From Rhizobium lusitanum (lineage in GTDB: Bacteria > Pseudomonadota > Alphaproteobacteria > Rhizobiales > Rhizobiaceae): a DNA stretch of 64,000 nt. This document shows positions 1-64,000 of the stretch, piece after piece (position 1 is the stretch's first letter; each line of letters opens with the position of its first letter). The notes beneath the pieces were generated by a model. It was not told the origin of the DNA and made no database searches. It saw nothing but the letters and a program-made list of their open reading frames with translations. The DNA is taken from the NCBI RefSeq assembly GCF_014189535.1, contig NZ_CP050307.1:620001-684000 (forward strand), read 5' to 3'. Position numbers and translations under genes: made by a program.

Positions 1-1
1 G

Positions 2-568
2 CATGGCGTCTGGATTCTGGGGCTCGTGGCGCTGCTGCCGCAATTGCTCGGCCTCGTGCCGCTGACGGCGCTCGCGGCCGTGCTGCTTGTCACCGGATGG
101 CGGCTGATCAGCCTTCATCATGTGCGCCATCTGTTCGATCATCATGGCTGGGTGCCGGTCGGGATCTGGGCGGCGACGGTCGCCATGGTCGTGGTGCAGG
201 ATCTGCTTGTCGGCGTTGCGCTTGGCCTAGCGCTGTCGATCCTGGAAGTCTTCCCGCATCTGCGACGCAAACTCGCCATTGACCGGTCAGAGGATGCGGA
301 TGTGGTTCATGTTGCTCTCGCCGGCGTGGCGACCTGCAAGGATGTGCCGGTCCTTCTCAATATGCTGGAGACGCTTCCCGCGAGCCGCAAAGTGCGGATT
401 GCCGGTGGGGGCCTGCACTATCTTGACCACACCTGCGCGGAAACACTGCGCGAATGGTTGAAGCGGGAGAAGAAGATGGGCCGTATTGTCGAGATCCAGC
501 ATCCTCCCGCCGGCCGTCATCCTCGGCTGATACCGATTTTCGAGCGGTTGTCGGCGGAAGTTGCATGA
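2..568 (+). CDS. SulP-type anion transporter, C-terminal part
   Basis: The frame is already open at the window edge, so most of the membrane domain is missing. The visible part begins with two hydrophobic segments (about residues 5-30 and 50-80), followed by a soluble tail of about 100 residues. The tail alternates beta strands and helices in the manner of the cytoplasmic STAS domain that ends SulP permeases. SulP proteins move sulfate, bicarbonate or other anions across the inner membrane; the substrate here cannot be told. The gene converges on the next ORF. Assignment rests on overall pattern, so it could be another STAS-tailed permease. Confidence 0.7.
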   Translation, partial: HGVWILGLVALLPQLLGLVPLTALAAVLLVTGWRLISLHHVRHLFDHHGWVPVGIWAATVAMVVVQDLLVGVALGLALSILEVFPHLRRKLAIDRSEDADVVHVALAGVATCKDVPVLLNMLETLPASRKVRIAGGGLHYLDHTCAETLREWLKREKKMGRIVEIQHPPAGRHPRLIPIFERLSAEVA

Positions 569-746
569 GATCGAACAAGCCTAACCGAAGCCTCGGCACA
601 TAGAAGGCTGAGACGCTTGATCTGAAATAGCGAGCTTGCTGATTGGGATGGTCCAACCTGTTTTCGGCCATTCCGATTGGTAAGACTATAGGCCGAGCCC
701 TTCGGTCTAAGTTGGTCCGCGGTTGAGTATCTCTAGGGGCGTGACC

Positions 747-1217
747 TCATGGAGCCCATCGGCTGCGATTGGGTATCGCTATTAGCGGTGCCGATCGTCT
801 GTCTGGAGATGTGACCATCGGCTTTCTGTGAGATGTGGTCGGTGTCTGGGAGTTGCTTGCTCCGATACTCTTGCCCCGCTTGCTCGGAGGGCGGCGCTGG
901 AGGGCGGGGCTTGTGCTTGGTTTGTTTGGCTTGCTCATTCCCAGATAGCGGGCGATGGCATCGAAACCAGGCTGAACCGCGCGTTTAACTTCAGTCGTGA
1001 GTTCACTTTCCATGTCGCAGGCAAGGGCGATCGCTTGCCAATCGATCTTGCCGGCTCTTGTGGGAGGATTCGATCGAAACTGAACAAGACCAATCATGTA
1101 AGCCCGGACGTTTTCGAACGTCCGCTGCTGCAGTAATGGCGCCAGACGCAACGTACAGAAATCCGAGATCTTACGTTGGAAGATCTCCGGGGTGGAGGAT
1201 TGATAGTGGGGGGCCAT
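747..1217 (-). CDS. hypothetical protein, possible mobile-element remnant
   Basis: Unrecognised 156-residue protein. Residues 1-95 have a balanced, helical composition, while the last 60 are rich in Pro, Ser, Thr and Arg and look unconstrained. That would fit a protein cut or frameshifted in its second half. From memory the N-terminal part resembles small companions of tyrosine recombinases in rhizobial islands, but this is inference. It begins 204 bp outside the prophage end and so belongs to the host flank. No convincing Shine-Dalgarno sequence was seen. Confidence 0.4.
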   Translation of the reverse strand: MAPHYQSSTPEIFQRKISDFCTLRLAPLLQQRTFENVRAYMIGLVQFRSNPPTRAGKIDWQAIALACDMESELTTEVKRAVQPGFDAIARYLGMSKPNKPSTSPALQRRPPSKRGKSIGASNSQTPTTSHRKPMVTSPDRRSAPLIAIPNRSRWAP

Positions 1218-1416
1218 TCATGAATTCCTTGCATGCGACGCGGCGTGAACGCCGGGGTGTGGGCTGCTAAGGCAAGCGGGTTAATGAAACATAAATATTC
1301 AGCTTCTGATAAGAAAAAGAGCGACTTAACCGCTTAGAGCCAAATAGGGAAGACCTTTGTGCGTCGGTCTGCGGCGCCGAAAACGTTATCGCCGACCGTG
1401 TTGTGCGAATGGGTGT

Positions 1417-1421
1417 GCTCT
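1417..1421. repeat. target-site duplication GCTCT, left copy
   Basis: GCTCT directly precedes the TGTA terminus of the prophage and is repeated at 42361-42365 directly after the other terminus. Five base pairs is the duplication length made by Mu-type transposases. Confidence 0.88.
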
Positions 1422-1471
1422 TGTAGCGCGCAAAATCACGTGGCACTGCGCGCAAGATCAGATGGCAACAG
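1422..1471. other. prophage right end with transposase sites R1 and R2
   Basis: The terminus TGTA at 1422 is followed by two direct copies of a site, at 1426-1445 and 1448-1471. Both begin GCGCGCAA and contain TGGCA, and their starts are 22 bp apart. The second copy closely matches a site at 42216-42239 near the other end. Two adjacent sites about two helical turns apart recall R1 and R2 in Mu attR, where MuA binds. Positions 1472-1539 hold no gene. Confidence 0.82.
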
Positions 1472-1539
1472 AAATCTATTGTTTGAGAGGCCTTAAAGCA
1501 TCAAAAAAGTGGCGTCACACCAGCTGTCCGCCAGCTTCC

Positions 1540-3183
1540 TTATTTAGGCGAAAACACGACTCTCGTCATCTGCGGCGATGCATCCACAATGCCACCGGCC
1601 CCAGCCTTCATTTCAATGCGAATACGGCTTCCGATAGCAACAGGCAGAGCATCGGTTTCAGCGCTCACGCTCACCTCGTCTCCGAACGTGGAGCCGAACG
1701 CGACTTCTTTGAACCCGCCGCCTCCATCGACCATAATCCTCAGGTCACAGCCGCTTTGCTGCGAGCCCTTGAGGTGAATACGGCTCTCTATATTGACCTC
1801 TGTCACGCCGGCTGGGACAGTGAATTCTCCTGGCTGATCGGATGATTTGAAGTCGATCCCCAAACCCGACGCGCCCTGGTCCGGTGCGAATGGAACGACC
1901 TGCCATTTCCCTGCGCCGGCTTGCGTCTGTGTGCCGAGTGTACCCAACGTAGACAGTTCGTGGTCGAATGCCTCCCAAATGATGCGCTTGTGCAGGGGGC
2001 TGCTGGTGAAGCGATACATTTCCGACACGGTCGATTTGCCCTTCAAGTCCCGCTCTGGGCGGTTCTTCGAGATCACGATATCCTCAGCTCCATTGACCCC
2101 ATTGTCGGCGATATCGAGGAAGATCGTCCTTTCGCTCGCGAGATTGTCTGAGATGTTGCCGTTGCGGATCGAACCAACCGCCTTAATCGCGGTCTTTGTC
2201 ACTTTCGCTTTATCCATGCCGCTATAGAATTTGTTGCGGGCGATGGTCGCTGAAGGGCACGTATCGAGAAAAATGTCGGTCTGTTCTGCGTCAGCTTTTA
2301 TATCATTCCGGCCATAGATCAGGTTGTCGACAACATTGACCTGGCTATAGCCCTTGACGTGGATGGCCTCATAGCAAGCGTTTATGTGGCTCAACGCCAC
2401 TTCGATGTACGGTAGGCCAACTGGCTTCGCCTCGAAGAAGACGCCATGCCCAACGCGCACCATATAACAGCCGTGCACCTTGAACCCTTCCAAGCTGGTG
2501 GGGCCGTCTGACCGGCACGCGTAGGCGAGGTTGTACATATGAGTATCGGTCATCACGACATCGTTCGACGATGCCAACACCAACCCGTCACCTTGCGGGT
2601 CTGTGTCCGAGAGGCCATTGAACCAGCATCCGATGATCTGTCCGTTGCCTTTGGTTCGGATCTCAAGCCCTCGGGCAAAGAAGTTCTGATCATCCGGCGA
2701 GTTGGCGCCGAAGCCAACATCCTCGATGGCGAAGCCCTTCCCGACCGCGGCCTTTGCCCATTGCAGTTTCAGCGCCGTCCCCTGGTTCTCCCGCTGCGGC
2801 AGGAACGATATCCCCTTGAAGGAATACTGAGAGCCAGGCGCACCGTTCAGGGAGATCCCAACACCATCGCACCGAATAACGGTAGAGGCCATTCCCTCTC
2901 CGGATATGGCGACTCGGACGATATCCGGAGATGAGACGTCTATGGGCGCGTCGAGATCGTGCGGCGCACCTCCCGGCAATTGAATATTGATCCCAGATCC
3001 AGCCGCTTCTCTAACGGCGTTTTCAAGCTTGGCTCTGAATGATTGCCCCTGAAAATCCAACACCGACCAGCTTGTTTTCTGGTCGGTGCGAACTGACGGT
3101 GCCGCCAGTGAATTGTCTTGGCCGAAGGCCTTCGATGTCACCACCGAAAGAGCCAAGCCCTGAACGAACGTTCTACGCTTCAT
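1540..3183 (-). CDS. Tat-signal right-handed beta-helix protein (prophage cargo)
   Basis: 547 residues. Start 3183 is preferred over 3189 because an AAGGA sits 8 bases before it. The N-terminus KRRTFVQG followed by a hydrophobic stretch and an Ala-rich cleavage region resembles a twin-arginine export signal. Residues about 35-400 have short repeated strands and Asn/Asp-rich turns typical of pectate-lyase-like parallel beta-helices; residues about 410-547 look like a beta-sandwich. Enzymes of this shape cut or modify polysaccharides, but no catalytic residues could be assigned. An export signal is odd for a virion protein. This, with its place at the extreme right end beside a divergent GSCFA gene, suggests lysogenic-conversion cargo. 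A detached tailspike is the alternative. Confidence 0.72.
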   Translation of the reverse strand: MKRRTFVQGLALSVVTSKAFGQDNSLAAPSVRTDQKTSWSVLDFQGQSFRAKLENAVREAAGSGINIQLPGGAPHDLDAPIDVSSPDIVRVAISGEGMASTVIRCDGVGISLNGAPGSQYSFKGISFLPQRENQGTALKLQWAKAAVGKGFAIEDVGFGANSPDDQNFFARGLEIRTKGNGQIIGCWFNGLSDTDPQGDGLVLASSNDVVMTDTHMYNLAYACRSDGPTSLEGFKVHGCYMVRVGHGVFFEAKPVGLPYIEVALSHINACYEAIHVKGYSQVNVVDNLIYGRNDIKADAEQTDIFLDTCPSATIARNKFYSGMDKAKVTKTAIKAVGSIRNGNISDNLASERTIFLDIADNGVNGAEDIVISKNRPERDLKGKSTVSEMYRFTSSPLHKRIIWEAFDHELSTLGTLGTQTQAGAGKWQVVPFAPDQGASGLGIDFKSSDQPGEFTVPAGVTEVNIESRIHLKGSQQSGCDLRIMVDGGGGFKEVAFGSTFGDEVSVSAETDALPVAIGSRIRIEMKAGAGGIVDASPQMTRVVFSPK

Positions 3184-3374
3184 CGCCATTATCCTTGTGC
3201 GGTCGAACCGATGTCAGGTTATGCATCTAGGGAGACTTGTCGGAAATTATATGTCCGTCACGAGCTGAGCATTATTAGGAAATGTTCAGAAAACCATTTC
3301 GACCGCCGCGTGCTTCTGGACAAACCAAATTCCACTACCCATAAAAGACGAACATGTCTTGTGGGGAAGATACT

Positions 3375-4337
3375 ATGATACCTTTTGATGTCGCCTATAC
3401 ATCCATCACCGGCAACAAGCGTAGGATGATGGAGGCCCGAGGCAAGGGAACGTCCGGTGCCGAACGCATTCGATTGCATTACCCAGACATCGTATCCGCG
3501 CCCAAATTCAAACTCTCGAAGGACGATACCTTCTTTACCATCGGCTCTTGTTTTGCCCGCAATGTCGAAATAGCGCTGGCGGATCTCGGTGTCAAAAACA
3601 TCACAGCCGATTGTGCCATTCCAGGCGAGTTTTATGAGCTCACTGGCCTCGGCGCGCGAAACGGCGCGCTTAATGCTTATACCCCCTCTTCTATGCGCGA
3701 CCTCATCCGACTGCACGACATGGTATCTCCCGAAACGATCGGCCTCGTGCAGACCGCTGACGATGAATATGTCGATATGCTGGTTTCTGGCATCAAGCCG
3801 ACGTCCGGCGCGGATACCAAATCGATCAGGGACAAGATACTGAACGTTTACGGGCGCCTACCCGACGCTTCCGTTGTCGTGATCACGCTCGGCCATACTG
3901 AAGCCTGGTTCGATGCCCGCGATAACGTCTATGTGAACCGCTCGCCAAGCACCCGCAAGCTTCAGGCGCACGGAGATCGGTTCAAGTTCGACCCAATCTC
4001 ACCTGTTTCCGCGATTTCGACTGTCGATGAGATCGTGAATGATGTCAGGAGACTCACTGACGGTCGTGCGAAGGTGATTTTGACCGTGTCTCCCGTTCCG
4101 CTGGGCGGCACCTGGACGCAAAGAGACGTTGTTTCTGCCAACCTGACGTCTAAATCCATGCTGATCGGCGCGGCCGTCGCCACAGCAGAGAAATATGACT
4201 TTGTCGATTACTACCCGAGCTATGAGCTGGTGATTTATGGCGATCCCGCTTCGACCTGGCAGGACGACGGCGTCCACATTAAGCCGGAGCGGGTCTCCAA
4301 GGTTATAAAGCAGTTTGCCGAGACCTATTTCGCTTGA
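3375..4337 (+). CDS. GSCFA-domain protein (prophage cargo)
   Basis: 320 residues. Start 3375 is chosen because GGGGAAG lies 5 bases upstream; an in-frame ATG at 3354 has no such site. The motif IGSCFARN near residue 50 defines the GSCFA family. These SGNH-like proteins are found with capsule and exopolysaccharide genes and are thought to act on acyl or related substituents of glycans. A later DDGVHIKPE near the C-terminus looks like the SGNH Asp/His pair. It is transcribed against the late phage genes, 191 bp from the divergent beta-helix gene, and ends 3 bp from the end of the tailspike gene. This orientation marks it as independently expressed cargo. Confidence 0.82.
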   Translation: MIPFDVAYTSITGNKRRMMEARGKGTSGAERIRLHYPDIVSAPKFKLSKDDTFFTIGSCFARNVEIALADLGVKNITADCAIPGEFYELTGLGARNGALNAYTPSSMRDLIRLHDMVSPETIGLVQTADDEYVDMLVSGIKPTSGADTKSIRDKILNVYGRLPDASVVVITLGHTEAWFDARDNVYVNRSPSTRKLQAHGDRFKFDPISPVSAISTVDEIVNDVRRLTDGRAKVILTVSPVPLGGTWTQRDVVSANLTSKSMLIGAAVATAEKYDFVDYYPSYELVIYGDPASTWQDDGVHIKPERVSKVIKQFAETYFA

Positions 4338-4340
4338 TCC

Positions 4341-7300
4341 TTACCCCACATCGGACGGGGCGTACTCAAGCTTGATATCGGTAACGTACATCTTGCCGTT
4401 AGAGACCGCCCCGCCGACGCGAATAAGGAAATTATCGATCGTGTCTATCGGCCGGACGTGCTGATAGACTTGGGGCGTGGTGTTCGTGATATTGATCGTG
4501 GTCGACGGTGCGCTGTCGCTGTCGGGCACGGTGGAATGGGCAATCGTCACGTAACCGGATTGTCCAGCGGCGGACACATAAGCCTTAAAGGACACCCTCA
4601 CAAATCCACTTGCAAAAAGCGAAAAACCCACAGGCGTGCAATCGGCGTAGCTGTTGTCGTTCGTTTCGATGCAAACCGGATGCCCGGATGCCTGAGCGGT
4701 ATTTCTCGTCCATCCGGATCCGGAAGTCGCGGTCGTCCAATAAGATGTGCTTGCCGGCCGCGAAAGCCATCCCGCCGTATTGACCAGCGACTGCAAAGTT
4801 TCCGGATACGGGTACCAAGTCAGATCATCGATATCGATGTCTATTTGACGCAAAACGTTGGAGCTGTCGGCGAAGGTATAATAGCGCTTGCGCTGCATAT
4901 TCTCGATGAAGTTGCCACCAACACGATGACGACGCTGCCCAACCGCAGTATTGGCATAAGAGGTATCGCCTGCGACTGAAAAAGCGATGCCATAGTAGGT
5001 ATAGCCGCTTTCCCGCACGACGCGGTTTCCTGTTACGGTCCACCCCAGTTCCTTCGGCAGGTATATGCCGCTCATAAACACTTCTGAGACTTGCGAACCA
5101 GTTGCGCCATCCGCAAGGCCTCGGCCGGCATCAACGACAGTATTGCCCATGATCAGACCGCCACGGCTCTTGCTTACGCCGATGCCCCCCGCAGCAGCGT
5201 TACGGCACATATTACCGATAATCTGCACATTATGAGGGTAGTCGGCGTCGCTAGCGGTCGTATACCCAGAAGCAATAACAATGTTGCCGTCGCCGGTCCC
5301 ATCAAGCGTGTTGCCGATGACCTTCACGCCGCTCGAACCAAAATTCACGTTGATATTTTCTAGAGACCGCCACGCAAAGAGACTGACCGTCTCCCCTCCC
5401 GCCAAGGCGGAAGCCAAGGTATAGGTAACGGTAGGGCGCGAGCCTGGAGAGCTGTCGGTGCTATTCACCGTGAAAGACACCCGCAGGCCATTTACGAGCA
5501 TGCCGAATCGCTGAACGTCTGCTTGCGCCCATGTCACCGTAAACTGCGTTTGACCGGCGGTCGCCGTAACAGTTTGATCCCATCGACGCGCCTTGATCGT
5601 GTTCCATGCGATAAGGCCATCCGTGGCACCATCAAATGCTTGGATACCGAACCCGAAATAGTCATCCATCGAGTTGAAGGCGCAGGTGAAATTCTTGCCC
5701 TTCAAAATGATCGGCGAGACGGTCGTTACGAATGCATCAAAGCTATTATAGCTGATATTGTTCCCAATACCGCTGTCCCGAACGAATATGCTGAACTTGC
5801 CGGCCCACCGATTGCGGCTAATGGAGCATTGCGAACCCGTCAATTCAAAGAGAACACCCGCACGCGATGGCTGATTGCTATCGAAGAAAATGCCTTCGAT
5901 TGCCACTCTTGTGCCACCGACGGTTACGGCGGTTCCAGTCGTAACGACAATACGGCTTCCAAATTCCCCCTCAAGCTTAAAATCAGTGGCCGTCAGGTTG
6001 CGGGCGACGCCAGCCAGGGAATAATCGCCACGGGGCAGTGTCCATTTTCCGCCGAATCCGGCAGCTATGCTCAAGAATGACCAGAGGTCGGTTGCACCGT
6101 CTTTCTTCGCCCCGAGCTGCAATAAGCTGTATGCGCCTACCGGCGCCCATCGCACGCTGCCGCCGTTGGAAGGGTGTTCCAGAGGAAGCGCGGCTTCAGG
6201 GGCAGACATTCGGCGGCAATATTTTGCTCCACCGTCGCCGACATTATAATAACCGAGCAATTCGACATAATCCGCCGAAACGGGGACATTCGCCGACGCG
6301 AGGGCGGCCACGGTAGCGTAGCGAACCGAATTGGGCGCGGTAACCTGTTCCTCGACATTTGTCAGTCGATCGCCAGCGTCGATGGACTCTTGCGCGGCTA
6401 CGCGCGCCTCCAAGGCATCTAAGTCAGGAGCGTAAGTTGTCGTATGGGTGATGTCCTCCCACCTGATGACCTCAATGTCCGTGACAGGGCTGACACCGAA
6501 AGTCTGGATGTAGGGGCGAGCATAGCGAGCATCCGCAGGAGCAATGAGATCTATGCCGTCTCCGGCCGATCTGGAGATTGTTGCCGAAACCAACGTTCTA
6601 CCTGACCCCACCGAAAGTGAGGTAAGATCCCGGATTATCGTCAGCGGAACGGCGCTTCGATTTGCGCCCTGATCGTACCAAGCCATCGCGCAACGAACGG
6701 CATCATTGGACGGGTCGGGGCTGTTTGTTCGGCGCTGAACAACAAATTCGACCAAATAGATCTTATTTGGCTCAAGGGAATAGAGTGTTCTGCAGCCGAT
6801 AAGCCCACTCCCGGAGACTCGAAGAATACGGCCGCTGTCATCGTATCTCTGTATACCCGTAGACAGAGGCGGGAGGACTGCCGGAACGCCCCCGTCAAGA
6901 GAATCGACGAAATGCTCTGGAGCGTCGCCCGGACGCCAGACCACCGGAAAGTCGGCCGCAATGCCAAGAATTGCGGCCTGCGTGGCATTGGAAATCGGCT
7001 TGTCGGCATCCGAGGTGTTGTCGACATTGGATACCCGAGCGGAAACGGCGGAAACGGCGGCCTGTAGCGCGGCCGTATCGACAAGGTCAGCAACTCGAAC
7101 CCATGCGCTGCCATTCCAACTCCAAGTGCCCTTGTCAGAGCCTTGGTAAACTTCGCCCTTCTGACCAACACGCGTTCCGGAGCCCAGCGATGCCAAAGTC
7201 AAGCCGGTAATGGTACCTTCTTGCGCCGCATCGATTGCCTGAGCGAGCGGTCCTGTGCCGGCAAGCTGAGTGGCCAGATCAGCGATCGCCTGCACAGTCG

Positions 7301-7379
7301 TGGTGCCGTTGCGATTGACGAGGACCTCATCAGAGATCGGAACGCCGGTAAGATTGGTTGTTCTTACACCTGTGTCCAT
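4341..7379 (-). CDS. tail fibre / tailspike with pectate-lyase-like beta-helix
   Basis: 1,012 residues. The N-terminal 130 residues look like a virion-attachment region. Residues about 320-420 carry a short module common ahead of tailspike enzymes, and residues about 420-850 are a parallel beta-helix with repeated GN/SxN turns. The last 130 residues resemble a carbohydrate-binding beta-sandwich. Tailspikes of this type bind or cut the surface polysaccharide of the host, and exopolysaccharide or LPS would be the likely target. It follows the tail-tip gene after 9 bases, the usual place for the receptor-binding protein. No tail-fibre chaperone was recognised. Confidence 0.85.
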   Translation of the reverse strand: MDTGVRTTNLTGVPISDEVLVNRNGTTTVQAIADLATQLAGTGPLAQAIDAAQEGTITGLTLASLGSGTRVGQKGEVYQGSDKGTWSWNGSAWVRVADLVDTAALQAAVSAVSARVSNVDNTSDADKPISNATQAAILGIAADFPVVWRPGDAPEHFVDSLDGGVPAVLPPLSTGIQRYDDSGRILRVSGSGLIGCRTLYSLEPNKIYLVEFVVQRRTNSPDPSNDAVRCAMAWYDQGANRSAVPLTIIRDLTSLSVGSGRTLVSATISRSAGDGIDLIAPADARYARPYIQTFGVSPVTDIEVIRWEDITHTTTYAPDLDALEARVAAQESIDAGDRLTNVEEQVTAPNSVRYATVAALASANVPVSADYVELLGYYNVGDGGAKYCRRMSAPEAALPLEHPSNGGSVRWAPVGAYSLLQLGAKKDGATDLWSFLSIAAGFGGKWTLPRGDYSLAGVARNLTATDFKLEGEFGSRIVVTTGTAVTVGGTRVAIEGIFFDSNQPSRAGVLFELTGSQCSISRNRWAGKFSIFVRDSGIGNNISYNSFDAFVTTVSPIILKGKNFTCAFNSMDDYFGFGIQAFDGATDGLIAWNTIKARRWDQTVTATAGQTQFTVTWAQADVQRFGMLVNGLRVSFTVNSTDSSPGSRPTVTYTLASALAGGETVSLFAWRSLENINVNFGSSGVKVIGNTLDGTGDGNIVIASGYTTASDADYPHNVQIIGNMCRNAAAGGIGVSKSRGGLIMGNTVVDAGRGLADGATGSQVSEVFMSGIYLPKELGWTVTGNRVVRESGYTYYGIAFSVAGDTSYANTAVGQRRHRVGGNFIENMQRKRYYTFADSSNVLRQIDIDIDDLTWYPYPETLQSLVNTAGWLSRPASTSYWTTATSGSGWTRNTAQASGHPVCIETNDNSYADCTPVGFSLFASGFVRVSFKAYVSAAGQSGYVTIAHSTVPDSDSAPSTTINITNTTPQVYQHVRPIDTIDNFLIRVGGAVSNGKMYVTDIKLEYAPSDVG

Positions 7380-7388
7380 TTATTGCCC

Positions 7389-10300
7389 CTATCGAATAGT
7401 GACGGTGAAGGGACCGGCCAATGGGCCAGCGACACCGTCTGAGTTTTGAGGTTCAAGCCAGATGTAATGCGTGCCGGCAGCCAGGCAGGTTGCCGTCTCC
7501 TCGAAGACGACGGCGTTGTCGACCGAGCCGACGAATGCCGAGGTGGCGGAAAGCGCGAGCGTGTTGTTGCCAGACACCGCCTGGATGCGATCGGAAAAGT
7601 TGCCATTCGCCGACCTTGCGGTCCCGCCTTGAGTGGTGCCGCCAGTCAGCTGCGGCGTCAGCGTGCCTGCCGTGATGCCGGACAGAGTGAAGGCAATGCG
7701 ATAGTAGATGCCGACCGTCGTGGCGCGTGCCTGCGAGAGGAGGCTTGACGTGCCTGACGCATGCGTGGCGAGACCGGACGCGATCGTCCAGCCGGTCCCC
7801 TTCGTCCAGCCGCTATCGGTGTCGAAGCCGCCGTTCGTGGCAAGGTTTGAGCGCGTCGTGTCGCCGATCGGCGTGCTGTAGCCCCGCGACGGCTGTACTG
7901 CGACCGCATCGCCAACCGCGTCCGTGGCACGATTGATGGTTGATGACATTGACCGGTAGATCTGTATCTGGACCGTTGCGGCATCGGCCGTCGTCGAGAA
8001 CATGACGGTGCCACCGCCGAGCAGCGCGCCCACCGAGATCATGCTGCTGTCAAGCGCCAGCGGCAGGGCGGCGTCCTGGCCGCCGATCGTAACGTTGACG
8101 ACGACGGTGGAGGTTCCCTCGCTGCCGGCAGCATTGAGCGCGGTCGCGCGGATCTGCACCGGCTGTCCGGATGAATAGCCCGAGATCGAGCACCCGCCAT
8201 TTGCGGCCGGGAAATCGACGCTGTTCCAGGTCGATGCCCCGTTGAGGCGATGATAGACGCGGAACGTCACGCTTGGGACAGCGCCGCTGCCCGGCCGCAG
8301 ATTGACCTCAAGGCCGCCGCTGACATCGGTTCCGGACACGCCGGTGCTGATCGAGACAATGACCGGAGCGGGCGGCAAGCCGGTGCTGTTGCCAATGTCA
8401 TCGCCGACGCGGCCGGACCAAGGCGGCGGCACTTCGGCGTCCGTCAGCTCGTCGATGATCGGGCTGGCGTCGATCATGGTGAAGTTCGTAGCCATGTCCT
8501 GGGCGGCTTCGACGCGGGTAACTATCAGCGGCATGCTTTCGGTCAATGCGCCGCCGAAATGGATGATGTCTCCGGCCGTTGGGGCCGCACCGTCGCCGGT
8601 CAGGGTGACAACCATATGTTCACCGACATTCGTCCGCACGCTTCGAACGACGCTCGTGCCGATCGTGTCTTCCTCGTCGGCGTAGACGCGGAACCGCACC
8701 GCATAGTCGATGCCCGAGGACATGGTTACGGCGTCTTCAAGCTCGATCAGCTTGTCGGAGATCCATTTGACCCGCGTGGCGATCTGCGTTCGATCGAGAA
8801 CGTCGTAGCTGCCCATGACCAGATCGCCGCGCGTAGCGACGCGAATGGGACCATCAACCGTCGACGTATAAACGTCGGGCCGATAGATCGCCTCGTACAT
8901 TTTGCGGCGGCCTTCGATCCAGATCTCGCCCGGATCGGTCTTGCCGGGCAGCTCCAGCTGTTCGGTCAGCAGGATCTCGCCCGAATAACCCGGCCATGGC
9001 ACCAGACGCTCCGCCTGCTTGTAATCGTTCGTCTGGTCGAGGAACTGGATGCGGAAGCCGTGCGGCGGTTCGAAATAGGTTCGGGTCGACTGGAAATTCC
9101 AGCTCACACGCGGGTTGATGTGATCGACCACGAGATCCTGCGGCCGGTCGATAACCACGCCATGGCGAATGCCGTCGTGCCAGGGAGTGGCGCGACCGGC
9201 CGCTGCGACCTCTTTCAGCCGATCACCGAGCGTGCCTTCGTCGTCGATCGCCTTGTCGTACTTCAGGCCCTTGGCCGAGCAGAACTCATGCCAGCTCTGG
9301 AGCAGCGGCAGGTTGACTTCCGAATCGGGAACCGGCTTCGGATTGGCTGGCGACTGGAGGATGTAGCGATAGGCGGACGCCGGATTAACGGTTTCCCGCT
9401 CGATCCATGTCTGCGAGGCGCTATCCCAATCCAGGCAGATACGGCTTGCAATCGCGCTGAAATTATCGAGCGCTCCGTTCAGCTGATAGGTCGCCTTGAC
9501 GCGGATCGCAACGAGCGTCAGCGGAGACGTGAAGTTCAGCGGATATTCCGGCCGCAACGTCTGCAGCGCCACCCATGTCGTGCGCCCCTGGGTCGACTGA
9601 CTGGTGAACTCGTCGGTCATACGCGTGACCTCTATGTCGTATCGGCCGCGCGTGGCAAAGTTCCAGGTGTACTGGCGATAAAAGCCCTCGAACTTCTTGG
9701 CGGTAAAATCGAGCGTTACGACATCGCTCCAGGTCTCGGTTCCGGCCGGGCGCTGGCGGATGCGGATTGAGACGGTGACCGACTTCTGCTTGCCCTTTTC
9801 ATCGACCCTGCCGAGGCCGGCCGGGAAACCGGTGATGACCGACGCGCCGGATGCGTCGAAACCGGTCGTACGAATGATAGGGGTCTCGATGCCTGGGCCA
9901 TCGATCTCGTCACCCTGGTCGTCGCGTTGCTCCGGCCGGGCCAGCTCGGCTCCAACGCTCTCTTCGTAGATCTGTGTCGGATAGAGCGTAACCGGCTCGT
10001 CCGTTGACAGACCTTCGCGGACCTCCTGCTCGATCTCGTCATAGTCGGAGAACGCCGTGTCGCCGATCCGGAATTCCGAGAGGGCAAGTCTCCCATAGCC
10101 GAAGCAGAAGAGCGCGCGGACATACTGCAGATCCCCGACGATCTCGGTATAGGAAGTCGCTGCGAATGGCGGCGCATAGCGGACCTTGCCCAGAATGAGC
10201 GGAACGACGCCATCCGGATCGAGCTTGTTGCGCCAGCCACTGATCTGGTAGCTCGTCTTCTTGTCGTTGTCGGTCGAGACTGGCGGGATCAAGGCATTGA

Positions 10301-10724
10301 GCAGCAGATTGCCAAGTACCGTCGCGCCGAGACCGATGATGCCAGCTGCAAACTGCGTGCTGATTCCGAGTGTGCTAGCAAGAGCCGGTGCCCAGACCTG
10401 ACCGAGCGCTATTGCGGCTATCGAGACAACGACAGAGAGGATCGATCGCAGCGCATCGCGACCCGGCACGATCCGGATGACAACACGGACGCCAGCATGA
10501 GGATAGACACGAGACCAATATTCCCGCTCGATTACCGCGCTGCCTCGATCAGAAACAAGCACAACGCGCGCTTGGGAGAGTTCGTGCTCCGTCAGCCGAG
10601 GCAAGGCGACGGCAACAATCTCGGCGATCGACAGACCGGCATGCAGTTCCAGATCCACCCGGCCGGTTCCCGGATCAAAAAATGGAGCTGCGAGAACAGG
10701 TACAATGCCTTTTTGAACGGTCAT
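7389..10724 (-). CDS. tail tip / host-specificity protein (TipJ-like)
   Basis: 1,111 residues. Start 10724 is chosen because it makes an ATGA overlap with the preceding stop and has GAGGG 8 bases upstream; the frame is open further upstream. Early residues include two small hydrophobic, Ala/Gly-rich helices (about 95-150), as in lambda J and GTA TipJ-like proteins. A long beta-rich body follows, with fibronectin-III-like segments after about residue 740. The protein forms the central tail tip that contacts the receptor and carries the fibre. Order after NlpC/P60 and before the tailspike agrees. Confidence 0.9.
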   Translation of the reverse strand: MTVQKGIVPVLAAPFFDPGTGRVDLELHAGLSIAEIVAVALPRLTEHELSQARVVLVSDRGSAVIEREYWSRVYPHAGVRVVIRIVPGRDALRSILSVVVSIAAIALGQVWAPALASTLGISTQFAAGIIGLGATVLGNLLLNALIPPVSTDNDKKTSYQISGWRNKLDPDGVVPLILGKVRYAPPFAATSYTEIVGDLQYVRALFCFGYGRLALSEFRIGDTAFSDYDEIEQEVREGLSTDEPVTLYPTQIYEESVGAELARPEQRDDQGDEIDGPGIETPIIRTTGFDASGASVITGFPAGLGRVDEKGKQKSVTVSIRIRQRPAGTETWSDVVTLDFTAKKFEGFYRQYTWNFATRGRYDIEVTRMTDEFTSQSTQGRTTWVALQTLRPEYPLNFTSPLTLVAIRVKATYQLNGALDNFSAIASRICLDWDSASQTWIERETVNPASAYRYILQSPANPKPVPDSEVNLPLLQSWHEFCSAKGLKYDKAIDDEGTLGDRLKEVAAAGRATPWHDGIRHGVVIDRPQDLVVDHINPRVSWNFQSTRTYFEPPHGFRIQFLDQTNDYKQAERLVPWPGYSGEILLTEQLELPGKTDPGEIWIEGRRKMYEAIYRPDVYTSTVDGPIRVATRGDLVMGSYDVLDRTQIATRVKWISDKLIELEDAVTMSSGIDYAVRFRVYADEEDTIGTSVVRSVRTNVGEHMVVTLTGDGAAPTAGDIIHFGGALTESMPLIVTRVEAAQDMATNFTMIDASPIIDELTDAEVPPPWSGRVGDDIGNSTGLPPAPVIVSISTGVSGTDVSGGLEVNLRPGSGAVPSVTFRVYHRLNGASTWNSVDFPAANGGCSISGYSSGQPVQIRATALNAAGSEGTSTVVVNVTIGGQDAALPLALDSSMISVGALLGGGTVMFSTTADAATVQIQIYRSMSSTINRATDAVGDAVAVQPSRGYSTPIGDTTRSNLATNGGFDTDSGWTKGTGWTIASGLATHASGTSSLLSQARATTVGIYYRIAFTLSGITAGTLTPQLTGGTTQGGTARSANGNFSDRIQAVSGNNTLALSATSAFVGSVDNAVVFEETATCLAAGTHYIWLEPQNSDGVAGPLAGPFTVTIR

Positions 10725-11143
10725 TGAGCCGCCCTCAAAGGCATGCTGAAATGCCGATAAATGCCCGTGAGGCGATGTGCCCAACGGCCGGAGTTATAGT
10801 GCTCCAGGCGAGAATGATCGTCGGCCGATGTATGCAGCATCAGGCCGGGCGAAACCACAATACCGACATGTGCCTCCATATGACCGCGCCGGAAGACGAC
10901 AATGTCGAAGCTTGCCGCCTGGACGGTTCTCGTCCACGTCTCACCCACGGCAACCGCGCTGATCAACGCGTCCAGCTCCCGGCGTTCTTCCGGCGAAGTG
11001 TATTGCTCGATATAGCTCGGCAGTTCGATGCCGAGAGCTTCCCCGTACACCAGCTTGGCAAGGCCCCAGCAATCGACGCCGGCGCGATCGCGACCGAACT
11101 CGACGTAAGGCAGGCCAATGTAATCGTTGGTCCAGTGGCTCAT
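10721..11143 (-). CDS. NlpC/P60-family tail-tip peptidase
   Basis: 140 residues. Start 11143 gives an ATGA overlap with the preceding gene. The motif GVDCWGL (residues about 22-28) holds the catalytic Cys. A His in EAHVGIV (about 95-101) and a later His near HTSADD complete the expected Cys-His-polar pattern. Tail-tip NlpC/P60 proteins (lambda K-like) open cell-wall peptides during DNA entry. It ends by ATGA overlap with the tip protein, so the four tail-tip genes appear translationally coupled. Confidence 0.9.
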   Translation of the reverse strand: MSHWTNDYIGLPYVEFGRDRAGVDCWGLAKLVYGEALGIELPSYIEQYTSPEERRELDALISAVAVGETWTRTVQAASFDIVVFRRGHMEAHVGIVVSPGLMLHTSADDHSRLEHYNSGRWAHRLTGIYRHFSMPLRAAQ

Positions 11144-11664
11144 CGGTGCACCCCCGGAAACCTGTTCTTGGTCATCAGGCCGGAAGGAACCTTCTCGTCC
11201 TCGATACTTTCGCGGCTGATGGTGAGGGCGACTTCGCCGGCATTGATCTGAGCGCTCATCAGCTTCAGCCCGTGCCATTCCGCTTCAATCAGATCGGGGG
11301 AGCTGGCGAGAACGCAGGCGATGTTGACCGTCGCGAAATCGGTGAACGACCGCAGAAGCTTGGCGATATCGTTATCGACGTTCTCCAGGACGAGGCTGGT
11401 GTCTGTCGCGACGTCATCGATGTCGGAAGGAACGGTGGCAGAGGCCAGCACGAACAGGTAAGGATCGGTGACCGGATTGACGTCCATCCAGGTCGAGCGC
11501 GTGCAATACATCAACGGATCGTCCTGGAGCCTTTCCGTTGGGTCCGTGGACAGCAGGATCGGCTTATCGAGCGAGGAATGCTCGATGTAAAACAGCACGG
11601 CATAGATCTCGCTGGTGTTCTGGGCATCCTGCGCCAGGCGCGCGGTCAGGGACATACGCCTCAT
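11140..11664 (-). CDS. DUF1833-type minor tail protein
   Basis: 174 residues. The start at 11664 forms an ATGA overlap with the upstream gene. The sequence is beta-rich, with a segment of the type YEAVLFYIEHSS near the start and a late EWHGLKLM segment. It sits between a minor tail gene and NlpC/P60, the place filled by lambda L/M-type tail-tip hub components. The family name comes from sequence resemblance and order; function is structural by inference. Confidence 0.7.
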   Translation of the reverse strand: MRRMSLTARLAQDAQNTSEIYAVLFYIEHSSLDKPILLSTDPTERLQDDPLMYCTRSTWMDVNPVTDPYLFVLASATVPSDIDDVATDTSLVLENVDNDIAKLLRSFTDFATVNIACVLASSPDLIEAEWHGLKLMSAQINAGEVALTISRESIEDEKVPSGLMTKNRFPGVHR

Positions 11665-12083
11665 GGCATCACCCACACGGAGAAGGATTTTCGGAATTCA
11701 ACGCCGACGATCGCTTCGGCCGGCATAGTGTCGCCGAACATGCAGAGCCACCGTGCCGATAGAAGGATCTGACGGCCAGCCGCCGTCAGAAGCGGCCGGC
11801 CATCGGCCGCGTAAAGCTTCCATCCGTCTGTCGTGGGGTCGGGCATATAGAACGGCTTCGAACCGCGCGAAGTCGTGCTGCGATGGAAGCGGTCAAAAAT
11901 GGCTTTGCCGTTCCGGTCAACCAGGATGGACAGGCTGACCTGATCGGCGACCGAGGAAAAGCGTGAGCGATAGCTGGGAGGGCCGGCTTCGTTATTTCGT
12001 TTGAGACGGCTTTCCTGCGGCGAGCTTTGCCAACTCTCCCGCTCCGGCTTCGGCAATTCGATCGGCCAGGTCGCGACAGTCAT
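11661..12083 (-). CDS. minor tail protein
   Basis: 140 residues. Start 12083 follows a weak GGAT. The protein opens with WPIELPKPERESW, typical of tail proteins that sit just after the tape measure in alphaproteobacterial siphophages. It then has a predicted beta core (SLSILVDRNGKAIFDRF; a late LLSARWLCMFGD). Length and order match the first of the tail-tip hub genes. It overlaps the start of the next gene by ATGA. No enzymatic motif is present. Confidence 0.72.
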   Translation of the reverse strand: MTVATWPIELPKPERESWQSSPQESRLKRNNEAGPPSYRSRFSSVADQVSLSILVDRNGKAIFDRFHRSTTSRGSKPFYMPDPTTDGWKLYAADGRPLLTAAGRQILLSARWLCMFGDTMPAEAIVGVEFRKSFSVWVMP

Positions 12084-12201
12084 AGGCGGCCATCCCGGCC
12101 GCGTCCGACCGATGGATAAGACTTGCCTGAATGTGCGTTGCGGAGTGCCATGACCAACCAAAGAAAAGGCCGGGAAGACCCGGCTGGATTGGCTCGATCA
12201 T
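11992..12201 (-). CDS. possible small protein overlapping the minor tail gene
   Basis: 69 codons from an ATG just downstream of repeat copy 1. The last 45 residues are alternately charged and Ala-rich and could form helices (DLADRIAEAGAGELAKL). They overlap the minor tail frame by 92 bases in another frame. No strong ribosome site was seen, and a TTG at 12222 would also fit. It may be a real small tail gene or an accident of high-GC sequence. Confidence 0.25.
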   Translation of the reverse strand: MIEPIQPGLPGLFFGWSWHSATHIQASLIHRSDAAGMAAYDCRDLADRIAEAGAGELAKLAAGKPSQTK

Positions 12202-12217
12202 GGCCCGAGCTGGGCAT

Positions 12218-12244
12218 GGCAAAACAGCCGCAAGGGCTTGTGGG
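12218..12244. repeat. 27-bp module-boundary repeat, copy 1
   Basis: On + it reads GGCAAAACAGCC, then GCAAGGGCTTGTGGG. It differs from copy 2 at a single base. The part CCGCAA-GGGC-TTGTGG is a dyad with one G.T pair. It lies between the end of the tape measure and the tail-tip genes, a possible promoter site for the tail-tip operon. Nothing else is evident in 12084-12312. Confidence 0.75.
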
Positions 12245-12312
12245 TAAGGTGGCGAGGTGTCTGGAGGGTGAAAAACCCTTACACTTTTTCGGGGCGGTTC
12301 GCTAGCACCTGG

Positions 12313-13653
12313 TCAGCGGGAAATACCCCGTCGCTTGACGCCGAAGGTCCGATTGAGCGTCTTTGACGCGCCGCCGCCCTTGGTGCCCATGGCATCGCCG
12401 ACCGTGTCGGAAATCACGAACTTCGTCTGGCGAGCGCCCCGTTCATCGGTCGTCTGCTCGGCCTGGACGTTTGCGCCGGAATAATTGTGGAACTCGATCT
12501 TGCCGAATGGATCGCCGCCCGACGGATTGACGACCGTCTGACCGCCGCCAACGACGCCACCGCGATCGTAGCCGCGATAGCCGAGGCGCATTCCTTCAAC
12601 CACGGCAGCGCCGCCGGCACGTCGAACATCGTCCTGGCTCCAGATAACCTCGCCCTTGTGGGCGATGCCGGCCGGCTGCAACCTTCCGCCATCGCCGGTA
12701 TAGCCGCCACCATCAAAACCCTTGGTCAGGAACGAAGAATACGTCGTATTCGGCTTCCAGAAGACGCTCGACGGATCGGAGACGCTACCCCCAAACAGCG
12801 AGGTGAAGAAGTTGGACGTGCCGCCGATCAGCGAACCGAACAGGCCACCTGTCGCCCCGGTTGCTCCATTGGTTCCAGCGCCAGTAACCATGCCGCCAAG
12901 GTTCTGACCGAACTGCCCGAGGCCGCTCCCAAAGACACCGAGGTTTTGCGTCGCCCCTTGCGAGCCAGCCGCCAATTTGGTGAGCGCCTGCGCTGCCTGG
13001 TTGCCAGACGATTGAATGTCTGGCCAAACGGCGGTTTGAGCTGAGGTCGAACCGCTCATCCCGCCCTTGTTTATGCCATCCCAGTTGCCGATGCCTGTCC
13101 TTGCCGCGCCGTACCACGACCCCCAACCGTTTCGTTTGGCATAATCGAGCGCGAAATCGACTCCGGCCGGCCCATTCGCGGCGAGCCGAGGATCAAGGCC
13201 GGTCTTGCTTTGGAAAGCGTTGCCGAGGCCGCCGCCCGTGTAGAGCTGAAACGGGCCGAAGGACGGCTCCTGCACGCCGTTCTTGAATACGCCGGATTGC
13301 ATATTCCAGCTATTAAGGCCGCCTTCCGATTTCGCAACGTTAAGCGCGACGTTCGGATCGATGCCGCGCTTCAAGGCCGCCTGGGTAATGTAAGAGGCAA
13401 TGGAGCCGTTTGCCGCTGCGCCGTTGTTGTTGGCGGCAGTCAAGGCGGAAGCCTGATTGGAACCGCCCGTCAGGAGATTGCCGACGCCGGCCGAGACGCC
13501 GCCATTGATCATGACGGTTCCCGCCGTCACGGCCATGGAGGCAACCGACTGCCCGCCGCCAACCATCTGCTTGAACGCACCGCTCAGTCCGCCAGCGTCA
13601 GCAATTGTGCCGTAGTTCGAGCCGGTCAACGCATTCTTCAGAGGGTTCGTCAC
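12313..13653 (-). CDS. tape measure protein, C-terminal part with muralytic domain (split by frameshift)
   Basis: 446 codons from a GTG; the frame is open back to the A-run at 13673-13677. Here the upstream tape-measure frame can be joined by adding one A, giving a continuous helix that runs into VTNPLKNALTG. Residues about 85-190 resemble a lytic transglycosylase, with Glu in AKSEGGLNS and a GPFQLY motif. Residues about 300-370 (GFDGGGYTGDGG, HKGEVIWS) are typical of tape-measure C-termini. I read this as the second half of one protein rather than a separate gene. Confidence 0.72.
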   Translation of the reverse strand: MTNPLKNALTGSNYGTIADAGGLSGAFKQMVGGGQSVASMAVTAGTVMINGGVSAGVGNLLTGGSNQASALTAANNNGAAANGSIASYITQAALKRGIDPNVALNVAKSEGGLNSWNMQSGVFKNGVQEPSFGPFQLYTGGGLGNAFQSKTGLDPRLAANGPAGVDFALDYAKRNGWGSWYGAARTGIGNWDGINKGGMSGSTSAQTAVWPDIQSSGNQAAQALTKLAAGSQGATQNLGVFGSGLGQFGQNLGGMVTGAGTNGATGATGGLFGSLIGGTSNFFTSLFGGSVSDPSSVFWKPNTTYSSFLTKGFDGGGYTGDGGRLQPAGIAHKGEVIWSQDDVRRAGGAAVVEGMRLGYRGYDRGGVVGGGQTVVNPSGGDPFGKIEFHNYSGANVQAEQTTDERGARQTKFVISDTVGDAMGTKGGGASKTLNRTFGVKRRGISR

Positions 13654-16310
13654 GCCCAGCTGAAGGAGCGTCTTTTTGCATCGGTGGCAACGCTATCCAG
13701 AGCGCCTTTCACATCGCCCGAACTGAGCTTATCGACAGCGCCGTCTATGGCGTCTTCCTCGGCTTTTCGAATCGTGTTCCAGGCATCGGTCGTGCGAGAG
13801 AGCTGCTGGTTCCATTTCTCCGTTTCGACGGCGGCGGCGCGGATGCCCTTGGCAATGCCGCCGTTGGGATCGGTGCCCATCTGCTTGATCTTCGCTTCGG
13901 CGTCGTACTGCGCGAGAAGCATCGACTGATCGGTCGTTCCTCGGCCGGCGATCGACGTCTGAAACCGCAGGCGGTCGATGTTGCGCTGTTGATCGCTGAG
14001 ATAGGACGCCGCATTGGCATTGCGCTGCGCCTCTGCCACGCCGTCATAGGCGGCGCGCAACTTCGTGATCGTATCGAGCAGCGCTGCTTTTTCCGCGCCC
14101 TCCAACTTCGCCGCAGCCAGGACCAGCGGCCGAAGTTGCAGCTCCGTCTGCAGAGCCGTAGCCGCCTGATCGGCCGTGATCGTACCGGCGGCAACCTGCG
14201 CAGTCAGCTTGGCCCGGATCTCGGTCTCGGTCTGCATGTCGGTCGCCTGCGTTTGCGCAGTCGCGATCGTCTCCTGAATGACCTTGTTGCGTTCACGGGC
14301 AACGCTCGCCTCAAGCTCGGTCGAGCCGATCTCCTGCGCTCCCAGCTGCAACCTTGCGCGCCGCGCTTCCAGTTCGGCCCGGATCGCCGGATTGCGCTCG
14401 TTCTGGATCTGGATATCGATCCGATCCAGCTCGCTCGCCCTGGCTTGCTTGTTGATCAACGCATCGAGCGCGCGGGTTTGGGCGTCGATCGCCGCCGTGA
14501 TCCGCTCGCGCTGGGTATCGTCAATGCCTGTGACGTTCAGGCCGGACTGCATCGCTGCGATGCTGTTGCGATAGGATTCGATCCGCTGGGAATCGCTGTT
14601 GGCGGGCGACGCATCGGCGGCGCTGACCGCCGCCTGACTCAGCCTGATATCGTTCGCAGCTTTCTGGCGGGCGGCGGCTTCGTCGTCGCGCTTTTTTATC
14701 TGGGCATCAAGTCCGTCAACCTGCGCTTGAGCCGAACCGGTTCCCCAGCCGAAGGGCATGCTCTGCGCATTCTGAAGTCGAACCCGCGCCATGGCCCGCT
14801 GATCTTCCAGCGAGGGACCGTTGACGACATTGTCCGTGAATCGACCAACAGCATCCCACGAATTGCTTGCGTTCCTCGACACGAAATCCCATGCCCGGCC
14901 GAAAGCCGTCGTCGCTTCAGTGGCGCTGGCGAGCTTCCTCGGAAGCGCATCGAGAAGAACAGCTTGAGCCTCGGACTGCCGATTTGAGCGCGCAAGGTTC
15001 GTGGCCTGCCGCGCCGTGGCAGCGTCGATCAGGCCGTATTGCTGATAGAGTGCCTGCGCCGCTTTTTCCGGATCGGCGAACATCTGCGCCAACGCCTGGC
15101 CGGCTGCGTCGCTGTCCGTGCCGATAGTCGCGCCAAAATCCTTGCTGATCGAGATCAGCTTCTCGAAGTTCTCAGAACCGATCTTGCCGGTGCGCAGGAA
15201 CGCCGCTTCCATCGAGCGAGCCGACGAAACCGAAATACCGGCATTGGAAGCACCGGCCTGGGCCGAGGCTTCCATGCTGGCTTGCGTGCCGGTCACTGCT
15301 CGGCCGAGGCCGGAAGCAGCGGTCTCGACTTCCTTGGTCGATGCCAGATAATCGCCCCACGCCTTGCCGCCGAGGGCGAGCGCCGCAGCGAGTGCACCGA
15401 CGCCGACGGTAACAGGCGTAATGAACTTCGCCGCTCCGGACGCAAGCGTGCTGAAATCCTTCAGCGCGGCATTGACGCCACCCTGGCCAGCATAGAGCTG
15501 CAGGATCTGCGGACCCTGTTGAATGGCGACCATGCCGAGCGGCATGCCTCCGCCGATCCCCTGACCAACGTCGAACAGCTGATAGGTCAGGTTCTGACGA
15601 CGAAACTGAGAGTTCCGGTCGCTGCCACCGTTGCTGCCATTGCCCTTGATCGCATCGATCGAACCCAACGCGGCCCGGCGCTGGCGGGTGAGCGCAGCCG
15701 TCATTTCGTCGGCCGAGATCGCGCCGACCTTGTGTGCCTCGCGGATATCGGCGACGGCGGATTTGTAGTTGGTAACGACAGCAAAGAGCGGATTGTATTT
15801 CGCGCGCAGCTGGTCGAGCTGCTGACCATAGGCGGTGATATCGGCTCCGCGATCGGGCGTGATCGTCACCCGATCGACAGCCGCCTGGGCAAAGGCCTTG
15901 TTGGCGGCAGCGGCGCTGGCGATCGACGAGGCAAGCGCATTGTAGGCGTTCGTCTCGCGGATCCTGAGATCGATCGCCTGCGACGCGGAGATAGCACCGA
16001 CGCTCTGCGCCTGGTTGATCTGCTGAAGGGACGTCTGCAGTCTCTGTTGCGCGGCAATGAGCGGATCGAATTTCGCGGCGAGACGATCCAGTTCCTGACC
16101 GTAGGCGGCGATATCGGCGGCGCGGGAGTTCGTGTTCGCGGCCGGCTGCGCGATCCGCAGCTGGGCGTCGACCAGCTTCTGGATCTGGACGGCGGTGGTC
16201 TCAGCCGCCGTGCCAATACTGGAAAACGCCTGCTTGGTTGTCTGAACGCCAGCGCCGACCTGGCTGGTATCGAGCGTGACGACGGCGGCAAGTCTAAGAG
16301 GCGAAGCCAT
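13650..16310 (-). CDS. tail tape measure protein, N-terminal part
   Basis: 886 residues; ATG 16310 overlaps the preceding stop as TGATG. The protein is mostly long Ala/Gln-rich alpha helix. It has duplicated segments near residues 70 and 155 (DIAAYGQELDRL and DITAYGQQLDQL) and a hydrophobic stretch near residues 270-320. The tape measure sets tail length and passes into the cell envelope at infection. It stops at 13650 shortly after a run of five As. With six As the frame would continue into the next ORF for about 1,340 residues in all. Tail chaperones upstream and tail-tip genes downstream agree. Confidence 0.85.
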   Translation of the reverse strand: MASPLRLAAVVTLDTSQVGAGVQTTKQAFSSIGTAAETTAVQIQKLVDAQLRIAQPAANTNSRAADIAAYGQELDRLAAKFDPLIAAQQRLQTSLQQINQAQSVGAISASQAIDLRIRETNAYNALASSIASAAAANKAFAQAAVDRVTITPDRGADITAYGQQLDQLRAKYNPLFAVVTNYKSAVADIREAHKVGAISADEMTAALTRQRRAALGSIDAIKGNGSNGGSDRNSQFRRQNLTYQLFDVGQGIGGGMPLGMVAIQQGPQILQLYAGQGGVNAALKDFSTLASGAAKFITPVTVGVGALAAALALGGKAWGDYLASTKEVETAASGLGRAVTGTQASMEASAQAGASNAGISVSSARSMEAAFLRTGKIGSENFEKLISISKDFGATIGTDSDAAGQALAQMFADPEKAAQALYQQYGLIDAATARQATNLARSNRQSEAQAVLLDALPRKLASATEATTAFGRAWDFVSRNASNSWDAVGRFTDNVVNGPSLEDQRAMARVRLQNAQSMPFGWGTGSAQAQVDGLDAQIKKRDDEAAARQKAANDIRLSQAAVSAADASPANSDSQRIESYRNSIAAMQSGLNVTGIDDTQRERITAAIDAQTRALDALINKQARASELDRIDIQIQNERNPAIRAELEARRARLQLGAQEIGSTELEASVARERNKVIQETIATAQTQATDMQTETEIRAKLTAQVAAGTITADQAATALQTELQLRPLVLAAAKLEGAEKAALLDTITKLRAAYDGVAEAQRNANAASYLSDQQRNIDRLRFQTSIAGRGTTDQSMLLAQYDAEAKIKQMGTDPNGGIAKGIRAAAVETEKWNQQLSRTTDAWNTIRKAEEDAIDGAVDKLSSGDVKGALDSVATDAKRRSFSWA

Positions 16311-16657
16311 CAATCATCTCCACTATTGAGGACTGGCAGCGCCGCTTCCTCCATAACCCGTACGTCATCCCAAAGGTCGTCGGCGAAACGGCTCCTGCGG
16401 AAGACGATGTCACATGCCGTATAATCGAGACCAATCCAGACCAGACCCGCCATCCCGATGCCACTGACGCGCCATTGGGTATCGCAGGCAAGGAAGGCCA
16501 TGAGGCTATCCCAATTGCAGTCCGCGACCGGATCGAAGTCTTCTTCCTCTGTGGTTCCCGGCGTGGGGATCTTCGCGCCCATCTGAGCAAACTCGCTGCG
16601 GAAGGTCGCGTTCATCGCGACAGGCCGGCTCCGGTCGATCCGGCCTGTTCTGTTCAA
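16310..16657 (-). CDS. DUF1799-like tail chaperone extension (GT-type product of -1 frameshift)
   Basis: 115 codons if begun at a TTG, but no ribosome site precedes it. The frame is exactly the -1 frame of the chaperone gene, and it is open upstream through the slippery site at 16684-16690. A shifted ribosome would therefore make one chaperone-DUF1799 fusion ending here, like lambda gpGT. The core (DCNWDSLMAFLACDTQW) has the Trp-rich look of DUF1799 proteins, which sit in this position in siphophages. An internal ATG at 16615 could give a short separate product. Confidence 0.75.
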   Translation of the reverse strand: MNRTGRIDRSRPVAMNATFRSEFAQMGAKIPTPGTTEEEDFDPVADCNWDSLMAFLACDTQWRVSGIGMAGLVWIGLDYTACDIVFRRSRFADDLWDDVRVMEEAALPVLNSGDD

Positions 16658-16671
16658 TGCCCAGCTCTTGG

Positions 16672-17118
16672 CTAGGCTTTCGAGTTTCCCACGCGCGCCT
16701 TGTCGTTCGAGACGGCTTCCTCAAAGGCCTTGTTGAGGGCAGCGCGGATGCGATCATGATTGAGGGCCATATCGAGTGCAGCCGCCGTGAATGGGAGGGG
16801 ATTCCCATGCTCGTCGAGGATACCGCGCCAGTTCTTGATGCTCAGATGATCCATCTTCCGATCATGAGCCTCGATCTTTGCGCCGATCTTTTCCCCTTTT
16901 GCTGTAGCGGCCGCATGGTCGCTCAGAAAATCATCGCCACTTGGCAGCTGTTTGACCAGGGCTTTGCGCTCGTCCTGGTTGACCTTCAGTTCATTGCGGC
17001 CACGAATGACGAACTCGACCTCGAAGGTCTCTTCCTTCAATGTCCCGGGATTGTCATTGTCCGGTTCAAGGACGGTTACCGGCCACCATGCGGTCAGGTT
17101 CGAAACGATTTTGAACAT
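16672..17118 (-). CDS. tail assembly chaperone (gpG-like)
   Basis: 148 residues, with an AAAGG upstream of ATG 17118. N-terminal beta strands (residues 8-48) are followed by charged helices, as in tail assembly chaperones that coat the tape measure. It lies between tail tube and tape measure. The stop TAG at 16672 is three codons past a canonical GGGAAAC heptamer in the correct phase, so a minority of ribosomes should continue into the DUF1799 frame. Identity rests on position, frameshift and composition. Confidence 0.8.
   Translation of the reverse strand: MFKIVSNLTAWWPVTVLEPDNDNPGTLKEETFEVEFVIRGRNELKVNQDERKALVKQLPSGDDFLSDHAAATAKGEKIGAKIEAHDRKMDHLSIKNWRGILDEHGNPLPFTAAALDMALNHDRIRAALNKAFEEAVSNDKARVGNSKA
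16684..16690 (-). promoter_or_regulatory. programmed -1 frameshift site GGGAAAC
   Basis: On the - strand the zero frame reads ..G GGA AAC, the exact X_XXY_YYZ phase for tandem slippage. Lambda G/GT uses GGGAAAG in the same gene position. The -1 frame reads into the DUF1799 ORF without a stop. Confidence 0.82.
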
Positions 17119-17138
17119 GTTTAAAAGCCCTTTGAAAC

Positions 17139-18071
17139 TTACTTGATGGTGACGAAAAATTCGTCGTTGCCCACAGTCGGCAACGCCATCAGTGGAAGCT
17201 GGTTGTTGATGATCTTCTGGTTTTCCGTGTAGGTCGCGCGGCCGAGTTGGAAATTCGCGCCGTCGAAGCCGACGATATTGCCGGCCACGGTGCCGTGCTG
17301 CGCAGCCATCACACCAGTCTCATGCGCGCTGGCCATACCGAACCAGTCTATCGTTGCAAGCGAGGCCGCCGCCATGGTCGTCTGACCGGTCATCTGTCGA
17401 TCAACCGACTCGATGCTTTCGGCGTTGATGAGCAGACGCGGCTGGATGTCCGCGCCAAGATCGAAGGAGAAAGCCTCGCACGCGCCGGCATAGCCGAAGA
17501 GCGAGAACGTGGTATTCGCCTTCGAAACCGGAACCGGCTTGATGAACTTCGTAAGATCCATGCCGACCGGCATCGTTGGCGAATCCGAGATGACGCCAAG
17601 CAGACCGGTGATAGTGAATGACCAGCGCGCAATCTGCGATGGCTGAAAGTCCAGCTTCCAGGTGCCACGGCAACCAAGCATGATGTGCTTGATGGCACCG
17701 TTGACAAAATAGATCGTGGCCGACTCGAAGTTGCTGGAGATCGGATTGTACTTGACGTCCGTATCGACGGTGATGACTTCGGCCATCTGGGAGGCGCGAA
17801 GCAAAGGTCCATAGGCGGGCGGCGTGCCCGGATCTCCTGAACCAGCCACTTCGACGTCGAAGGCGATCCGGGCATAGTTACCGGTCAGGATCACACCCTG
17901 GTGGCCCATATACGGCAGGATCAGATCACGGCTGACGTCCTGACCAACAGACGGCTCGAAGTTGAAGTTGGATGCCTGGATAGCGTTCAAGGCACCGGTT
18001 GGTGTCGGATCGGTGCCGTAAGCGGTCTCGATCTTTACCAGCAGGGCTTTGTTTCTTGCGTATATCGTCAT
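17139..18071 (-). CDS. major tail tube protein
   Basis: 310 residues, ATG 18071 after an AAAGG. The N-terminus (residues 1-45) fits the alphaproteobacterial siphophage tube family: a short strand, KIETAYGTDPTP, then a strand pair. The remainder is Gly/Thr-rich beta structure with a second domain. It polymerises into the rigid channel of a non-contractile tail. There is no contractile sheath gene beside it. This sets the phage with D3112/B3-like rather than Mu-like tails. It is followed by the chaperone after 20 bases. Confidence 0.85.
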   Translation of the reverse strand: MTIYARNKALLVKIETAYGTDPTPTGALNAIQASNFNFEPSVGQDVSRDLILPYMGHQGVILTGNYARIAFDVEVAGSGDPGTPPAYGPLLRASQMAEVITVDTDVKYNPISSNFESATIYFVNGAIKHIMLGCRGTWKLDFQPSQIARWSFTITGLLGVISDSPTMPVGMDLTKFIKPVPVSKANTTFSLFGYAGACEAFSFDLGADIQPRLLINAESIESVDRQMTGQTTMAAASLATIDWFGMASAHETGVMAAQHGTVAGNIVGFDGANFQLGRATYTENQKIINNQLPLMALPTVGNDEFFVTIK

Positions 18072-18074
18072 GGA

Positions 18075-18269
18075 TCAGGCCTTTCCCTTTTTGCCGCCGG
18101 TCTCTTCTTCGGCTGGGGTTTCAACGACGGCCGGCTGTCCGGCTTGGAGTTCTGTCGCGGTCGATGCCTCGGCCGACGTTTCGGGTGTAACGTCGGCCGG
18201 CGCGGCGATCGGCGTCAGGCTTCCGTTCTTTTCGCGGCGATAGGAGCCGCCAGTTTGCGGGTGCGTCAT
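18075..18269 (-). CDS. small acidic protein (tail module)
   Basis: 64 residues, start at 18269 by ATGA overlap with the upstream stop. The first 20 residues are basic. The rest is a disordered Pro/Ala/Thr/Glu-rich tail ending in a lysine cluster (GGKKGKA). Its place between tail-completion and tube genes matches a small gene seen in Mu-like phages at the gp38 position, but no function is known to me. Composition resembles the 66-residue protein at 19101-19301. Confidence 0.6.
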   Translation of the reverse strand: MTHPQTGGSYRREKNGSLTPIAAPADVTPETSAEASTATELQAGQPAVVETPAEEETGGKKGKA

Positions 18270-18688
18270 GTGCTCTCCAAAGTTCGAGTGGTTTTCCAGG
18301 TCTGGACGAACACGGTTGCTCCTTTGCCGAGCGCCGAACTCGACTGGCTGGCAACCAGCTCGAACAGTTCCTCGCTTTCGTCCCATGCCCAGCCGGCCAG
18401 CGCGCCTTCGATCTCGTCACGGATCTGCTCGTATTCGGTGAGCCGATCGCTGCCCTTGGCGTCGTCGTAGCGTCGGATGAAGAAGGCGATGATGATCCAG
18501 ACTTCGATCGACTGACGAAAACCGCCGGACGAGAACTGATTGGGCTCGGCGTTCTCCCGGAAAGGCAGAACGAAGACAGTGCGGGTCCTTGGCATGACGC
18601 CATTCGAAAGCGCTTCCAGATCCTCGGCCGCCAGGACATCGGCCAGCGTCGTTTCCGCCTTAAGGCGCGCTATGACGGCCGAGATCAT
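18266..18688 (-). CDS. Gp37-like tail completion / terminator protein
   Basis: 140 residues; ATG 18688 overlaps the preceding stop. A helix at residues 1-25, a strand set around 38-75 (TRTVFVLPFRENAEPN) and a late amphipathic helix fit the fold of tail terminator proteins that cap the tube. Order after the DUF1320 gene is as in Mu, where gp37 follows gp36. Assignment is by synteny and composition. Confidence 0.7.
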   Translation of the reverse strand: MISAVIARLKAETTLADVLAAEDLEALSNGVMPRTRTVFVLPFRENAEPNQFSSGGFRQSIEVWIIIAFFIRRYDDAKGSDRLTEYEQIRDEIEGALAGWAWDESEELFELVASQSSSALGKGATVFVQTWKTTRTLEST

Positions 18689-19098
18689 AGGAAGCCCTCA
18701 TAATTGCAGTTCGGCTTCACCAGGATGACGCGACCAGCGCCGTCACTCGGCTTCTGGCTGGCATCGTCAAACGGTAGATTGATCTTTCCGGTCGCCACGT
18801 CTTTCAGCGCATCCATGGCAGCTTTCCAGTCGCGGACCACATGGTCCGGAGCGCCGTTCAGATGCAGATGGTAGCGGGCAATCGACACCGCCCAGGTGCG
18901 AACCAGTTCGGGAATAGCCGGAAGCGGGAGGCCATAGCGAGTACCGATATAGCCGTCGATCTCGCTGCCTGCCGTGGCGATCGCCTTGTCGATGACATCC
19001 GCGTCCGCAACGCCGTCACGATCGCGGTCGGCGACCTGGAGGATTTCGTCCTCGCCAGCACGCTCAATGAGATCGGACAGCGTCGCATAAACGGCCAT
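18685..19098 (-). CDS. DUF1320 protein (Mu gp36-like, head-tail connector)
   Basis: 137 residues, start 19098 with AGGTG upstream. It opens MAVYATLSDLIERAGEDEI and continues DIDKAI..AGSEIDGYIGTRYGLPL, a pattern diagnostic for DUF1320. Members sit between capsid and tail genes and resemble adaptor proteins of the head completion complex. It overlaps the following gene by ATGA. Confidence 0.85.
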   Translation of the reverse strand: MAVYATLSDLIERAGEDEILQVADRDRDGVADADVIDKAIATAGSEIDGYIGTRYGLPLPAIPELVRTWAVSIARYHLHLNGAPDHVVRDWKAAMDALKDVATGKINLPFDDASQKPSDGAGRVILVKPNCNYEGFL

Positions 19099-19100
19099 GA

Positions 19101-19301
19101 CTACACCTGCTGTTCGGATTCGGCAGCTTCTTTGGCGCGCGGCTCGACGGCCTCGGCATCTTCAAGCTGCTCAAGCACCGTGGCGGAGACATCGACAATC
19201 TCATCCGGCATGCGCTTGACACCGTCGATACGTGCAGGTTTCAGCAGTACGACGCTGAACTTCTCCACCTGATCGGCGGCATCGCCTTTTTTCGCGGCCA
19301 T
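19101..19301 (-). CDS. small acidic head-module protein
   Basis: 66 residues, with a good AAAGGAAAG before ATG 19301. A lysine-rich start is followed by a short beta segment (FSVVLLKPARIDG) and an acidic, Ala/Glu-rich tail. The position matches Mu gp35. It may be a capsid-associated or connector peptide. No family was recognised with certainty. Confidence 0.6.
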   Translation of the reverse strand: MAAKKGDAADQVEKFSVVLLKPARIDGVKRMPDEIVDVSATVLEQLEDAEAVEPRAKEAAESEQQV

Positions 19302-19342
19302 GGTCTTTCCTTTTCAAAGGTTGTTGATGAACTGCCGCTGTT

Positions 19343-19363
19343 GGCTGGCGCATGACGCCAGCC
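19343..19363. terminator. hairpin after the major capsid gene
   Basis: A perfect 8-bp stem (GGCTGGCG / CGCCAGCC) with a 5-base loop lies in the 115-bp gap between the capsid stop and the next gene. There is no U-tract on either strand. It is therefore more likely an mRNA-stability or attenuating hairpin that favours capsid expression than a full terminator. Confidence 0.45.
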
Positions 19364-19416
19364 GGGCTAAGGACATTGTCCTCGCGACGCTCCCGCTCGA
19401 AATCCACCCGAAGGCG

Positions 19417-20355
19417 TCAGAGGACGTCTTCCAAAAGATATCCAAGCTCCGGAGCCGCCACGACTTCCTTGACGCTTTCGCCGGAGCGGACACGGACGGA
19501 CCCCTTGAGACCGATCTTCGGTTCGTCCATCGATCCGGAGACGCGTTCGCCATGCTGTGCAGTCCAGGCAAAGGTCGGCGTCGCATCTATCGAGCTGGCG
19601 AGAGGTGCCTTGAAGAACAGCAACGCATTGCCGCTCCAGGCGCGCTGCATGCTGACGGCCTGCCCCTTCTTCGAGCTGTTGATCCAGCCTTCGCCGATGA
19701 TGATGTCATCCAGCTCCAACAGATCAGCCACGGCGCGCTTGTTCGCCATGCCCTTGTCGGATCCGGATACTGTAAGCGCCTGAAGCACAGTCGGGTTGGT
19801 GCGTAAGCCGGTCCATTCGACGCGGCCCAGCACCATGTTGTTCGGGCGCATGACCATGGTGTCGGCGGCTTCGCTGATCAGCCGGATCGGATTGCTGGCG
19901 GCATCCGACCACTTGTCCGTGCCGGTCAGTGTTTCCTTGTTGCTGGCAGGATAGAGACTTCCGTCGAACGCCTTGTTGGCGACGCGGACTTCGCGATCCA
20001 GAAGCACCAGATCGATGAGCTTCTGCGCGGAGAACGCGCGCGGATCGTAGCCGGCCGGCGCATTGTTGATGTCATCGAGCGGAATGACGTCGTCGAGACC
20101 GTAATCGTCGGTCTTGTCTTCGTGCTCGTCACCCTGAAACTCGACTTCATTGGGCGAGGACTTACGGCCGACTTTCGTGTCCTGGACGGTGATGAACTGA
20201 CCGAACGCGAACGACCACCAGGTGAACTTCTTCTTCGGCAGGTTCGGCGTCAGGCGCGGCATCACCAGGTCGGCGATCAGCGTATTGTTCTTGTAGGCGT
20301 TGATGATACCGGTCAGCACCGGATCGACGGGGAACGGCGTGCCGCTCGTGCTCAT
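19417..20355 (-). CDS. major capsid protein
   Basis: 312 residues. The segment PFPVDPVLTGIINAYKN near the N-terminus, the long acidic loop DEHEDKTDDYGLDDVIP and the late GERVSGSMDEPKIGLKG strand match major capsid proteins of Mu-like siphophages (HK97 fold presumed). It follows the decoration protein, as in related phages. The protease/scaffold gene upstream supplies processing. No sign of truncation. Confidence 0.87.
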   Translation of the reverse strand: MSTSGTPFPVDPVLTGIINAYKNNTLIADLVMPRLTPNLPKKKFTWWSFAFGQFITVQDTKVGRKSSPNEVEFQGDEHEDKTDDYGLDDVIPLDDINNAPAGYDPRAFSAQKLIDLVLLDREVRVANKAFDGSLYPASNKETLTGTDKWSDAASNPIRLISEAADTMVMRPNNMVLGRVEWTGLRTNPTVLQALTVSGSDKGMANKRAVADLLELDDIIIGEGWINSSKKGQAVSMQRAWSGNALLFFKAPLASSIDATPTFAWTAQHGERVSGSMDEPKIGLKGSVRVRSGESVKEVVAAPELGYLLEDVL

Positions 20356-20382
20356 GTTGACTCCTTAGAAAGTTGAGGGCGA

Positions 20383-20754
20383 TCAGCCCTGGATCTGGCC
20401 GGGGGTTACGAGGACACGGGCGATGTCACCAGAGACAGCGCCGATGGTGAGGATGCCGCCTGTTCGCGCGTTGGCGGCGGCGGCGGGAGCTGCGGCGACG
20501 GCCTTGCCGCCAGCACCGGCCGTGAAGAACGAGCCGAAGGTGACAGTGCCGCCAACCTGGACTTCGGTTTCGCCAAACAGAACGACATCGATGCGCTCGC
20601 CGGCCGCAGCACCGCCCGGATAATCGGTGACACCGATGATCTTGTCGGCGGGCGCGGTCGCAAGATCGACCTGACCGTCAGATGCGCCAGCCTTGACCAG
20701 CACCTGGTGACCGATGGCCGCGACAGCGACGAAAGACTTGATAAGCTTGCTCAT
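20383..20754 (-). CDS. capsid decoration protein (DUF2190-like)
   Basis: 123 residues, almost entirely Gly/Ala/Val-rich beta structure, including VLVKAGASDGQVDLATAPAD and IIGVTDYP. This is the profile of head cement proteins that stabilise the expanded capsid. It lies between protease/scaffold and major capsid genes, 18 and 27 bases from each. Function is known for the family in general and inferred here. Confidence 0.78.
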   Translation of the reverse strand: MSKLIKSFVAVAAIGHQVLVKAGASDGQVDLATAPADKIIGVTDYPGGAAAGERIDVVLFGETEVQVGGTVTFGSFFTAGAGGKAVAAAPAAAANARTGGILTIGAVSGDIARVLVTPGQIQG

Positions 20755-20772
20755 GCTGGACCCTTTCTGGCC

Positions 20773-21231
20773 TTAGCGTTTGGTGAGGCGCATGGCCGCT
20801 TCAGCCGGCGAGATTGTCTCGCCACGCCCGCGCGCCGCTTCGATTTCGGTATTGATCGCGTCCTTGACATGGGCCGGATCGGAGAAGTCGGGACCGTCGC
20901 CGGCAGCGACCTCGCCCGTTGCCACGGGAACTGGCAGCTTGCCGAGCAACTGGCGGAAGCCCTCGCGAGCGGACAGCGACTTGCTTTCGCCATCTTCCGA
21001 GAACGAAAGAACGCCATTGTCCAGGTCAGCGAAGATCGCCGTCACCAACGGCTTCAGCCCGACAGGGAGACGGCCGGCCGAAACAACTCCGTTGACGAAC
21101 ACTTCGTCTTCGGCAGTGCGGGCGGCGCGCGCAGTCTCTTCGTTCTTGCGGGCCTTTTCCGCAAAGCTCGTTTCACGCTCCGCGATCTCACGCTCACGGC
21201 GTTCCAGTTCGGCAATTTTGGCTGCGTCCAT
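20773..21231 (-). CDS. internal in-frame scaffold product (Mu gpZ-like)
   Basis: ATG 21231 within the protease gene is preceded by AGAGGA at ideal spacing. The product (152 residues) starts MDAAKIAELERRE and consists only of the coiled-coil scaffold domain. Mu makes its scaffold Z from an internal start in gene I in the same way. The nested start is inferred from the ribosome site and domain boundary. Confidence 0.62.
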   Translation of the reverse strand: MDAAKIAELERREREIAERETSFAEKARKNEETARAARTAEDEVFVNGVVSAGRLPVGLKPLVTAIFADLDNGVLSFSEDGESKSLSAREGFRQLLGKLPVPVATGEVAAGDGPDFSDPAHVKDAINTEIEAARGRGETISPAEAAMRLTKR

Positions 21232-21894
21232 GACATCCTCTTTTTCGGTGTAGGTGGTGAACGGTGCTGCGGGCTCCGGATCGCGGATCAGCTGTGCAGC
21301 CTCGGTGATGGTGTCGATGCGCCAGGACGGAACGACCGCGTCGGCCGCTTCGATGCCCTTGTCGGCGATGATCGATTCCCGGAAAGTACGAAACAGGCCG
21401 GCGATCGTGTCGAAGACCCACGCCGTCCGAACGATGGCCGCATCATCGAACTGGACAACATCGGCGTCGTCGGCGAACTCGATCGACTTCAATCCCTTCA
21501 CGGCGGGCGCTGCCGCGCCCAGGAAGCCGACGTGCTTCAGGTAATATTTCCCTGGCGTCGGGTTGTTCGGATGATTGGGCGGATAGAAGCTCGAAGAGAC
21601 CTTGCTGAACCGACGATCCTTCACCAGCTCGGCAAACTGCGGCTCGACGTTTTGCGGCTCGGCAACAAGATGACCGTCCCTGAACGAAACGGACTTGATC
21701 CAGCCATAGGCCGGTGCATCCTGTTTCGGATGCCCGACGACGATCGGCGCTTCATGCAGCGCCGTATCGTATTGCGTGGCGATCGCCTGCAGGTCGTCAT
21801 CCGTGAAGGAAAACGGCCGGCCTTGGCTATCGGTGTGGTTGCCAGTGCGGAAAATATCGATCGGTTTCATGCCGGGCAGATTGGCCCAGGGCAT
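20773..21894 (-). CDS. head maturation protease / scaffold (Mu gpI-like)
   Basis: Up to 373 residues. MKPIDIFRTGNHTD begins at 21870, with eight further residues if the ATG at 21894 is used; neither start has a clear ribosome site. The N-terminal domain (to about residue 160) carries APIVVGHP and SKVSSSFYPP, typical of Mu-like phage proteases. Residues about 220-373 form a charged coiled-coil scaffold. Mu gpI cleaves the scaffold after head assembly. Repeat copy 2 ends only 3 bases upstream of the 21894 start. Confidence 0.88.
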   Translation of the reverse strand: MPWANLPGMKPIDIFRTGNHTDSQGRPFSFTDDDLQAIATQYDTALHEAPIVVGHPKQDAPAYGWIKSVSFRDGHLVAEPQNVEPQFAELVKDRRFSKVSSSFYPPNHPNNPTPGKYYLKHVGFLGAAAPAVKGLKSIEFADDADVVQFDDAAIVRTAWVFDTIAGLFRTFRESIIADKGIEAADAVVPSWRIDTITEAAQLIRDPEPAAPFTTYTEKEDVMDAAKIAELERREREIAERETSFAEKARKNEETARAARTAEDEVFVNGVVSAGRLPVGLKPLVTAIFADLDNGVLSFSEDGESKSLSAREGFRQLLGKLPVPVATGEVAAGDGPDFSDPAHVKDAINTEIEAARGRGETISPAEAAMRLTKR

Positions 21895-21897
21895 TTC

Positions 21898-21924
21898 GGC
21901 AAAACAGCCGCAAGGGTTTGTGGG
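21898..21924. repeat. 27-bp module-boundary repeat, copy 2
   Basis: Differs from copy 1 at one base (CTTG to TTTG in the dyad arm). It is placed directly before the protease/scaffold gene, 161 bp after the stop of the G-like gene. Mu has its late promoter P_I just before gene I. The remaining gap, 21925-22085, shows no gene. Confidence 0.75.
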
Positions 21925-22085
21925 AAACCGGCGATCGGAAGCGATTAGCCTGTCAGAGACATATCACACCCGCCCCCAGGGGCAAGGCTTCGCCGTTAAA
22001 GTGGTTTCTAAGGCCGTAGACGGCGATTGAGGCGTCGCCTGCGGCAATCTCCCGTCCGGAGCCCCTGAGCGCGTTTCTGGGGCCG

Positions 22086-22598
22086 CTATTTCGATCCGGC
22101 CGTATTCTCGATCGCATCCAGGAAGTGATCCTCAATGATCTCCTGAATACGGACCTGGTCCTCGCTGCTGAAGCCGAGAAATTGACGCCGGGGGATTGTG
22201 ACCTTTTTCACCATGAAGGTCTGCCCGCCCATGGAGAACATCAGCGCGGCGGCGTTCTTCGGAACGATGGTTGCGCCCTCGTTGTGGGCACGGGCGTAGA
22301 TCACATTGGAGCCGATCTCCACCCCGCTCGATGCGAGCTGCCAGATGATGCTGGACAGATCGCGCGTCGCGCCGACAAGGATCGAAGCGCCCTTCTTCGT
22401 GAGGGCATAGAGATCGTTGAGCTTCTGCCAGGCATTGCCGTCCGGATCCTGCTGGGTGCGAAACCGCTCCTTGGTCGCCTCGGCCTCATACTCGCCGATG
22501 TTCTTGTAAACGGGCGTCAGGGTGCCGGCCGCAGCCAGCAGGCGATCGAGGGCGTCAATGATTTCCTTGTCGTCGATCGTCAGTGTTGCTGCGCTCAT
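22086..22598 (-). CDS. virion morphogenesis protein (Mu gpG-like)
   Basis: 170 residues. Start 22598 has GGAGG six bases upstream; upstream in-frame ATGs lack it. The pattern IDDKEIIDALDRLLAAAG, then RFRTQQDPDGNAWQKL, then a Gly-rich strand region ending RRQFLGFSSED matches the phage virion morphogenesis / tail completion family. It acts in joining heads and tails. Downstream, a 160-bp non-coding gap leads to repeat copy 2. Confidence 0.87.
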   Translation of the reverse strand: MSAATLTIDDKEIIDALDRLLAAAGTLTPVYKNIGEYEAEATKERFRTQQDPDGNAWQKLNDLYALTKKGASILVGATRDLSSIIWQLASSGVEIGSNVIYARAHNEGATIVPKNAAALMFSMGGQTFMVKKVTIPRRQFLGFSSEDQVRIQEIIEDHFLDAIENTAGSK

Positions 22599-22691
22599 TT
22601 TGGCCTCCATTGTTTTGCGCGGCCACGCGTAGTATATTTGAGGCATGGCAGATCGAGGCTTTCCGGAGCCCTCCGTAGATCTGTCTGCCCG

Positions 22692-22724
22692 AGGCGCGCA
22701 CCGGAATGCGCGCCTTTATTTTTT
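22692..22724 (+). terminator. rho-independent terminator-like hairpin on + strand
   Basis: The stem GGCGCGC / GCGCGCC (22693-22699, 22708-22714) is followed on + by TTTATTTTTT. On - it sits just past the stop of the F-like gene and lacks a U-tract. A + strand terminator inside a leftward operon could block antisense transcripts; as RNA of the - strand it may protect the 3' end. Confidence 0.55.
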
Positions 22725-23954
22725 GCGGTAGAGCAACGCACCTTTCCTGAACCCCTGAATGTAGCTATCGGTGGTGTCGAAACCGGTGATGGCGGTCCAG
22801 CCGGCCTTCGTCCATTCGAAGCGAAGGAAGAGGCTCTTTCCGTCCGGCAACAGGACGCGTTTCAAATAGGCCCTTCGCAGCACGATGCCTGACTTGACGC
22901 TGGCCCAGTCAACCCAGATCTCGTCGGGCTCCCTGATGGCATCCGCCAGGAGAGCAGCATATTGACCGCGTCCGCGCTTGCCGCTCTTGAGACCAACGAC
23001 AGTGCCGTCAGGCATGCGTTGCTCGAAGAGTGCCTTGCTGATGGCAATGATGCCGCCCGATGGGTCCCGGTAATAGCCTTTCTCGTCGCCTTGCAAGCCG
23101 AACCGCGACAGAAAGGCCGACGCATATTCGTCAGGCCCCCGATCGGCGGGAAGAACTTCTGTCGGATCCGCCTTCGTCTCTGGCGGCAATGGAGGCAGTG
23201 ATCGCTGCTGCGGCACGGCATCTGCAGGGGCGAGCGGCTGGCGCAGCTCCGTGGGCACGATGCCAGAAAGCCATTCCTCGCCGACATTGTAGTCCCAGCC
23301 GCGATCGATGCCGGGATAACGCAGCTCCGGATAGCCGGTGCGTGGATCCACGCTCTCATATGGCGTCAGGTCCGGAGCCTCATCGGGACCGGATTTTCCA
23401 AGCCGCTTCAAATCCCGTTCAGAGAGGGCTTTGACATCGCAACCACAGCCCCAGCCGTTTGGCGGAAACATGTATCTCCAGGCAGGGTCGATCGTAGCGA
23501 GAACAAGGCCATCCCAATGTAGATGCAGCAAACGGGGATGCAGTGCACGTGAATGGACATACTGGAGATAGGGCCGGTATTTCAGAACGTCCGGATCGGT
23601 CAGCTGCTTCCAGCGCCCAGCCATATAGGATGTGCGCATGTTCGTCCTGTAGATGATCCCGGCGCGCCATTCGTGGCGCTCCTCGTCAGTGCCGCCCTTG
23701 GCATTAAACTTCCAGCCGGTGCGATCGACGATCTCGTCAAAGGTCTTTCGAAACTCGTTAAAGCCCGTGCCGGCAGTGCGAGCCGTCAGCAGTGCCGCCA
23801 TGAAATCCGAGAGCATATCGTCGCGGGCGATGCCGGCCACGGTGAAGCCGCGCACCTGGCCCTGCCGCATGACATCGTCCCAGCGCTTGGTCGGCAGGTT
23901 GACCTTGTTGCGCAGAAAGTCGATCGCTTCCTGGAAAGGGAGTTGATCAGCCAT
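22716..23954 (-). CDS. F-like minor head protein with C-terminal nuclease-like domain
   Basis: 412 residues. Residues 1-230 follow the Mu F / SPP1 gp7 head morphogenesis pattern (QVRGFTVAGIARDD, RTGWKF, IIYRTNMRTSYMAGRW). After a Pro-rich linker (about 255-285), residues about 295-412 form a compact domain that resembles phage Barnase/ColicinE5/RelE-like nucleases. These are often carried on head proteins and injected. The F part helps organise the portal and ejected proteins. The nuclease reading is from memory of the family and is less certain than the head part. It overlaps the portal gene by 8 bases. Confidence 0.82.
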   Translation of the reverse strand: MADQLPFQEAIDFLRNKVNLPTKRWDDVMRQGQVRGFTVAGIARDDMLSDFMAALLTARTAGTGFNEFRKTFDEIVDRTGWKFNAKGGTDEERHEWRAGIIYRTNMRTSYMAGRWKQLTDPDVLKYRPYLQYVHSRALHPRLLHLHWDGLVLATIDPAWRYMFPPNGWGCGCDVKALSERDLKRLGKSGPDEAPDLTPYESVDPRTGYPELRYPGIDRGWDYNVGEEWLSGIVPTELRQPLAPADAVPQQRSLPPLPPETKADPTEVLPADRGPDEYASAFLSRFGLQGDEKGYYRDPSGGIIAISKALFEQRMPDGTVVGLKSGKRGRGQYAALLADAIREPDEIWVDWASVKSGIVLRRAYLKRVLLPDGKSLFLRFEWTKAGWTAITGFDTTDSYIQGFRKGALLYRKK

Positions 23955-25419
23955 TGCCGGATGCTTGCCCTTCCAGGTCCGCCGCCACAGTCGCCTGCGC
24001 CATTAGCTGTGCGAGATCGTCGATCGACATGTCGCCGGACAATCGCGCCAGGCGCTCGGCCAGATCGTCATAGGATGTCGCCTCGCTAAAGGCTGCCTCG
24101 ATATCGGCGATCATGGTGTCGATCGCCGGCCGGCCGAGGGTGGCCAGTTGGTCCGAAAGATCCGCGACGGTTTTCTCGGACTGCGTTTCCGGACGCTCCG
24201 GATCGGCGAAGGCAAGACCTGCGGCGGCACTCGGCTGCTGGTCGGCTGGGTTTGGTTCGGCAATCTTCTGCTGCTCTACCCACTCGCCGCCATAGGTATC
24301 GTTGATGTAGTCCACCGAGGCTGGCTTATAGCCCATGCCGTAAATGGTCTCGTCGCGCTTGACCTTTTCGTCCAGATCTTCGGCCTCGGAGAAGTCGCGC
24401 CATACGTCCGGAACCGCTTCGCCCGGATAGTTTAGATCCACGTACCACTGAACCGCTGTTTCCTTGATGGTCTGGCAAGTCAAATCCGCATCGGCCTTCG
24501 CGATCGCGATACGGACTTCGTTGTGGATTTCGCCCAGGGACCGAGCACCGCGTTCACCGGAATTGGTGCTCAAGGTCTCACCCAATACCGCTTCGCTCAT
24601 TAGCTCGTCGAGATAGCGCGAAAGTGTCGCGAATTGATCGCCCTGGGTCTTGGCTTCGAGCAGCTCGACCTTCACGTTCTCGGGAAAGATGAGGCTGTCG
24701 GATCCCTGCATGGACGCAAACACACCCGCCAGCTGATCTTGTTTCAGCTGATCGAAGCCACCCTGATACTGTCCAAGCGTCGTCGGCGACGCATGCTTGC
24801 GGGTGGCCTGTAGCCAGTTTGCCAAAACCTGGCGCTTGAACCAGGCGGGCCAGAACAGCACCGAACCGAGGCCGACGCCGTAGGGGTCGTCATCGTCGTC
24901 ATCGACGGAATGGCGATGGATAACAAACTTACGATCTGGCACCGCAATGCCGTCGACCGGTGAAGATCGGGTCAGGACGCGCAGGTTTCCATCCATATCG
25001 AACCGGAAGCGCCGCTGTTTCTTGACCTTGATCGAAGAGGGCTTCCAGACACCTTCGTCGTTGATCCACATGATCTCGCCGACAGCAAAGCCCTTCAGCA
25101 CAGCACCCAGCAGCCCTTTGGTCAGGCGGTCAAAATTGACCGCCTTCAGCCATAGTTCAACCTCGGCCGCGATCCGCTTGTCGATCCGGCGATCGGAAGC
25201 CTCGAACACCTTCCATTCCCGGCTGACCACTTCGAGCTTGCGCTTCTGCAGGATGGCAAAGGCATGTGGATCGCGTCGGATCTCGTCATAGACCTTGTAG
25301 GCCGACGCGCCGCCACGCGACACTAGTACCTCGTCCGTCGGCTGCATAACCGTCTGGAAGAACGGCACAAACGGGTCCGACTGTATGGTTGCGATTTCCG
25401 TGGTGACCGGATTTGCCAT
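23947..25419 (-). CDS. portal protein (DUF935, Mu gp29-like)
   Basis: 490 residues, with GAGGATG before ATG 25419. Motifs typical of DUF935 portals are seen: QPTDEVLVSRGG near residue 27, DPHAFAILQKRK near 50, an Asp-rich segment near 175 and NSGERGARSLGEIHNEVR near 285. The portal is the dodecameric DNA gate of the head and the terminase docking site. It lies between the large terminase and F-like genes exactly as in Mu. Confidence 0.93.
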   Translation of the reverse strand: MANPVTTEIATIQSDPFVPFFQTVMQPTDEVLVSRGGASAYKVYDEIRRDPHAFAILQKRKLEVVSREWKVFEASDRRIDKRIAAEVELWLKAVNFDRLTKGLLGAVLKGFAVGEIMWINDEGVWKPSSIKVKKQRRFRFDMDGNLRVLTRSSPVDGIAVPDRKFVIHRHSVDDDDDDPYGVGLGSVLFWPAWFKRQVLANWLQATRKHASPTTLGQYQGGFDQLKQDQLAGVFASMQGSDSLIFPENVKVELLEAKTQGDQFATLSRYLDELMSEAVLGETLSTNSGERGARSLGEIHNEVRIAIAKADADLTCQTIKETAVQWYVDLNYPGEAVPDVWRDFSEAEDLDEKVKRDETIYGMGYKPASVDYINDTYGGEWVEQQKIAEPNPADQQPSAAAGLAFADPERPETQSEKTVADLSDQLATLGRPAIDTMIADIEAAFSEATSYDDLAERLARLSGDMSIDDLAQLMAQATVAADLEGQASGNG

Positions 25420-25467
25420 GTTACATCCTCAAGAAGTTGGTCAGGGTTGCAACCAGCGTATTGCCGC

Positions 25468-27054
25468 TTACGGCCTGCAGGAATTCAGCCATCTGGCTGC
25501 TCGTTTCCTTGTTCTCGCCCACGGCTCCCCGCCGATCGGGCCGCTGTCCTGGTTGGACGCGAAATATGCGAGCGCTCCGGCAATAGCGCTGTCGCCGTGC
25601 CGCTTGTGTCCATCGGCACCGATGGTGTGAACATTCTCCGGGATCTTGGCCACGCCGCGCGTCATCTGCAGGAGGCGATAATCGCCCATGGTGTCATCGT
25701 CGCGCGGGAGATCGATATAGCCGTTCTCGAAGGCATCCTTCAGTTTCGGCATATTCAGCATGTACCAGTCCTGGCTGAACTTGATCTCCGAGACGAGCGA
25801 AGGTCCCAACTTCTGACGCGTGGCTTCGGCCAGATATGCGCCGTTGCCACCGGCATCGAGGGCGGCATGAAAGAACCGCGGCAAACGGTCGATGATGTAG
25901 AAAAGGATCTGCTCTTGCGTCGTGAAAGGAACGTCACGCAACTCCAGAATGAACGGAGTGCGGCGCATCAGGTTGCCCGTCACCAGCATGGGGTGAATGA
26001 CCGACAAGTCCTGCGATCGCGCGAAGTCCTGGCCAAGGCACGAACGCCAGGAGCGCTCGATCTTGTCGAGCAAGGGTTTCAGCTTCTCCTCGCAAAATGC
26101 CTTGGCCTCGGCCTCGCGGACATGCTTTTGCCAGTCGACGAAGCCCTTCGGCGGCGTCCAGCGGATGACCGGGATTTCCGGGTCCATCCGAGCGTCGATC
26201 AACGCACGCGACAGATAGGCACCGCCCGATTGCGAGGGAATGCAGAACAGCTCTTCGTCAGCGCCGGCCGCATAGAACTTGATGATCTTCTCGCGCCATT
26301 CGGCTTCCGCCTCGGGAGACCACTCCTTGCGGGTGACAAAGCAGATGCGCTCGTAAAGACCATCCTGCAGGGCGCTGTCGAGGTCGATCTTCACATGGGC
26401 GTAAGGCAGCTTGCCCGCATGGACATCCTGAATCTGCTGGTTGAAGACGTTTTCGAAACCGTTGTGCGTGGAGCAGACGATAACCTTGCCGCCCCACATG
26501 AGGAACGCCAACGCCGCCTTTAGAAGCTCGGCCAGGTTATCGACGAACGCGGCCTCGTCGATCATCACGATGCCCTGCTTACCGCGCAGCGTGCGCGGCG
26601 CTGACGAAAGGGCGATGATCTCGAAGCCAGAGGCAAAGCGGATCCGGAACGCCTGGATCGACTTATCGCCATCGGGCGACTTGTCGTCGAACAGGAATTC
26701 CTCGGCTTCCATGGCCGCAAGCGAATAGGCGCGTGCCCACATAGCGCAGGCGTCGATGAATTCGCGGGTCATGTCCTGGGCATAGGAGATGTACATTACA
26801 TCCATGCCGCCAGCGGCTTTCTCGCGTGCGGCCTTCAGCGCTGCATAAGCGGCGAAGCCCCAGGTGAGACCGATACGGCGGGACTTCTCGACAAACAGAA
26901 CTTCGACGGCTGTCGATTCCATGAGCGAGATGACGCGGCCTTGATAGGCCAGCAGCGCCTTTGGGAGACCGACTTTATCGACGACGTCCTGCATGGCGTC
27001 AGTTGATAGACGCCTGATCCTTGCCCATTCCTCTTTCGAAAGCGGTCCGCTCAT
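25468..27054 (-). CDS. terminase large subunit (Mu gp28-like)
   Basis: 528 residues. The ATPase part shows a Walker A-like region (EKSRRIGLTWG, about residue 55), Walker B VMIDEAAF (about 160) and a coupling motif CSTHNG (about 190). The nuclease part shows acidic positions in GQDFARSQDLSV and GDSAIAGAL. It packages DNA into heads and, in Mu-like phages, cuts in flanking host DNA. It overlaps the small terminase gene by ATGA; 48 bases separate it from the portal. Confidence 0.94.
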   Translation of the reverse strand: MSGPLSKEEWARIRRLSTDAMQDVVDKVGLPKALLAYQGRVISLMESTAVEVLFVEKSRRIGLTWGFAAYAALKAAREKAAGGMDVMYISYAQDMTREFIDACAMWARAYSLAAMEAEEFLFDDKSPDGDKSIQAFRIRFASGFEIIALSSAPRTLRGKQGIVMIDEAAFVDNLAELLKAALAFLMWGGKVIVCSTHNGFENVFNQQIQDVHAGKLPYAHVKIDLDSALQDGLYERICFVTRKEWSPEAEAEWREKIIKFYAAGADEELFCIPSQSGGAYLSRALIDARMDPEIPVIRWTPPKGFVDWQKHVREAEAKAFCEEKLKPLLDKIERSWRSCLGQDFARSQDLSVIHPMLVTGNLMRRTPFILELRDVPFTTQEQILFYIIDRLPRFFHAALDAGGNGAYLAEATRQKLGPSLVSEIKFSQDWYMLNMPKLKDAFENGYIDLPRDDDTMGDYRLLQMTRGVAKIPENVHTIGADGHKRHGDSAIAGALAYFASNQDSGPIGGEPWARTRKRAARWLNSCRP

Positions 27055-27635
27055 TGCTTCTCCACTCCGAGGATCTGCGACAGGATATCCTGCGCGGTTT
27101 CGGCGCTAAGGCCCCTGGACTTGGTGACACTGTTGACGGCCTTCGCGGCCTTGTCGGCGAAGTCTGCCTCAACCTTCTGACGGCGGGCTGTGGAAACCGT
27201 CTGCGCCTGGGCGGCAGCGCGCAGCGCATTGGCAAGCGACATGGCACCCTTCGGATCAATGCCGCTTTCGCCCTTGCTGGTCAGCAGCTCAAATATCAGC
27301 GTCTTGATCGCCTCGGCCGCGATCAGCGTCAGGTCATCGCTCGCCTGGGCATCGAACTTGCCAGCGATCGCCGTAGCTATCTCACGGGTTTCGTCGAGCC
27401 GGCGCGTCATGGTGGCGAGCTTGAGGGAATAGCGGTTGAAGGCGCTGAAGCTGGGGACCTTGATCTCCAGCTCGCCACGATATTCCTTGTCGAGTGCTTG
27501 CAGCTTGGCTGCAAACTCCTCGTAGATTTCGGTCTGGGTGCGGTCACGGTCCTGCAGCTGCTCGACCGCCCACGCGACAACCGGAGCGCAGGGCTCCGGC
27601 AGCAGCTCAATCTGATTTAGCCGGCCGCGCCCCAT
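27051..27635 (-). CDS. terminase small subunit (DUF3486, Mu gp27-like)
   Basis: 194 residues. Start 27635 (MGRGRLNQIELLPE) is preferred because AAGGGG lies just upstream; a GTG at 27644 would add three residues. The opening and the following helices (YEEFAAKLQAL, SFSAFNRYS) are characteristic of DUF3486. The protein recognises phage DNA for packaging. It overlaps the large subunit by 4 bases. Confidence 0.9.
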   Translation of the reverse strand: MGRGRLNQIELLPEPCAPVVAWAVEQLQDRDRTQTEIYEEFAAKLQALDKEYRGELEIKVPSFSAFNRYSLKLATMTRRLDETREIATAIAGKFDAQASDDLTLIAAEAIKTLIFELLTSKGESGIDPKGAMSLANALRAAAQAQTVSTARRQKVEADFADKAAKAVNSVTKSRGLSAETAQDILSQILGVEKQ

Positions 27636-27636
27636 C

Positions 27637-27951
27637 TTAGTCACCCCTTCGGCTGGGGCGCTTCACGCCTTCGATGATCGTATCGCGATCGAGGTGACGA
27701 CGGCCGAGATTGGTGAGCGTGCCGATTTTGACGGAGCCGGCATCATGCAGGGTGATAGCGCCCATATCCCGCAAGTAGACCATCTGCTGGTGGATCCACG
27801 GCCGTTCCTGACGGATGGCGAACTGCGGCAGGATCTCTTCGATCATGCTGGAGGAAAGCGTTTCGTTGTCCTGCGCGCCCAATGCCTTCAGGATCGTCAG
27901 CCGAGCCTCTTCGCGGAGAATGCGTTGCAGGTCAGTGGATAGATCACTCAT
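27637..27951 (-). CDS. Mu gp26-like winged-helix protein
   Basis: 104 residues. Three helices (residues 1-45), QMVYLRDMGAITLHD (about 57-71) and LTNLGRRHLDRD at the end suggest a small winged-helix fold. A protein of this type lies before the small terminase in Mu (gp26) and many relatives. Its role is not established. Start at 27951 by overlap with the preceding gene. Confidence 0.78.
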   Translation of the reverse strand: MSDLSTDLQRILREEARLTILKALGAQDNETLSSSMIEEILPQFAIRQERPWIHQQMVYLRDMGAITLHDAGSVKIGTLTNLGRRHLDRDTIIEGVKRPSRRGD

Positions 27952-28331
27952 TTTCTCGCCTGCTCCATCAAAAGGTCGTGGAGCCGCTCGCCTGTCGCGG
28001 CGATCGGCCTAAGTTTTTCTTCCAGCGTGGCAAAGCGACCATTCAGTGTTGCCAGCTGCAATTCCATCCGATGTTGGGATTCACGATCGGGCAGATACTT
28101 GATCTCGCTCTCGGCCGCCTGGATCCTTCGATCATGCTCAATGAGCTTCTTCTCGTTAGCTTCCATTTCCTTGTTCAGCGCCACGACAAACTCGGTCAGC
28201 TTGTCGGTGAGCGCCATGACGTCTTCCGCGAGCTTCTTTTCTCCCGAGGAAAAATAGCCCTTCGCGTGGCCCAGGAGAGCAAGCCCGGACAGCACCAGAT
28301 TGAGGTAGAGCAAGATCTCTGGAAGCGTCAT
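27948..28331 (-). CDS. DUF2730 protein (Mu gp25-like)
   Basis: 127 residues: one N-terminal membrane segment (about residues 5-25), then a long coiled coil with many Glu, Lys and Leu (35-120). This fits DUF2730, a family found between lysis and terminase genes in Mu-like phages. It is probably membrane-anchored; its function is unknown to me. ATGA overlap at both ends. Confidence 0.8.
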   Translation of the reverse strand: MTLPEILLYLNLVLSGLALLGHAKGYFSSGEKKLAEDVMALTDKLTEFVVALNKEMEANEKKLIEHDRRIQAAESEIKYLPDRESQHRMELQLATLNGRFATLEEKLRPIAATGERLHDLLMEQARK

Positions 28332-28546
28332 CGGCAGTATACTTCCCGTTCAAAATCGGTCTGGCATTCGGCGCAGCGCGTGGCGGCTGGATAGACCTGG
28401 CGGCGGGCGAGCGAGATGGTGCAGCCGCAGTCGACGCATTCGAGCGTGCCGGCGCGGGTGAGTTTCGCGCGCACTTCACCGACTCGAGCATCGCGCTCCT
28501 GCTCGACGCGGGCTTCGCCGACTTCGCGATCGAAATCACTGTACAT
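28328..28546 (-). CDS. TraR/DksA-type C4 zinc-finger protein
   Basis: 72 residues, starting within the end of the spanin gene. Two Cys pairs (CVDC and CAEC) about 20 residues apart form the C4 zinc finger, preceded by a charged helix. TraR/DksA-like proteins bind RNA polymerase in the secondary channel and alter transcription as DksA and ppGpp do. Mu-like phages commonly carry one near the lysis genes. Promoters affected here are unknown. Confidence 0.85.
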   Translation of the reverse strand: MYSDFDREVGEARVEQERDARVGEVRAKLTRAGTLECVDCGCTISLARRQVYPAATRCAECQTDFEREVYCR

Positions 28547-28808
28547 TCGTGCCTCCCGCGCCGGCAGCACGCCGGGTTTCGCAGGTGCGCAAGCTCGTGC
28601 GGTCGATACCCCAATAGGAGCCGGTCTCCTCATCGCTAAGCTTCCGATCCGGCAAAGGGACAGGCGGCGCGCACGGGATCTTCGCGGCGGGCGGAACTTC
28701 CCGTTCGACATAGACCGTCTTCACGACAGGCAGCGACTTATCGCTTGTTGAGCAGGCGGACGCGCTCGCGGCTAAGACCGCCAGTGCCATCATCTGGAAG
28801 CGCTGCAT
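28536..28808 (-). CDS. outer-membrane spanin lipoprotein (Rz1-like)
   Basis: 90 residues. ATG 28808 starts inside the Rz gene in another frame and overlaps it by 71 bases, the hallmark of Rz/Rz1 pairs. The signal sequence ends in a lipobox with Cys near residue 19 (ASASACS). The mature part is Pro-rich (REVPPAAKIPC, PPVPLPD), as o-spanins are. It would join Rz across the periplasm to fuse the two membranes at lysis. Confidence 0.82.
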   Translation of the reverse strand: MQRFQMMALAVLAASASACSTSDKSLPVVKTVYVEREVPPAAKIPCAPPVPLPDRKLSDEETGSYWGIDRTSLRTCETRRAAGAGGTNVQ

Positions 28809-29091
28809 TTTCCTTCTCCAAGTTTGCGGCTCGTTGTTCGGCGGTTGCGATCTGATCGCGGGCCGCGTCCTGCACTGCCATGGTTTCCTTGAGCGCCTGG
28901 GCAATCTTGGCGTTTGCCTCGGCATTGGATTTCTCGATCTGGCCGGTCCAGTAGGCATCGCGCTCCTGACGGACAGAGGCCGTAGCCTTGTCGATCATGT
29001 CGTCGATCCTGGTGATGGTGAGAAGGCAGAGGCCGGCGATGATGGCGATCGCCGCAAGGCCGGCCAGGGCAATGATTAAATAGCGATTCAT
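28738..29091 (-). CDS. inner-membrane spanin (Rz-like)
   Basis: 117 residues; ATG 29091 overlaps the preceding stop. A single N-terminal membrane segment (residues 4-27) is followed by a periplasmic coiled coil rich in Ala, Glu and Gln (35-105). This is the i-spanin design. The overlapping Rz1-like gene strongly supports it. Confidence 0.82.
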   Translation of the reverse strand: MNRYLIIALAGLAAIAIIAGLCLLTITRIDDMIDKATASVRQERDAYWTGQIEKSNAEANAKIAQALKETMAVQDAARDQIATAEQRAANLEKENAALPDDGTGGLSRERVRLLNKR

Positions 29092-29345
29092 GGTCTCTCC
29101 TCGGGCGGATCTCGGTGCGATCCGCGCATTGCCAGGCGCATGTCGTAGGATCCGAAGCCGCGATGGACGCCGAGCAGTCCGACGATGATCATCACCATGG
29201 ACGGCACGGCGATCGAGCCGAAGGCGACGGCCTGTTCCGAGCCGAGGCATGCGCCTACGGTCAGCGACAGGATCACGAGCCATGCCAGGGCCGAAGACAG
29301 CCAGAGCGCCTTCTTCGATGTTCGATAGGCGGGTTTCGCTACCAT
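29088..29345 (-). CDS. holin-like protein with two membrane segments
   Basis: 85 residues with hydrophobic segments at about 12-33 and 42-62, a basic N-terminus and a charged, Arg/Pro-rich C-terminus. The size, two segments and place between endolysin and spanins fit a class II holin. Sequence alone does not separate it from the neighbouring 54-residue protein, which may be its antiholin or the true holin. Confidence 0.6.
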   Translation of the reverse strand: MVAKPAYRTSKKALWLSSALAWLVILSLTVGACLGSEQAVAFGSIAVPSMVMIIVGLLGVHRGFGSYDMRLAMRGSHRDPPEERP

Positions 29346-29503
29346 TCGAATACGATCCCTGCGATCAGCGAGGCGAGCGCCGCGACAACAACCATGGCAA
29401 CCGCAATCACAAGGTCACGGTCGCCGAACAGGTGCGCCAGGAAGCAGAACAACAGGCCCACGGCGATCAGGATGGCGATGACGCTCCACTTCCCCAGCCA
29501 CAT
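29339..29503 (-). CDS. small membrane protein, holin/antiholin candidate
   Basis: 54 residues starting one base after the endolysin stop. Two hydrophobic segments (about 6-25 and 30-50) fill nearly the whole protein. It overlaps the next membrane-protein gene. The pair could act as holin and antiholin. No RNA or protein motif decides which. Confidence 0.58.
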   Translation of the reverse strand: MWLGKWSVIAILIAVGLLFCFLAHLFGDRDLVIAVAMVVVAALASLIAGIVFEW

Positions 29504-29504
29504 G

Positions 29505-30011
29505 TCAGACGATCGCCGCCTGGAAGTGCATTCCATCCCGGCGCTGGACACTCCATCGACCGCCCCAGATCCAGCCCTCGGCTTCAAAGGCAGCAATGAC
29601 GCGCGGATCCATGGCAGGCGTCGGATCGCCCAGGCCATTGTGATCCGGATCAAAATCGACGGCACAGCCCAGCGCGTGCATCGACAGGCGGGAGATGCCG
29701 CGCATCTGACGCCAGTTGTAGCCGCCGCCGATCAGGTAGAGGTTCGCGGCTTCGATGGCCTTCTGGCTGCAGCCGAAGTCCTGCCAGATCTTGTTGAGGA
29801 TGCGGCCGAGGCTTTCAGCAACCTTGCGATGGACGCGGAAGGACTTGATGGTGAGTGACTTGTCCCAGGAGGCAACGGCCTTCCACGGGATCGGGACCAA
29901 GACAAGGTTCGCCTTTTCCCATGCTGGATCAGCGCCGGCGACACCCTTAACGATCTTGATGTTGTTGCCGTAAAAGGACGCGGCGGCGGATTGAGCAGGC
30001 CAATTGTTCAC
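29505..30011 (-). CDS. endolysin, M15-type peptidase
   Basis: 168 residues from a GTG with GGGGG five bases upstream. Zinc-peptidase motifs of the M15 (VanY/D-Ala-D-Ala) family are visible: SMHALGCAVDFD (about residues 108-119) supplies His and Asp, and RDGMHFQ near the C-terminus gives the last His. It would cut peptidoglycan cross-bridges at lysis. It heads the lysis operon. No signal peptide is present, so release depends on a holin. Confidence 0.88.
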   Translation of the reverse strand: MNNWPAQSAAASFYGNNIKIVKGVAGADPAWEKANLVLVPIPWKAVASWDKSLTIKSFRVHRKVAESLGRILNKIWQDFGCSQKAIEAANLYLIGGGYNWRQMRGISRLSMHALGCAVDFDPDHNGLGDPTPAMDPRVIAAFEAEGWIWGGRWSVQRRDGMHFQAAIV

Positions 30012-30031
30012 GGGAACCCCCAGCAGTTAAA

Positions 30032-30057
30032 GAAAAAGCCGGGCAAAAGCCGGCTTT
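30032..30057 (-). terminator. rho-independent terminator before the lysis genes
   Basis: The stem AAAGCCGG / CCGGCTTT with a 7-base loop is followed on the - strand by a T-rich tail (TTCTTT). It lies 58 bp after the Mor/C stop and about 21 bp before the endolysin start. It could end the middle transcript. If the late promoter lies at repeat copy 3, the terminator would be in its leader, so antitermination or a promoter nearer the gene must be considered. Confidence 0.7.
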
Positions 30058-30087
30058 GCTGAGGGGGAATTTGCTCGTTACGGCCGC

Positions 30088-30114
30088 ACCAAAACAGCCG
30101 CAAGGGTTTGCGGG
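30088..30114. repeat. 27-bp module-boundary repeat, copy 3
   Basis: Shares the 23 bases AAAACAGCC through TTGCGGG with copies 1 and 2 apart from one or two changes. Its dyad CCGCAA-GGGT-TTGCGG is perfect. It abuts the stop codon of the Mor/C gene and precedes the lysis genes, the place of P_lys in Mu. Confidence 0.78.
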
Positions 30115-30474
30115 TTATGTGCCAAACAGGTCGAGCTGGGTGCTTTCGCCGGATTTCAGCCAGCTGCGGACGGTGACGTCCGTGGTGTGGAGCTGGCGAG
30201 CGATGGCGTTCGTCGTGAGGCCCTTATTATACTTTAAATGGGCGGCGATAAAGGGCTTTCCTGTCGGGCAGCGAAAGCCGCCGGCGCCGACCTGTTTTGC
30301 TAGCGCAATCGTTGCCTCGCGCCCCAGCGCCTCGGCCACGGGCGAACGGGCCTGCGGATTTTCCGACAGGTAGACATAAGACCCGCCGAAGGCCAGCAGG
30401 AAGGTAACGGCCTTTTCGATGCCGACCGCCGTCACATACGGCTGAAGGTGGGCGGGAACGCGGATATCAGCCAC
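30115..30474 (-). CDS. Mor/C-type transcription activator
   Basis: 119 residues. FGGSYVYLS (about residues 29-37) matches the Gly-Gly-x-x-Tyr loop and strand that define the Mu Mor/C family. A helix-turn-helix follows at about 84-105 (LTTNAIARQLHTTDVTVRSWL). Mu Mor activates the middle promoter and C the four late promoters. Only one member was found here, so it may do both. As with Mu C, it is the last gene before the lysis operon. An ASCH-like and a small gene precede it in the same direction, overlapping by 8 bases. Confidence 0.85.
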   Translation of the reverse strand: MADIRVPAHLQPYVTAVGIEKAVTFLLAFGGSYVYLSENPQARSPVAEALGREATIALAKQVGAGGFRCPTGKPFIAAHLKYNKGLTTNAIARQLHTTDVTVRSWLKSGESTQLDLFGT

Positions 30475-30658
30475 GGCGCACCTCCAGCTGTTTTTCGACG
30501 ATCAGGATCTGATTGGTCACGGCTTTCAACTCTCCAAGCTTTTCGAACCGGCCGCGCTCATGCGGCCGCATGGTTTCCAGGCGCTTCATCAGCGCGTTGC
30601 GGCGATCTCGAAGCCCCTTCAAGTCATCGTTGAGAAAGAGAGGAAGAACCGCCGCCAT
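30467..30658 (-). CDS. small helical early/middle protein
   Basis: 63 residues, mostly Leu/Arg/Glu-rich helix (coiled coil likely from residue 10). It lies two bases after the preceding gene and overlaps Mor/C by 8. No family recognised. Tight coupling suggests a role with, or co-expression with, the activator. Confidence 0.6.
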   Translation of the reverse strand: MAAVLPLFLNDDLKGLRDRRNALMKRLETMRPHERGRFEKLGELKAVTNQILIVEKQLEVRRG

Positions 30659-30660
30659 GA

Positions 30661-31098
30661 TCAGATCTCCGGGTTCCAGCGAATGATCACACCTTCGAAC
30701 CGGCTCCCCTGGTGGCTTTCCCGCCAGAACCGGCCCATGGTTTCCCGCGCCGTCGAACCGATCAGCCTAGATGGCGCAAGGCCGGCGAGCCGGCCGGGAT
30801 CGAAGCCATCCGAAATGGCGAAGGGCTCGATCTCGTCACGGTGCAGTGGCCGACCGTCGATCTCGATGTATGCGATGCCGGCGTCGATCAGGTCGCTGGA
30901 CATGATGACGATCGGCAACACAGCGACGCAGGCAGGATCGGCGATGATCCTGCGGCAGTTCCGCGTCCGCAGACCGACGAAGAGCTGCAGCTGCTCGCCG
31001 ACATGGGCGTGACGGCGGCGGTGCCCACGGATGGTGTGGGTTTTCGAGCAGTCCTCGATCTGCGGAGCGAAGTAGGATTTGAAGCCGTAGGCGACCAT
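30661..31098 (-). CDS. ASCH-like phage protein
   Basis: 145 residues; ATG 31098 overlaps the GemA stop as TGATG. The opening MVAYGFKSYFAPQIEDCSKTH, then TIRGHRRRHAHVGEQLQL, resembles ASCH/YqfB-like RNA-binding-fold proteins found in phages. The following strands contain many Ile and Val. Its function is unknown; RNA binding is only suggested by the fold. Confidence 0.65.
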   Translation of the reverse strand: MVAYGFKSYFAPQIEDCSKTHTIRGHRRRHAHVGEQLQLFVGLRTRNCRRIIADPACVAVLPIVIMSSDLIDAGIAYIEIDGRPLHRDEIEPFAISDGFDPGRLAGLAPSRLIGSTARETMGRFWRESHQGSRFEGVIIRWNPEI

Positions 31099-31748
31099 CA
31101 CGCACCTGCCTTTCCTGCGCGGACGCGTTCGCCAAGGGCGTTCATGACCGCTTGCCAATGCGATTGTTTCAAGTCTGCCAGCCATACGATGCTGATCCCT
31201 GCCAGCCGCGCCGCCTCCTCGTCGAAGCCCTTGCGAACTAGGAGGTTCGCGTCGGGGTGCAGCATCTTCCACTGCGCCCAGGCGATCTTCGCGGCGTCGG
31301 TGGCGAGCCATTCATAACCATTGGTGTTTCCGAAGCCGACGCCCGCCTCCCGGGCGAGCCAGCCCTTGAGACCTTCGATAGCCTTGGCGGCATCGTCCTG
31401 ATGGATTAGGAAGCGCGTGTGGTCGATTCCGGTCTGGCGCTTCACGAAGGCCAGCATGGCCTTGTCGTCGCGATCTCGGGCGATACCGAGGTTCCAGGCG
31501 GCGATCCACAGCGCCTGGAGCTTCTTCGCATACTTGCCCGTAAGCTTCTGCCGACCGTCCGGCCGGCGTGCCGGCGCTGGGCGGAAACCCTCATTTCGGA
31601 AAACAGTCAGCACCGACAGGCGCTCGGCCTCGGTCATGTCCTTGAGCGAAGCTTTGCCGGTGATACGGGAGAGCTTGGCTCGATAAGCATCGTCGTCTAG
31701 GCCGAGCTGTTTCTTGGCGACGTGAATGGCGGCAACGGACGATCCCAT
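31098..31748 (-). CDS. gemA: GemA-like regulatory protein (Mu gp16)
   Basis: 216 residues. AAIHVAKKQLGLDDDAYR, then ITGKASLKDMTEAER near the N-terminus, and LTGKYAKKLQALWI near residue 70, are diagnostic of the GemA family. Mu GemA alters expression of host genes, possibly through DNA topology. It is the first leftward gene after the + strand cargo pair, whose first gene starts 77 bp away in the opposite direction. Confidence 0.9.
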   Translation of the reverse strand: MGSSVAAIHVAKKQLGLDDDAYRAKLSRITGKASLKDMTEAERLSVLTVFRNEGFRPAPARRPDGRQKLTGKYAKKLQALWIAAWNLGIARDRDDKAMLAFVKRQTGIDHTRFLIHQDDAAKAIEGLKGWLAREAGVGFGNTNGYEWLATDAAKIAWAQWKMLHPDANLLVRKGFDEEAARLAGISIVWLADLKQSHWQAVMNALGERVRAGKAGA

Positions 31749-31825
31749 TACGCAACCTCGCGTATTGCTAATTCAACTGAGGCGTGATTGTCTTTGGGTC
31801 TCGCGACGGTAGGGGGCACCGGAAA

Positions 31826-32580
31826 ATGCGGAATTGGGCGATTGGTTTGGTAAGTGCGTTTGCAGTGGTTGCGGCTGGCACCGTTTGGGCAACCGACTTC
31901 GGCAACGAGCCTTACCCTGCGACGCACGCCGTCGTGGAGAGTTGGGTCGAAACCGCCCTCTACAATTATCAAACGCTTATTACCGGCATTCTGGCTCTCG
32001 TCGCCGCCGGCCTCACAATCATGCAGATGCGGAAGAGCGACAAGGAAGCTAATGGTCGTCACGAGCGGGCTCGCGACGATGCCCTCGACAATGAAAAAGC
32101 TGCTCAGCGTCGGCACGTACAGCTTTTCGATCTTTCGTTGCGCCGTGACGCGCGCCTTGTCGATCGCGCTGTAAATCCTCAACTTGAAGATCTCAGAAAA
32201 GTTGCTCAGGAGGTCGGAACGATCTTCGCGGCGGTCACCAGTCTTTTTGATCAAGGGGGCTATTTCGCTGGGCACAAAGCGGAAATGGACAAGACGGTGG
32301 GGCTGGTGGTGGAGATTATCGAGAGGCCACAGGTGAAAGAGGCTGAGGCCCTTTTTGATGGCAAAATGATATTTGCGCGCGACCAGATTTTGGCTGCCAA
32401 AGCACGATATGACCGTAGCTCGGTCCCGCCCGATAATATGCCGATGACTGCTGATTGGGGGGTGTGCGTGATGCGATATCCGACCTCAACAAGTACCTTG
32501 GAAGTTTCTATTCCGGTTTGGATCGCTTGCAGCAGCTCTATAATCCCCAGCCGCTGGATAGTGGCTCGGCGGAGAGGTGA
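31826..32580 (+). CDS. membrane-anchored cargo protein 1 (frameshifted at GGGGGG)
   Basis: Start 31826 has AGGGGG nine bases upstream. There are two membrane segments (about residues 4-22 and 48-66) and then a charged cytoplasmic helix region. The motif YQTLITGILA followed by QMRKSD, and a later AAQRRH, are shared with the next gene, so the two are paralogues. After residue about 210 the zero frame turns into unlikely sequence ending at 32650. If the G6 run at 32457-32462 were G7, the frame would continue as DAISDLNKYLGSFYSGLDRL and stop at 32580, 30 bp before the next start. I take 32580 as the true end. The gene opposes the surrounding phage genes. Confidence 0.7.
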
Positions 32581-32610
32581 TCTTGTTAAGAGTGTGGAGG
32601 ACACCAGGTC

Positions 32611-33384
32611 ATGCAGGAACATCACAAGCGTAGGTTTGGATGGCTGGTGAGCATCGTGGTTGTCGTAGCTTTGGTGATGCCGATTGTTTTTGGCGCTCCC
32701 CGCAAGCCAGACGGCACCGGTGGCGACCCTTGGCGCAACGAGATATTTGATTTTCAAACGCTCATAACCGGCATCCTGGCGATTTGTGCAGCTTGGCTCA
32801 CAATCCGGCAGATGCGCAACGATGACGCGGCTGCACAACGGAGACATGAGGAGCTGACCGCACTTAGTCTTCGGCCCGATGCGCTGTGTGTAAGCAGAGC
32901 GTTTGAGCCTCAGCACCAAGAGCTGACTGTGATGCATGACATCTTCCGGAAGAACCTTTGGAAAATAGGCTTTCCGCACGAGGGGTTTTCTATGAACCGA
33001 GAGTACCTCGATGCCGCTCGTCCCGTTCTTGTCAAAGAATTCGACGGCATACACTTCGCTGTACACTGCTGCCTCGAAGCAATGGAACGACCCCAGTTCA
33101 TTGAGGCTGCTCGGCTTTTCACCGGCCGGATGAGCAGGGATATTGACGTTACGAAGAAGCACATCGAGAGACAGGTCGAACGCTATGTATCGCTCAACGA
33201 GCCATTGGCAGAGGCTGCCGCGCGCAAGAGTGAAGATGACCGTCTTTTTCTCATTGAGCATTGGTTGGACAGAAACGAACAAGACCTGATGTTCTTCATG
33301 CTGGCCATGCTTGTGCAACTGCCCAAGATACTCAAAGGGCTCCATTTGCTCGAAGAGAGATACAAGCCCTATCTTCGCGGCTAG
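32611..33384 (+). CDS. membrane-anchored cargo protein 2 (paralogue)
   Basis: 257 residues with GGAGG upstream of ATG 32611. Two membrane segments (about residues 8-28 and 50-66) lead to a cytoplasmic helical domain of about 190 residues. Shared features with protein 1 are FQTLITGILAI, IRQMRNDD, AAQRRHEEL and TALSLRPDAL. No enzymatic motif was recognised. The second of a two-gene + strand unit inside a - strand prophage, it converges on the DUF3164 gene 30 bp away. Such orientation is typical of genes expressed from the lysogen, so superinfection exclusion or host benefit is possible, but this is inference. Confidence 0.75.
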   Translation: MQEHHKRRFGWLVSIVVVVALVMPIVFGAPRKPDGTGGDPWRNEIFDFQTLITGILAICAAWLTIRQMRNDDAAAQRRHEELTALSLRPDALCVSRAFEPQHQELTVMHDIFRKNLWKIGFPHEGFSMNREYLDAARPVLVKEFDGIHFAVHCCLEAMERPQFIEAARLFTGRMSRDIDVTKKHIERQVERYVSLNEPLAEAAARKSEDDRLFLIEHWLDRNEQDLMFFMLAMLVQLPKILKGLHLLEERYKPYLRG

Positions 33385-33414
33385 CCGAGGATACGTCTTT
33401 GTCATGGCGCGCCC

Positions 33415-34068
33415 CTATGCCTTCGCCAGATCAATGGTAACAGCTTGCCAGCCATCGCTGACCGAAGCGCGCTTGTAGAAGCGCACATATTCCTTGCTGC
33501 CGGTGACGCGCATGGCGTCGCGGATTGCACGCATGGCCTCCTGCCAACGCGGATCTTCGATATCGAGCCGCAGCAGCATGAAGATCTCGGAGCGGTTCAC
33601 CTGACCTTCCTTGTCGGTGTTGAAGGCCTTGGTGATGACGGCGCGGATCTCCGGCCGGCTATCCGCCGCCCATTCGATCAGGCACTCGTCGAGCAGCTTC
33701 TTGGCGATCTGCAGCTCGGAGCTGAAGTCGACGAAATCGGCAATCTGCACCTGGACTTTCATGAGGCCGTCGAAGGTCTGATAGGTGCGGTTGCCCTTGG
33801 CGCCGCCGATCTTGGCGTTGTACTCCTGGGCGAGCAGTGCGTCGAATACGCCAAGGTCCGTCATCGTGTGACCACGGAAGCGAGCGATCTGCGCGGAGAG
33901 ATCCTCGGCAAAGGCGATGATCTTCCGGACGGTCTCGTCCTCCAGCTTATGGGCCGGCTTGATTGTCTCGACGGGCACCAGGTTGCCCTTGGCGTCGGGC
34001 ATGTAGTCCTTGCCGTTAAAGGTGACGACGCCGGTTTCCGGCTTCTCTTGGAGAATGATGGCATCCAT
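33415..34068 (-). CDS. DUF3164 protein
   Basis: 217 residues. FNGKDYMPDAKGNLVPVETIKPAHKL-type opening, a central NRTYQTFDGLMKVQV strand region and a late RFYKRASVSDGW fit DUF3164, a family nearly confined to Mu-like phage early regions. Function unknown. It begins two bases after the DnaA-like gene and is the last leftward gene before the oppositely oriented cargo. Confidence 0.85.
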   Translation of the reverse strand: MDAIILQEKPETGVVTFNGKDYMPDAKGNLVPVETIKPAHKLEDETVRKIIAFAEDLSAQIARFRGHTMTDLGVFDALLAQEYNAKIGGAKGNRTYQTFDGLMKVQVQIADFVDFSSELQIAKKLLDECLIEWAADSRPEIRAVITKAFNTDKEGQVNRSEIFMLLRLDIEDPRWQEAMRAIRDAMRVTGSKEYVRFYKRASVSDGWQAVTIDLAKA

Positions 34069-34070
34069 GT

Positions 34071-34817
34071 TCAGATCCTTTCAAAGGTGGTTTGAAGAGT
34101 TTTCAGGGAGGCTTCGAGCGCCTTGCGGGCCGGACGCTCGTTGATGGTGGTTTCGGCGGCCAGCAGGGTCTTGAACCTCGCAACGACCGTGGAGGCGCCC
34201 CTCAACACGCTGTCAGCATTCGCCTTTTCAACGGCGAGTTCCCACACGCGCCCTTCGAGACCCGATCGTTCCCCCTGCCAGGCGGCGGCTTCGGCAGCCG
34301 AGGCCGATCGGGCTTGCTCCAGCTCTGTCTCGGCTTGTGCAAGCATCGCGTTGGCGTGATCCAGTTCGGTCACGTAATGCAGGACGCCCATGCACAATGC
34401 CCGGATGGCTTCCAGCGATGGAATGAAGTCCCGGAACTTCGCTTCCAGGAAGGCTTCGGCAGTTTCGAGCGGATCGATGTCGTGGAAGCGAACGGCGATA
34501 CGGTCGGACTTATCCGATGCCTCGCCCAGAACTGTGACGACGTCGACGAGCTGCGCGTAGTTCGCAGCTATCTGCGGGTCGGTACTGATGGCTTTCTCGA
34601 TCCGGCGCACACCATGAATGATCGAGGTGTGATCGCGGCCGCCCATGAAGCGACCGATCTCCGGATACGAACGCTCGGTGAGCCTCCTCGCCAGCGTCCA
34701 GGACATGTGGCGCGGCAAAATGATGCCGTCACCCTTGCGACGGGAATTCAGATCGCGCACCGTGACGCCATACGACTTCGCCACGGTCTCGCTGATGAGC
34801 CTGCAGGTGATCGTCAT
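34071..34817 (-). CDS. DnaA domain IV-like DNA-binding protein with coiled coil
   Basis: 248 residues. Residues 5-75 match DnaA domain IV: VAKSYGVTVRDLNS, then LPRHMSWTLARRLTERSYPEIG, then GGRDHTSIIHGVRRIE, which is the DnaA signature GGRDHTTVLHA with small changes. The basic loop before PRH is KGDG instead of the Arg-rich loop of DnaA that contacts the first T bases of the box. Domains I-III (AAA+) are absent. Residues 100-248 are helical and coiled-coil. It probably binds DnaA-box-like sites; compare the WWATCCCG repeats at 42254-42331. Confidence 0.85.
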   Translation of the reverse strand: MTITCRLISETVAKSYGVTVRDLNSRRKGDGIILPRHMSWTLARRLTERSYPEIGRFMGGRDHTSIIHGVRRIEKAISTDPQIAANYAQLVDVVTVLGEASDKSDRIAVRFHDIDPLETAEAFLEAKFRDFIPSLEAIRALCMGVLHYVTELDHANAMLAQAETELEQARSASAAEAAAWQGERSGLEGRVWELAVEKANADSVLRGASTVVARFKTLLAAETTINERPARKALEASLKTLQTTFERI

Positions 34818-35119
34818 GCCGCGTTCCCCCCTGTCGGATCATGATCCGGGGAGCGGCCTGGAAAGGCGACGACGTTGCCGCCGATCGCAACGCCGCCGTC
34901 CTTGGAGATGTGACGATCGCGAGCGGCACGGTCATTCCACTCACGGCAGCTCACCTCGCTTTCGAGATTGCGGGCCATCTCGGTGAATTCGTCGAAGCGC
35001 TTGATGAAGCCCTCCAGCTCTTCGTCGTTGAGATAGACCCCGCCGTGGCGGTGATCCGCCAGACGGTTGCGGGTCTCGATCAGGTGGTCAGACAGGTAAT
35101 CAAGTTTACGATTGGACAT
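34814..35119 (-). CDS. hypothetical early protein
   Basis: 101 residues. The first 60 residues are helical and charged (KLDYLSDHLIETRNRL, EELEGFIKRFDEFTEM); the last 25 are Gly/Pro-rich. It overlaps the DnaA-like gene by ATGA. No family recognised. It forms part of a run of short, overlapping early genes. Confidence 0.6.
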   Translation of the reverse strand: MSNRKLDYLSDHLIETRNRLADHRHGGVYLNDEELEGFIKRFDEFTEMARNLESEVSCREWNDRAARDRHISKDGGVAIGGNVVAFPGRSPDHDPTGGNAA

Positions 35120-35351
35120 GGCTCTTCGCCTCCAGATAGGTTTTCAGGGAGATGACCTTGCCGTCTGCCAGCAGCTCCGGCGACACCGGGTCGACGGTAA
35201 GCTGACCCTCCATTTCGCGAGCGAAGCCGGCGCACAGATCCACAAGGTGGGACGCACGCTGGAACTGCTCGATGCCGAATGGAACGCCCTCGGCTCCGAG
35301 GTCGAGAATCTGTCGGATGGAATCGAGCACAATGGAAATTCTAGGCGTCAT
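35106..35351 (-). CDS. hypothetical early protein
   Basis: 81 residues, mostly helical, with ISIVLDSIRQILDLG at the start and ISLKTYLEAKS at the end. It overlaps its neighbours by 11 and 14 bases, which supports translation. No recognised family. Confidence 0.55.
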   Translation of the reverse strand: MTPRISIVLDSIRQILDLGAEGVPFGIEQFQRASHLVDLCAGFAREMEGQLTVDPVSPELLADGKVISLKTYLEAKSHVQS

Positions 35352-35553
35352 GGCGCACCTCGCTTCCGGGGCCTGAGATCAAGTTCCCGTCGAGCGCGAC
35401 ATGCGGCCGTCCCGTCAGCAATTCGATCCGCTCTTCCATGTTTCGCGCCTCCATCTCGAAGGCGCGGAACGTCAGCAGCAGGCCGGTCACACTGTCCGGT
35501 ACGGCTCCAATCTTCACGCGTTCACGCAATTCACGAAGAGCATCAGAGAGCAT
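35341..35553 (-). CDS. hypothetical early protein
   Basis: 70 residues. Start 35553 is chosen because GAGG lies 6 bases before it; the frame is open further upstream. Helical first half (MLSDALRELRERVKIG; FRAFEMEARNMEERIELL), Gly-rich end. No recognised family. Partly overlaps the upstream HTH gene. Confidence 0.55.
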   Translation of the reverse strand: MLSDALRELRERVKIGAVPDSVTGLLLTFRAFEMEARNMEERIELLTGRPHVALDGNLISGPGSEVRHDA

Positions 35554-35962
35554 CGTCATCCTCGTTTCGGCTGGTGGAAATTCGGCTATGCGGGCAGCCT
35601 GACCGGCACGCCCGATACATCTGGACGCGATGGGATGACGTGGCCGCGTAGGGCTTGGCCTGCCATGAAAGGCAGGTATTGCGGGCGAGGTCGCCAAGCG
35701 CTGGGCAAGCAATGGTCTCGGCCATCAGCGCGCCGCGCACCATCTGCTCGACGCGGGAGACATCGCCTCGATAGCTGTTCGACAGGATCTGGCTGATCGT
35801 GGCGGGGCTATAGTCGAGCCGCTTGGCGACGGCCGACTGGCTGCCTTTGTTGCACTCTTCGGCAAGCACCACGACCCAATCGGGAGGGCTGCCATGCCAG
35901 GCGAGCGTTGTCCTTGTGAGATGATCCACGGCGGCGCGGCCGGCGACGGGTCCACGGTTCAC
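35543..35962 (-). CDS. helix-turn-helix early protein
   Basis: 139 residues. A helix-turn-helix is visible at about residues 40-62 (SAVAKRLDYSPATISQILSN), resembling lambda-repressor-like DNA-binding domains. A later segment holds Cys residues (CPALGDLARNTCLSWQ) and the last 35 residues are basic and irregular. It is likely a small DNA-binding regulator of early genes; targets unknown. It overlaps the preceding gene by ATGA. Confidence 0.65.
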   Translation of the reverse strand: MNRGPVAGRAAVDHLTRTTLAWHGSPPDWVVVLAEECNKGSQSAVAKRLDYSPATISQILSNSYRGDVSRVEQMVRGALMAETIACPALGDLARNTCLSWQAKPYAATSSHRVQMYRACRSGCPHSRISTSRNEDDDAL

Positions 35963-36570
35963 GAGAGCACCTCCTCGGCGACGACATCGCCGATGATCTG
36001 CTCGCGATTGGGATCGTAGATCACGGTCGCGGCCATTCGCCTTGGAGCCTTGGGGCCGGTATTGGCGCTTCCTTTCAGCACGTAATAGTTCTGGCCATCC
36101 TCATCCTTACGTAGCGCCAGGACGCCGCAGCGATGCAGAACCCTGCAATAGAGACCCGCCGTGTGGCGGTTCACGCCGATATCGTCAGTGCTCGCTGCGA
36201 TCGCCAGATCCGCGACCGTGAAGCCTCCGCGCTCGCGGCGCATTACATTCCACATCTGCTGTTGGCACTTACCGTGCGAACTTTCCTTGCCGTCCCTGGT
36301 GAGCGAAGGGCAATCGCTTTGCCGGCGCAGGAGCCGAAAGTACCGATCCTTCTCGGATGGCACTTCCTCGGCGTATCCGGCCTTGGCCAACAACTGCAGG
36401 AAAACTATCAGCGTCTTGCGCTGATCCCGGTCGCACTTGTCCAGGATATCGCGGACGGCAAAGCGATCGTTGCCGTCCGCCGTTGCTTCCAGGATCACCT
36501 TCCAGAAGTATCGATTGCCGCGACGCTGAGGCTTCACGTTGACGACGGTGAGATCGAGAAACATCTGCAT
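35959..36570 (-). CDS. Mu-like early protein, winged-helix-like
   Basis: 203 residues. Start 36570 lies two bases past the MuB stop; the longer open frame upstream overlaps MuB and is not used. Residues 20-75 are a helical-strand mix (FWKVILEATADGNDRFAVRDI). Residues 110-165 (GFTVADLAIAAS..HTAGLYCRVLHRCGVL) look like a winged helix. It is perhaps a DNA-binding partner of transposition; no family is certain. Confidence 0.6.
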   Translation of the reverse strand: MQMFLDLTVVNVKPQRRGNRYFWKVILEATADGNDRFAVRDILDKCDRDQRKTLIVFLQLLAKAGYAEEVPSEKDRYFRLLRRQSDCPSLTRDGKESSHGKCQQQMWNVMRRERGGFTVADLAIAASTDDIGVNRHTAGLYCRVLHRCGVLALRKDEDGQNYYVLKGSANTGPKAPRRMAATVIYDPNREQIIGDVVAEEVLS

Positions 36571-36572
36571 GG

Positions 36573-37322
36573 TCAACGCCCCCGACGCGGCGCTTGGCCG
36601 GTGAAGACTTCGCCATCGTAGTCGGCAAGGGCGATGGCATCCAACTGGCGAGCACGGGCGAAATCCGCCACCCGCGAGAGCGAGGCCACAATGCGCGAGG
36701 CGACACCATTCGTCTTTGTGACGATATGATCGAGAAGATCGTCCTGCACGCTCAGCTTCGGATGGTAGACGCGGGCGAGCGAGCGCGCATCTTCCACGTC
36801 GCTGGGGTTTGCCATGCCGAAAGCCGAAACCCGGTTTTCGCATCGCTCATAACGGGCGAGCTTCTCGGGCAGCAGCTCTTCGCCGACCAGGAGAACCGGG
36901 ATGCGCGCTCCCTTGTAGAGGTCGCGGACCAGCTCGATCATGTGCTTGTCGATCAGCTTGTCGGCTTCGTCGATGATCAGCAGCCGGTTTGGATCGTCCT
37001 GCAGGCGGCGCAGCGCCTGCAGCATCATGTCTGAAATAGTGCCCTTCGGCTTGTCGACGTTCAGCTCAGCCAGCAGCGCTTCAACGAACGTCTTCCGGGT
37101 CCAAAAGTCGAACACTTCAAGATAGATTGCTCCGGTTTTGTTCTGGAGATACTGGCTGGCCTTGGATTTGCCGTAGCCGGAGCGGCCGTAGAACAGGCCG
37201 AGGCCATCGACGCCGGGAGGCCGGTTGATGATCTGCTGTGCAACCGAATAAGCCTCGGCTACGTTCCTGAGCGGGGCCACGGTCCCGAAGCCTGGATTGA
37301 CATTGTGCATTCTGACGTTCAT
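36573..37322 (-). CDS. MuB-like AAA+ ATPase, transposition target protein
   Basis: 249 residues. Walker A-like GRSGYGKSKAS (about residues 46-56) and Walker B LLIIDEADKL (about 112-121) are clear. They are followed by a sensor region (IPVLLVGEELLP) and a C-terminal helical domain. MuB-like proteins bind target DNA in an ATP-dependent way and deliver it to the MuA transpososome; they also give target immunity. At 249 residues it is shorter than Mu B, as in D3112/B3 relatives. Confidence 0.9.
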   Translation of the reverse strand: MNVRMHNVNPGFGTVAPLRNVAEAYSVAQQIINRPPGVDGLGLFYGRSGYGKSKASQYLQNKTGAIYLEVFDFWTRKTFVEALLAELNVDKPKGTISDMMLQALRRLQDDPNRLLIIDEADKLIDKHMIELVRDLYKGARIPVLLVGEELLPEKLARYERCENRVSAFGMANPSDVEDARSLARVYHPKLSVQDDLLDHIVTKTNGVASRIVASLSRVADFARARQLDAIALADYDGEVFTGQAPRRGR

Positions 37323-37381
37323 CCTTCAGTCCTTCTCTAAGTTTTCTCCGCCCGCTGGCTGCAACCGGCGGGCATTCCATT

Positions 37382-39598
37382 TCAGGTACGCAGTCCCGGT
37401 GCCTGATCACCGAAATCGTCAAACATCGCTTTTTGGGTCTTGAACTCGCTGCTGGTCTGGTAGCTACCGGCCCAATGTGCCTCTGCGGCTTCTACCGGCT
37501 GGCCGGCGCGCATCCGCGTTTCGATATCGAGCCAGCGACGGAACCGCTGAGCCGGCGTCGGCGAGGTGCGGATCGGCTGGACGTTGGCGCTCGCTGCCTG
37601 CGGTTTCAGGTCCGCCAGCACTTCCGCATGAAGATCGGCGACGCGGGCTGCCATCTTGGCTGGCTCCGACCGGGAAACGGCATCGAGTGCGGCTTCGAGC
37701 TGCGACGAGGTGTGAAGCTCCTCGCGCTTCGGCAGGGCGATGATGTTGGCACTTGCTTCGGCGCGCTCGGCGCTCTTGCGCTTTGCAAGCTCGATCGTAC
37801 GGTCGATGCCGGATGGTCCCTTGAGCAGTTTGCGGACATCCTTGCGGATCTCGCGCTCGCGCTCGGAAACCATCTGGTTGAACTGCTGCTTCGTCGCTTT
37901 GACGAACGCAGCCGGATTGACATCCGAGAGCTTCGGGCAGATGGCCGTGTCGAGAAAGCTGCCGTCCTTGGCCGAGAAGGCGTAGACCTTGCCCATGTCG
38001 AGCGGATCGAGCCGAACAAAGACATCGGTGCCCGGCAGGATCGAACCGGTGAGATAGTAATTGTCTTGGATTTTGATGCCCTGCGGCGTCATGCGGCGCA
38101 TGCCGTCTTTGCCGGCAACCGGCATCAGCAGAACGTCAAGGGCACGTTCGTTGACTCGGGCGATCGGCGCCATAGAGGAAGCAAGCACATCGGCGGGGCT
38201 GCGATCACAAAGGCCGGCATGCTCATGCTGGTGGTAGTAATACTCCAGCCAGTCATCGAGCTTCTCCTGCAGCTGCGCGGCGGTCAGCGAAACCGAGAAC
38301 GTCTCGAGATCGCCTTCTCCGAGCCGTTGCGCGAAACTCTTCCGATCTTCGATCGCCTTGCGCTCAGCGACATTGTGGCCAATGTAGCCCGGAAGCTGGC
38401 TAAAGAAATTGTGCTGGACCGTCTTGATGGCGCGTTCGACGAAGGCCTTTTCCTCGGGCGTATATTTCTGTGACCGGACGGTTTCGATCTCAAGCGAGCG
38501 CAGCAGGCGCTGTGCCTCTTCAGCCACAAAATCGGAACCATTGTCGGTCTTAACCGCCTTGCAAACGCCGCATCTGAGCACGGCTTTGCGCATCATCATG
38601 TTGACGGCCGATGCGCGCGGCGTCTTGGAGACCGTCATCGTCAGCCAACGCGTTGCGACGTCGATGCACACATAGATCGAATGACGCCCATCCAGCAGGA
38701 GTGCGTCGCCTGGGGAGGCGTCGATCATCCAGAGCTGGTTCGGTTCGTTGACCCACGAATAGCTGCCGGTGCCGCGTAGCTTCAGGGTCGAACGGTACTT
38801 GTCCGGGTTGGTGATCTTGGTCAAAACGACCTTTTCAGCGGCCTTTAAAGCCTTAATGAAATGCTGGAACGTGCGAACGGGCGGCAGGGCCTTCATCTCG
38901 CCGTCGCGGTTCACCAGCTGCGCGCCAAACTCCAGCTCGACATATCCGCGGATTATCTCTGCAGAGAGAGCCGGATTGGCCGCGATCCATGCCAGGACGA
39001 ATGCCTTCACGGCACCGTCGCTTGCGGTGTCAAGCAACCCCGATCCGGCGCGTGCTTTGCTGCGATCAAACGCGAGCGCATTGATATTGCCGACACGCTT
39101 CTCTGCCATCCAACGCAGCAACGTGCGCCGGCCAATCGTCGGGACCTTGGCCTTCACCCAGCCGTCGACAAGGATCGAGCCCATTTCATAGCGATCGCAG
39201 AAGATCTGAACGCAGGCCTGCTGATTGAGGCGCAGCCCGCGCGAGAACAGCGCGTATGCTGTCAAGATGGCGAGGCGGGCATCGCGTTCTGTCTCCGCGT
39301 TCCTCGTCAGCGGTTCATGCGGATTGGCCACCGTGGCAACTTCGACCGGCTCCGCGCCGATCGTCATGTGGCGCTGGACGTAGGCGACCTGGGCGAGCGT
39401 CGGCAGCAAACGGTAATGATATTCCATGCCGCCGCCGCGACCACGGCGCTTGCGAGCATAGGTGACATGGGTGTCCCAGATCTCGCGTTCGGCATAGCGG
39501 ATCACGGCGCTTTCTGTCGTCGGCATATCAGGCAGGGTTTCCGCCGCGATCTCGCGGGCAGTGAGCCACTCCTTCATAGTTCGACTTTCATGGATCAT
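37382..39598 (-). CDS. MuA-like DDE transposase
   Basis: 738 residues; start 39598 by ATGA overlap. The order is an N-terminal DNA-binding region (residues 1-90), helical specific-binding domains to about 280, a retroviral-integrase-like core, then a Mu C-terminal beta-barrel and basic tail. Catalytic acids are seen at D293 (WMIDASPGD), D352 (KTDNGSDF) and E388 (EEKAFVERAIKT). It should cut at the TGTA ends and join them to target with a 5-bp stagger. A 59-bp gap precedes MuB. Confidence 0.95.
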   Translation of the reverse strand: MIHESRTMKEWLTAREIAAETLPDMPTTESAVIRYAEREIWDTHVTYARKRRGRGGGMEYHYRLLPTLAQVAYVQRHMTIGAEPVEVATVANPHEPLTRNAETERDARLAILTAYALFSRGLRLNQQACVQIFCDRYEMGSILVDGWVKAKVPTIGRRTLLRWMAEKRVGNINALAFDRSKARAGSGLLDTASDGAVKAFVLAWIAANPALSAEIIRGYVELEFGAQLVNRDGEMKALPPVRTFQHFIKALKAAEKVVLTKITNPDKYRSTLKLRGTGSYSWVNEPNQLWMIDASPGDALLLDGRHSIYVCIDVATRWLTMTVSKTPRASAVNMMMRKAVLRCGVCKAVKTDNGSDFVAEEAQRLLRSLEIETVRSQKYTPEEKAFVERAIKTVQHNFFSQLPGYIGHNVAERKAIEDRKSFAQRLGEGDLETFSVSLTAAQLQEKLDDWLEYYYHQHEHAGLCDRSPADVLASSMAPIARVNERALDVLLMPVAGKDGMRRMTPQGIKIQDNYYLTGSILPGTDVFVRLDPLDMGKVYAFSAKDGSFLDTAICPKLSDVNPAAFVKATKQQFNQMVSEREREIRKDVRKLLKGPSGIDRTIELAKRKSAERAEASANIIALPKREELHTSSQLEAALDAVSRSEPAKMAARVADLHAEVLADLKPQAASANVQPIRTSPTPAQRFRRWLDIETRMRAGQPVEAAEAHWAGSYQTSSEFKTQKAMFDDFGDQAPGLRT

Positions 39599-40050
39599 CG
39601 GTTTGCCTTCCACTGAGCATCGGCGGCTTGCTCCTCGCGCTCCAGCTGCTGGCGCAACTCGCGGGCGCGTTCACGCTTGAGCAGCGCCTCGTATTTTTGG
39701 GGAACGACGATCAGCCCAGCCTCTTGAAGAAGGGCGTTGAGAGGGCGGGCATCGCCGGTAATGGCCACGAGCGCGGCAAGCCGCACGGCCGAAATCTGGT
39801 TCTGCTCCTTGGCCTGGCTGGAATAGGCATCCAGCAGGGTCCGGGAGACGTTCGACTTGGTGATTTCCGACATCTGTGCTGCGATGTCCTCGCGCGACAT
39901 ACCGGAATCCTGAATGCAGATCGCGATCGCCTTCGCCAGCCGACCACCGAGAGACCATGCCTTCACCTGTTCGCCGTCGAAGCGATCGACGACGGATGTC
40001 GGCTGGTAATCCCGGAAAAGGTCGATGGTGAAGGCGTCGCGCTTGCGCAT
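39595..40050 (-). CDS. phage CII/CP76-like regulator
   Basis: 151 residues; start 40050 overlaps the ParB stop as TGATG. Residues about 35-110 hold a helix-turn-helix-like part (GMSREDIAAQMSEITKSNVS) and ISAVRLAALVAITGDARPLNAL, reminiscent of phage CP76/CII regulators. The C-terminus is a charged helix rich in Arg and Glu. It is coupled between ParB and MuA genes, so it may regulate or assist transposition. Low certainty on family. Confidence 0.55.
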   Translation of the reverse strand: MRKRDAFTIDLFRDYQPTSVVDRFDGEQVKAWSLGGRLAKAIAICIQDSGMSREDIAAQMSEITKSNVSRTLLDAYSSQAKEQNQISAVRLAALVAITGDARPLNALLQEAGLIVVPQKYEALLKRERARELRQQLEREEQAADAQWKANR

Positions 40051-40958
40051 CAGCGGCCTCGCTTCGCCTGCCACCGGGAGATGGCGGCTTCCTGCAGGTC
40101 GAAGAAGTGGTCCTGCTCGGGCTGCTTGAGACGGCCGAACGTATCCGAGATCCGCTCCCACCGAGCCTTGACGGTCTGCGGCACGTTATCGAGGATCGAA
40201 ATTGCCTCTTCGACCGATCTGGCCTTTTCCGACAGAATCATGCTGATGACGGCGACCTGCCGCTCCGGGGCCCTGATCGCGCCCAAGAGATAAAGCTGAC
40301 CCTCCAAATCGGCGATGCCATGAAGGGCGATCCGGTCTCTCTGCAGGGACGGGATCGATGCGATACGGATGGCGCGAAAGACGGCCGCGCGGGAGATCTT
40401 GAGAAACACCTGGGCCGCTTCGGAGAAGCTTGCGGAAAACTCCTCGCTGGCGACTATCAGATCAAAGTCGCTCGAATTCAGTCTAAAGTTTAGACTCAAT
40501 TCTGGCTTGGCAGCATCGGCCGGCTTGCGGCCGGGTTTCATCGGCGGCTGCGCTGCCCGATAGATCGAACACCAGTCGGCGATCGCAACGCTGCGATCTA
40601 GCGCCGAAAGCGGGTTGCGCAGCATGTTTTCGGAGATCGAGACGAGGCGCATGGTCGCCTCGGATGTGAAGGCTCCCGGCTCCTTGACGATCGCATCGAT
40701 CGTCGTACGGCCGAGCTGCTGCTGCGCCTGCAGGCGCAGCGCGCCGAAGATCAGGCGGAAGCCGCTGTCCTCGCGAACGATCTCGATCGGTTGGCGCTGG
40801 CCGTGGATTTCGATGTTCTCGGCAAAGGCCGCGATCGCATTAGGATGATGCTTGCGATGATCGGCCGGGACGCGGATTGCGGCAACGGGCACTTGCTCGA
40901 CGAACGCGACCGGCGCGGCATTGTCCGTGGAAACGAGTTTCACTGACATCGCCGTCAT
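40050..40958 (-). CDS. ParB N-domain-like protein
   Basis: 302 residues. Residues 10-110 follow the ParB/RepB/Spo0J N-terminal fold: VPVAAIRVPADHRKHHPNAI, then GQRQPIEIV, IFGALRLQAQQQLG and ISENMLRNPLSALDRS. The central part has a second helical region (AAVFRAIRIAS). ParB-like proteins bind CTP and DNA and mediate partition, or act as silencers or nucleases. Its place between Ner-like and MuA genes in a phage that replicates by transposition is unusual: it might aid end synapsis, immunity or copy handling. No ParA partner is present. Confidence 0.8.
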   Translation of the reverse strand: MTAMSVKLVSTDNAAPVAFVEQVPVAAIRVPADHRKHHPNAIAAFAENIEIHGQRQPIEIVREDSGFRLIFGALRLQAQQQLGRTTIDAIVKEPGAFTSEATMRLVSISENMLRNPLSALDRSVAIADWCSIYRAAQPPMKPGRKPADAAKPELSLNFRLNSSDFDLIVASEEFSASFSEAAQVFLKISRAAVFRAIRIASIPSLQRDRIALHGIADLEGQLYLLGAIRAPERQVAVISMILSEKARSVEEAISILDNVPQTVKARWERISDTFGRLKQPEQDHFFDLQEAAISRWQAKRGR

Positions 40959-41260
40959 GCCGCACCCCGAACTCTGTCAGCTGCAGCGTCGCGTTTTTGA
41001 CTCGACCGCTGTTTGTTATTGCTGCTAGTTTCACCATCGTCATGACGGCCAAGCGTGTAGCTGTCGGGGAACATTTCGCGGAAAGGTACGCCCAGGGCTT
41101 TGGCAATCGCCTCTGCGCCGGGGCGGCTGGCACCGATCATGCCCGCCCGGCAAGCGCTGTCGTAAAGGCCAGCATCGCGGGCAATCCCGGTCAGAGTCTT
41201 ATTCTGCCGTAAAAGCTCCTCTTTGATGGTCCGTCGATCCCACTTCTTTGTGGTCGTCAT
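40955..41260 (-). CDS. Ner-like DNA-binding protein
   Basis: 101 residues. GGGAG six bases before ATG 41260 sets the start. WDRRTIKEELLRQNKTLTGIARDAGLYDSACR and the following GAEAIAKALGVPF are typical of the Ner/SfsB helix-turn-helix family. Mu Ner turns down early and repressor transcription. It is the first gene of the leftward early operon, facing the repressor gene across the operator region. Confidence 0.88.
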   Translation of the reverse strand: MTTTKKWDRRTIKEELLRQNKTLTGIARDAGLYDSACRAGMIGASRPGAEAIAKALGVPFREMFPDSYTLGRHDDGETSSNNKQRSSQKRDAAADRVRGAA

Positions 41261-41334
41261 GGTTACTCCCTGTTTTCTGACCTTGTGCAAAAGGTCGGTT
41301 GGCGTGGGGTAGGTGTTGAAACAGTGTCGCAACT

Positions 41335-41363
41335 ATATTCGCGAAATATCGCAAATTAGTCAA
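41335..41363 (-). promoter_or_regulatory. early promoter Pe candidate
   Basis: On the - strand TTGACT (41358-41363) and GAATAT (41335-41340) are separated by exactly 17 bp. The spacer contains the dyad GCGA-AATA-TCGC, so a repressor bound there would block the promoter. Predicted start lies about 65 bp upstream of the Ner-like ATG. Confidence 0.65.
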
Positions 41364-41509
41364 CCGAAAACCGCGAAATGTCGCGGTCAGAGTTCGGGGT
41401 TTGCCGGATTTCGTGAAGTCAGAGATAAGGTGCTGAAATTGATAACGATTTTCTGGAGCTTTCATGCGTCTACAAACTCTGACGCACGGTCAGAGTTCGC
41501 GAAATGACG
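41339..41509. promoter_or_regulatory. repressor/Ner operator region with Pc candidate
   Basis: Three CGCGAAAT boxes occur at 41340-41352, 41371-41386 (arms CCGCGA/TCGCGG perfect) and 41498-41508. CGGTCAGAGTTCG is repeated at 41384-41396 and 41487-41499. A perfect 7-bp inverted repeat CTCTGAC/GTCAGAG lies at 41477-41495. For the repressor, TTGCCG (41401) and GATAAG (41424) are spaced 17 bp on +. This spread of operators over about 170 bp between divergent genes mirrors O1-O3 of Mu. Confidence 0.7.
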
Positions 41510-42187
41510 GGAACTATGTTTGGGGAGCGGCTGCTAGAAGCGATTGGCAGCGAATCGGTTCACGCGTTTTCGAAAAGGGCTGGCGTTAGTGACAGCACGC
41601 TGCGCGGCTATCTAAAAGGCAATATGCCGGCAGCGGATACTGCCCTGACGATCGCGGATGCAGCTAATGTAAACCTGGAGTGGCTAGTCTCAGGTCGTGG
41701 CCCGAAAGACAGAAAAATACCGGAAATCAGCGTCAACGGGCGATCTATTGATATTCGTGGTCGCGTAATGGATGATTTTGCCTTTATTCAACGCTTGGAC
41801 GTGCACGCATCAGCCGGAAGCGGCGCTATAACAATCACTGAGGACGCTATTGAGCTTCTTGCCTTTCAATCTGACTGGCTAAAGTCGCGCCATATCAACC
41901 CGACTTCTGCGAGAGTGTTGACCGCCAAGGGCGATTCAATGGAGCCGACCATTCGTGACGGCGATATCCTTCTCGTCGATACGTCGATCACCAGCGTACG
42001 TGACAACGCCATCTACATCGTCGTCTACGGTGGCCATGTCCTTGTAAAACGGGTCAATTTGCGCCGGAACGGCTCTTTGGTGCTGATTTCTGACAACGAT
42101 CGGCATGCGCCGGAAGAAGTACCAGAGAGCGAAGTGCTCGACCTCCACATTGCCGGGCGAGTAATGTGGTTTGGTCGGTCGATATAA
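41504..42187 (+). CDS. phage repressor with S24 (LexA-like) peptidase domain
   Basis: 227 residues (ATG 41516 is an alternative start). Residues 6-65 form a lambda-like helix-turn-helix (FSKRAGVSDSTLRGYLKG). Residues about 95-227 are an S24 domain with Ser145 in GDSMEP, Lys182 in VLVKRVNL and an Ala-Gly cleavage site near 104. Such repressors keep lysogeny and cut themselves when RecA is activated, so induction by DNA damage is expected. Mu's own repressor lacks this domain. It is the only + strand control gene of the phage. Confidence 0.92.
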   Translation: MTGTMFGERLLEAIGSESVHAFSKRAGVSDSTLRGYLKGNMPAADTALTIADAANVNLEWLVSGRGPKDRKIPEISVNGRSIDIRGRVMDDFAFIQRLDVHASAGSGAITITEDAIELLAFQSDWLKSRHINPTSARVLTAKGDSMEPTIRDGDILLVDTSITSVRDNAIYIVVYGGHVLVKRVNLRRNGSLVLISDNDRHAPEEVPESEVLDLHIAGRVMWFGRSI

Positions 42188-42215
42188 CTGCATCGCTGAT
42201 CTGACGATGGGCGCG

Positions 42216-42360
42216 CTTTTGCCATTTGATCTTGCGCGCCCTCTGCGGGCAACTAATCCCGCTCGGTCCTCGGATCACCCTGTAAATAAAGGCTTATCCC
42301 GTTCCTTCTCGGTAAATCCCGCTTAATCCCGGTCTGTGCCATCTGTTATTGCGGGTTACA
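42216..42360. other. prophage left end with transposase sites L1 and L2
   Basis: Read inwards from 42360 the end starts TGTAACCCGCAATAACAG and shares TGGCAcAG with the other end (L1, about 42334-42356). A second site at 42216-42239 on the - strand matches R2 at 21 or more of 24 positions, 117 bp inside L1. A wide L1-L2 gap against adjacent R1-R2 is the asymmetric layout of Mu ends. A weaker GCGCGC match at 42211-42216 might begin an L3. Confidence 0.82.
42254..42331 (+). repeat. four phased WWATCCCG repeats
   Basis: TAATCCCG at 42254, TTATCCCG at 42294, AAATCCCG at 42314 and TAATCCCG at 42324. Starts are 40, 20 and 10 bp apart, so all sit on the same face of the helix. They fill the L1-L2 interval of the phage end. 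The 5' half resembles the DnaA box TTATCCACA. Confidence 0.6.
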
Positions 42361-42365
42361 GCTCT
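42361..42365. repeat. target-site duplication GCTCT, right copy
   Basis: Identical to 1417-1421 and directly adjoining the phage terminus ...TTACA. It marks the host junction 88 bp before the glycerophosphodiesterase start. Confidence 0.88.
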
Positions 42366-42394
42366 ATGGCATTTTCGGCACAGGCGACGTCGTC

Positions 42395-42415
42395 CTGTCA
42401 CAATTTTCGTGATAG
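42395..42415. promoter_or_regulatory. inverted repeat upstream of the GDPD gene
   Basis: CTGTCAC-N7-GTGATAG, arms matching at six of seven positions, lies 38 bp before the GDPD start. The CTGTCA half resembles PhoB half-sites (CTGTCAT), which would suit a phosphodiester-scavenging gene, but the arms are inverted rather than direct. Operator of an unknown regulator is equally possible. Confidence 0.35.
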
Positions 42416-42453
42416 CAGGCTCGCGCGTCGAACGAATGCGGAGCCAGATCGAA

Positions 42454-43332
42454 ATGACGAACAGCAGATCCACAATGCCTGATCGCCGCGGCCTCCACAT
42501 TGAATTGGATGGCCATCGCTGTCTCCTCAAATGGCATCGCGGACGGCGCTTCGTTGGCGACATCGCATTCACGCAAGCACGAATCATCGAGGGAATGACG
42601 ATCGGCGCCAGCATGGAGATCGATCTGCAACGCTATGGCGGCGACGGTTTCGTTGTGCTGCATGACGAGGATCTGCATCCAACGACCACAGGCAAGGGCG
42701 CGCTCATCACAGCCACGCGCGACGATTTTGCCCGTCTGCGTCTTCGTGATGGTGATGGAAACCAGACGGCTCACCCGATCCTGCTGATTGAAGACCTGGC
42801 GGCTCTCATCCGTGACGCCGGCTATTCGCCGGATGCGGTGCTGCAAATGGACCTGAAGGCGCCATCCTCCAGCATCGGCGGAGGTGATATTGCCGCCTTT
42901 GCGAAGGCGATCACTCCGGTCGCACGATCCGTCATCCTTTCCGCTGGCGATGCGGAAGCGGTCGAGCGACTGTCGGAAGCTGTCCCCGATATGCCGATCG
43001 GCTACGATCCCTGCCACAATGGCGCGAGCGAACGGTTGCGTGAAAGCCGGGATTTCGCAGGATTTGTTGCTGACGCCATCGCTGCATCTCCGCGCGCGGG
43101 GATGATATATCTCGCACACGAGCTGATATTGTTCGCCGATGCCGAAGGGTTCGACTTGATCGGGGCGTTTCATGCCCATGGCCTGGAGGTCGATGCCTAC
43201 ACCATTCGCGCGGCAACAAACGAAATACTGCCGAAAGTGATGCGACTTCTCGCGCTCCGGGTGGACCAGATCACCACCGACGATCCGGTCGGTCTGGAGG
43301 CGCTGGTAGCAGAGGAAAGCTCAGGTAAATAA
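42454..43332 (+). CDS. glycerophosphodiester phosphodiesterase-like protein
   Basis: 292 residues. Start 42454 has GGAG ten bases upstream; the open frame reaches back into the phage end and is not used there. The GDPD barrel is recognised by MEIDLQRYGGDGFVVLHDEDLHPTT (read as Glu-Asp pair, then His). Later strands carry QMDLK and a C-terminal region ending DQITTDDP. The usual first His-Arg of GDPD (HRG) appears as HRGRRF near residue 28. It would release glycerol-3-phosphate from lipid head groups. The prophage inserted 88 bp upstream and may have cut away its promoter. Confidence 0.8.
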   Translation: MTNSRSTMPDRRGLHIELDGHRCLLKWHRGRRFVGDIAFTQARIIEGMTIGASMEIDLQRYGGDGFVVLHDEDLHPTTTGKGALITATRDDFARLRLRDGDGNQTAHPILLIEDLAALIRDAGYSPDAVLQMDLKAPSSSIGGGDIAAFAKAITPVARSVILSAGDAEAVERLSEAVPDMPIGYDPCHNGASERLRESRDFAGFVADAIAASPRAGMIYLAHELILFADAEGFDLIGAFHAHGLEVDAYTIRAATNEILPKVMRLLALRVDQITTDDPVGLEALVAEESSGK

Positions 43333-43338
43333 ACCGCG

Positions 43339-43391
43339 GCCGTTTTGGACGAGGCCAAAATGGCACGTCCCGCCCACCCGAAACCGGGTGG
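43339..43391. terminator. double hairpin between convergent genes
   Basis: Stem 1: GCCGTTTTGG / CCAAAATGGC (43339-43364). Stem 2: CCACCCG / CGGGTGG with loop AAAC (43374-43391). Neither has a long U-tract. They follow the GDPD stop and face the end of the Pls/PosA gene, so a bidirectional terminator is likely. Confidence 0.55.
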
Positions 43392-43461
43392 ACAAGGATA
43401 GCGCGGTGGCGTCTGCCACGATCAGGGTGACCCGGCGAAGAGGCGTTGTCGCGACGGGCGC

Positions 43462-46400
43462 TTACGCTGCGGCGGAGGGCAGGATCTCGCTTTCGTTTGC
43501 AGGTACTGCGTCTTGCGTCGCATGAACCGCCTGTGCGGGGGTGCCGGCCCAGGATGTCCCCGCCGGAATGGTCTCGCCCTTCATCACGAAGGTCAGGAGA
43601 CCAATTTCAGCGAAATCTCCGACGCTGGCATCATGCAGTACGGTACTGCCGGAGCCGATCGTTACCCCGGCGCCGATCTTGATCCGGCCCACTTTCATGA
43701 TGCGGTCTTCGTAAAGATGGGTCTGGGGGCAGGAGCCCATGTTGAGGACGGCATGGTCGCCAATCTCCGTGCAATCGAACTCGCAGATATCGGTCGTGTT
43801 GATCCATGTGCCGCGACCGATCTTGGTGCCGAAGGGGCGTAGCAGCCATGGCAGGAAAGGCGTGCCGCGCAGATAGTCCAGAAGCGCCTTGCTGGCGAGC
43901 CCGCCATAGAAGACAGCGACGGCCTCGGTGCGCATCGCCCACCAGGACCACATCGGCTTGTTCATGGGCTTGTAGGTGCCGATCAAGGTCCATTTGAACG
44001 CGACAGCCATCAGGTACAGGATGGCGGAGGTCGCCAGTCCCGTTGCCATCAGCATGCAGAATAACCTGCCCCAAGCTGCGTCATTGATCGCGTCCGCCAG
44101 GAGATTGGCGGTTGCCAGTGCCATCACGATGAGGATGGCCGTCGGCAGCGAGGTGTGCATGGCCTCGAACACGATGCGCACGAGGCGCATGCGCATTGGC
44201 GGTGCATAGGTGCTGGCAGCGGCTGCTTCCAACCTCTGGCGGGTTGGCAATTGGAAAGCCGGGCTGCCGCACCAGGTTTCTCCCGCCTTCACATGCAGGC
44301 TATCAGGCAAGCGCGTCTTGATGCCCACCAGCGCATCGTCCTCGATTATCGCCCCCTGGGAGATGACGGAGGAGTTGCCGAAGAAGCAACGGTCCCCGGT
44401 CTTAAGGCGCTTGAGGGTCATCCAGCCATTCTGGATCTCCTCGTCGCCGAAAACGGTTTCGTCGCCGATGAAATTGTCGCGGCCCATCTCGATGAGGTCG
44501 TAGCGGCCTGCGAAACTTGCCGAGATTTCCGTGCCCTTGCCGATCTTGGCGCCCATCAGGCGATACCAGTTGCGCATGAAGACGGTGGCGTAGAGCGAGT
44601 TGAGGGTTTCGAGCATCGCCTCGGTGGTCAGGCCAACGACCCATTTGCGGAAATAGAGATTGCCGAAGATGGAATAGCGGCCGGGCACGACACGGGGCAG
44701 CAGCACCCAGCGCAGGGCGACGACGACGGCCATCGACACGACGATCAGCACAAGGGCTGCGGGCCAGGCGAGTGTAGTGACCATCCACCAGGAAAGAGGT
44801 TCGTCGCTGCCGGGCGACAGCCACTGTTGCGCGACGGTGAACAGGAAGAAGGCCGGGAAGATCGGCAGGAGCCCAATGACCATGCTCAGATTGTAGGCGA
44901 TGAAATAGCTGACAAACTGGAACAGGCGCGACACGGCGCCCAGCTCGGGATGGTCGGGCTCCGCCGATGGCTCTACCATCGACGTCTGACGAGCTGGCGA
45001 GCCGTCCCAGCGCGTATGGGCCTCGACATTCGTTTCGGCTGCAATTGCGGTGAGATCGCCGATGACCGCGCCGTCGCCAATCTTGACGTTGTGGCCGATA
45101 ACGCAGCCGTTTCCGATCTGCACGCCTTCGCCGATGTCGATGGTCCCGACATGCACCTGATTACCGATGACTTCGACGTTGGCAAGCTTGAGCCTGACGC
45201 CGAGGCTCGCCCGGGCCCCGATGCGCACTAGGTCGATTGCACCCTCTTCGAAATCGTCGATCATGGCATCGCGGCCGATATCGGCTCCCAGCGCCCGCAG
45301 ATAGAAGCGCATCAGCGGCGAACCCTTGAGGAATTTCGGCGCCGTGAGCTGGACAATGCGTTCCATCAGCCAGATGCGGAAATAATAGGCGCCCCACAAC
45401 GGATAAACGCCGGGGCGGGTGCGGCCGATGATCAACCATTTAAGACCGACAACCATCAGCTTCTCGCCGAGATTCAGGCCGATGTAGATCGCGCAGAGAA
45501 TGAGCGCTTCATCCCACCAGGGGGAGCCATCCTGAACAAGTAGAATGGATGCCAGCAGCAAGCCGATCCATTGCAGCGTGGCAAGCGCGATGATGAAGGG
45601 TAGCACAACAGCCTGAGCCAGGCCGCAGAGAAAGCGTCGACGCCAGGGAACGGGCGTGAAATCGACGCGATCCGGCTCGGAAGAGTGATCGGCGCTTGCT
45701 TCCAGGATTGCGGCGATGCCCCGCAGAGTGCGGCCGGCATAGACGTCGCGCAGCGCGATGCCCGCGAGCGGCTTGATCTTACGGACCTCGGACACGAACC
45801 GGGCTGCCAGCATGGAGTGGCCGCCGAGCTCGGTGAAGAAATCCGCTTCGAAGTTGACCACGCGGAGGTGGAGCACTTCGGTTGCCGCCTTCAGGAGCTG
45901 CGCCTCGGTCCAGCTGCGCGGCGGCTCCTGGGTTTGGGTCGCCTGATCGTTTGCCAGCGGTATAGCGGCAAGCGTCTTCCTGTCGATCTTGCCGGAGGCC
46001 AGCCGTGGCAGCGACACATGGCTTTGCCAAGCGGCGGGAACCATATAGGGCGGCAGCTTGGTTGCCAAAGCGGCGCGTGCGCGCTCACGGTCGAAGGCAT
46101 TGCCTGATGCCACGATATGCGCAACCAGCATGTCCTCGCCGTCAGCCGGCCGGTGGACGACGACCGAGGCCGTCTTTACATCCGCAAGCTCGCCGATGAC
46201 GGTTTCGATTTCGCCGAGCTCGATGCGATATCCGCGTATTTTCACCTGATCGTCGATGCGCCCGAGAAAATGAAGTTGGCCTTCCTCGTCCATCAGTACG
46301 GCGTCGCCGCTGCGATAGAGTACCGGGTCGCCATGAGGGGCAAAAGGGTTGGCAACAAACTTGGAGGCAGTGAGCTGCGGCAGGTTTCTGTATCCGGCCG

Positions 46401-47505
46401 CGACGCCCGGCCCGCCGATGAGCAGTTCGCCAGCGTCGCCGCGCGGAACGAGGGCCAGGTTTTCATCGACGACGTAGGCCGTCATATTGGCGATCGGGCA
46501 GCCAATCGTTATCGACCGCGATGGGTCGAGCTCGGCATAGGTTGCCACCACCGTCGTCTCGGTCGGACCATACGTGTTGATCAGGCGGCGGCCGGGCCGC
46601 GAAAACCGGCTGACGATCGCGGGCGGACAGGTCTCGCCGCCGACGATGATGACACGCAGGCTTTCGACATCGCGCTCCAGCATGGTGAGCAGCGTCGGCA
46701 CCGTGTCGATCACGGTGATCTTTTCCGCTTCGAGCACGTCGGCAAGCCGATCCAATTCGGCCATGACGGCAGCAGTCGCCACCTTGAGGGTCGCGCCAAC
46801 GAGATAGGGTACGAATATTTCCTCTAGAGACAGGTCGAACGCAACTGACGCCTGCTGAAGGACGATGTCCGATCCGCTGATCCCGAGGATCTCGTTGCCT
46901 GCCCTTAGATAGTGGCAGATGTTTCGATGCGAAATGACGATCCCTTTTGGTTTGCCGGTGGAGCCGGATGTGTAGATCGCGTAGGCGGGGTCGTTATGGG
47001 TAGCAGCGCGCGGCACGATGTCCGCGTTATCATCGGCAAGCAGTGCATTAAGGAGAAGGGTCTCACCATCGAATGCAGGCGCTGAATCTGCCAGGTCGTC
47101 ATGGGTCAACAGCCATCTGGCGCCGCAATCGGCAAGGCTCGTCGCCACGCGATCGGCGGGTGCGGCGGCGTCGAAGGGGATATAGGCAGCGCCCGCCTTG
47201 AGGATCGCGAGCAGAGCGATATGCAGTTCGAGAGAACGTTGGAACCACAGGCCGACGAAGTCACCAGGGCCAATACCACGACGGCAGAGGGCCCGGGCGG
47301 CTTGATCCGACAGCCTGTCGAGTTCGGCATAGCTCATCGCTTGATCGGTTCCGATCAAAGCAAGTGCCGTTCTATCAGGGATGCGGGCAACCGTAGCCTT
47401 GAATATGTCCACCAGCGTCTCGTCGCGAATGAACTCAGGTCGAATATTGCCGGAGAATGTGGACAGGCTGGTGTTTGAGGTAATCGACGACATCTGGATA
47501 GTCAT
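43462..47505 (-). CDS. Pls/PosA-type non-ribosomal peptide synthetase-like protein
   Basis: 1,347 residues. Adenylation domain, residues 25-520, has YTSGSTGKPKG, TYGPTETT, YRSGD and DDQVKIRGYRIELGEIE. A carrier domain at about 535-610 has the phosphopantetheine Ser in ELGGHSMLA. The C-terminal 730 residues contain several membrane segments alternating with hexapeptide-repeat (left-handed beta-helix) blocks, as in the terminal domain of epsilon-poly-lysine synthetases. There is no condensation or thioesterase domain. It would activate one amino acid and possibly polymerise it or transfer it at the inner membrane. The product cannot be read from sequence. Expressed alone; divergent from the PepSY gene. 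Confidence 0.88.
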   Translation of the reverse strand: MTIQMSSITSNTSLSTFSGNIRPEFIRDETLVDIFKATVARIPDRTALALIGTDQAMSYAELDRLSDQAARALCRRGIGPGDFVGLWFQRSLELHIALLAILKAGAAYIPFDAAAPADRVATSLADCGARWLLTHDDLADSAPAFDGETLLLNALLADDNADIVPRAATHNDPAYAIYTSGSTGKPKGIVISHRNICHYLRAGNEILGISGSDIVLQQASVAFDLSLEEIFVPYLVGATLKVATAAVMAELDRLADVLEAEKITVIDTVPTLLTMLERDVESLRVIIVGGETCPPAIVSRFSRPGRRLINTYGPTETTVVATYAELDPSRSITIGCPIANMTAYVVDENLALVPRGDAGELLIGGPGVAAGYRNLPQLTASKFVANPFAPHGDPVLYRSGDAVLMDEEGQLHFLGRIDDQVKIRGYRIELGEIETVIGELADVKTASVVVHRPADGEDMLVAHIVASGNAFDRERARAALATKLPPYMVPAAWQSHVSLPRLASGKIDRKTLAAIPLANDQATQTQEPPRSWTEAQLLKAATEVLHLRVVNFEADFFTELGGHSMLAARFVSEVRKIKPLAGIALRDVYAGRTLRGIAAILEASADHSSEPDRVDFTPVPWRRRFLCGLAQAVVLPFIIALATLQWIGLLLASILLVQDGSPWWDEALILCAIYIGLNLGEKLMVVGLKWLIIGRTRPGVYPLWGAYYFRIWLMERIVQLTAPKFLKGSPLMRFYLRALGADIGRDAMIDDFEEGAIDLVRIGARASLGVRLKLANVEVIGNQVHVGTIDIGEGVQIGNGCVIGHNVKIGDGAVIGDLTAIAAETNVEAHTRWDGSPARQTSMVEPSAEPDHPELGAVSRLFQFVSYFIAYNLSMVIGLLPIFPAFFLFTVAQQWLSPGSDEPLSWWMVTTLAWPAALVLIVVSMAVVVALRWVLLPRVVPGRYSIFGNLYFRKWVVGLTTEAMLETLNSLYATVFMRNWYRLMGAKIGKGTEISASFAGRYDLIEMGRDNFIGDETVFGDEEIQNGWMTLKRLKTGDRCFFGNSSVISQGAIIEDDALVGIKTRLPDSLHVKAGETWCGSPAFQLPTRQRLEAAAASTYAPPMRMRLVRIVFEAMHTSLPTAILIVMALATANLLADAINDAAWGRLFCMLMATGLATSAILYLMAVAFKWTLIGTYKPMNKPMWSWWAMRTEAVAVFYGGLASKALLDYLRGTPFLPWLLRPFGTKIGRGTWINTTDICEFDCTEIGDHAVLNMGSCPQTHLYEDRIMKVGRIKIGAGVTIGSGSTVLHDASVGDFAEIGLLTFVMKGETIPAGTSWAGTPAQAVHATQDAVPANESEILPSAAA

Positions 47506-47676
47506 GTAACTTCTACGACACTGGTGTTGACACGATCGGGACTCGATCCGTTGATGCTTATATACCTTTCAATTTGCAGCTCTCTTACTGGCGCTGTCAG
47601 CGAACTGTAAGGTTGGCGCAGCTATGCTAAGGCAGTCGCGGGCCTTGCCTGCGTGGCAGTGTCGAAAGAAGGATGA

Positions 47677-48000
47677 ATGGCGTTGTGCATTTACGGGCAA
47701 AGAGCCGGCTGGCCCCGCTGGCTGGCTGTTCTTTTGGCGGTAACTTCGCTGTGCTTTGAAAGCACGGGTGCGTCGGCCAATCCGCACAACAATGTCTCGA
47801 TTGAAGCTGCGGAGGCGCTGCGGCCATTGCGCGACATATACGCTGTTGTTGCCCGCGAAATGCCGGGCCGGGTGCTGCGCATCAAACGGATACGCCGCGC
47901 GGGGCATCAGGCTTATGCCGTGCGTGTGCTGAGAGCCGATGGCAAACGCGGCGACATCGTGCTGGATGGCTCGACGCTTGCTGTGATTGAGAGACACTGA
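47677..48000 (+). CDS. small exported PepSY-type protein (FeuN-like)
   Basis: 107 residues, AGAAGGA upstream. A signal peptide or membrane anchor (residues 12-33) precedes a periplasmic part with the PepSY pattern VLRIKRIRRAGHQAYAVRVLRADGKRGDIVLDGST. Two bases separate it from the response regulator gene. In Sinorhizobium, a small periplasmic protein FeuN in the same position restrains the FeuQ sensor. By layout and size this is the same kind of module, possibly a paralogue. Confidence 0.7.
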   Translation: MALCIYGQRAGWPRWLAVLLAVTSLCFESTGASANPHNNVSIEAAEALRPLRDIYAVVAREMPGRVLRIKRIRRAGHQAYAVRVLRADGKRGDIVLDGSTLAVIERH

Positions 48001-48002
48001 CG

Positions 48003-48674
48003 ATGCGTATCCTGATCGCGGAGGATGAGCCCACCATCGTCTCCGACATGCGCCGTTGTCTGGAAGACCAGCATTATATCGTCTCGACCGTCACCGACGG
48101 CGAGGAGGCGTGGTATCGCGGCGATGTGGAGCATTTTGACCTGGTCATCCTCGATCTCGGCCTTCCGAAACTCGACGGCTTGACGGTGTTGCGGCGCTGG
48201 CGTGCTGGACGGCGCGGCATGCCGGTGATCATATTGACCGCCCGCGACGGTTGGCGCGACAAGGTGGACGGCATGGATGCCGGGGCGGACGATTACCTCA
48301 CCAAGCCCTTTCGGATGGAAGAGCTTCTGGCGCGCGTGCGCGCCCTGATGCGCAGGGCGGCGGGGCAGTCTTCGCCCATTCTGTCAAACGGCGTATTGGA
48401 GCTCGATACCCGCCAGCGGACGGTTTCGTTTCGCGGCCAGCCGGTCCAGGTCACCGCGCTCGAATACCGCCTGCTTGCCTATCTCCTGCACAATGCCGGA
48501 ACCGTACTCTCCCGGTCGCAGATCGCCGATAGCATCTATGACGAGGAGACGGAGCTTCTGTCGAACGCGCTCGAAGTCGTCGTCGCGCGTCTCCGGCGCA
48601 AATTCGATGGAACGGTGATCGAGACCCGCCGTGGCCAGGGTTATGTCATTCCAGGTGAGGTTCCGCCGGTATGA
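48003..48674 (+). CDS. OmpR-family response regulator (FeuP/PhoP-like)
   Basis: 223 residues. The receiver domain has the acidic pair near residues 8-9, phospho-acceptor Asp in VILDLGLP (residue 51), Thr in ILTARDG and Lys in YLTKPF. The C-terminal winged helix ends VVVARLRRKFDGTVIETRRGQGYVI. The GWRDKVDGMDAGADDY segment is typical of the PhoP/FeuP branch. It overlaps the kinase gene by ATGA, so the pair is coupled. FeuP controls cyclic glucan export in rhizobia; whether this is that gene or a paralogue is open. Confidence 0.92.
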   Translation: MRILIAEDEPTIVSDMRRCLEDQHYIVSTVTDGEEAWYRGDVEHFDLVILDLGLPKLDGLTVLRRWRAGRRGMPVIILTARDGWRDKVDGMDAGADDYLTKPFRMEELLARVRALMRRAAGQSSPILSNGVLELDTRQRTVSFRGQPVQVTALEYRLLAYLLHNAGTVLSRSQIADSIYDEETELLSNALEVVVARLRRKFDGTVIETRRGQGYVIPGEVPPV

Positions 48675-50068
48675 CGCCATTCTCGCTGCGAGGGCGGTTG
48701 TTGCTGGGTTCGGCGGTGGCGATCGTCGTTGCGACCTTTCTTGCGGGCATCGGCATCAATGCCATTTCCGGGCTGGCCGTGCGGGCTCTGGCGCTTTCCG
48801 AAATAGACGAAGAATTGCGGGTCCTGCTGGCAGCTGTCGACATAAACGGCGCCAACCAGCTGGTTCTCGACGAGATGCCGACGGATCCTCGCTTTGGCGT
48901 GCCCAATGGCGGCTTCTATTGGCAGGTCGGTCGCAACGGCACGGTAGAGCTGCGCTCTCAATCGCTCTGGGAACAGGATCTGCCCTGGGTTCGCTCTCGT
49001 CCGCGAGATGCCGGTCGCGCAACGGATATGGCGGGGCCTAACGGCAGCCAGCTCCTGGCCGTCGAGAGGTCGGTCTCGATTACGTCGGCAACCGGCGACC
49101 AAACGGTCGAGATCGTGATGGCGCTCGATAACGGCGAGCTTGCGCCGGCGCGCTGGCGCTTCTTTTATGCCATGGCGCCTTCTCTCGGGGTGCTGTCGGT
49201 CGCCTTGATCGGGGCGGTCGTGGCGTTTCTTCGATATGGCTTACAGCCGCTGCAGGATCTTCGCATCGCGCTGATGGCCGTGCAGGAGCGATCCGCGCGG
49301 CAGATAACCGGCCAGTTCCCGCATGAGGTCCAGCCTCTCGTCGACGACCTCAACGGTCTGTTGATATCTCGCGAAACACAATTGGCTCAGGCGCGAGCCC
49401 GTGCCGGTGATCTGGCGCATGGTCTCAAGACCCCGCTGGCGGCTCTTGAGGCGACGGCGCGCGTGCTTGCGGAAGAGGGTATGCCGGCGCGGGCGGCGGC
49501 GATCCGCACCGAGATCGGCCGGATGGATGCACAGATCAAGCGGACGCTGGCGCAGACACGGGCGAGCCTGGCGGCCGCTCATACGGTCGGTGTTTTGGAC
49601 GCAAGCGCCGATCTGAAGAAGATCATCTCCGTCATGCAACGCCTGACAGTTGACAGGCAGATTGAGTTCGAACTCTCCGAGCAGCCGGAGGTGTGGCTGG
49701 CGATAGACGAGACGGATTTTGCCGATATCACCGGCAACTTGATCGACAATGCCAGGAAATGGGCGAGGGGGAAGGTGAGGGTTCGTCTGTCAGTGCTGGA
49801 GGAGCACGGTGGTGTGGAGTTGATCATCGATGACGATGGACCCGGTTTGCCGGAGGGTGCGAAAGAGGCGTTCATTCGTCGCGGCAGAAGACTCGACGAA
49901 AGCATTACGGGAACCGGCTTTGGTCTCGCGATCGCCAAGGATCTTGTGGAAGCCTATGACGGCAAGCTCGTACTCGCTCGTTCGGACCTTGGCGGGTTGT
50001 CGGTCGCTGTCAGCCTGCCGGCACGACTAGTCAAGGACAAGCAGGCGGCGGCGGGTCTGCTGACTTAA
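48671..50068 (+). CDS. sensor histidine kinase (FeuQ/PhoQ-like)
   Basis: 465 residues. Membrane segments are at about 10-32 and 165-188, enclosing a periplasmic sensor of about 130 residues. A HAMP-like linker and dimerisation helix follow, with phospho-His in DLAHGLKTPLAAL (about residue 255). ATP-binding motifs are NLIDNARKWA, DDGPGLP and GTGFGLAI. It phosphorylates the coupled regulator. The PepSY protein upstream is a likely periplasmic partner. Confidence 0.92.
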   Translation: MTPFSLRGRLLLGSAVAIVVATFLAGIGINAISGLAVRALALSEIDEELRVLLAAVDINGANQLVLDEMPTDPRFGVPNGGFYWQVGRNGTVELRSQSLWEQDLPWVRSRPRDAGRATDMAGPNGSQLLAVERSVSITSATGDQTVEIVMALDNGELAPARWRFFYAMAPSLGVLSVALIGAVVAFLRYGLQPLQDLRIALMAVQERSARQITGQFPHEVQPLVDDLNGLLISRETQLAQARARAGDLAHGLKTPLAALEATARVLAEEGMPARAAAIRTEIGRMDAQIKRTLAQTRASLAAAHTVGVLDASADLKKIISVMQRLTVDRQIEFELSEQPEVWLAIDETDFADITGNLIDNARKWARGKVRVRLSVLEEHGGVELIIDDDGPGLPEGAKEAFIRRGRRLDESITGTGFGLAIAKDLVEAYDGKLVLARSDLGGLSVAVSLPARLVKDKQAAAGLLT

Positions 50069-50082
50069 GACGTTGCCTACAG

Positions 50083-50505
50083 CTACTCCATAGACTCCAG
50101 AAGCCCTACGACCGCTTTGCGAACGTGTGGCATCGCCGCGACGAACGCCCTCGCCAGACGCCGGCCCTCGGCGGTATGCTGGATGACCGTGACGCTTTCT
50201 CTTTCTACGTCCGTCGCGTCCCTCTCCGCCGCGTCGAGAAAGCCTTCAAAGAAATAGGAAACGGGCCTTTGAAGGGCCGTCGCTATTTCGAATAGCTTCG
50301 AGGCACTGACGCGATTGGCGCCGATTTCGTATTTCTGGATTTGTTGAAATGTCAGGCCGAGGTGTTTCGAAAGAGATTCTTGGGACATTCGCTGCTTCTT
50401 GCGCGCAAGGCGAATTTGCTGCCCAACATACATGTCCACGGGATGACGTCCCGATCCACCAGTAGATTCACTATAACGTTTTCTGCTCGTGACAATGTTG
50501 CTCAT
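50083..50505 (-). CDS. XRE-family regulator (PraR-like)
   Basis: 140 residues. A helix-turn-helix at about 28-85 (VGQQIRLARKKQRMSQ..LGLTFQQIQKYEIGANRVSASKL) resembles rhizobial PraR and related regulators. The C-terminal 45 residues are helical and probably oligomerise. It is read from the long AT-rich intergenic region, which may contain its own operators. It ends 14 bp from the kinase stop (convergent). Confidence 0.85.
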   Translation of the reverse strand: MSNIVTSRKRYSESTGGSGRHPVDMYVGQQIRLARKKQRMSQESLSKHLGLTFQQIQKYEIGANRVSASKLFEIATALQRPVSYFFEGFLDAAERDATDVERESVTVIQHTAEGRRLARAFVAAMPHVRKAVVGLLESME

Positions 50506-50802
50506 GTTGGCGCCCGATCTGGTTCATCATCCCTGTGCACTGACGGCGAAAAGCATCTTCATAGATGCATCCATGATTATTCTATCTTTTAAATATATTT
50601 CATTGGTGCAATTAAATATATATTCGTGTGATAATAATAGATTAAATATAATATACCACAAGTACATGCGTTGTTTCAAGAATAGCAACTAAAATATCTA
50701 AAAATTCGCCTTTTAAATGATAAGTATTGAGGTTGCTGCATCGCCAACGCCCTACTCAGGGCGGGACGAACCTGGGCGCCGGCACATGCTTTGGACCTGA
50801 CC
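50506..50802. other. AT-rich intergenic region
   Basis: About 300 bp with no gene. Positions 50575-50740 are strikingly AT-rich, with runs such as TTAAATATATATTC and AATATAATATACC, in contrast to GC-rich neighbours. It lies between divergent genes and probably holds their regulatory sites. It may be curved or bound by AT-hook or Ros/MucR-like proteins. No clear promoter for the leftward gene was fixed. Confidence 0.6.
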
Positions 50803-50828
50803 GGAACTATCCGGCCCACCCACTCGTT
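50803..50828 (+). promoter_or_regulatory. EcfG (general stress) promoter
   Basis: GGAAC, 17 bases, CGTT. This is the consensus of the alphaproteobacterial ECF15/EcfG sigma factor (GGAAC-N16/17-CGTT). It lies 48 bp upstream of the start of the 179-residue protein. Confidence 0.75.
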
Positions 50829-50875
50829 TCCTTCGATATCGCAACCATTGGCGATGCTGCACAAGGAGCATGCGG

Positions 50876-51415
50876 ATGTCGAACAACGTCGTGACGGGCG
50901 GAAATGAACCGTTCAAAGGAACCAGTAGCAACGCTGTCGGGCAATCGGTCGAAAGCCAGGCTCAATTGCGCGATGCAGCCAGAGAGTCGTCGACATTTGT
51001 GGGGCGTGGCGAGACGCTCGGCGTTTACGAATTGGTGCCCATCGCAGCCTTCAATGATCCTAACTGGGACATTGCACCCTGGCGCGGCAAGATGTTGGTC
51101 GCGGCACGGACAACAGGCGATGCGCGCGTGGTGGCGGCCGCCTTTGAAGGCAATTTCATGAAAGTCAAATCCATACCAGGTCAAAGCATTGCGACAATGG
51201 GAGCAAGCGCTTTCCGAAACGAAAAACTCTATACGGTTATGGAAATCGATAGAAACCGTCGTGATTTGGATCGCGGGGTGATGGAGATCTCTGACACAGG
51301 ATTAATCGCCAGCGAGGCCTTAAGGGCTGATTTCGATGCGCGCTCTCATGACGGCAGGTCGCCTAGTGCCGGATCGCTGGCACGGTGGGACAACGAAGGT
51401 GGCGCTAACCCTTGA
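50876..51415 (+). CDS. hypothetical stress-regulated protein
   Basis: 179 residues. Start 50876 is set by AAGGAG six bases upstream; the ATG at 50870 is too close. The first 40 residues are Asn/Ser/Gln-rich and disordered, the middle (residues 45-140) is strand-rich (GVYELVPIAAF, KMLVAARTTGDARVVAAAFEG), and the end is acidic. No signal peptide or known family. The EcfG promoter upstream suggests induction in general stress or stationary phase. Confidence 0.75.
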   Translation: MSNNVVTGGNEPFKGTSSNAVGQSVESQAQLRDAARESSTFVGRGETLGVYELVPIAAFNDPNWDIAPWRGKMLVAARTTGDARVVAAAFEGNFMKVKSIPGQSIATMGASAFRNEKLYTVMEIDRNRRDLDRGVMEISDTGLIASEALRADFDARSHDGRSPSAGSLARWDNEGGANP

Positions 51416-51525
51416 TTGGTGTGCAGCACGCCAAGGCGGCACCTTGCCAGATCCTCCCCCTGGAAAGTGCGCAGCGGACGGGCAATCACGCATCACTATG
51501 ATGTATCCAATGGAGCTATAAGCCA

Positions 51526-51717
51526 ATGTCCAAAAAAATGGTCGAAGCAACCGTCAAGAAACGCGGCAGGCGCGTAGCGGTCGGAATCATGAACACAAAG
51601 CAAGCGCTCGATATGCCTGAAACGGAGGGTATGGAATTTTCACATCCGGACGAGAGGCCGGGAGAGACTGAGGTTAGACTTACACAAAGCGAACTTGCCG
51701 AGGTCGTGAAACCCTGA
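51526..51717 (+). CDS. small hypothetical protein
   Basis: 63 residues; a GGAG lies 10 bases upstream of ATG 51526. A Lys/Arg-rich start (KKMVEATVKKRGRRVAV) is followed by an acidic tail. It may be a small stress or DNA-binding protein. Spacing of 110 bp from the preceding + gene allows co-transcription. Modest support. Confidence 0.45.
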   Translation: MSKKMVEATVKKRGRRVAVGIMNTKQALDMPETEGMEFSHPDERPGETEVRLTQSELAEVVKP

Positions 51718-51845
51718 ACGAGTTTTTGATGCAGGTGTGCGAAATTCAGTACCCTTGGTAAGCAAGAATAGGCCGGTTCATTTGCATCGCATATTGCCTG
51801 GCGACGGGCGTATTCGCGGAAATGAGCCATCTTCAAGTCGAAGCA

Positions 51846-52175
51846 CTACGGCGTTGAGATAATATCACTATGATCTATAGGGCTTTCGTCAGTCCGCACA
51901 AACGCCAGATCGATGCCCATTGCATTTTCGTATGAGGCTTGAACTGCTTCGATGGCCAATTGCGCCGATGCGGCATAGCCTTGGCGCAGGATCTCGAGGC
52001 CGGGATCGGATCCGGTCGCACTCGACCAATGCCAGAGACCGTTGAAACGCGGACGCGGTTCCAGGAAGACTCTACCGATCATCCTGTCACCCGAATATCC
52101 CACGAAGTCATTTTCCGGCGCCAGCTCGAGCGGGCACCAACGATAGGCAGACACTGCCTCACTCGCGATTGTCAT
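51846..52175 (-). CDS. hypothetical protein
   Basis: 109 residues. Start 52175 is chosen because upstream in-frame sequence loses coding character. It is Trp/Tyr-rich and acidic (YRWCPLELAPENDFVGYSG; FNGLWHWSSA), followed by a helix (GYAASAQLAIEAVQASYENAM). It resembles short cytoplasmic proteins of unknown function common in Rhizobium. No neighbour gives a clue. Confidence 0.65.
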   Translation of the reverse strand: MTIASEAVSAYRWCPLELAPENDFVGYSGDRMIGRVFLEPRPRFNGLWHWSSATGSDPGLEILRQGYAASAQLAIEAVQASYENAMGIDLAFVRTDESPIDHSDIISTP

Positions 52176-52290
52176 GGATTGATCTTTCACTACAGGGAAA
52201 TACCGATTATTTGAATGATGACCGTATATGGCCCATTTTAGTTTGCTGATTGTCAGAGTTTCGCTGGCGCTATTGGTGGACAGATGTTGA

Positions 52291-53310
52291 TCACATGTGG
52301 ACGATAGACACCTTCGTTCCCGGCTTGGCGTCGCTAATCGTGAACTCGGCATCGAGTTGCTTTGCCATCGCCTCGACGATTCCCGTTCCCAAGCCGGGCT
52401 TGGAGCCTGCCGGGTCTGCGCGAATACCAACACCGTCATCGCTCACCGACATCGACCATTGCGTGTCGTTCGAATGATAATCGACGATGATCTTGCCGCT
52501 GCGATGACCAGGGAAGGCGTGTTTAAGAGCATTGATCACCAATTCCGTGACGATAAGGCCGAGGCTGACCGAGACGTTGGCCTTGGTCTTGCTGTCATCG
52601 ACATTGACTTCAATGGAAAGCGCCTTCGCATCCTGGATCATCGATGCGCCAAGGCTTTTGCAAAGTTGCTCAAAGTATGGACGGAGCAGAACGTCGCCAA
52701 GTCTTGAGGCAGCCAACTGCTGCTGGACGGCAGCGATGGACATCACCCGGCTGTGCGCCGACTGCAGATGCGTGCGGGTTTCCTCCGATTGCACTTGTCG
52801 CGCGCTTTGCATCAGGATGCTGGCAATGATCTGCAGGCTGTTTGCCACCCGGTGCTGGACTTCCTGCAGAAGGATCGCCTTCTCCCGCAAGAGATCATCC
52901 TTGAGTTTTTCGGCAAGGCGAGCGTCGGTGACATCGGAGACGGAAAGAAGAAGCCGGATATGCTCGGGGTCTCCGTAATCGAGCTTCTGCGCGTTCAACA
53001 CCAGGCGCCGCGGTGTCTGGCCGTCACGATTGAGGTCCATTTCATAGGCATCGACATGGGCAGCTCCCGCGGCGGTGGCTTGCAGCAACGAAGACAATTG
53101 CCGCACATTCCATTCTCCATTGCCCAGGGTCGACAGCTGCCGATTTGTCATCTTGACCGGCTCGATCTGGAATTCGTGGTAGAACGATGCACTGGCAGCA
53201 ATCACCATGAGATCGCCGTCGAGAAGCAACAGGGGCGCGCTCGATGAGGCAACTACCGCGAGTGCAAGGTTAAGCCCGCCTTCGGGCTGGAGGGTTGGGA
53301 GGATGGTCAT
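52291..53310 (-). CDS. sensor histidine kinase, HisKA_2 type
   Basis: 339 residues without membrane segments. Residues 15-125 form a PAS-like sensor, with VVASSSAPLLLLDGDLMVIAAS at its start. The phospho-His lies in EVQHRVANSLQ (about residue 155), the HRVxN pattern of HisKA_2 kinases. The ATPase part has VTELVINALKHAF, DDGVGI and GLGTGIVEAMA. Kinases of this class in alphaproteobacteria often feed the PhyR-EcfG stress pathway, and EcfG promoters lie on both sides. No response regulator is adjacent. Confidence 0.9.
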   Translation of the reverse strand: MTILPTLQPEGGLNLALAVVASSSAPLLLLDGDLMVIAASASFYHEFQIEPVKMTNRQLSTLGNGEWNVRQLSSLLQATAAGAAHVDAYEMDLNRDGQTPRRLVLNAQKLDYGDPEHIRLLLSVSDVTDARLAEKLKDDLLREKAILLQEVQHRVANSLQIIASILMQSARQVQSEETRTHLQSAHSRVMSIAAVQQQLAASRLGDVLLRPYFEQLCKSLGASMIQDAKALSIEVNVDDSKTKANVSVSLGLIVTELVINALKHAFPGHRSGKIIVDYHSNDTQWSMSVSDDGVGIRADPAGSKPGLGTGIVEAMAKQLDAEFTISDAKPGTKVSIVHM

Positions 53311-53544
53311 GGTTTGGTGTCCTCAGGGGCCGGAGGCTCGCGGTGCGAAAGCCTTCCCCGGTATGGACGTTGGCGCTTAAGTCGGCGCCTGCTGTTATGC
53401 ACGTTGCCGGACAATAGCATGGATTGATGAGGCAATGGGAATAATCGTTCGCACGTCTCGCGATAGTCCAGACCTTTCCAGCAATTTCATTCGTTTACCG
53501 ATAGTGCCGCAGTTTCCGTCGTGCCCCTTGTTCAGCCGTTCAAT

Positions 53545-53569
53545 GGAACTACGTCCGCGACCGGACGTT
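53545..53569 (+). promoter_or_regulatory. EcfG (general stress) promoter
   Basis: GGAAC, 16 bases, CGTT, 60 bp before the start of the secreted-repeat protein gene. The rest of the 320-bp gap (53311-53544) shows no gene. Confidence 0.75.
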
Positions 53570-53629
53570 TAGGTATAGCTATATCGGGCACTACCGGCAT
53601 TTCGCCGGTACTCCCGAATGGGAGGAAAC

Positions 53630-54001
53630 ATGAAAACGTTGCTGATCGCGATCGGCCTCTTGGCCTCGACAATATTGCCGGCTCTGGCAGCCGAGCCCGC
53701 CAAGATGGTCGACACCAAAATGGGTAAGGTCATGGCCACTGAGAAGGGCATGACCCTCTATACCTTCGATAAGGATACCGCGGGAAAATCAAACTGCGAT
53801 AAGGATTGCCTCAAGAAGTGGCCAGCCTTCCGCGCTGCCGACAAGGCCAAGGCGGAGGGCGAGTGGTCGTTGGTCAAGGATGCGGATGGTCAGCAAATGT
53901 GGGCCTATGGCGGCAAACCGCTTTACACGTTTGTCGGAGACAAAAAGTCCGGCGATATGACCGGCGATGGCGTTGGCAAGATTTGGCACGTAGCCAAATA
54001 G
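53630..54001 (+). CDS. exported Yx(FWY)xxD-repeat protein
   Basis: 123 residues. GGGAGG five bases before ATG 53630 sets the start. A signal peptide (residues 1-21, cleavage after LAA) precedes two copies of the secreted-repeat motif: LYTFDKD and LYTFVGD. CDKDCLKKWPAF between them gives a Cys pair typical of the family. Function of these periplasmic or lipoprotein-like proteins is not established. The EcfG promoter indicates stress induction. Confidence 0.88.
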   Translation: MKTLLIAIGLLASTILPALAAEPAKMVDTKMGKVMATEKGMTLYTFDKDTAGKSNCDKDCLKKWPAFRAADKAKAEGEWSLVKDADGQQMWAYGGKPLYTFVGDKKSGDMTGDGVGKIWHVAK

Positions 54002-54246
54002 CTGGACGGGCGCACAGTTAGAGTGGGCGGTCTTCGGATCGTCCACTGTCGCGCGGTCAGTTTCGGGTTTCGTGAGTAACGGCACGCCGCCGCATGTAAA
54101 TCGGCTCGCCTGATATTATGGAGACCCAAGGCAACAGGTTCGCCAGTCATCGAAAGATGACGCGCCTCTTCGTGACCGTCGGATTCATTATTACATTGGA
54201 TTAGAGGGCTGGCGTGCGGTTGCCATTCACTGGCTAACTTCGCCGC

Positions 54247-54648
54247 TCAATCTTGAATTCGCTGCCCAGCTTTCGTCTCCGCATTCGCACCTTCTGGTGC
54301 AGATGGAAGCATCTTGTCCTGGTGCCCGCTAAACGGGCTATAGTTAAAAAAACCAGATCCCAAATCCGGCGACCTCCGACGTTCACGTCCCAGCAATTTC
54401 ACATAGACGACGTAAAACAGCAGGTGCGGGAAAATGTAACCGGCTTCAAGAATGACAGCCAAGAGCGCAGCCCATGAAATAATCTCGATCGCCGAACTTC
54501 CGGTGCCGATATTCATGACCGCGTAGCCCACCACGATAGCCAACACTATGATGGTGAAGTGAAGGATCGGTACTCTTAGGGCGCATAAAGCGCCGACTGC
54601 AAATGAAAGAACGAGGCCCCATGCCATCAAACGTTCAACTCCGAGCAT
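54247..54648 (-). CDS. membrane protein near exopolysaccharide genes
   Basis: 133 residues. Three or four hydrophobic segments lie at about 8-27, 30-50, 55-68 and 68-85, with a charged cytoplasmic tail of 45 residues. Small proteins of this type recur beside rhizobial exopolysaccharide clusters, but I know no function. An alternative start at 54627 would drop seven residues. The gap to 54915 holds no gene. Confidence 0.6.
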   Translation of the reverse strand: MLGVERLMAWGLVLSFAVGALCALRVPILHFTIIVLAIVVGYAVMNIGTGSSAIEIISWAALLAVILEAGYIFPHLLFYVVYVKLLGRERRRSPDLGSGFFNYSPFSGHQDKMLPSAPEGANAETKAGQRIQD

Positions 54649-54915
54649 CTGATCCAGAATCGAGATTAGTAATACAATCAGTATCAGTTATCTCCGCTCG
54701 TAGAACAAGCCGGAATCACTGCCTAGCTTAGTAATTCGGGGAAGTTACTGGACTTCCTTGCAATACCAATACAGCTTGAAACAAGTTTCGCTATCACAAG
54801 GCGAACTTATTGACTGTCGAATCACACGATAGACGTGAATCGCAGTGGCGGCATGGGATTTTTGCTCTCGCGCCGCCGACAAATATCCGCAATCTCCAAG
54901 CGAGAAAGTCAGTGT

Positions 54916-56268
54916 TCAGGGGGACGACGCGGGCTTGATGCTGTTGCTTGCGGCCTGTTCGGAAGGCGCCGATTTTTGGTCTTCGACGCGAATGACATCC
55001 CCCGGGACGACCGGATCATTATCGCCGACTACGATGGTCCGCAGGGTGCCGTTGACGATGCGATCGATGGTCGTGATCAGCGTGCGCTGGCTGTCATCCG
55101 CTGCCATGTTTGCTGCCGCCGCCGGAGCGCGAGCCTGGATATTCTCTAGCAACCCACGCGTCGTAGTCGTCTTCTCCCGATTGGCCGCAAGGCGATCACG
55201 CACTTCGGTGGCCTCGGTCAATGCCTGTACACGGTAGCGGTTGCTGGCATCGGCAATGTCGCCGTCTGCCTTTGCAATATCCTGCCGTGCCTTGAGATTG
55301 GCGAGCGCGACGTCGAGGTTCTGGCTTTGGAGCTGCGCCAGGTTCTGGTTGGCTCCGAGCTCACGGGATGACACGGTCAGCCCCTGGGAAATCAGTTTGC
55401 TGACCGTTCCCACATCCTTGTTGGCAAGGTCGATCTGCTTGGCAAGCGAGGTAGCCTTGGAATTCAGCGCCTCTATCTGATTGGTTGCAAGCAATTTGGC
55501 CTGATTGAGGGCGTCGATCTCGGTGCTCAACGACCGATGGCGGGTATCAAACAGATCCTGTTCCTCCCGCATCATGCGATCGACCGTCGTGTCATTCGCC
55601 CGCGTCGTCAAGTCCGCCGGAAAGGCGATCGAGGGCTGATCCTGCGTAACGGCATCCAGACGGGCCTGTCGGGCAAGAAGGCTGAGGCGCTCGACCTCCA
55701 GCGTCCGCAGGTCACCGCGAGCGACCAGCGCGTCGCGCTGCAGGCCGACAAGATTGGGGTCGATGAGGCCAAAGGTTCCTCCCGCCATGCTCAGGGCCTG
55801 AACGACGGTGAGGCCGGGGCTATAGCTATATTTCCCCGGCCTGGTCACAAGCCCGGTGAGGAAGAATGGACGATACTCAGCCACTTCGACAGATGCGTTC
55901 GGGCGCTTCTGCATGCCGACTTGCGTCTTCAGGCGCTCGCCGATTGAATCGGAGACTTGTTCCAGGGTCATGCCGGCCGCCGGCACCGTCCCGATGATGG
56001 GCATCGACAGATTGCCCGCCGTCGATACGACAAACTCCCCGGTGAGCGGTGCCCACTCGATCGTTGCCCCGGCCATCGGTCGCCATTCGAACACCCGGAT
56101 CTTCAGCTTGTCCTGGGGGCCGAGAACATAATCGTCAGCAGAGGCACTGGAGATACTCAGTATTTGGAACAGGGCGATCGCGGCCAGAAAGGAGAGGCGG
56201 CAAGCCGAAAGACGACGGCGTGGCGCGGGGCTCCTTTGGCGATGGGTTAATGCAACATCTGATCGCAT
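54916..56268 (-). CDS. polysaccharide export protein, ExoF-like
   Basis: 450 residues. An N-terminal signal (about residues 22-44) precedes the export motif DDYVLGPQDKLKIRVFEW. Then come a second beta region (GNLSMPIIGTVPAAGMT) and an SLBB-like domain (FFLTGLVTRPGKYSYSPGLTV..GGTF). A long coiled coil spans about 190-385. ExoF-type proteins act in the periplasm with Wzx/Wzy pathways to send succinoglycan-like polymers out. Transcribed away from the IS element, about 35 bp after the GT4 gene. Confidence 0.88.
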   Translation of the reverse strand: MRSDVALTHRQRSPAPRRRLSACRLSFLAAIALFQILSISSASADDYVLGPQDKLKIRVFEWRPMAGATIEWAPLTGEFVVSTAGNLSMPIIGTVPAAGMTLEQVSDSIGERLKTQVGMQKRPNASVEVAEYRPFFLTGLVTRPGKYSYSPGLTVVQALSMAGGTFGLIDPNLVGLQRDALVARGDLRTLEVERLSLLARQARLDAVTQDQPSIAFPADLTTRANDTTVDRMMREEQDLFDTRHRSLSTEIDALNQAKLLATNQIEALNSKATSLAKQIDLANKDVGTVSKLISQGLTVSSRELGANQNLAQLQSQNLDVALANLKARQDIAKADGDIADASNRYRVQALTEATEVRDRLAANREKTTTTRGLLENIQARAPAAAANMAADDSQRTLITTIDRIVNGTLRTIVVGDNDPVVPGDVIRVEDQKSAPSEQAASNSIKPASSP

Positions 56269-56304
56269 AACGTTTCACTCCTGTCCGGCGCCGGCCGCGA
56301 TAGT

Positions 56305-57415
56305 CTATAGATGACCAACATTGGCGCGCTCAACGATTGATTTGTTGACGAAAGACTTGAATTTCTCGATGAAAACGTCCGTCCTGAACTCGGCGGCGCG
56401 AGCAACGGCATCAGCCGGATTGAAATCTATCCGCTCCAGGCGCTCGACAGCATCGATTATGGCTTCGGTCGCCTGTGTTTCGAAGAACACGCCCGTCTTG
56501 TCCGACACCACCGTTTCGGTTGCGCCGCCGCGACCATATGCGATGACCGGTCGGCCGCTCGCCATGGCCTCCACGGGCACGATCCCGAAATCCTCCTCGC
56601 CAGGAAAGATAAGCGCCTTGCAGCGCGAATACTGCTCTCTCAGGACATCGAACGGCTGCGGCCCCATGATCGTCACGGTAGGCCCGGCTATTTTTCGCAT
56701 CCGGTCGAGCATTTCTCCACCGCCGATGACGACGAGCTTCGCCTTCATGAGATTGAAGGCCTCCACCGCAAGGTCGGGCCGCTTGTAGCTCACCAGTTCG
56801 CCTACCATCAGATAGTGGTCGCCGACCTCCGAAGACGGGATCGGGTGAAAGGCAGTGGTGTCTACCGGGGGATGAATGATCTCTGAGTCCCGCCGATAGT
56901 AACTCTTGATCCGCTGAGCAACCGTCGCCGAATTGGCGGCAAAATGATCGACCCGATTGGCGGTCGCAACGTCCCAGGTTCTCAAATAATGCGCGAGCGG
57001 CGGCATCATCATTCGGGTCATCAGGCCAGAACTATCGTAATATTTATTATACATATTCCATATGTATCGCATCGGCGAATGACAGTAACAAACATGTAAA
57101 GCCGATGGACTTGGTATTATACCCTTGGAAGGTCCGGACTCGCTGCTGATGACAAGATCGTATTCATTAAGGTCCATTTGCTCCAAGGCCATCGGCATCA
57201 AAGGCAGATATTTCTTGTAGAGCTTTTTCGCGCCGGGAAGCCGGTCGATGAACGTCGTATGGATCTTGTGCTTCTTGATGACGTCGGAAACAGCCGATGC
57301 ATCATAGACATGTGTGAAGATGTCGGCGCACGGATACATTCGGCAAAGGGCCTCCAGAACTTTTTTCTCCTCCACGCATTCCAACCAGCCAATAATGTAT
57401 GATTGCAACGCGCAT
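56305..57415 (-). CDS. GT4 glycosyltransferase with an N-terminal frameshift
   Basis: About 370 residues if repaired. ATG 57415, with GGAG seven bases upstream, gives MRVAIIHYWLVGMRGGEK, the usual start of this GT4 group. The frame is then lost at a run of six As (- strand; T6 at 57361-57366). With five As it would continue VLEALCRMYP. The rest is normal: SGPSKGI, CHSPMRYIW, the donor site GEEDFGIVPVEAMASGRPVI and GGATETV. Without repair only an unnatural start at 57438 keeps the main frame open. It adds a sugar in exopolysaccharide assembly; specificity unknown. Confidence 0.82.
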
Positions 57416-57504
57416 GAAGTACTCCGGAAACAAAACAAAAAGATTACAGCTTACGCGCAGGTATATTTAGAGTTTTGATGTGCCAAGCGCCTATTGGCAT
57501 CAAT

Positions 57505-58611
57505 CTAAAGTTCGCGATATTGTGATTGATCGGATTTTTGTCGAAAGCGCTTGGCCGAGGAGTTGGTTTCATCGGTTGATTTCGTCCAACTGTAAGATTT
57601 GAAGCTTTCAGTGTGGCGTTCGATGAATGCACGGATATCGGCCTCCAGCTCGCTGGTTGAGGTGCGCACGTCCCGCTGCGATTGCTTGCGGCTTAATTCA
57701 GCAAGCCAGCTCTCGATCTGAGTGAACCATGAAGCTGATGTCGGGGCGAAATGGATATGATAGCGAGGGCGGCGCGCCAGCCAGGACCGGACCGCTGCAA
57801 TTTTGCGGGTCGCGTGGTTATCCACGATGATGTGAACATCGAGATCAGGAGGGACGCTGGCATCAATCTGCCTGAGAAAGTCGAGAAGCTCTGTAGCCCC
57901 GTGACGCTTGTCGTCATTGTCGACCGCGAACCCGGAAATGACGTCAAGCGCTGCAAGCAAAGGGCGCGCGCCATCCCGAATAGGGTGACGCATCCGTTGC
58001 TCGGATTGGTCCGACTTTGTCGGCGGGCCAGATTGCTCGCGACTTTGCAGCCGTCTCGGTTTCTTCTCATTGACGCTGAGCGCCAACGCGCGGTTGGGGG
58101 GTGCCAAATGGAACCCGACGACATCGCAGACCTTGTCGATGAATAGCGGATCGCTCAACAGTCGAGATGTTTGCGAATGATGTGGCTGTAGCCCGAATGC
58201 GGCCCAGATCCGCCGGATCGTCGTATGTGAAAAGCCTGTTTCAGCCGCCATGGAGCGGATTGACCACTGGCTCCCGTCCTCGGGCGTCGACTGGAGCGTG
58301 CGCTCGATCACAGCGGCAATCTGGTCATCGTTGATGGTGCGCGGCCTGCCTGAACGGTCCGCGTCGAAGAGCCCCTCGACGCGATCTCGCAGGAAGCGCC
58401 GCCGCCACTTGCCGACGGTGTTTTCATGGATGCCCAATTCCGCAGCTACCATCTTGCTGGCTATGCCGTCGGCACAGCGCAGAACGATCTGGCACCGCTC
58501 GGACATGGACCGAGCTGACGCCTCTTCCTGGCGTGCCTGCTGCTTCAAATAAGCCCGTTCTTCCTCAGTCAGAACCAACGGCGCCGTCGGCCGCCCAGTC
58601 GTGCCCGCCAT
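57505..58611 (-). CDS. IS630-family transposase, probably inactive
   Basis: 368 residues. N-terminal helix-turn-helix domains (residues 35-140) are followed by a DDE core. The first catalytic Asp is Asn here (N181 in ALSVNEKK, where the family has VDEK). The second Asp (IIVDNHATRK) and Glu (IESWLAEL) are present. The segment 190-215 also departs from family expectation. The stop codon TAG overlaps the TA target at the left end. Likely a decayed copy. Confidence 0.85.
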   Translation of the reverse strand: MAGTTGRPTAPLVLTEEERAYLKQQARQEEASARSMSERCQIVLRCADGIASKMVAAELGIHENTVGKWRRRFLRDRVEGLFDADRSGRPRTINDDQIAAVIERTLQSTPEDGSQWSIRSMAAETGFSHTTIRRIWAAFGLQPHHSQTSRLLSDPLFIDKVCDVVGFHLAPPNRALALSVNEKKPRRLQSREQSGPPTKSDQSEQRMRHPIRDGARPLLAALDVISGFAVDNDDKRHGATELLDFLRQIDASVPPDLDVHIIVDNHATRKIAAVRSWLARRPRYHIHFAPTSASWFTQIESWLAELSRKQSQRDVRTSTSELEADIRAFIERHTESFKSYSWTKSTDETNSSAKRFRQKSDQSQYREL

Positions 58612-58656
58612 CGTTATGATCCCCTAAATTAAGTACAGAACAATGATGCGAACTTA
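57506..58656 (-). mobile_element. IS630-type insertion sequence with imperfect inverted repeats
   Basis: The ends share AAGTTCGC-NNN-ATTGT in inverted orientation (from 57508 and back from 58655), each next to a TA dinucleotide, the IS630 target. It lies between the GT4 gene and the exoY-like gene, in their divergent promoter region, and may have separated or altered regulatory sites. Confidence 0.75.
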
Positions 58657-58901
58657 AGTTCCAATTGAATATTACTATATTCAAATATATAAAGTGAGAA
58701 ATCAAAAAACTAGACTTAATAACATCAACTTTCTGTCTGTATTATTCTAATTTTCAACATTTGATACACACATATTGCGTCGCAATAAAGACATTGTCAA
58801 TTTATTTATTATTTGTTAACGTAACTCTACATTCCGATATCGGCAATGTCTGAGCATATCAGGCGGTATTTCTTTATATCTTTCGAGTATGGAGCAAGCA
58901 G
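58657..58901. promoter_or_regulatory. AT-rich upstream region of the exoY-like gene
   Basis: About 245 bp of AT-rich sequence with no gene, including ATATTCAAATATATAAAG and TTTATTTATTATTTG. It should contain the exoY promoter and binding sites for AT-preferring regulators of exopolysaccharide genes such as MucR/Ros proteins. No single promoter stands out. Confidence 0.5.
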
Positions 58902-59627
58902 ATGAGGGAAATTGATCTGAGAAGCGAATTAGACTCACTGGATAGTCTGCGGATGCGACGACGAGCCGGTGTATCCGTCGGTCTGGCGACTTCAAAAAAG
59001 TCGAATTCCAATGTTGCTTCGGATTCCATCAAGTATTGCGTGGACGGCATTTTGGCCGGCATTGCTCTGATGGTATTGTTGCCGATGATCCTGATGGTGG
59101 CGGCAATCCTTCTGGTAACGCAGGGCCGGCCGATCTTCCTGTCCCATCGACGCATCGGCAAGAACGGGGTTTTGTTTTCCTGCCTGAAGTTCAGAACGAT
59201 GGTCACAAACGGCGAGGAAGTGCTTGCGCAACATCTCGACGCTCATCCCGCAGCGAGGGCCGAATGGAGCGCCACGCGAAAGCTCAGGGATGATCCCCGT
59301 GTCACGCCGTTCGGCAAGCTTCTGCGCAAGAACAGCGTCGACGAGGTTCCTCAACTCCTGAATGTGCTTCGGGGCGAGATGAGCCTAGTTGGCCCGCGTC
59401 CGATCGTTCCGAGCGAGGCCGAGCTCTATGGCGCCTACTTTGCCGATTACATGAAGGTGCGTCCTGGCCTGACCGGTCTCTGGCAGGTGAGCGGACGCAG
59501 TGACACGAGCTATGATGCGCGTGTCGAACTCGACGCGCGTTACGTGGCCGAGCGGAGCTTGTGGGGCGATATGATGATTATGGCCAGGACCATTCCAGCG
59601 GTCCTGTCCTCGAGAGGCAGTTATTGA
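58902..59627 (+). CDS. undecaprenyl-phosphate sugar-phosphate transferase, ExoY-like
   Basis: 241 residues, GGAG upstream of ATG 58902. One membrane segment (about 52-75) precedes the catalytic domain with SHRRIGKNGVLFSCLKFRTM, VTPFGKLLRKNSVDEVPQLLNV and GEMSLVGPRPIV. This is the bacterial sugar transferase (ExoY/PssA/WbaP C-domain) that starts polymer repeat units by moving sugar-1-phosphate to the lipid carrier. By homology galactose or glucose is likely. It starts the + oriented part of the cluster. Confidence 0.92.
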   Translation: MREIDLRSELDSLDSLRMRRRAGVSVGLATSKKSNSNVASDSIKYCVDGILAGIALMVLLPMILMVAAILLVTQGRPIFLSHRRIGKNGVLFSCLKFRTMVTNGEEVLAQHLDAHPAARAEWSATRKLRDDPRVTPFGKLLRKNSVDEVPQLLNVLRGEMSLVGPRPIVPSEAELYGAYFADYMKVRPGLTGLWQVSGRSDTSYDARVELDARYVAERSLWGDMMIMARTIPAVLSSRGSY

Positions 59628-59788
59628 GCCGTCGCACCCGTTTAATCCGCGACGCCGGGGCAATCAAAATAGAGACTTAAAAACGGTACGCCTTTGACGA
59701 CCGGGGGTGCTCGGCAGCTATTCGCGGCCGCGACGCTACTTGCCGTGACGGTCTGCCAGAACTGAACTCTGTATAAGGAATTATCAGT

Positions 59789-60481
59789 TTGCAGGACATT
59801 TATGTTTCCGATCAATATGCTGAACTGAACCCGACATGGCACGAAGAGGATTCTCCTTGGAAAGCGCGCCAGATCGAGGAGATTATCAGAAAAAACGGAC
59901 TTCACTTCGACAGTCTTTGCGAGGTCGGATGCGGCACGGGCGAGATTCTTCTCAATCTGTCCCGCAGCTTTCCGAAGGTTCAGTTCACGGGCTATGAGGT
60001 TTCTCCCCATGCCTATCAGCGAGCCAAGACGAAGGAGAAAAGCAACGTCTCTTTTCATCTGAAGGACATCATCGAAGAAAAAGACACGCGATACGACGTT
60101 GTCGTTATTGCCGATGTGATAGAACATGTAGAAAACTATATTTCTTTCATCAAAGGCTTGCGACCCTGCGGCCGCTACAAGATCTTCCACATCCCGCTCG
60201 ATCTTTCAGTACAGTCGGTGCTGCGTGCATGGCCCATTGAGAAGCTCCGCGCCAATGTCGGGCATCTGCATTACTTCTTCAAGGACACGGCAATTGCCAC
60301 CCTCAAGGACTGCGGATACTCCGTCATCGACTATAAATACACGGCAAGTCGTCTGGAACTGCCCAATCAGGCCTTTAGCAGTACGTTGATGCGTTTGCCG
60401 CGAAAGCTGCTCTTTTCCATCAATCCGGATTTGGCCGTGAGGTTGCTTGGCGGCTACTCGCTTCTCGTTTTGGCAGAGTAG
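59789..60481 (+). CDS. SAM-dependent methyltransferase
   Basis: 230 residues from a TTG: AAGGA lies nine bases upstream, and the nearby ATG is out of frame. Motif I is LCEVGCGTGEILLNL (about residues 43-57), with acidic residue E69 after the next strand (FTGYEVS). Motif IV is VVIADVIEHVE. It probably methylates a glycan or lipid-linked intermediate, given exopolysaccharide neighbours, but the substrate is not shown. The gap 59628-59788 holds no gene. Confidence 0.85.
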   Translation: MQDIYVSDQYAELNPTWHEEDSPWKARQIEEIIRKNGLHFDSLCEVGCGTGEILLNLSRSFPKVQFTGYEVSPHAYQRAKTKEKSNVSFHLKDIIEEKDTRYDVVVIADVIEHVENYISFIKGLRPCGRYKIFHIPLDLSVQSVLRAWPIEKLRANVGHLHYFFKDTAIATLKDCGYSVIDYKYTASRLELPNQAFSSTLMRLPRKLLFSINPDLAVRLLGGYSLLVLAE

Positions 60482-60606
60482 ACGTTCATGCGGCTGCCCG
60501 GGACGAATGCTGCAGCTCGATACGCGATCGGTCGGAACCTCCGACCTGGCGATCGTTTATATTGCCTCTCCGTCAGTGCGCGATCCAATCGCGGCGAGGC
60601 GATGCC

Positions 60607-62007
60607 ATGAGCATTGAGCCGATCGGCATTTTCGCCATCTTAAGCGGGCTGCTTTGTCTGTTTCTCGGCAACAGGGCGACGGTTGTGATGCTGGCGATGA
60701 CGGCCGTACTCGGATCGGCAGCGGCGATGTTCATCGGTGCGGCGAACATCCAGCCGGGCCATGTTCTTCTCGGCTTCCTGGTGCTTGGCGTCATCACGCG
60801 AGAACGGGCGGCTGGGGCATTCGTGCATGCGCTACGTCTTGGCGAACCCGGATTTTGGTTTGCCCTTCTGGTCCTATATGGCGTGATGAGCGCCTATTTC
60901 GCGCCGCGCCTCCTGACTGGGATAACCCAGATCGTGCCGCTCGGAACCACGGTCTACGGCGATACCCGTTCCACCGTGCCGCTGGTGCCGGTGTCGAGCA
61001 ACTTCACGCAAAGCGTCTACATGATCGGCAACCTCATCTGCTTCGCAATGACGGTGGCGGTCGCGTCAACCTATCGCGGCTTCCAAGCCGTTCTCGCCGG
61101 GCTGCTCGCCTACAGCGTCGCCAACACGGTCTTCGCGCTGCTCGACATCGGTACTTATACGACAGGCTCGCAGGGCATCCTCGCTTTCATGCGGAACGCT
61201 CAATACACGCTTCATACTGATGATCAGATTGCCGGTGTGAAGCGCATCGTCGGGTCCTTTACCGAGGCCTCCTCCTTTGCCCGCTCAACGCTCGGCGTCT
61301 TCGCTTTTACCGGAACACTCTGGCTTTGTGGCCGTCGACCCTACCTTAGCGGCTCACTTGCTGCCATATCTCTCGTTCTGGTTGTGATGTCGACGTCATC
61401 GACCGGGCTCGTTGGCACGCCGGTCATGTTGCTGATCCTATTTGCAACCGCCTTGTCGGTCAGCGGGCGGAAAAATACCAGCCGGACCGCCACGGCAGCG
61501 ATCGTCTTTGTGCCGTTGGTGTCGTTGGCGGTTGCTCTCATGGTCGCAATCGACCCGTACATGTCGAAGCTTATCTACAATTACATTGATATCGTGGCCC
61601 TCGGCAAATCCACGTCCGATTCCGGGATTGAACGCAACTCCTGGAACGTGGCCGCGATCGGGAACGTCGTCGACAGTCTGGGGCTGGGAGTGGGTCTCGG
61701 AACTGCACGTACGTCCAGCTTCCTCCTGGCGCTGCTTGCGAATGTCGGCATTCCCGGAACGATCTTCTATCTGGCTTTCGCATTCGACGCGTTGATCAAA
61801 AAGCGTGGTGTCCAGGGAAGCTTCATGGCCGATGCGCGTCTTGCGGCGCGCAATGGCTGTTTGGGGCTGCTGGTCGGTGACATGCTGGTGAGCCCGGTCA
61901 TCGACCAAGGCCTGTTCTTCTGCATGCTGGCCGCCATGGCCTCGGCCCAACCGGAGCGCGGTACACAGGTCGTGCGCGCGAGCCGCCCGATAGGAGCTAC
62001 CATATGA
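60607..62007 (+). CDS. exopolysaccharide polymerase-like membrane protein (Wzy/ExoQ type)
   Basis: 466 residues; start 60607 with GAGGCG upstream. Ten or more membrane segments and a large periplasmic loop (about 125-210) fit Wzy/ExoQ polymerases that join repeat units in the periplasm. Loop residues include an Arg-rich stretch near VKRIVGSFTEASSFARS, similar to the Wzy-C region. It overlaps the next gene by ATGA. Identity rests on topology and neighbours. Confidence 0.8.
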   Translation: MSIEPIGIFAILSGLLCLFLGNRATVVMLAMTAVLGSAAAMFIGAANIQPGHVLLGFLVLGVITRERAAGAFVHALRLGEPGFWFALLVLYGVMSAYFAPRLLTGITQIVPLGTTVYGDTRSTVPLVPVSSNFTQSVYMIGNLICFAMTVAVASTYRGFQAVLAGLLAYSVANTVFALLDIGTYTTGSQGILAFMRNAQYTLHTDDQIAGVKRIVGSFTEASSFARSTLGVFAFTGTLWLCGRRPYLSGSLAAISLVLVVMSTSSTGLVGTPVMLLILFATALSVSGRKNTSRTATAAIVFVPLVSLAVALMVAIDPYMSKLIYNYIDIVALGKSTSDSGIERNSWNVAAIGNVVDSLGLGVGLGTARTSSFLLALLANVGIPGTIFYLAFAFDALIKKRGVQGSFMADARLAARNGCLGLLVGDMLVSPVIDQGLFFCMLAAMASAQPERGTQVVRASRPIGATI

Positions 62008-64000
62008 GTGCTGCCGCCCTTTTCGCGGTCAATGGCCGCTTCTTCACGCAGAGCGCAACGGGGGTGCAGCGTTATGCGTCGAATGTCGTGCGCGCACTGG
62101 ATGGTGTGCTCGCCGCAGCGGATGCGCGGGCGGCGATCATTGCTCCATCGGGGACGCCAAATCCGGGGCTCAGTCATATGCCTCTGATCCAGTCGGGACC
62201 TCTTTCGGGACATCCCTGGGAGCAGATCACTTTGCCCGCCCAATGGCACGGCCGGCTCCTCAACCTTTGCAACACCGCGCCTGCCTCCAAGGCCGATCAG
62301 ATCGTCTGCATCCACGATGCCAACGTATTTTCGGCTCCCGAAAGCTATAACCGCACCTTTCGGATGGTCTATCAGACGCTGCAGCCGCTTCTCGTGCGCC
62401 GGTCCGCGCGGATTGCCACGGTCTCCCATGCCGCGGCACGCCAGATCGCCCGGCATCTGCCAATCCGGATCGAGGACATCGCCGTGCTTCCAAATGGCCA
62501 TGAGCACGCCTTGAGCTGGGATCCAACGCTTGCACAAATGGCGCCGGGCTTTATCACCAAAACGTTCGGGCAAAGCGATCGCCGGTTCATTCTGGCTCTG
62601 GGTTCCAGGGCGCGTCACAAGAACCTCGCGCTGCTTGTCGATGCGGCTCCCGGGCTTGACGAGATCGGCGTGGATATTGTGATCGCCGGTGGAGGCGCCG
62701 AGATTTTTGTTCCCGGCGCACTCAAACAACGATCGAACGTTCATCTGATCGGCCGGGTGTCGGACCACGATCTGGCCTACCTGCTCGAAAGGGCGCTCTG
62801 CCTCACCTTTCCGTCGCTGACGGAAGGTTTTGGCCTTCCGATCGTCGAAGCCATGGCGCGGGGTTGCCCAGTCATCGCTTCGTACACCGCGAGCATGCCG
62901 GAAGTCTGCGGCGATGCTGCTTTGCTTGCCTCGCCGTCCGATCCTGCGGCTTGGATCCGGCATATCCGCGCGCTGAAGGATACGCCCGAACTCCGCAGCG
63001 AACTCGTCGGAAGGGGACATGATCAGGTCCTGCATTTTTCCTGGTCGCAGACGGCTTCCGGTTATATGGAGTTGCTCGAACGGCCCGCAGCAGAGCCGAA
63101 AACCTACAAGCCGGTCACTGCGAGTGTTCCGCGCACGGCAGTCGTCATCGCCACACGCGGGCGGCCCGGTGTCGTAAGCGCCACGGTCCGCCACCTGCTT
63201 GCCACGCAAACGTTGAAGCCTGAAGCCGTTATCGTTTCCTGCATTGATATTGCGGATGCGGGCGATCTGGTCGGGCATGCGGGGGTGACGGTGGTGGCTG
63301 GCCTGCCGGGCCTGACCACGCAGCGCAATACTGCGCTCTTGAGCCTGCCGGAAGACACCGAGATCGTCGCCTTCTTCGACGATGACTTCGTTGCGGACAG
63401 GAATTGGCTTGCCGCCGCCGCAAGGTCGTTTCGTGACGATAGCCAGATCGTCGGCTTTACAGGACGTGTCCTTGCGGACGGTGTCAACGGCCCAGGTATC
63501 GGTTTCGAAGAGGCGTTGCGCCTTGTGGAGGCCGCTCCGCCAAGCGACTGGAGCTGGATCGAGCCCTACAGTCCCTATGGCTGCAATATGGCATTCCGGG
63601 CGGAAGCCATTGGCGATACCCGTTTCGACGAGCGGCTCGTTCTCTATGGTTGGCTGGAAGATCGAGATTTTGCCGCAGCACTTGGCAAGCGCGGCGGTCG
63701 TTTCGTCAAATGCGCGGAAGCTTTCGGCGTGCATATGGGCGTCAAGAACGGCCGGATAAGCGGCGAGCGCTTTGGTTATTCGCAGATCCTAAACCCCATC
63801 TACATGCTGCGAAAAGGCACGATGACGGGCGCAAAGGTCGCCAACCACATCTTTTGCAACATGGCCATGAACTTCGCGCGAGCGGCATGGTCCGAACCTT
63901 TCGTCGACAGGCGCGGACGGGCCAGGGGCAATCTGATCGCAATCGCCGATCTTCTTCGTGGCCGCCTGGAACCAGAACGCGCGGCAAGGCTGACAGCGAA
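62004..64000 (+). CDS. bifunctional GT4-GT2 glycosyltransferase, C-terminus beyond window
   Basis: ATG 62004 overlaps the polymerase stop; the frame stays open to the window edge (665 codons). Residues 1-360 are a GT4 enzyme: HDANVFSAPESYNRTF, LGSRARHKNL, and the donor-site Glu in FPSLTEGFGLPIVEAMARG. Residues about 370-665 are a GT2 enzyme: TAVVIATRGRPGVVSATVRHLL, the metal-binding FFDDDF, and a later YGWLEDRDFA. Two transferases in one chain would add two sugars in turn to the lipid-linked unit. A long antisense frame is present but lacks such motifs. Confidence 0.85.
   Translation, partial: MSAAALFAVNGRFFTQSATGVQRYASNVVRALDGVLAAADARAAIIAPSGTPNPGLSHMPLIQSGPLSGHPWEQITLPAQWHGRLLNLCNTAPASKADQIVCIHDANVFSAPESYNRTFRMVYQTLQPLLVRRSARIATVSHAAARQIARHLPIRIEDIAVLPNGHEHALSWDPTLAQMAPGFITKTFGQSDRRFILALGSRARHKNLALLVDAAPGLDEIGVDIVIAGGGAEIFVPGALKQRSNVHLIGRVSDHDLAYLLERALCLTFPSLTEGFGLPIVEAMARGCPVIASYTASMPEVCGDAALLASPSDPAAWIRHIRALKDTPELRSELVGRGHDQVLHFSWSQTASGYMELLERPAAEPKTYKPVTASVPRTAVVIATRGRPGVVSATVRHLLATQTLKPEAVIVSCIDIADAGDLVGHAGVTVVAGLPGLTTQRNTALLSLPEDTEIVAFFDDDFVADRNWLAAAARSFRDDSQIVGFTGRVLADGVNGPGIGFEEALRLVEAAPPSDWSWIEPYSPYGCNMAFRAEAIGDTRFDERLVLYGWLEDRDFAAALGKRGGRFVKCAEAFGVHMGVKNGRISGERFGYSQILNPIYMLRKGTMTGAKVANHIFCNMAMNFARAAWSEPFVDRRGRARGNLIAIADLLRGRLEPERAARLTA

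Follow-up and report, generated by a model that had tools for sequence, protein, structure and literature searches.

Three near-identical elements in a transposable (Mu-like) prophage of Rhizobium lusitanum are very probably the activator-binding parts of three late promoters. The prophage, which encodes a Mu-type transposase (phrog_310 match), lies in the 64-kb window, i.e. the whole stretch of DNA that was analysed. A dimer of C, the small helix-turn-helix activator of the prophage, would bind the 16-bp dyad of each element at about –52 to –37, replacing the –35 box, and the bound C would activate host RNA polymerase at a CANNNT –10 box. The operons driven by the three promoters would be those for lysis, head protease and tail. 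Each phage would have its own dyad/C pair, for which reason the promoters of co-resident prophages should be insulated from one another. A second lock is proposed for lysis, in that read-through RNA would pair the lysis Shine-Dalgarno sequence with bases situated mostly upstream of the late start, while RNA started at P_lys would expose it better. The protease mRNA would start at or next to its ATG, i.e. it would be leaderless, and a C-terminal β-clamp-binding motif of C would probably tie late transcription to replicating phage DNA.

The copies, their spacing, the concerted change of the dyads, the leader complementarity and the motif are properties of the sequences compared; from these we infer binding, start sites, activation, and contact with the clamp together with its effect. 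The elements would be a variety of the known Mu-like late promoters, marked by apparent phage-specific activator/site pairs, a proposed read-through lock on lysis and a predicted leaderless protease. A literature search returned nothing on late promoters of rhizobial Mu-like phages among the best matches by title and start of abstract. Papers are cited below by PMC number, and for the excerpts consulted.

Three copies of the element and the genes around them

The elements and the genes beside them are as follows. The dyads were located by exact matches and a genome scan.

12228..12243, minus strand: copy 1, dyad CCACAAGCCCTTGCGG, predicted C site of the tail promoter
21908..21923, minus strand: copy 2, dyad CCACAAACCCTTGCGG, predicted C site of P_I
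30098..30113, minus strand: copy 3, 16-bp dyad CCGCAAACCCTTGCGG, predicted C site of P_lys
11661..12083, minus strand: first long gene after copy 1, 140 aa from the ATG at 12083 (start taken from relatives); phrog_384 virion structural protein
20773..21870, minus strand: head maturation protease, start at 21870; phrog_976, E 1.2e-96, matched from residue 1
29505..30011, minus strand: endolysin (M15 peptidase), first gene after P_lys; phrog_17001, E 3.7e-26; PF13539
30115..30474, minus strand: late activator C, 119 aa, GTG start; phrog_836, E 6.9e-18

The sequence-only reading from which this study started had reported three near-identical copies, and this was borne out. Exact matches to AAAACAGCCGCAAGGGYTTGYGGG were found on the plus strand of the window at 12221-12244, 21901-21924 and 30091-30114, with none expected from 100 shuffles. 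Read in the direction of the genes (minus strand), the element is CCRCAARCCCTTGCGG followed by CTGTTTT, and the 16-bp dyad on that strand is CCRCAA-RCCC-TTGCGG, again followed by CTGTTTT. Many copies elsewhere in the host genome, which that reading had named as evidence against itself, were not found: CCGCAARCCCTTGCGGCTGTTTT, with up to three mismatches allowed, occurs three times in the 6,935,783-bp genome, each time inside the prophage, and the reversed-pattern control gave no occurrence. One other viral contig (L004) contains the exact 22-base core of the element. A scan of the family genomes with two mismatches gave matches in 11 of 394, mostly lone and scattered, and a near-identity search with 12 kb of the window (19000-31000) matched no phage record.

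It is apparent from the annotation that the copies are situated at module boundaries, as had been proposed. Copy 1 lies after the tape-measure ORFs and before the phrog_384 gene and minor tail genes, copy 2 lies before the phrog_976 protease, and copy 3 lies between the phrog_836 activator and the endolysin, its shared block adjoining the activator stop codon and its dyad starting one base further on. The suggested likeness to the places of the Mu promoters P_lys, P_I and P_P (names from PMC4287176) also stands. In the Mu annotation lys follows C, and I and P come after it in the same order as in the prophage. The Mu promoters, like those predicted for the prophage, stand before lysis, head-protease and tail genes, with the activator gene directly before lysis. 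In Mu (at P_m too, where Mor acts), as predicted for the prophage, a dyad for a small dimeric activator at or over the –35 region is combined with a –10 box downstream.

The tape-measure region consists of two overlapping ORFs, 12313-13653 and 13650-16313, both matching tape-measure families, and may represent two genes or a frameshift. The copy-1 leader contains a 23-codon ORF (12080-12151) that runs into the next gene (ATGA at 12083); L094 has a similar small ORF, L095 one with a non-ATG start, and L100 none.

The earlier claim that a Mor/C-type gene ends at copy 3 holds in part. The adjoining gene matches the profile of the PHROG 836 late transcriptional activators (E 6.9e-18), but neither its product nor any other protein of the genome matches PF08765 (Mor) at E 0.001. 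Profile comparison of C with Mu C gave an E value of 0.0006 and a probability of only 28%, a weak sequence link. The top match of a fold search of BFVD was a Mor-like factor (E 0.007); comparison with solved structures gave no convincing match and was uninformative. The solved Mor structure itself was not among the matches listed, which speaks neither for nor against a relationship. Since PF08765 is not matched and a relationship to Mu C is unproved, C is described here as acting like Mu C and its identity as Mu C is not claimed. Mu has both Mor and C, whereas only one activator gene is recognizable by similarity in the prophage.

Promoter geometry and concerted change of the dyads

In the sequence-only reading no shared –10 box had been found. 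Comparison with relatives does not bear this out: each dyad is followed by a hexamer at a position that is conserved in them:

12197..12202, minus strand: –10 hexamer CATGAT of the tail promoter, 25 bp after the dyad
21878..21883, minus strand: –10 hexamer CAATCT of P_I, 24 bp after the dyad and 7 nt before the protease ATG
30068..30073, minus strand: –10 hexamer CAAATT of P_lys, 24 bp after the dyad

The 25-bp spacing of the tail promoter recurs in L094, L095 and L100. Among the relatives CANNNT keeps its position while the dyad varies. The –10 boxes are poor, their constancy residing mainly in A–11 and T–7, and the 7-mer between dyad and spacer is a poor –35 box that is variable outside the close group. 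When the dyad after C was picked by an automatic rule in 22 phages, the A...T pair of the –10 box (positions –11 and –7) was situated 32–34 bp from the dyad centre in 19, and within 31.5–34.5 bp in 20; offsets outside 32–34 were reached by three phages at most. L032 passes only in the wider range, G364 fails with a misplaced dyad and G151 fails outright. A similar rule was obeyed by 10 of 13 further loci, which remained from 21 fetched by single-protein scans after eight copies of known phages or of each other were dropped; the dyads with which L120 and L117 pass are doubtful, L130 is nearly a duplicate of L131, and the failures are L115, L119 and L123, the last having a fitting dyad just beyond the stretch searched. 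The string CRTAACG, conserved 15–16 bp after the dyad in relatives of copy 3, was considered as a –10 box, but it is absent at copies 1 and 2, and CANNNT was preferred.

If a 6-nt discriminator is assumed, the dyads of the window fall at about –52 to –37, with the centre at about –44.5. In Mu P_mom the centre of TTAT-N6-ATAA, presumably the C site, was counted to be 32 bp from the A of TAAGAT, which we take to be the –10 box; the corresponding distance in the prophage is 33 bp. The half-sites themselves differ, being TTAT/ATAA in Mu and CCRCAA in the prophage (CCGAAA, CCGGTC and others in its relatives). Mu-type C/Mor promoters likewise have a 16-bp dyad where a –35 box would be, with its centre near –43.5; the Mor dyad of P_m extends from –51 to –36 (PMC4287176; PMC4390567).

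Relatives of the activator were found at seven viral-contig loci, at eight genome loci (L034 being a short partial match only), in 35 of 394 family genomes at E 0.001 and in 10 phage records, duplicates included. That reading had proposed a search of related phages for the element before the same genes; dyads do occur at those positions, but their sequence differs by phage. In close relatives the dyad and CTGTTTT follow the activator stop codon, in a degenerate version in L032. Elsewhere the dyads are CCGAAA...TTTCGG (L028), CCGGTC...TACCGG (L033 and L024), CCGCAC...TTGTGG (L021) and others. Within a phage they agree: that of L033 has an identical 16-mer after C, before the protease and before the tail gene (L100), and that of L028 has the same arms at all three sites (the third being L094), L094 and L100 having been assigned to these phages by position. 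The flank of the protease promoter is nearly identical in the window and L028, yet the arms differ.

In a comparison of 19 phages, some of whose sites were assigned by hand, copies 2 and 3 of the same phage differ at 1.9 of 12 arm positions, vs 4.8 when permuted, a value reached in none of 100,000 permutations, although the phages are related and the permutation tests in this study therefore overstate independence. Registering the two copies by the –10 box alone gave 3.05 vs 5.26 differences (19 phages; 0 of 100,000 permutations). Such concerted change suggests that each phage has a single trans-acting reader.

The same genome harbours a second Mu-like prophage with a C of its own (G000:C4:548131-548484; L006, L035 and L036), which is 51% identical and has the tail QLSFF. 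A different string follows this activator (L006); the dyads of the second prophage are TTACAA...TTGTGA after C and TCGCAA...TTGTGA before the protease. With its own C and a different dyad, its promoters should be insulated from those of the prophage described here. The isolated Rhizobium phage RR1-B (L107) contains four copies of CCGGAACCGRGTTCCGG, at 11533-11549, 18997-19013, 26074-26090 and 31111-31127, i.e. after the activator and before the protease, the tape measure and a baseplate gene. Three of the four have A...T 32.5 bp from the dyad centre, the same layout with another dyad.

The reader is likely to be C itself, whose predicted recognition helix is located as follows:

30154..30180, minus strand: predicted recognition helix of C, residues 99-107 (AlphaFold model; association with dyad sequence)

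In 29 phages, with sites again assigned partly by hand, distance between sites was correlated with distance between recognition helices (r 0.38; 213 of 20,000 permutations) and with distance between the N-terminal parts of C (r 0.24; 717 of 20,000). With the other removed, the partial correlations were 0.30 for the helix and 0.01 for the N-terminal part. Helix and arm are paired as TTDVTVR with CCRCAA, TTHVTVR with CCGAAA and TTHKTVS with CCGGTC, and RW[VI]R is found with CCGGAA in RR1-B and L123; the classes are small and the phages related. These pairs, together with the dyad right after the C gene in close relatives and the confinement of the copies to the prophage, argue against late promoters bound by a factor other than the adjacent C, such as a host regulator. 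That alternative, which draws on the absence of a significant PF08765 match in C, is considered quite unlikely.

The fixed –10 spacing, the concerted change of the dyads, the helix association and the Mu-like positions thus lend comparative support to the original proposal that the elements are sites of the activator. The apparent grammar (a phage-specific dyad, 24–25 bp and CANNNT) would make late operons readable in unannotated alphaproteobacterial Mu-like prophages, and the activator/site pairs would provide a natural set of apparently orthogonal switches.

Leaders of the late transcripts

The sequence-only reading had also considered that the elements might be intrinsic terminators, a hairpin being followed by TGTTTT; such terminators would insulate the modules. 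On the coding strand the dyad is indeed followed by CTGTTTT, and real hairpins with T-runs lie after copies 1 and 3. The element itself, however, is not predicted to form a stable hairpin followed by a T-run: its two arms do not pair in the computed RNA fold, shuffled sequences fold as well as these stretches do (z –0.14, 0.60 and 0.20), just four T's follow the dyad, and by eye copy 2 has no T-run hairpin behind it. Termination, moreover, needs neither concerted sites nor a –10 box at fixed spacing, and this explanation is judged very improbable. Least probable of all is the suggestion that the elements are recombination linkers for module exchange between phages, for although they lie at module boundaries and the protease after copy 2 comes from different families by phage (phrog_976 and phrog_328), linkers would be expected to be constant between phages, and the dyads do the opposite, differing between phages and agreeing within one.

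If the elements belong to late promoters, the following features lie in the leaders or just upstream of them:

12160..12186, minus strand: inner hairpin and T-run in the tail leader (by eye; a related hairpin, also by eye, in L094, L095 and L100)
30030..30055, minus strand: terminator-like inner hairpin and T-run in the P_lys leader, z –3.0
30063..30067, minus strand: CCCCC, complementary to the lysis Shine-Dalgarno sequence, just upstream of the predicted +1 (~30061)
30017..30021, minus strand: GGGGG, Shine-Dalgarno sequence of the lysis gene (sequence reading)

The terminator previously noticed after copy 3 is real as a hairpin with a T-run, and is located inside the P_lys leader. The T-run hairpins of the P_lys and tail leaders would be expected to terminate late and read-through RNA alike. 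The relatives largely answer the two objections that had been raised against promoters, apart from the passage of late RNA through the T-run hairpin.

The 5-bp CCCCC/GGGGG match of the window is not unusual when taken alone (88 of 300 shuffles); that of the phage set as a whole is. In 18 phages, with sites assigned partly by hand, the summed longest match between bases –10 to +6 and the region before the start codon was 101, vs 68 (sd 3.7) in shuffles, and the complementarity sum of the phages' own pairs was reached in none of 100,000 permutations across phages. G104 and G131 lack the complementarity, and L033 and G000b show it weakly. In 16 of the 18, all but L027 and L033, the larger part of the 5′ arm precedes the predicted +1, so that the arm would be present mainly in read-through RNA, and it is mainly the late RNA that should expose the lysis Shine-Dalgarno sequence. 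Computed exposure was lower in the read-through RNA by at least 0.1 in 13 of 19 phages, about equal in four (L027, G377, G014 and RC1) and higher in two (G131 and StopSmel), the script-picked Shine-Dalgarno sequence being doubtful in some phages; the 18 phages of the complementarity set are these 19 after the removal of L024, which is L033-like. L029 and G364 pair strongly but lack the T-run, which suggests that it is the pairing, more than the terminator, that is conserved.

A comparable control is that of T4 gene e, in which read-through RNA hides the ribosome site and late RNA does not. The late promoters of T4 differ from those of the prophage. In the prophage, too, most of the 5′ arm precedes the predicted late start and the 3′ arm covers the Shine-Dalgarno sequence, the RNA structure in this case being a computed one.

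At P_I the geometry is different. The T of the –10 box lies 6–7 nt before the protease ATG in all 19 phages compared, in which the starts were read off beside the element and hence not blind (RR1-B, StopSmel and Aussie are outside this set). Such a spacing would put the first base of the mRNA on the ATG or beside it, and the protease mRNA is predicted to be leaderless. ORFs from the 19 starts are 345–384 aa long, and the five proteases scanned (window, L027, G000b, G348 and G131) match head-protease families, phrog_976 or phrog_328; the spacing thus holds although the proteases span two families. The –10-to-ATG spacing places the start of the window's protease at 21870; an alternative ATG at 21894 is CTG in L028. 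In Mu, by contrast, the ATG of gene I is preceded by a purine-rich stretch. The best matches of a literature search, judged by title and start of abstract, included nothing on leaderless late promoters of Mu-like phages. Together, the lysis leader and the leaderless protease suggest a double lock, on transcription and on translation.

An inverted repeat, GGGC-CAATCT-GCCC (21874-21887), surrounds the –10 box of P_I just before the protease ATG, and similar repeats are present in several relatives; the hairpin across the protease –10 box is only modestly phage-specific (1105 of 100,000 permutations).

The C-terminal tail of C

The candidate clamp-binding tail of C is the most interesting part of the finding.

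30124..30138, minus strand: QLDLF, candidate β-clamp-binding motif, C residues 113-117 (translation; conserved in homologues)

C ends in QLDLFGT, and QLDLF is the sole such motif in reading frames of at least 70 aa in the window. In the AlphaFold model the tail follows the last helix as a flexible end (pLDDT 59 for residues 111-119). The bacterial clamp-binding motif is Q-aliphatic-x-[LM]-[FL] or a six-residue form and frequently lies in a disordered region, and QLDLF was the strongest clamp-binding peptide in several studies (PMC11139829); QL(S/D)LF at a C-terminus is given as a clamp motif in PMC9690074. QLDLF in the low-confidence tail of C conforms to this description.

Among the 120 homologues listed, of 368 found, a Qxx[LMF][FLI]- or QLxLPL-type tail is present in 117; P0078 stops right after the helix, and P0109 and P0115 have unrelated tails. 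The published patterns, with a final Ile also allowed in the six-residue form, fit the last 25 residues in 89 of the 120, and the five-residue form occurs elsewhere in the protein in one. QLDLF is exchanged for QLTLPL-like tails among the homologues, as five- and six-residue clamp motifs are. The strict form QL[SD]LF was found in 12 of 3138 ORFs (at least 80 aa, fetched regions), all 12 of them C. Four distant homologues (G289, G209, G344 and G117) have neither the tail motif nor a fitting dyad alongside, the latter judged by eye and by the lack of a scan match near C. They are followed by 0–3 matching head or tail genes and form an imperfect negative group, because the motif-bearing G300, StopSmel and Aussie are equally poor in such genes, with three each.

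We give about an even chance to the proposal, based on these comparisons of sequence, that transposable phages tether their late activators to the host replication clamp. C would bind its late-promoter dyads and also, by its QLDLF-type motif, the β clamp that stays behind on freshly replicated phage DNA, and late promoters would fire preferentially on replicating copies. It is less probable, but still a serious candidate, that the QLDLF tail contacts RNA polymerase or another partner. In favour of such a partner, Mu C is reported to act on RNA polymerase in vitro (PMC4461284), so that the clamp seems not to be indispensable for activation as such, and the proline at position 2 in Mu C (QPDLF) and Mor (QPSLL) falls outside the published clamp definition. 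The fit of 89 of the 120 listed homologues to clamp patterns in the last 25 residues, against one with the five-residue form elsewhere, the exchange with QLTLPL-like tails and the restriction of strict QL[SD]LF to C are arguments for the clamp. Expression of the Mu late genes follows the start of replication (PMC4461284), and a tether favouring replicating DNA fits both this timing and the action in vitro. Tethering possibly extends to Mu itself, through QPDLF in C and QPSLL in Mor.

The known counterpart is late transcription in T4, with the gp45 sliding clamp, gp33 and gp55, which likewise employs a C-terminal clamp-binding motif on a linker (PMC2988020; PMC7892883); in the prophage, by contrast, the protein that carries the motif is a predicted site-specific DNA-binding activator, and the clamp to be contacted would be the host β clamp. 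If C binds the clamp, the order in which Mu late genes follow replication (PMC4461284) would acquire a direct cause, and a clamp tether could explain how such phages hold back particle building until replication. It would also be, if true, the second natural case, after T4, of transcription switched by a sliding clamp; a review of T4 late transcription from 2010 states, in the excerpt consulted, that no other natural case of clamp-coupled transcription had been found (PMC2988020). Among the best matches of a literature search by title and start of abstract, none dealt with a clamp motif in Mu C or Mor, and the excerpt of PMC5371812 makes no mention of one.

The C protein of Mu (L108 964-1386) ends in QPDLFSPETPK and Mor (L110 82-471) in QPSLL. 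Both ends resemble clamp-binding tails, and each protein also has a DLF string near its start. A QPDLF-type tail is kept in 17 of 21 relatives of Mu C.
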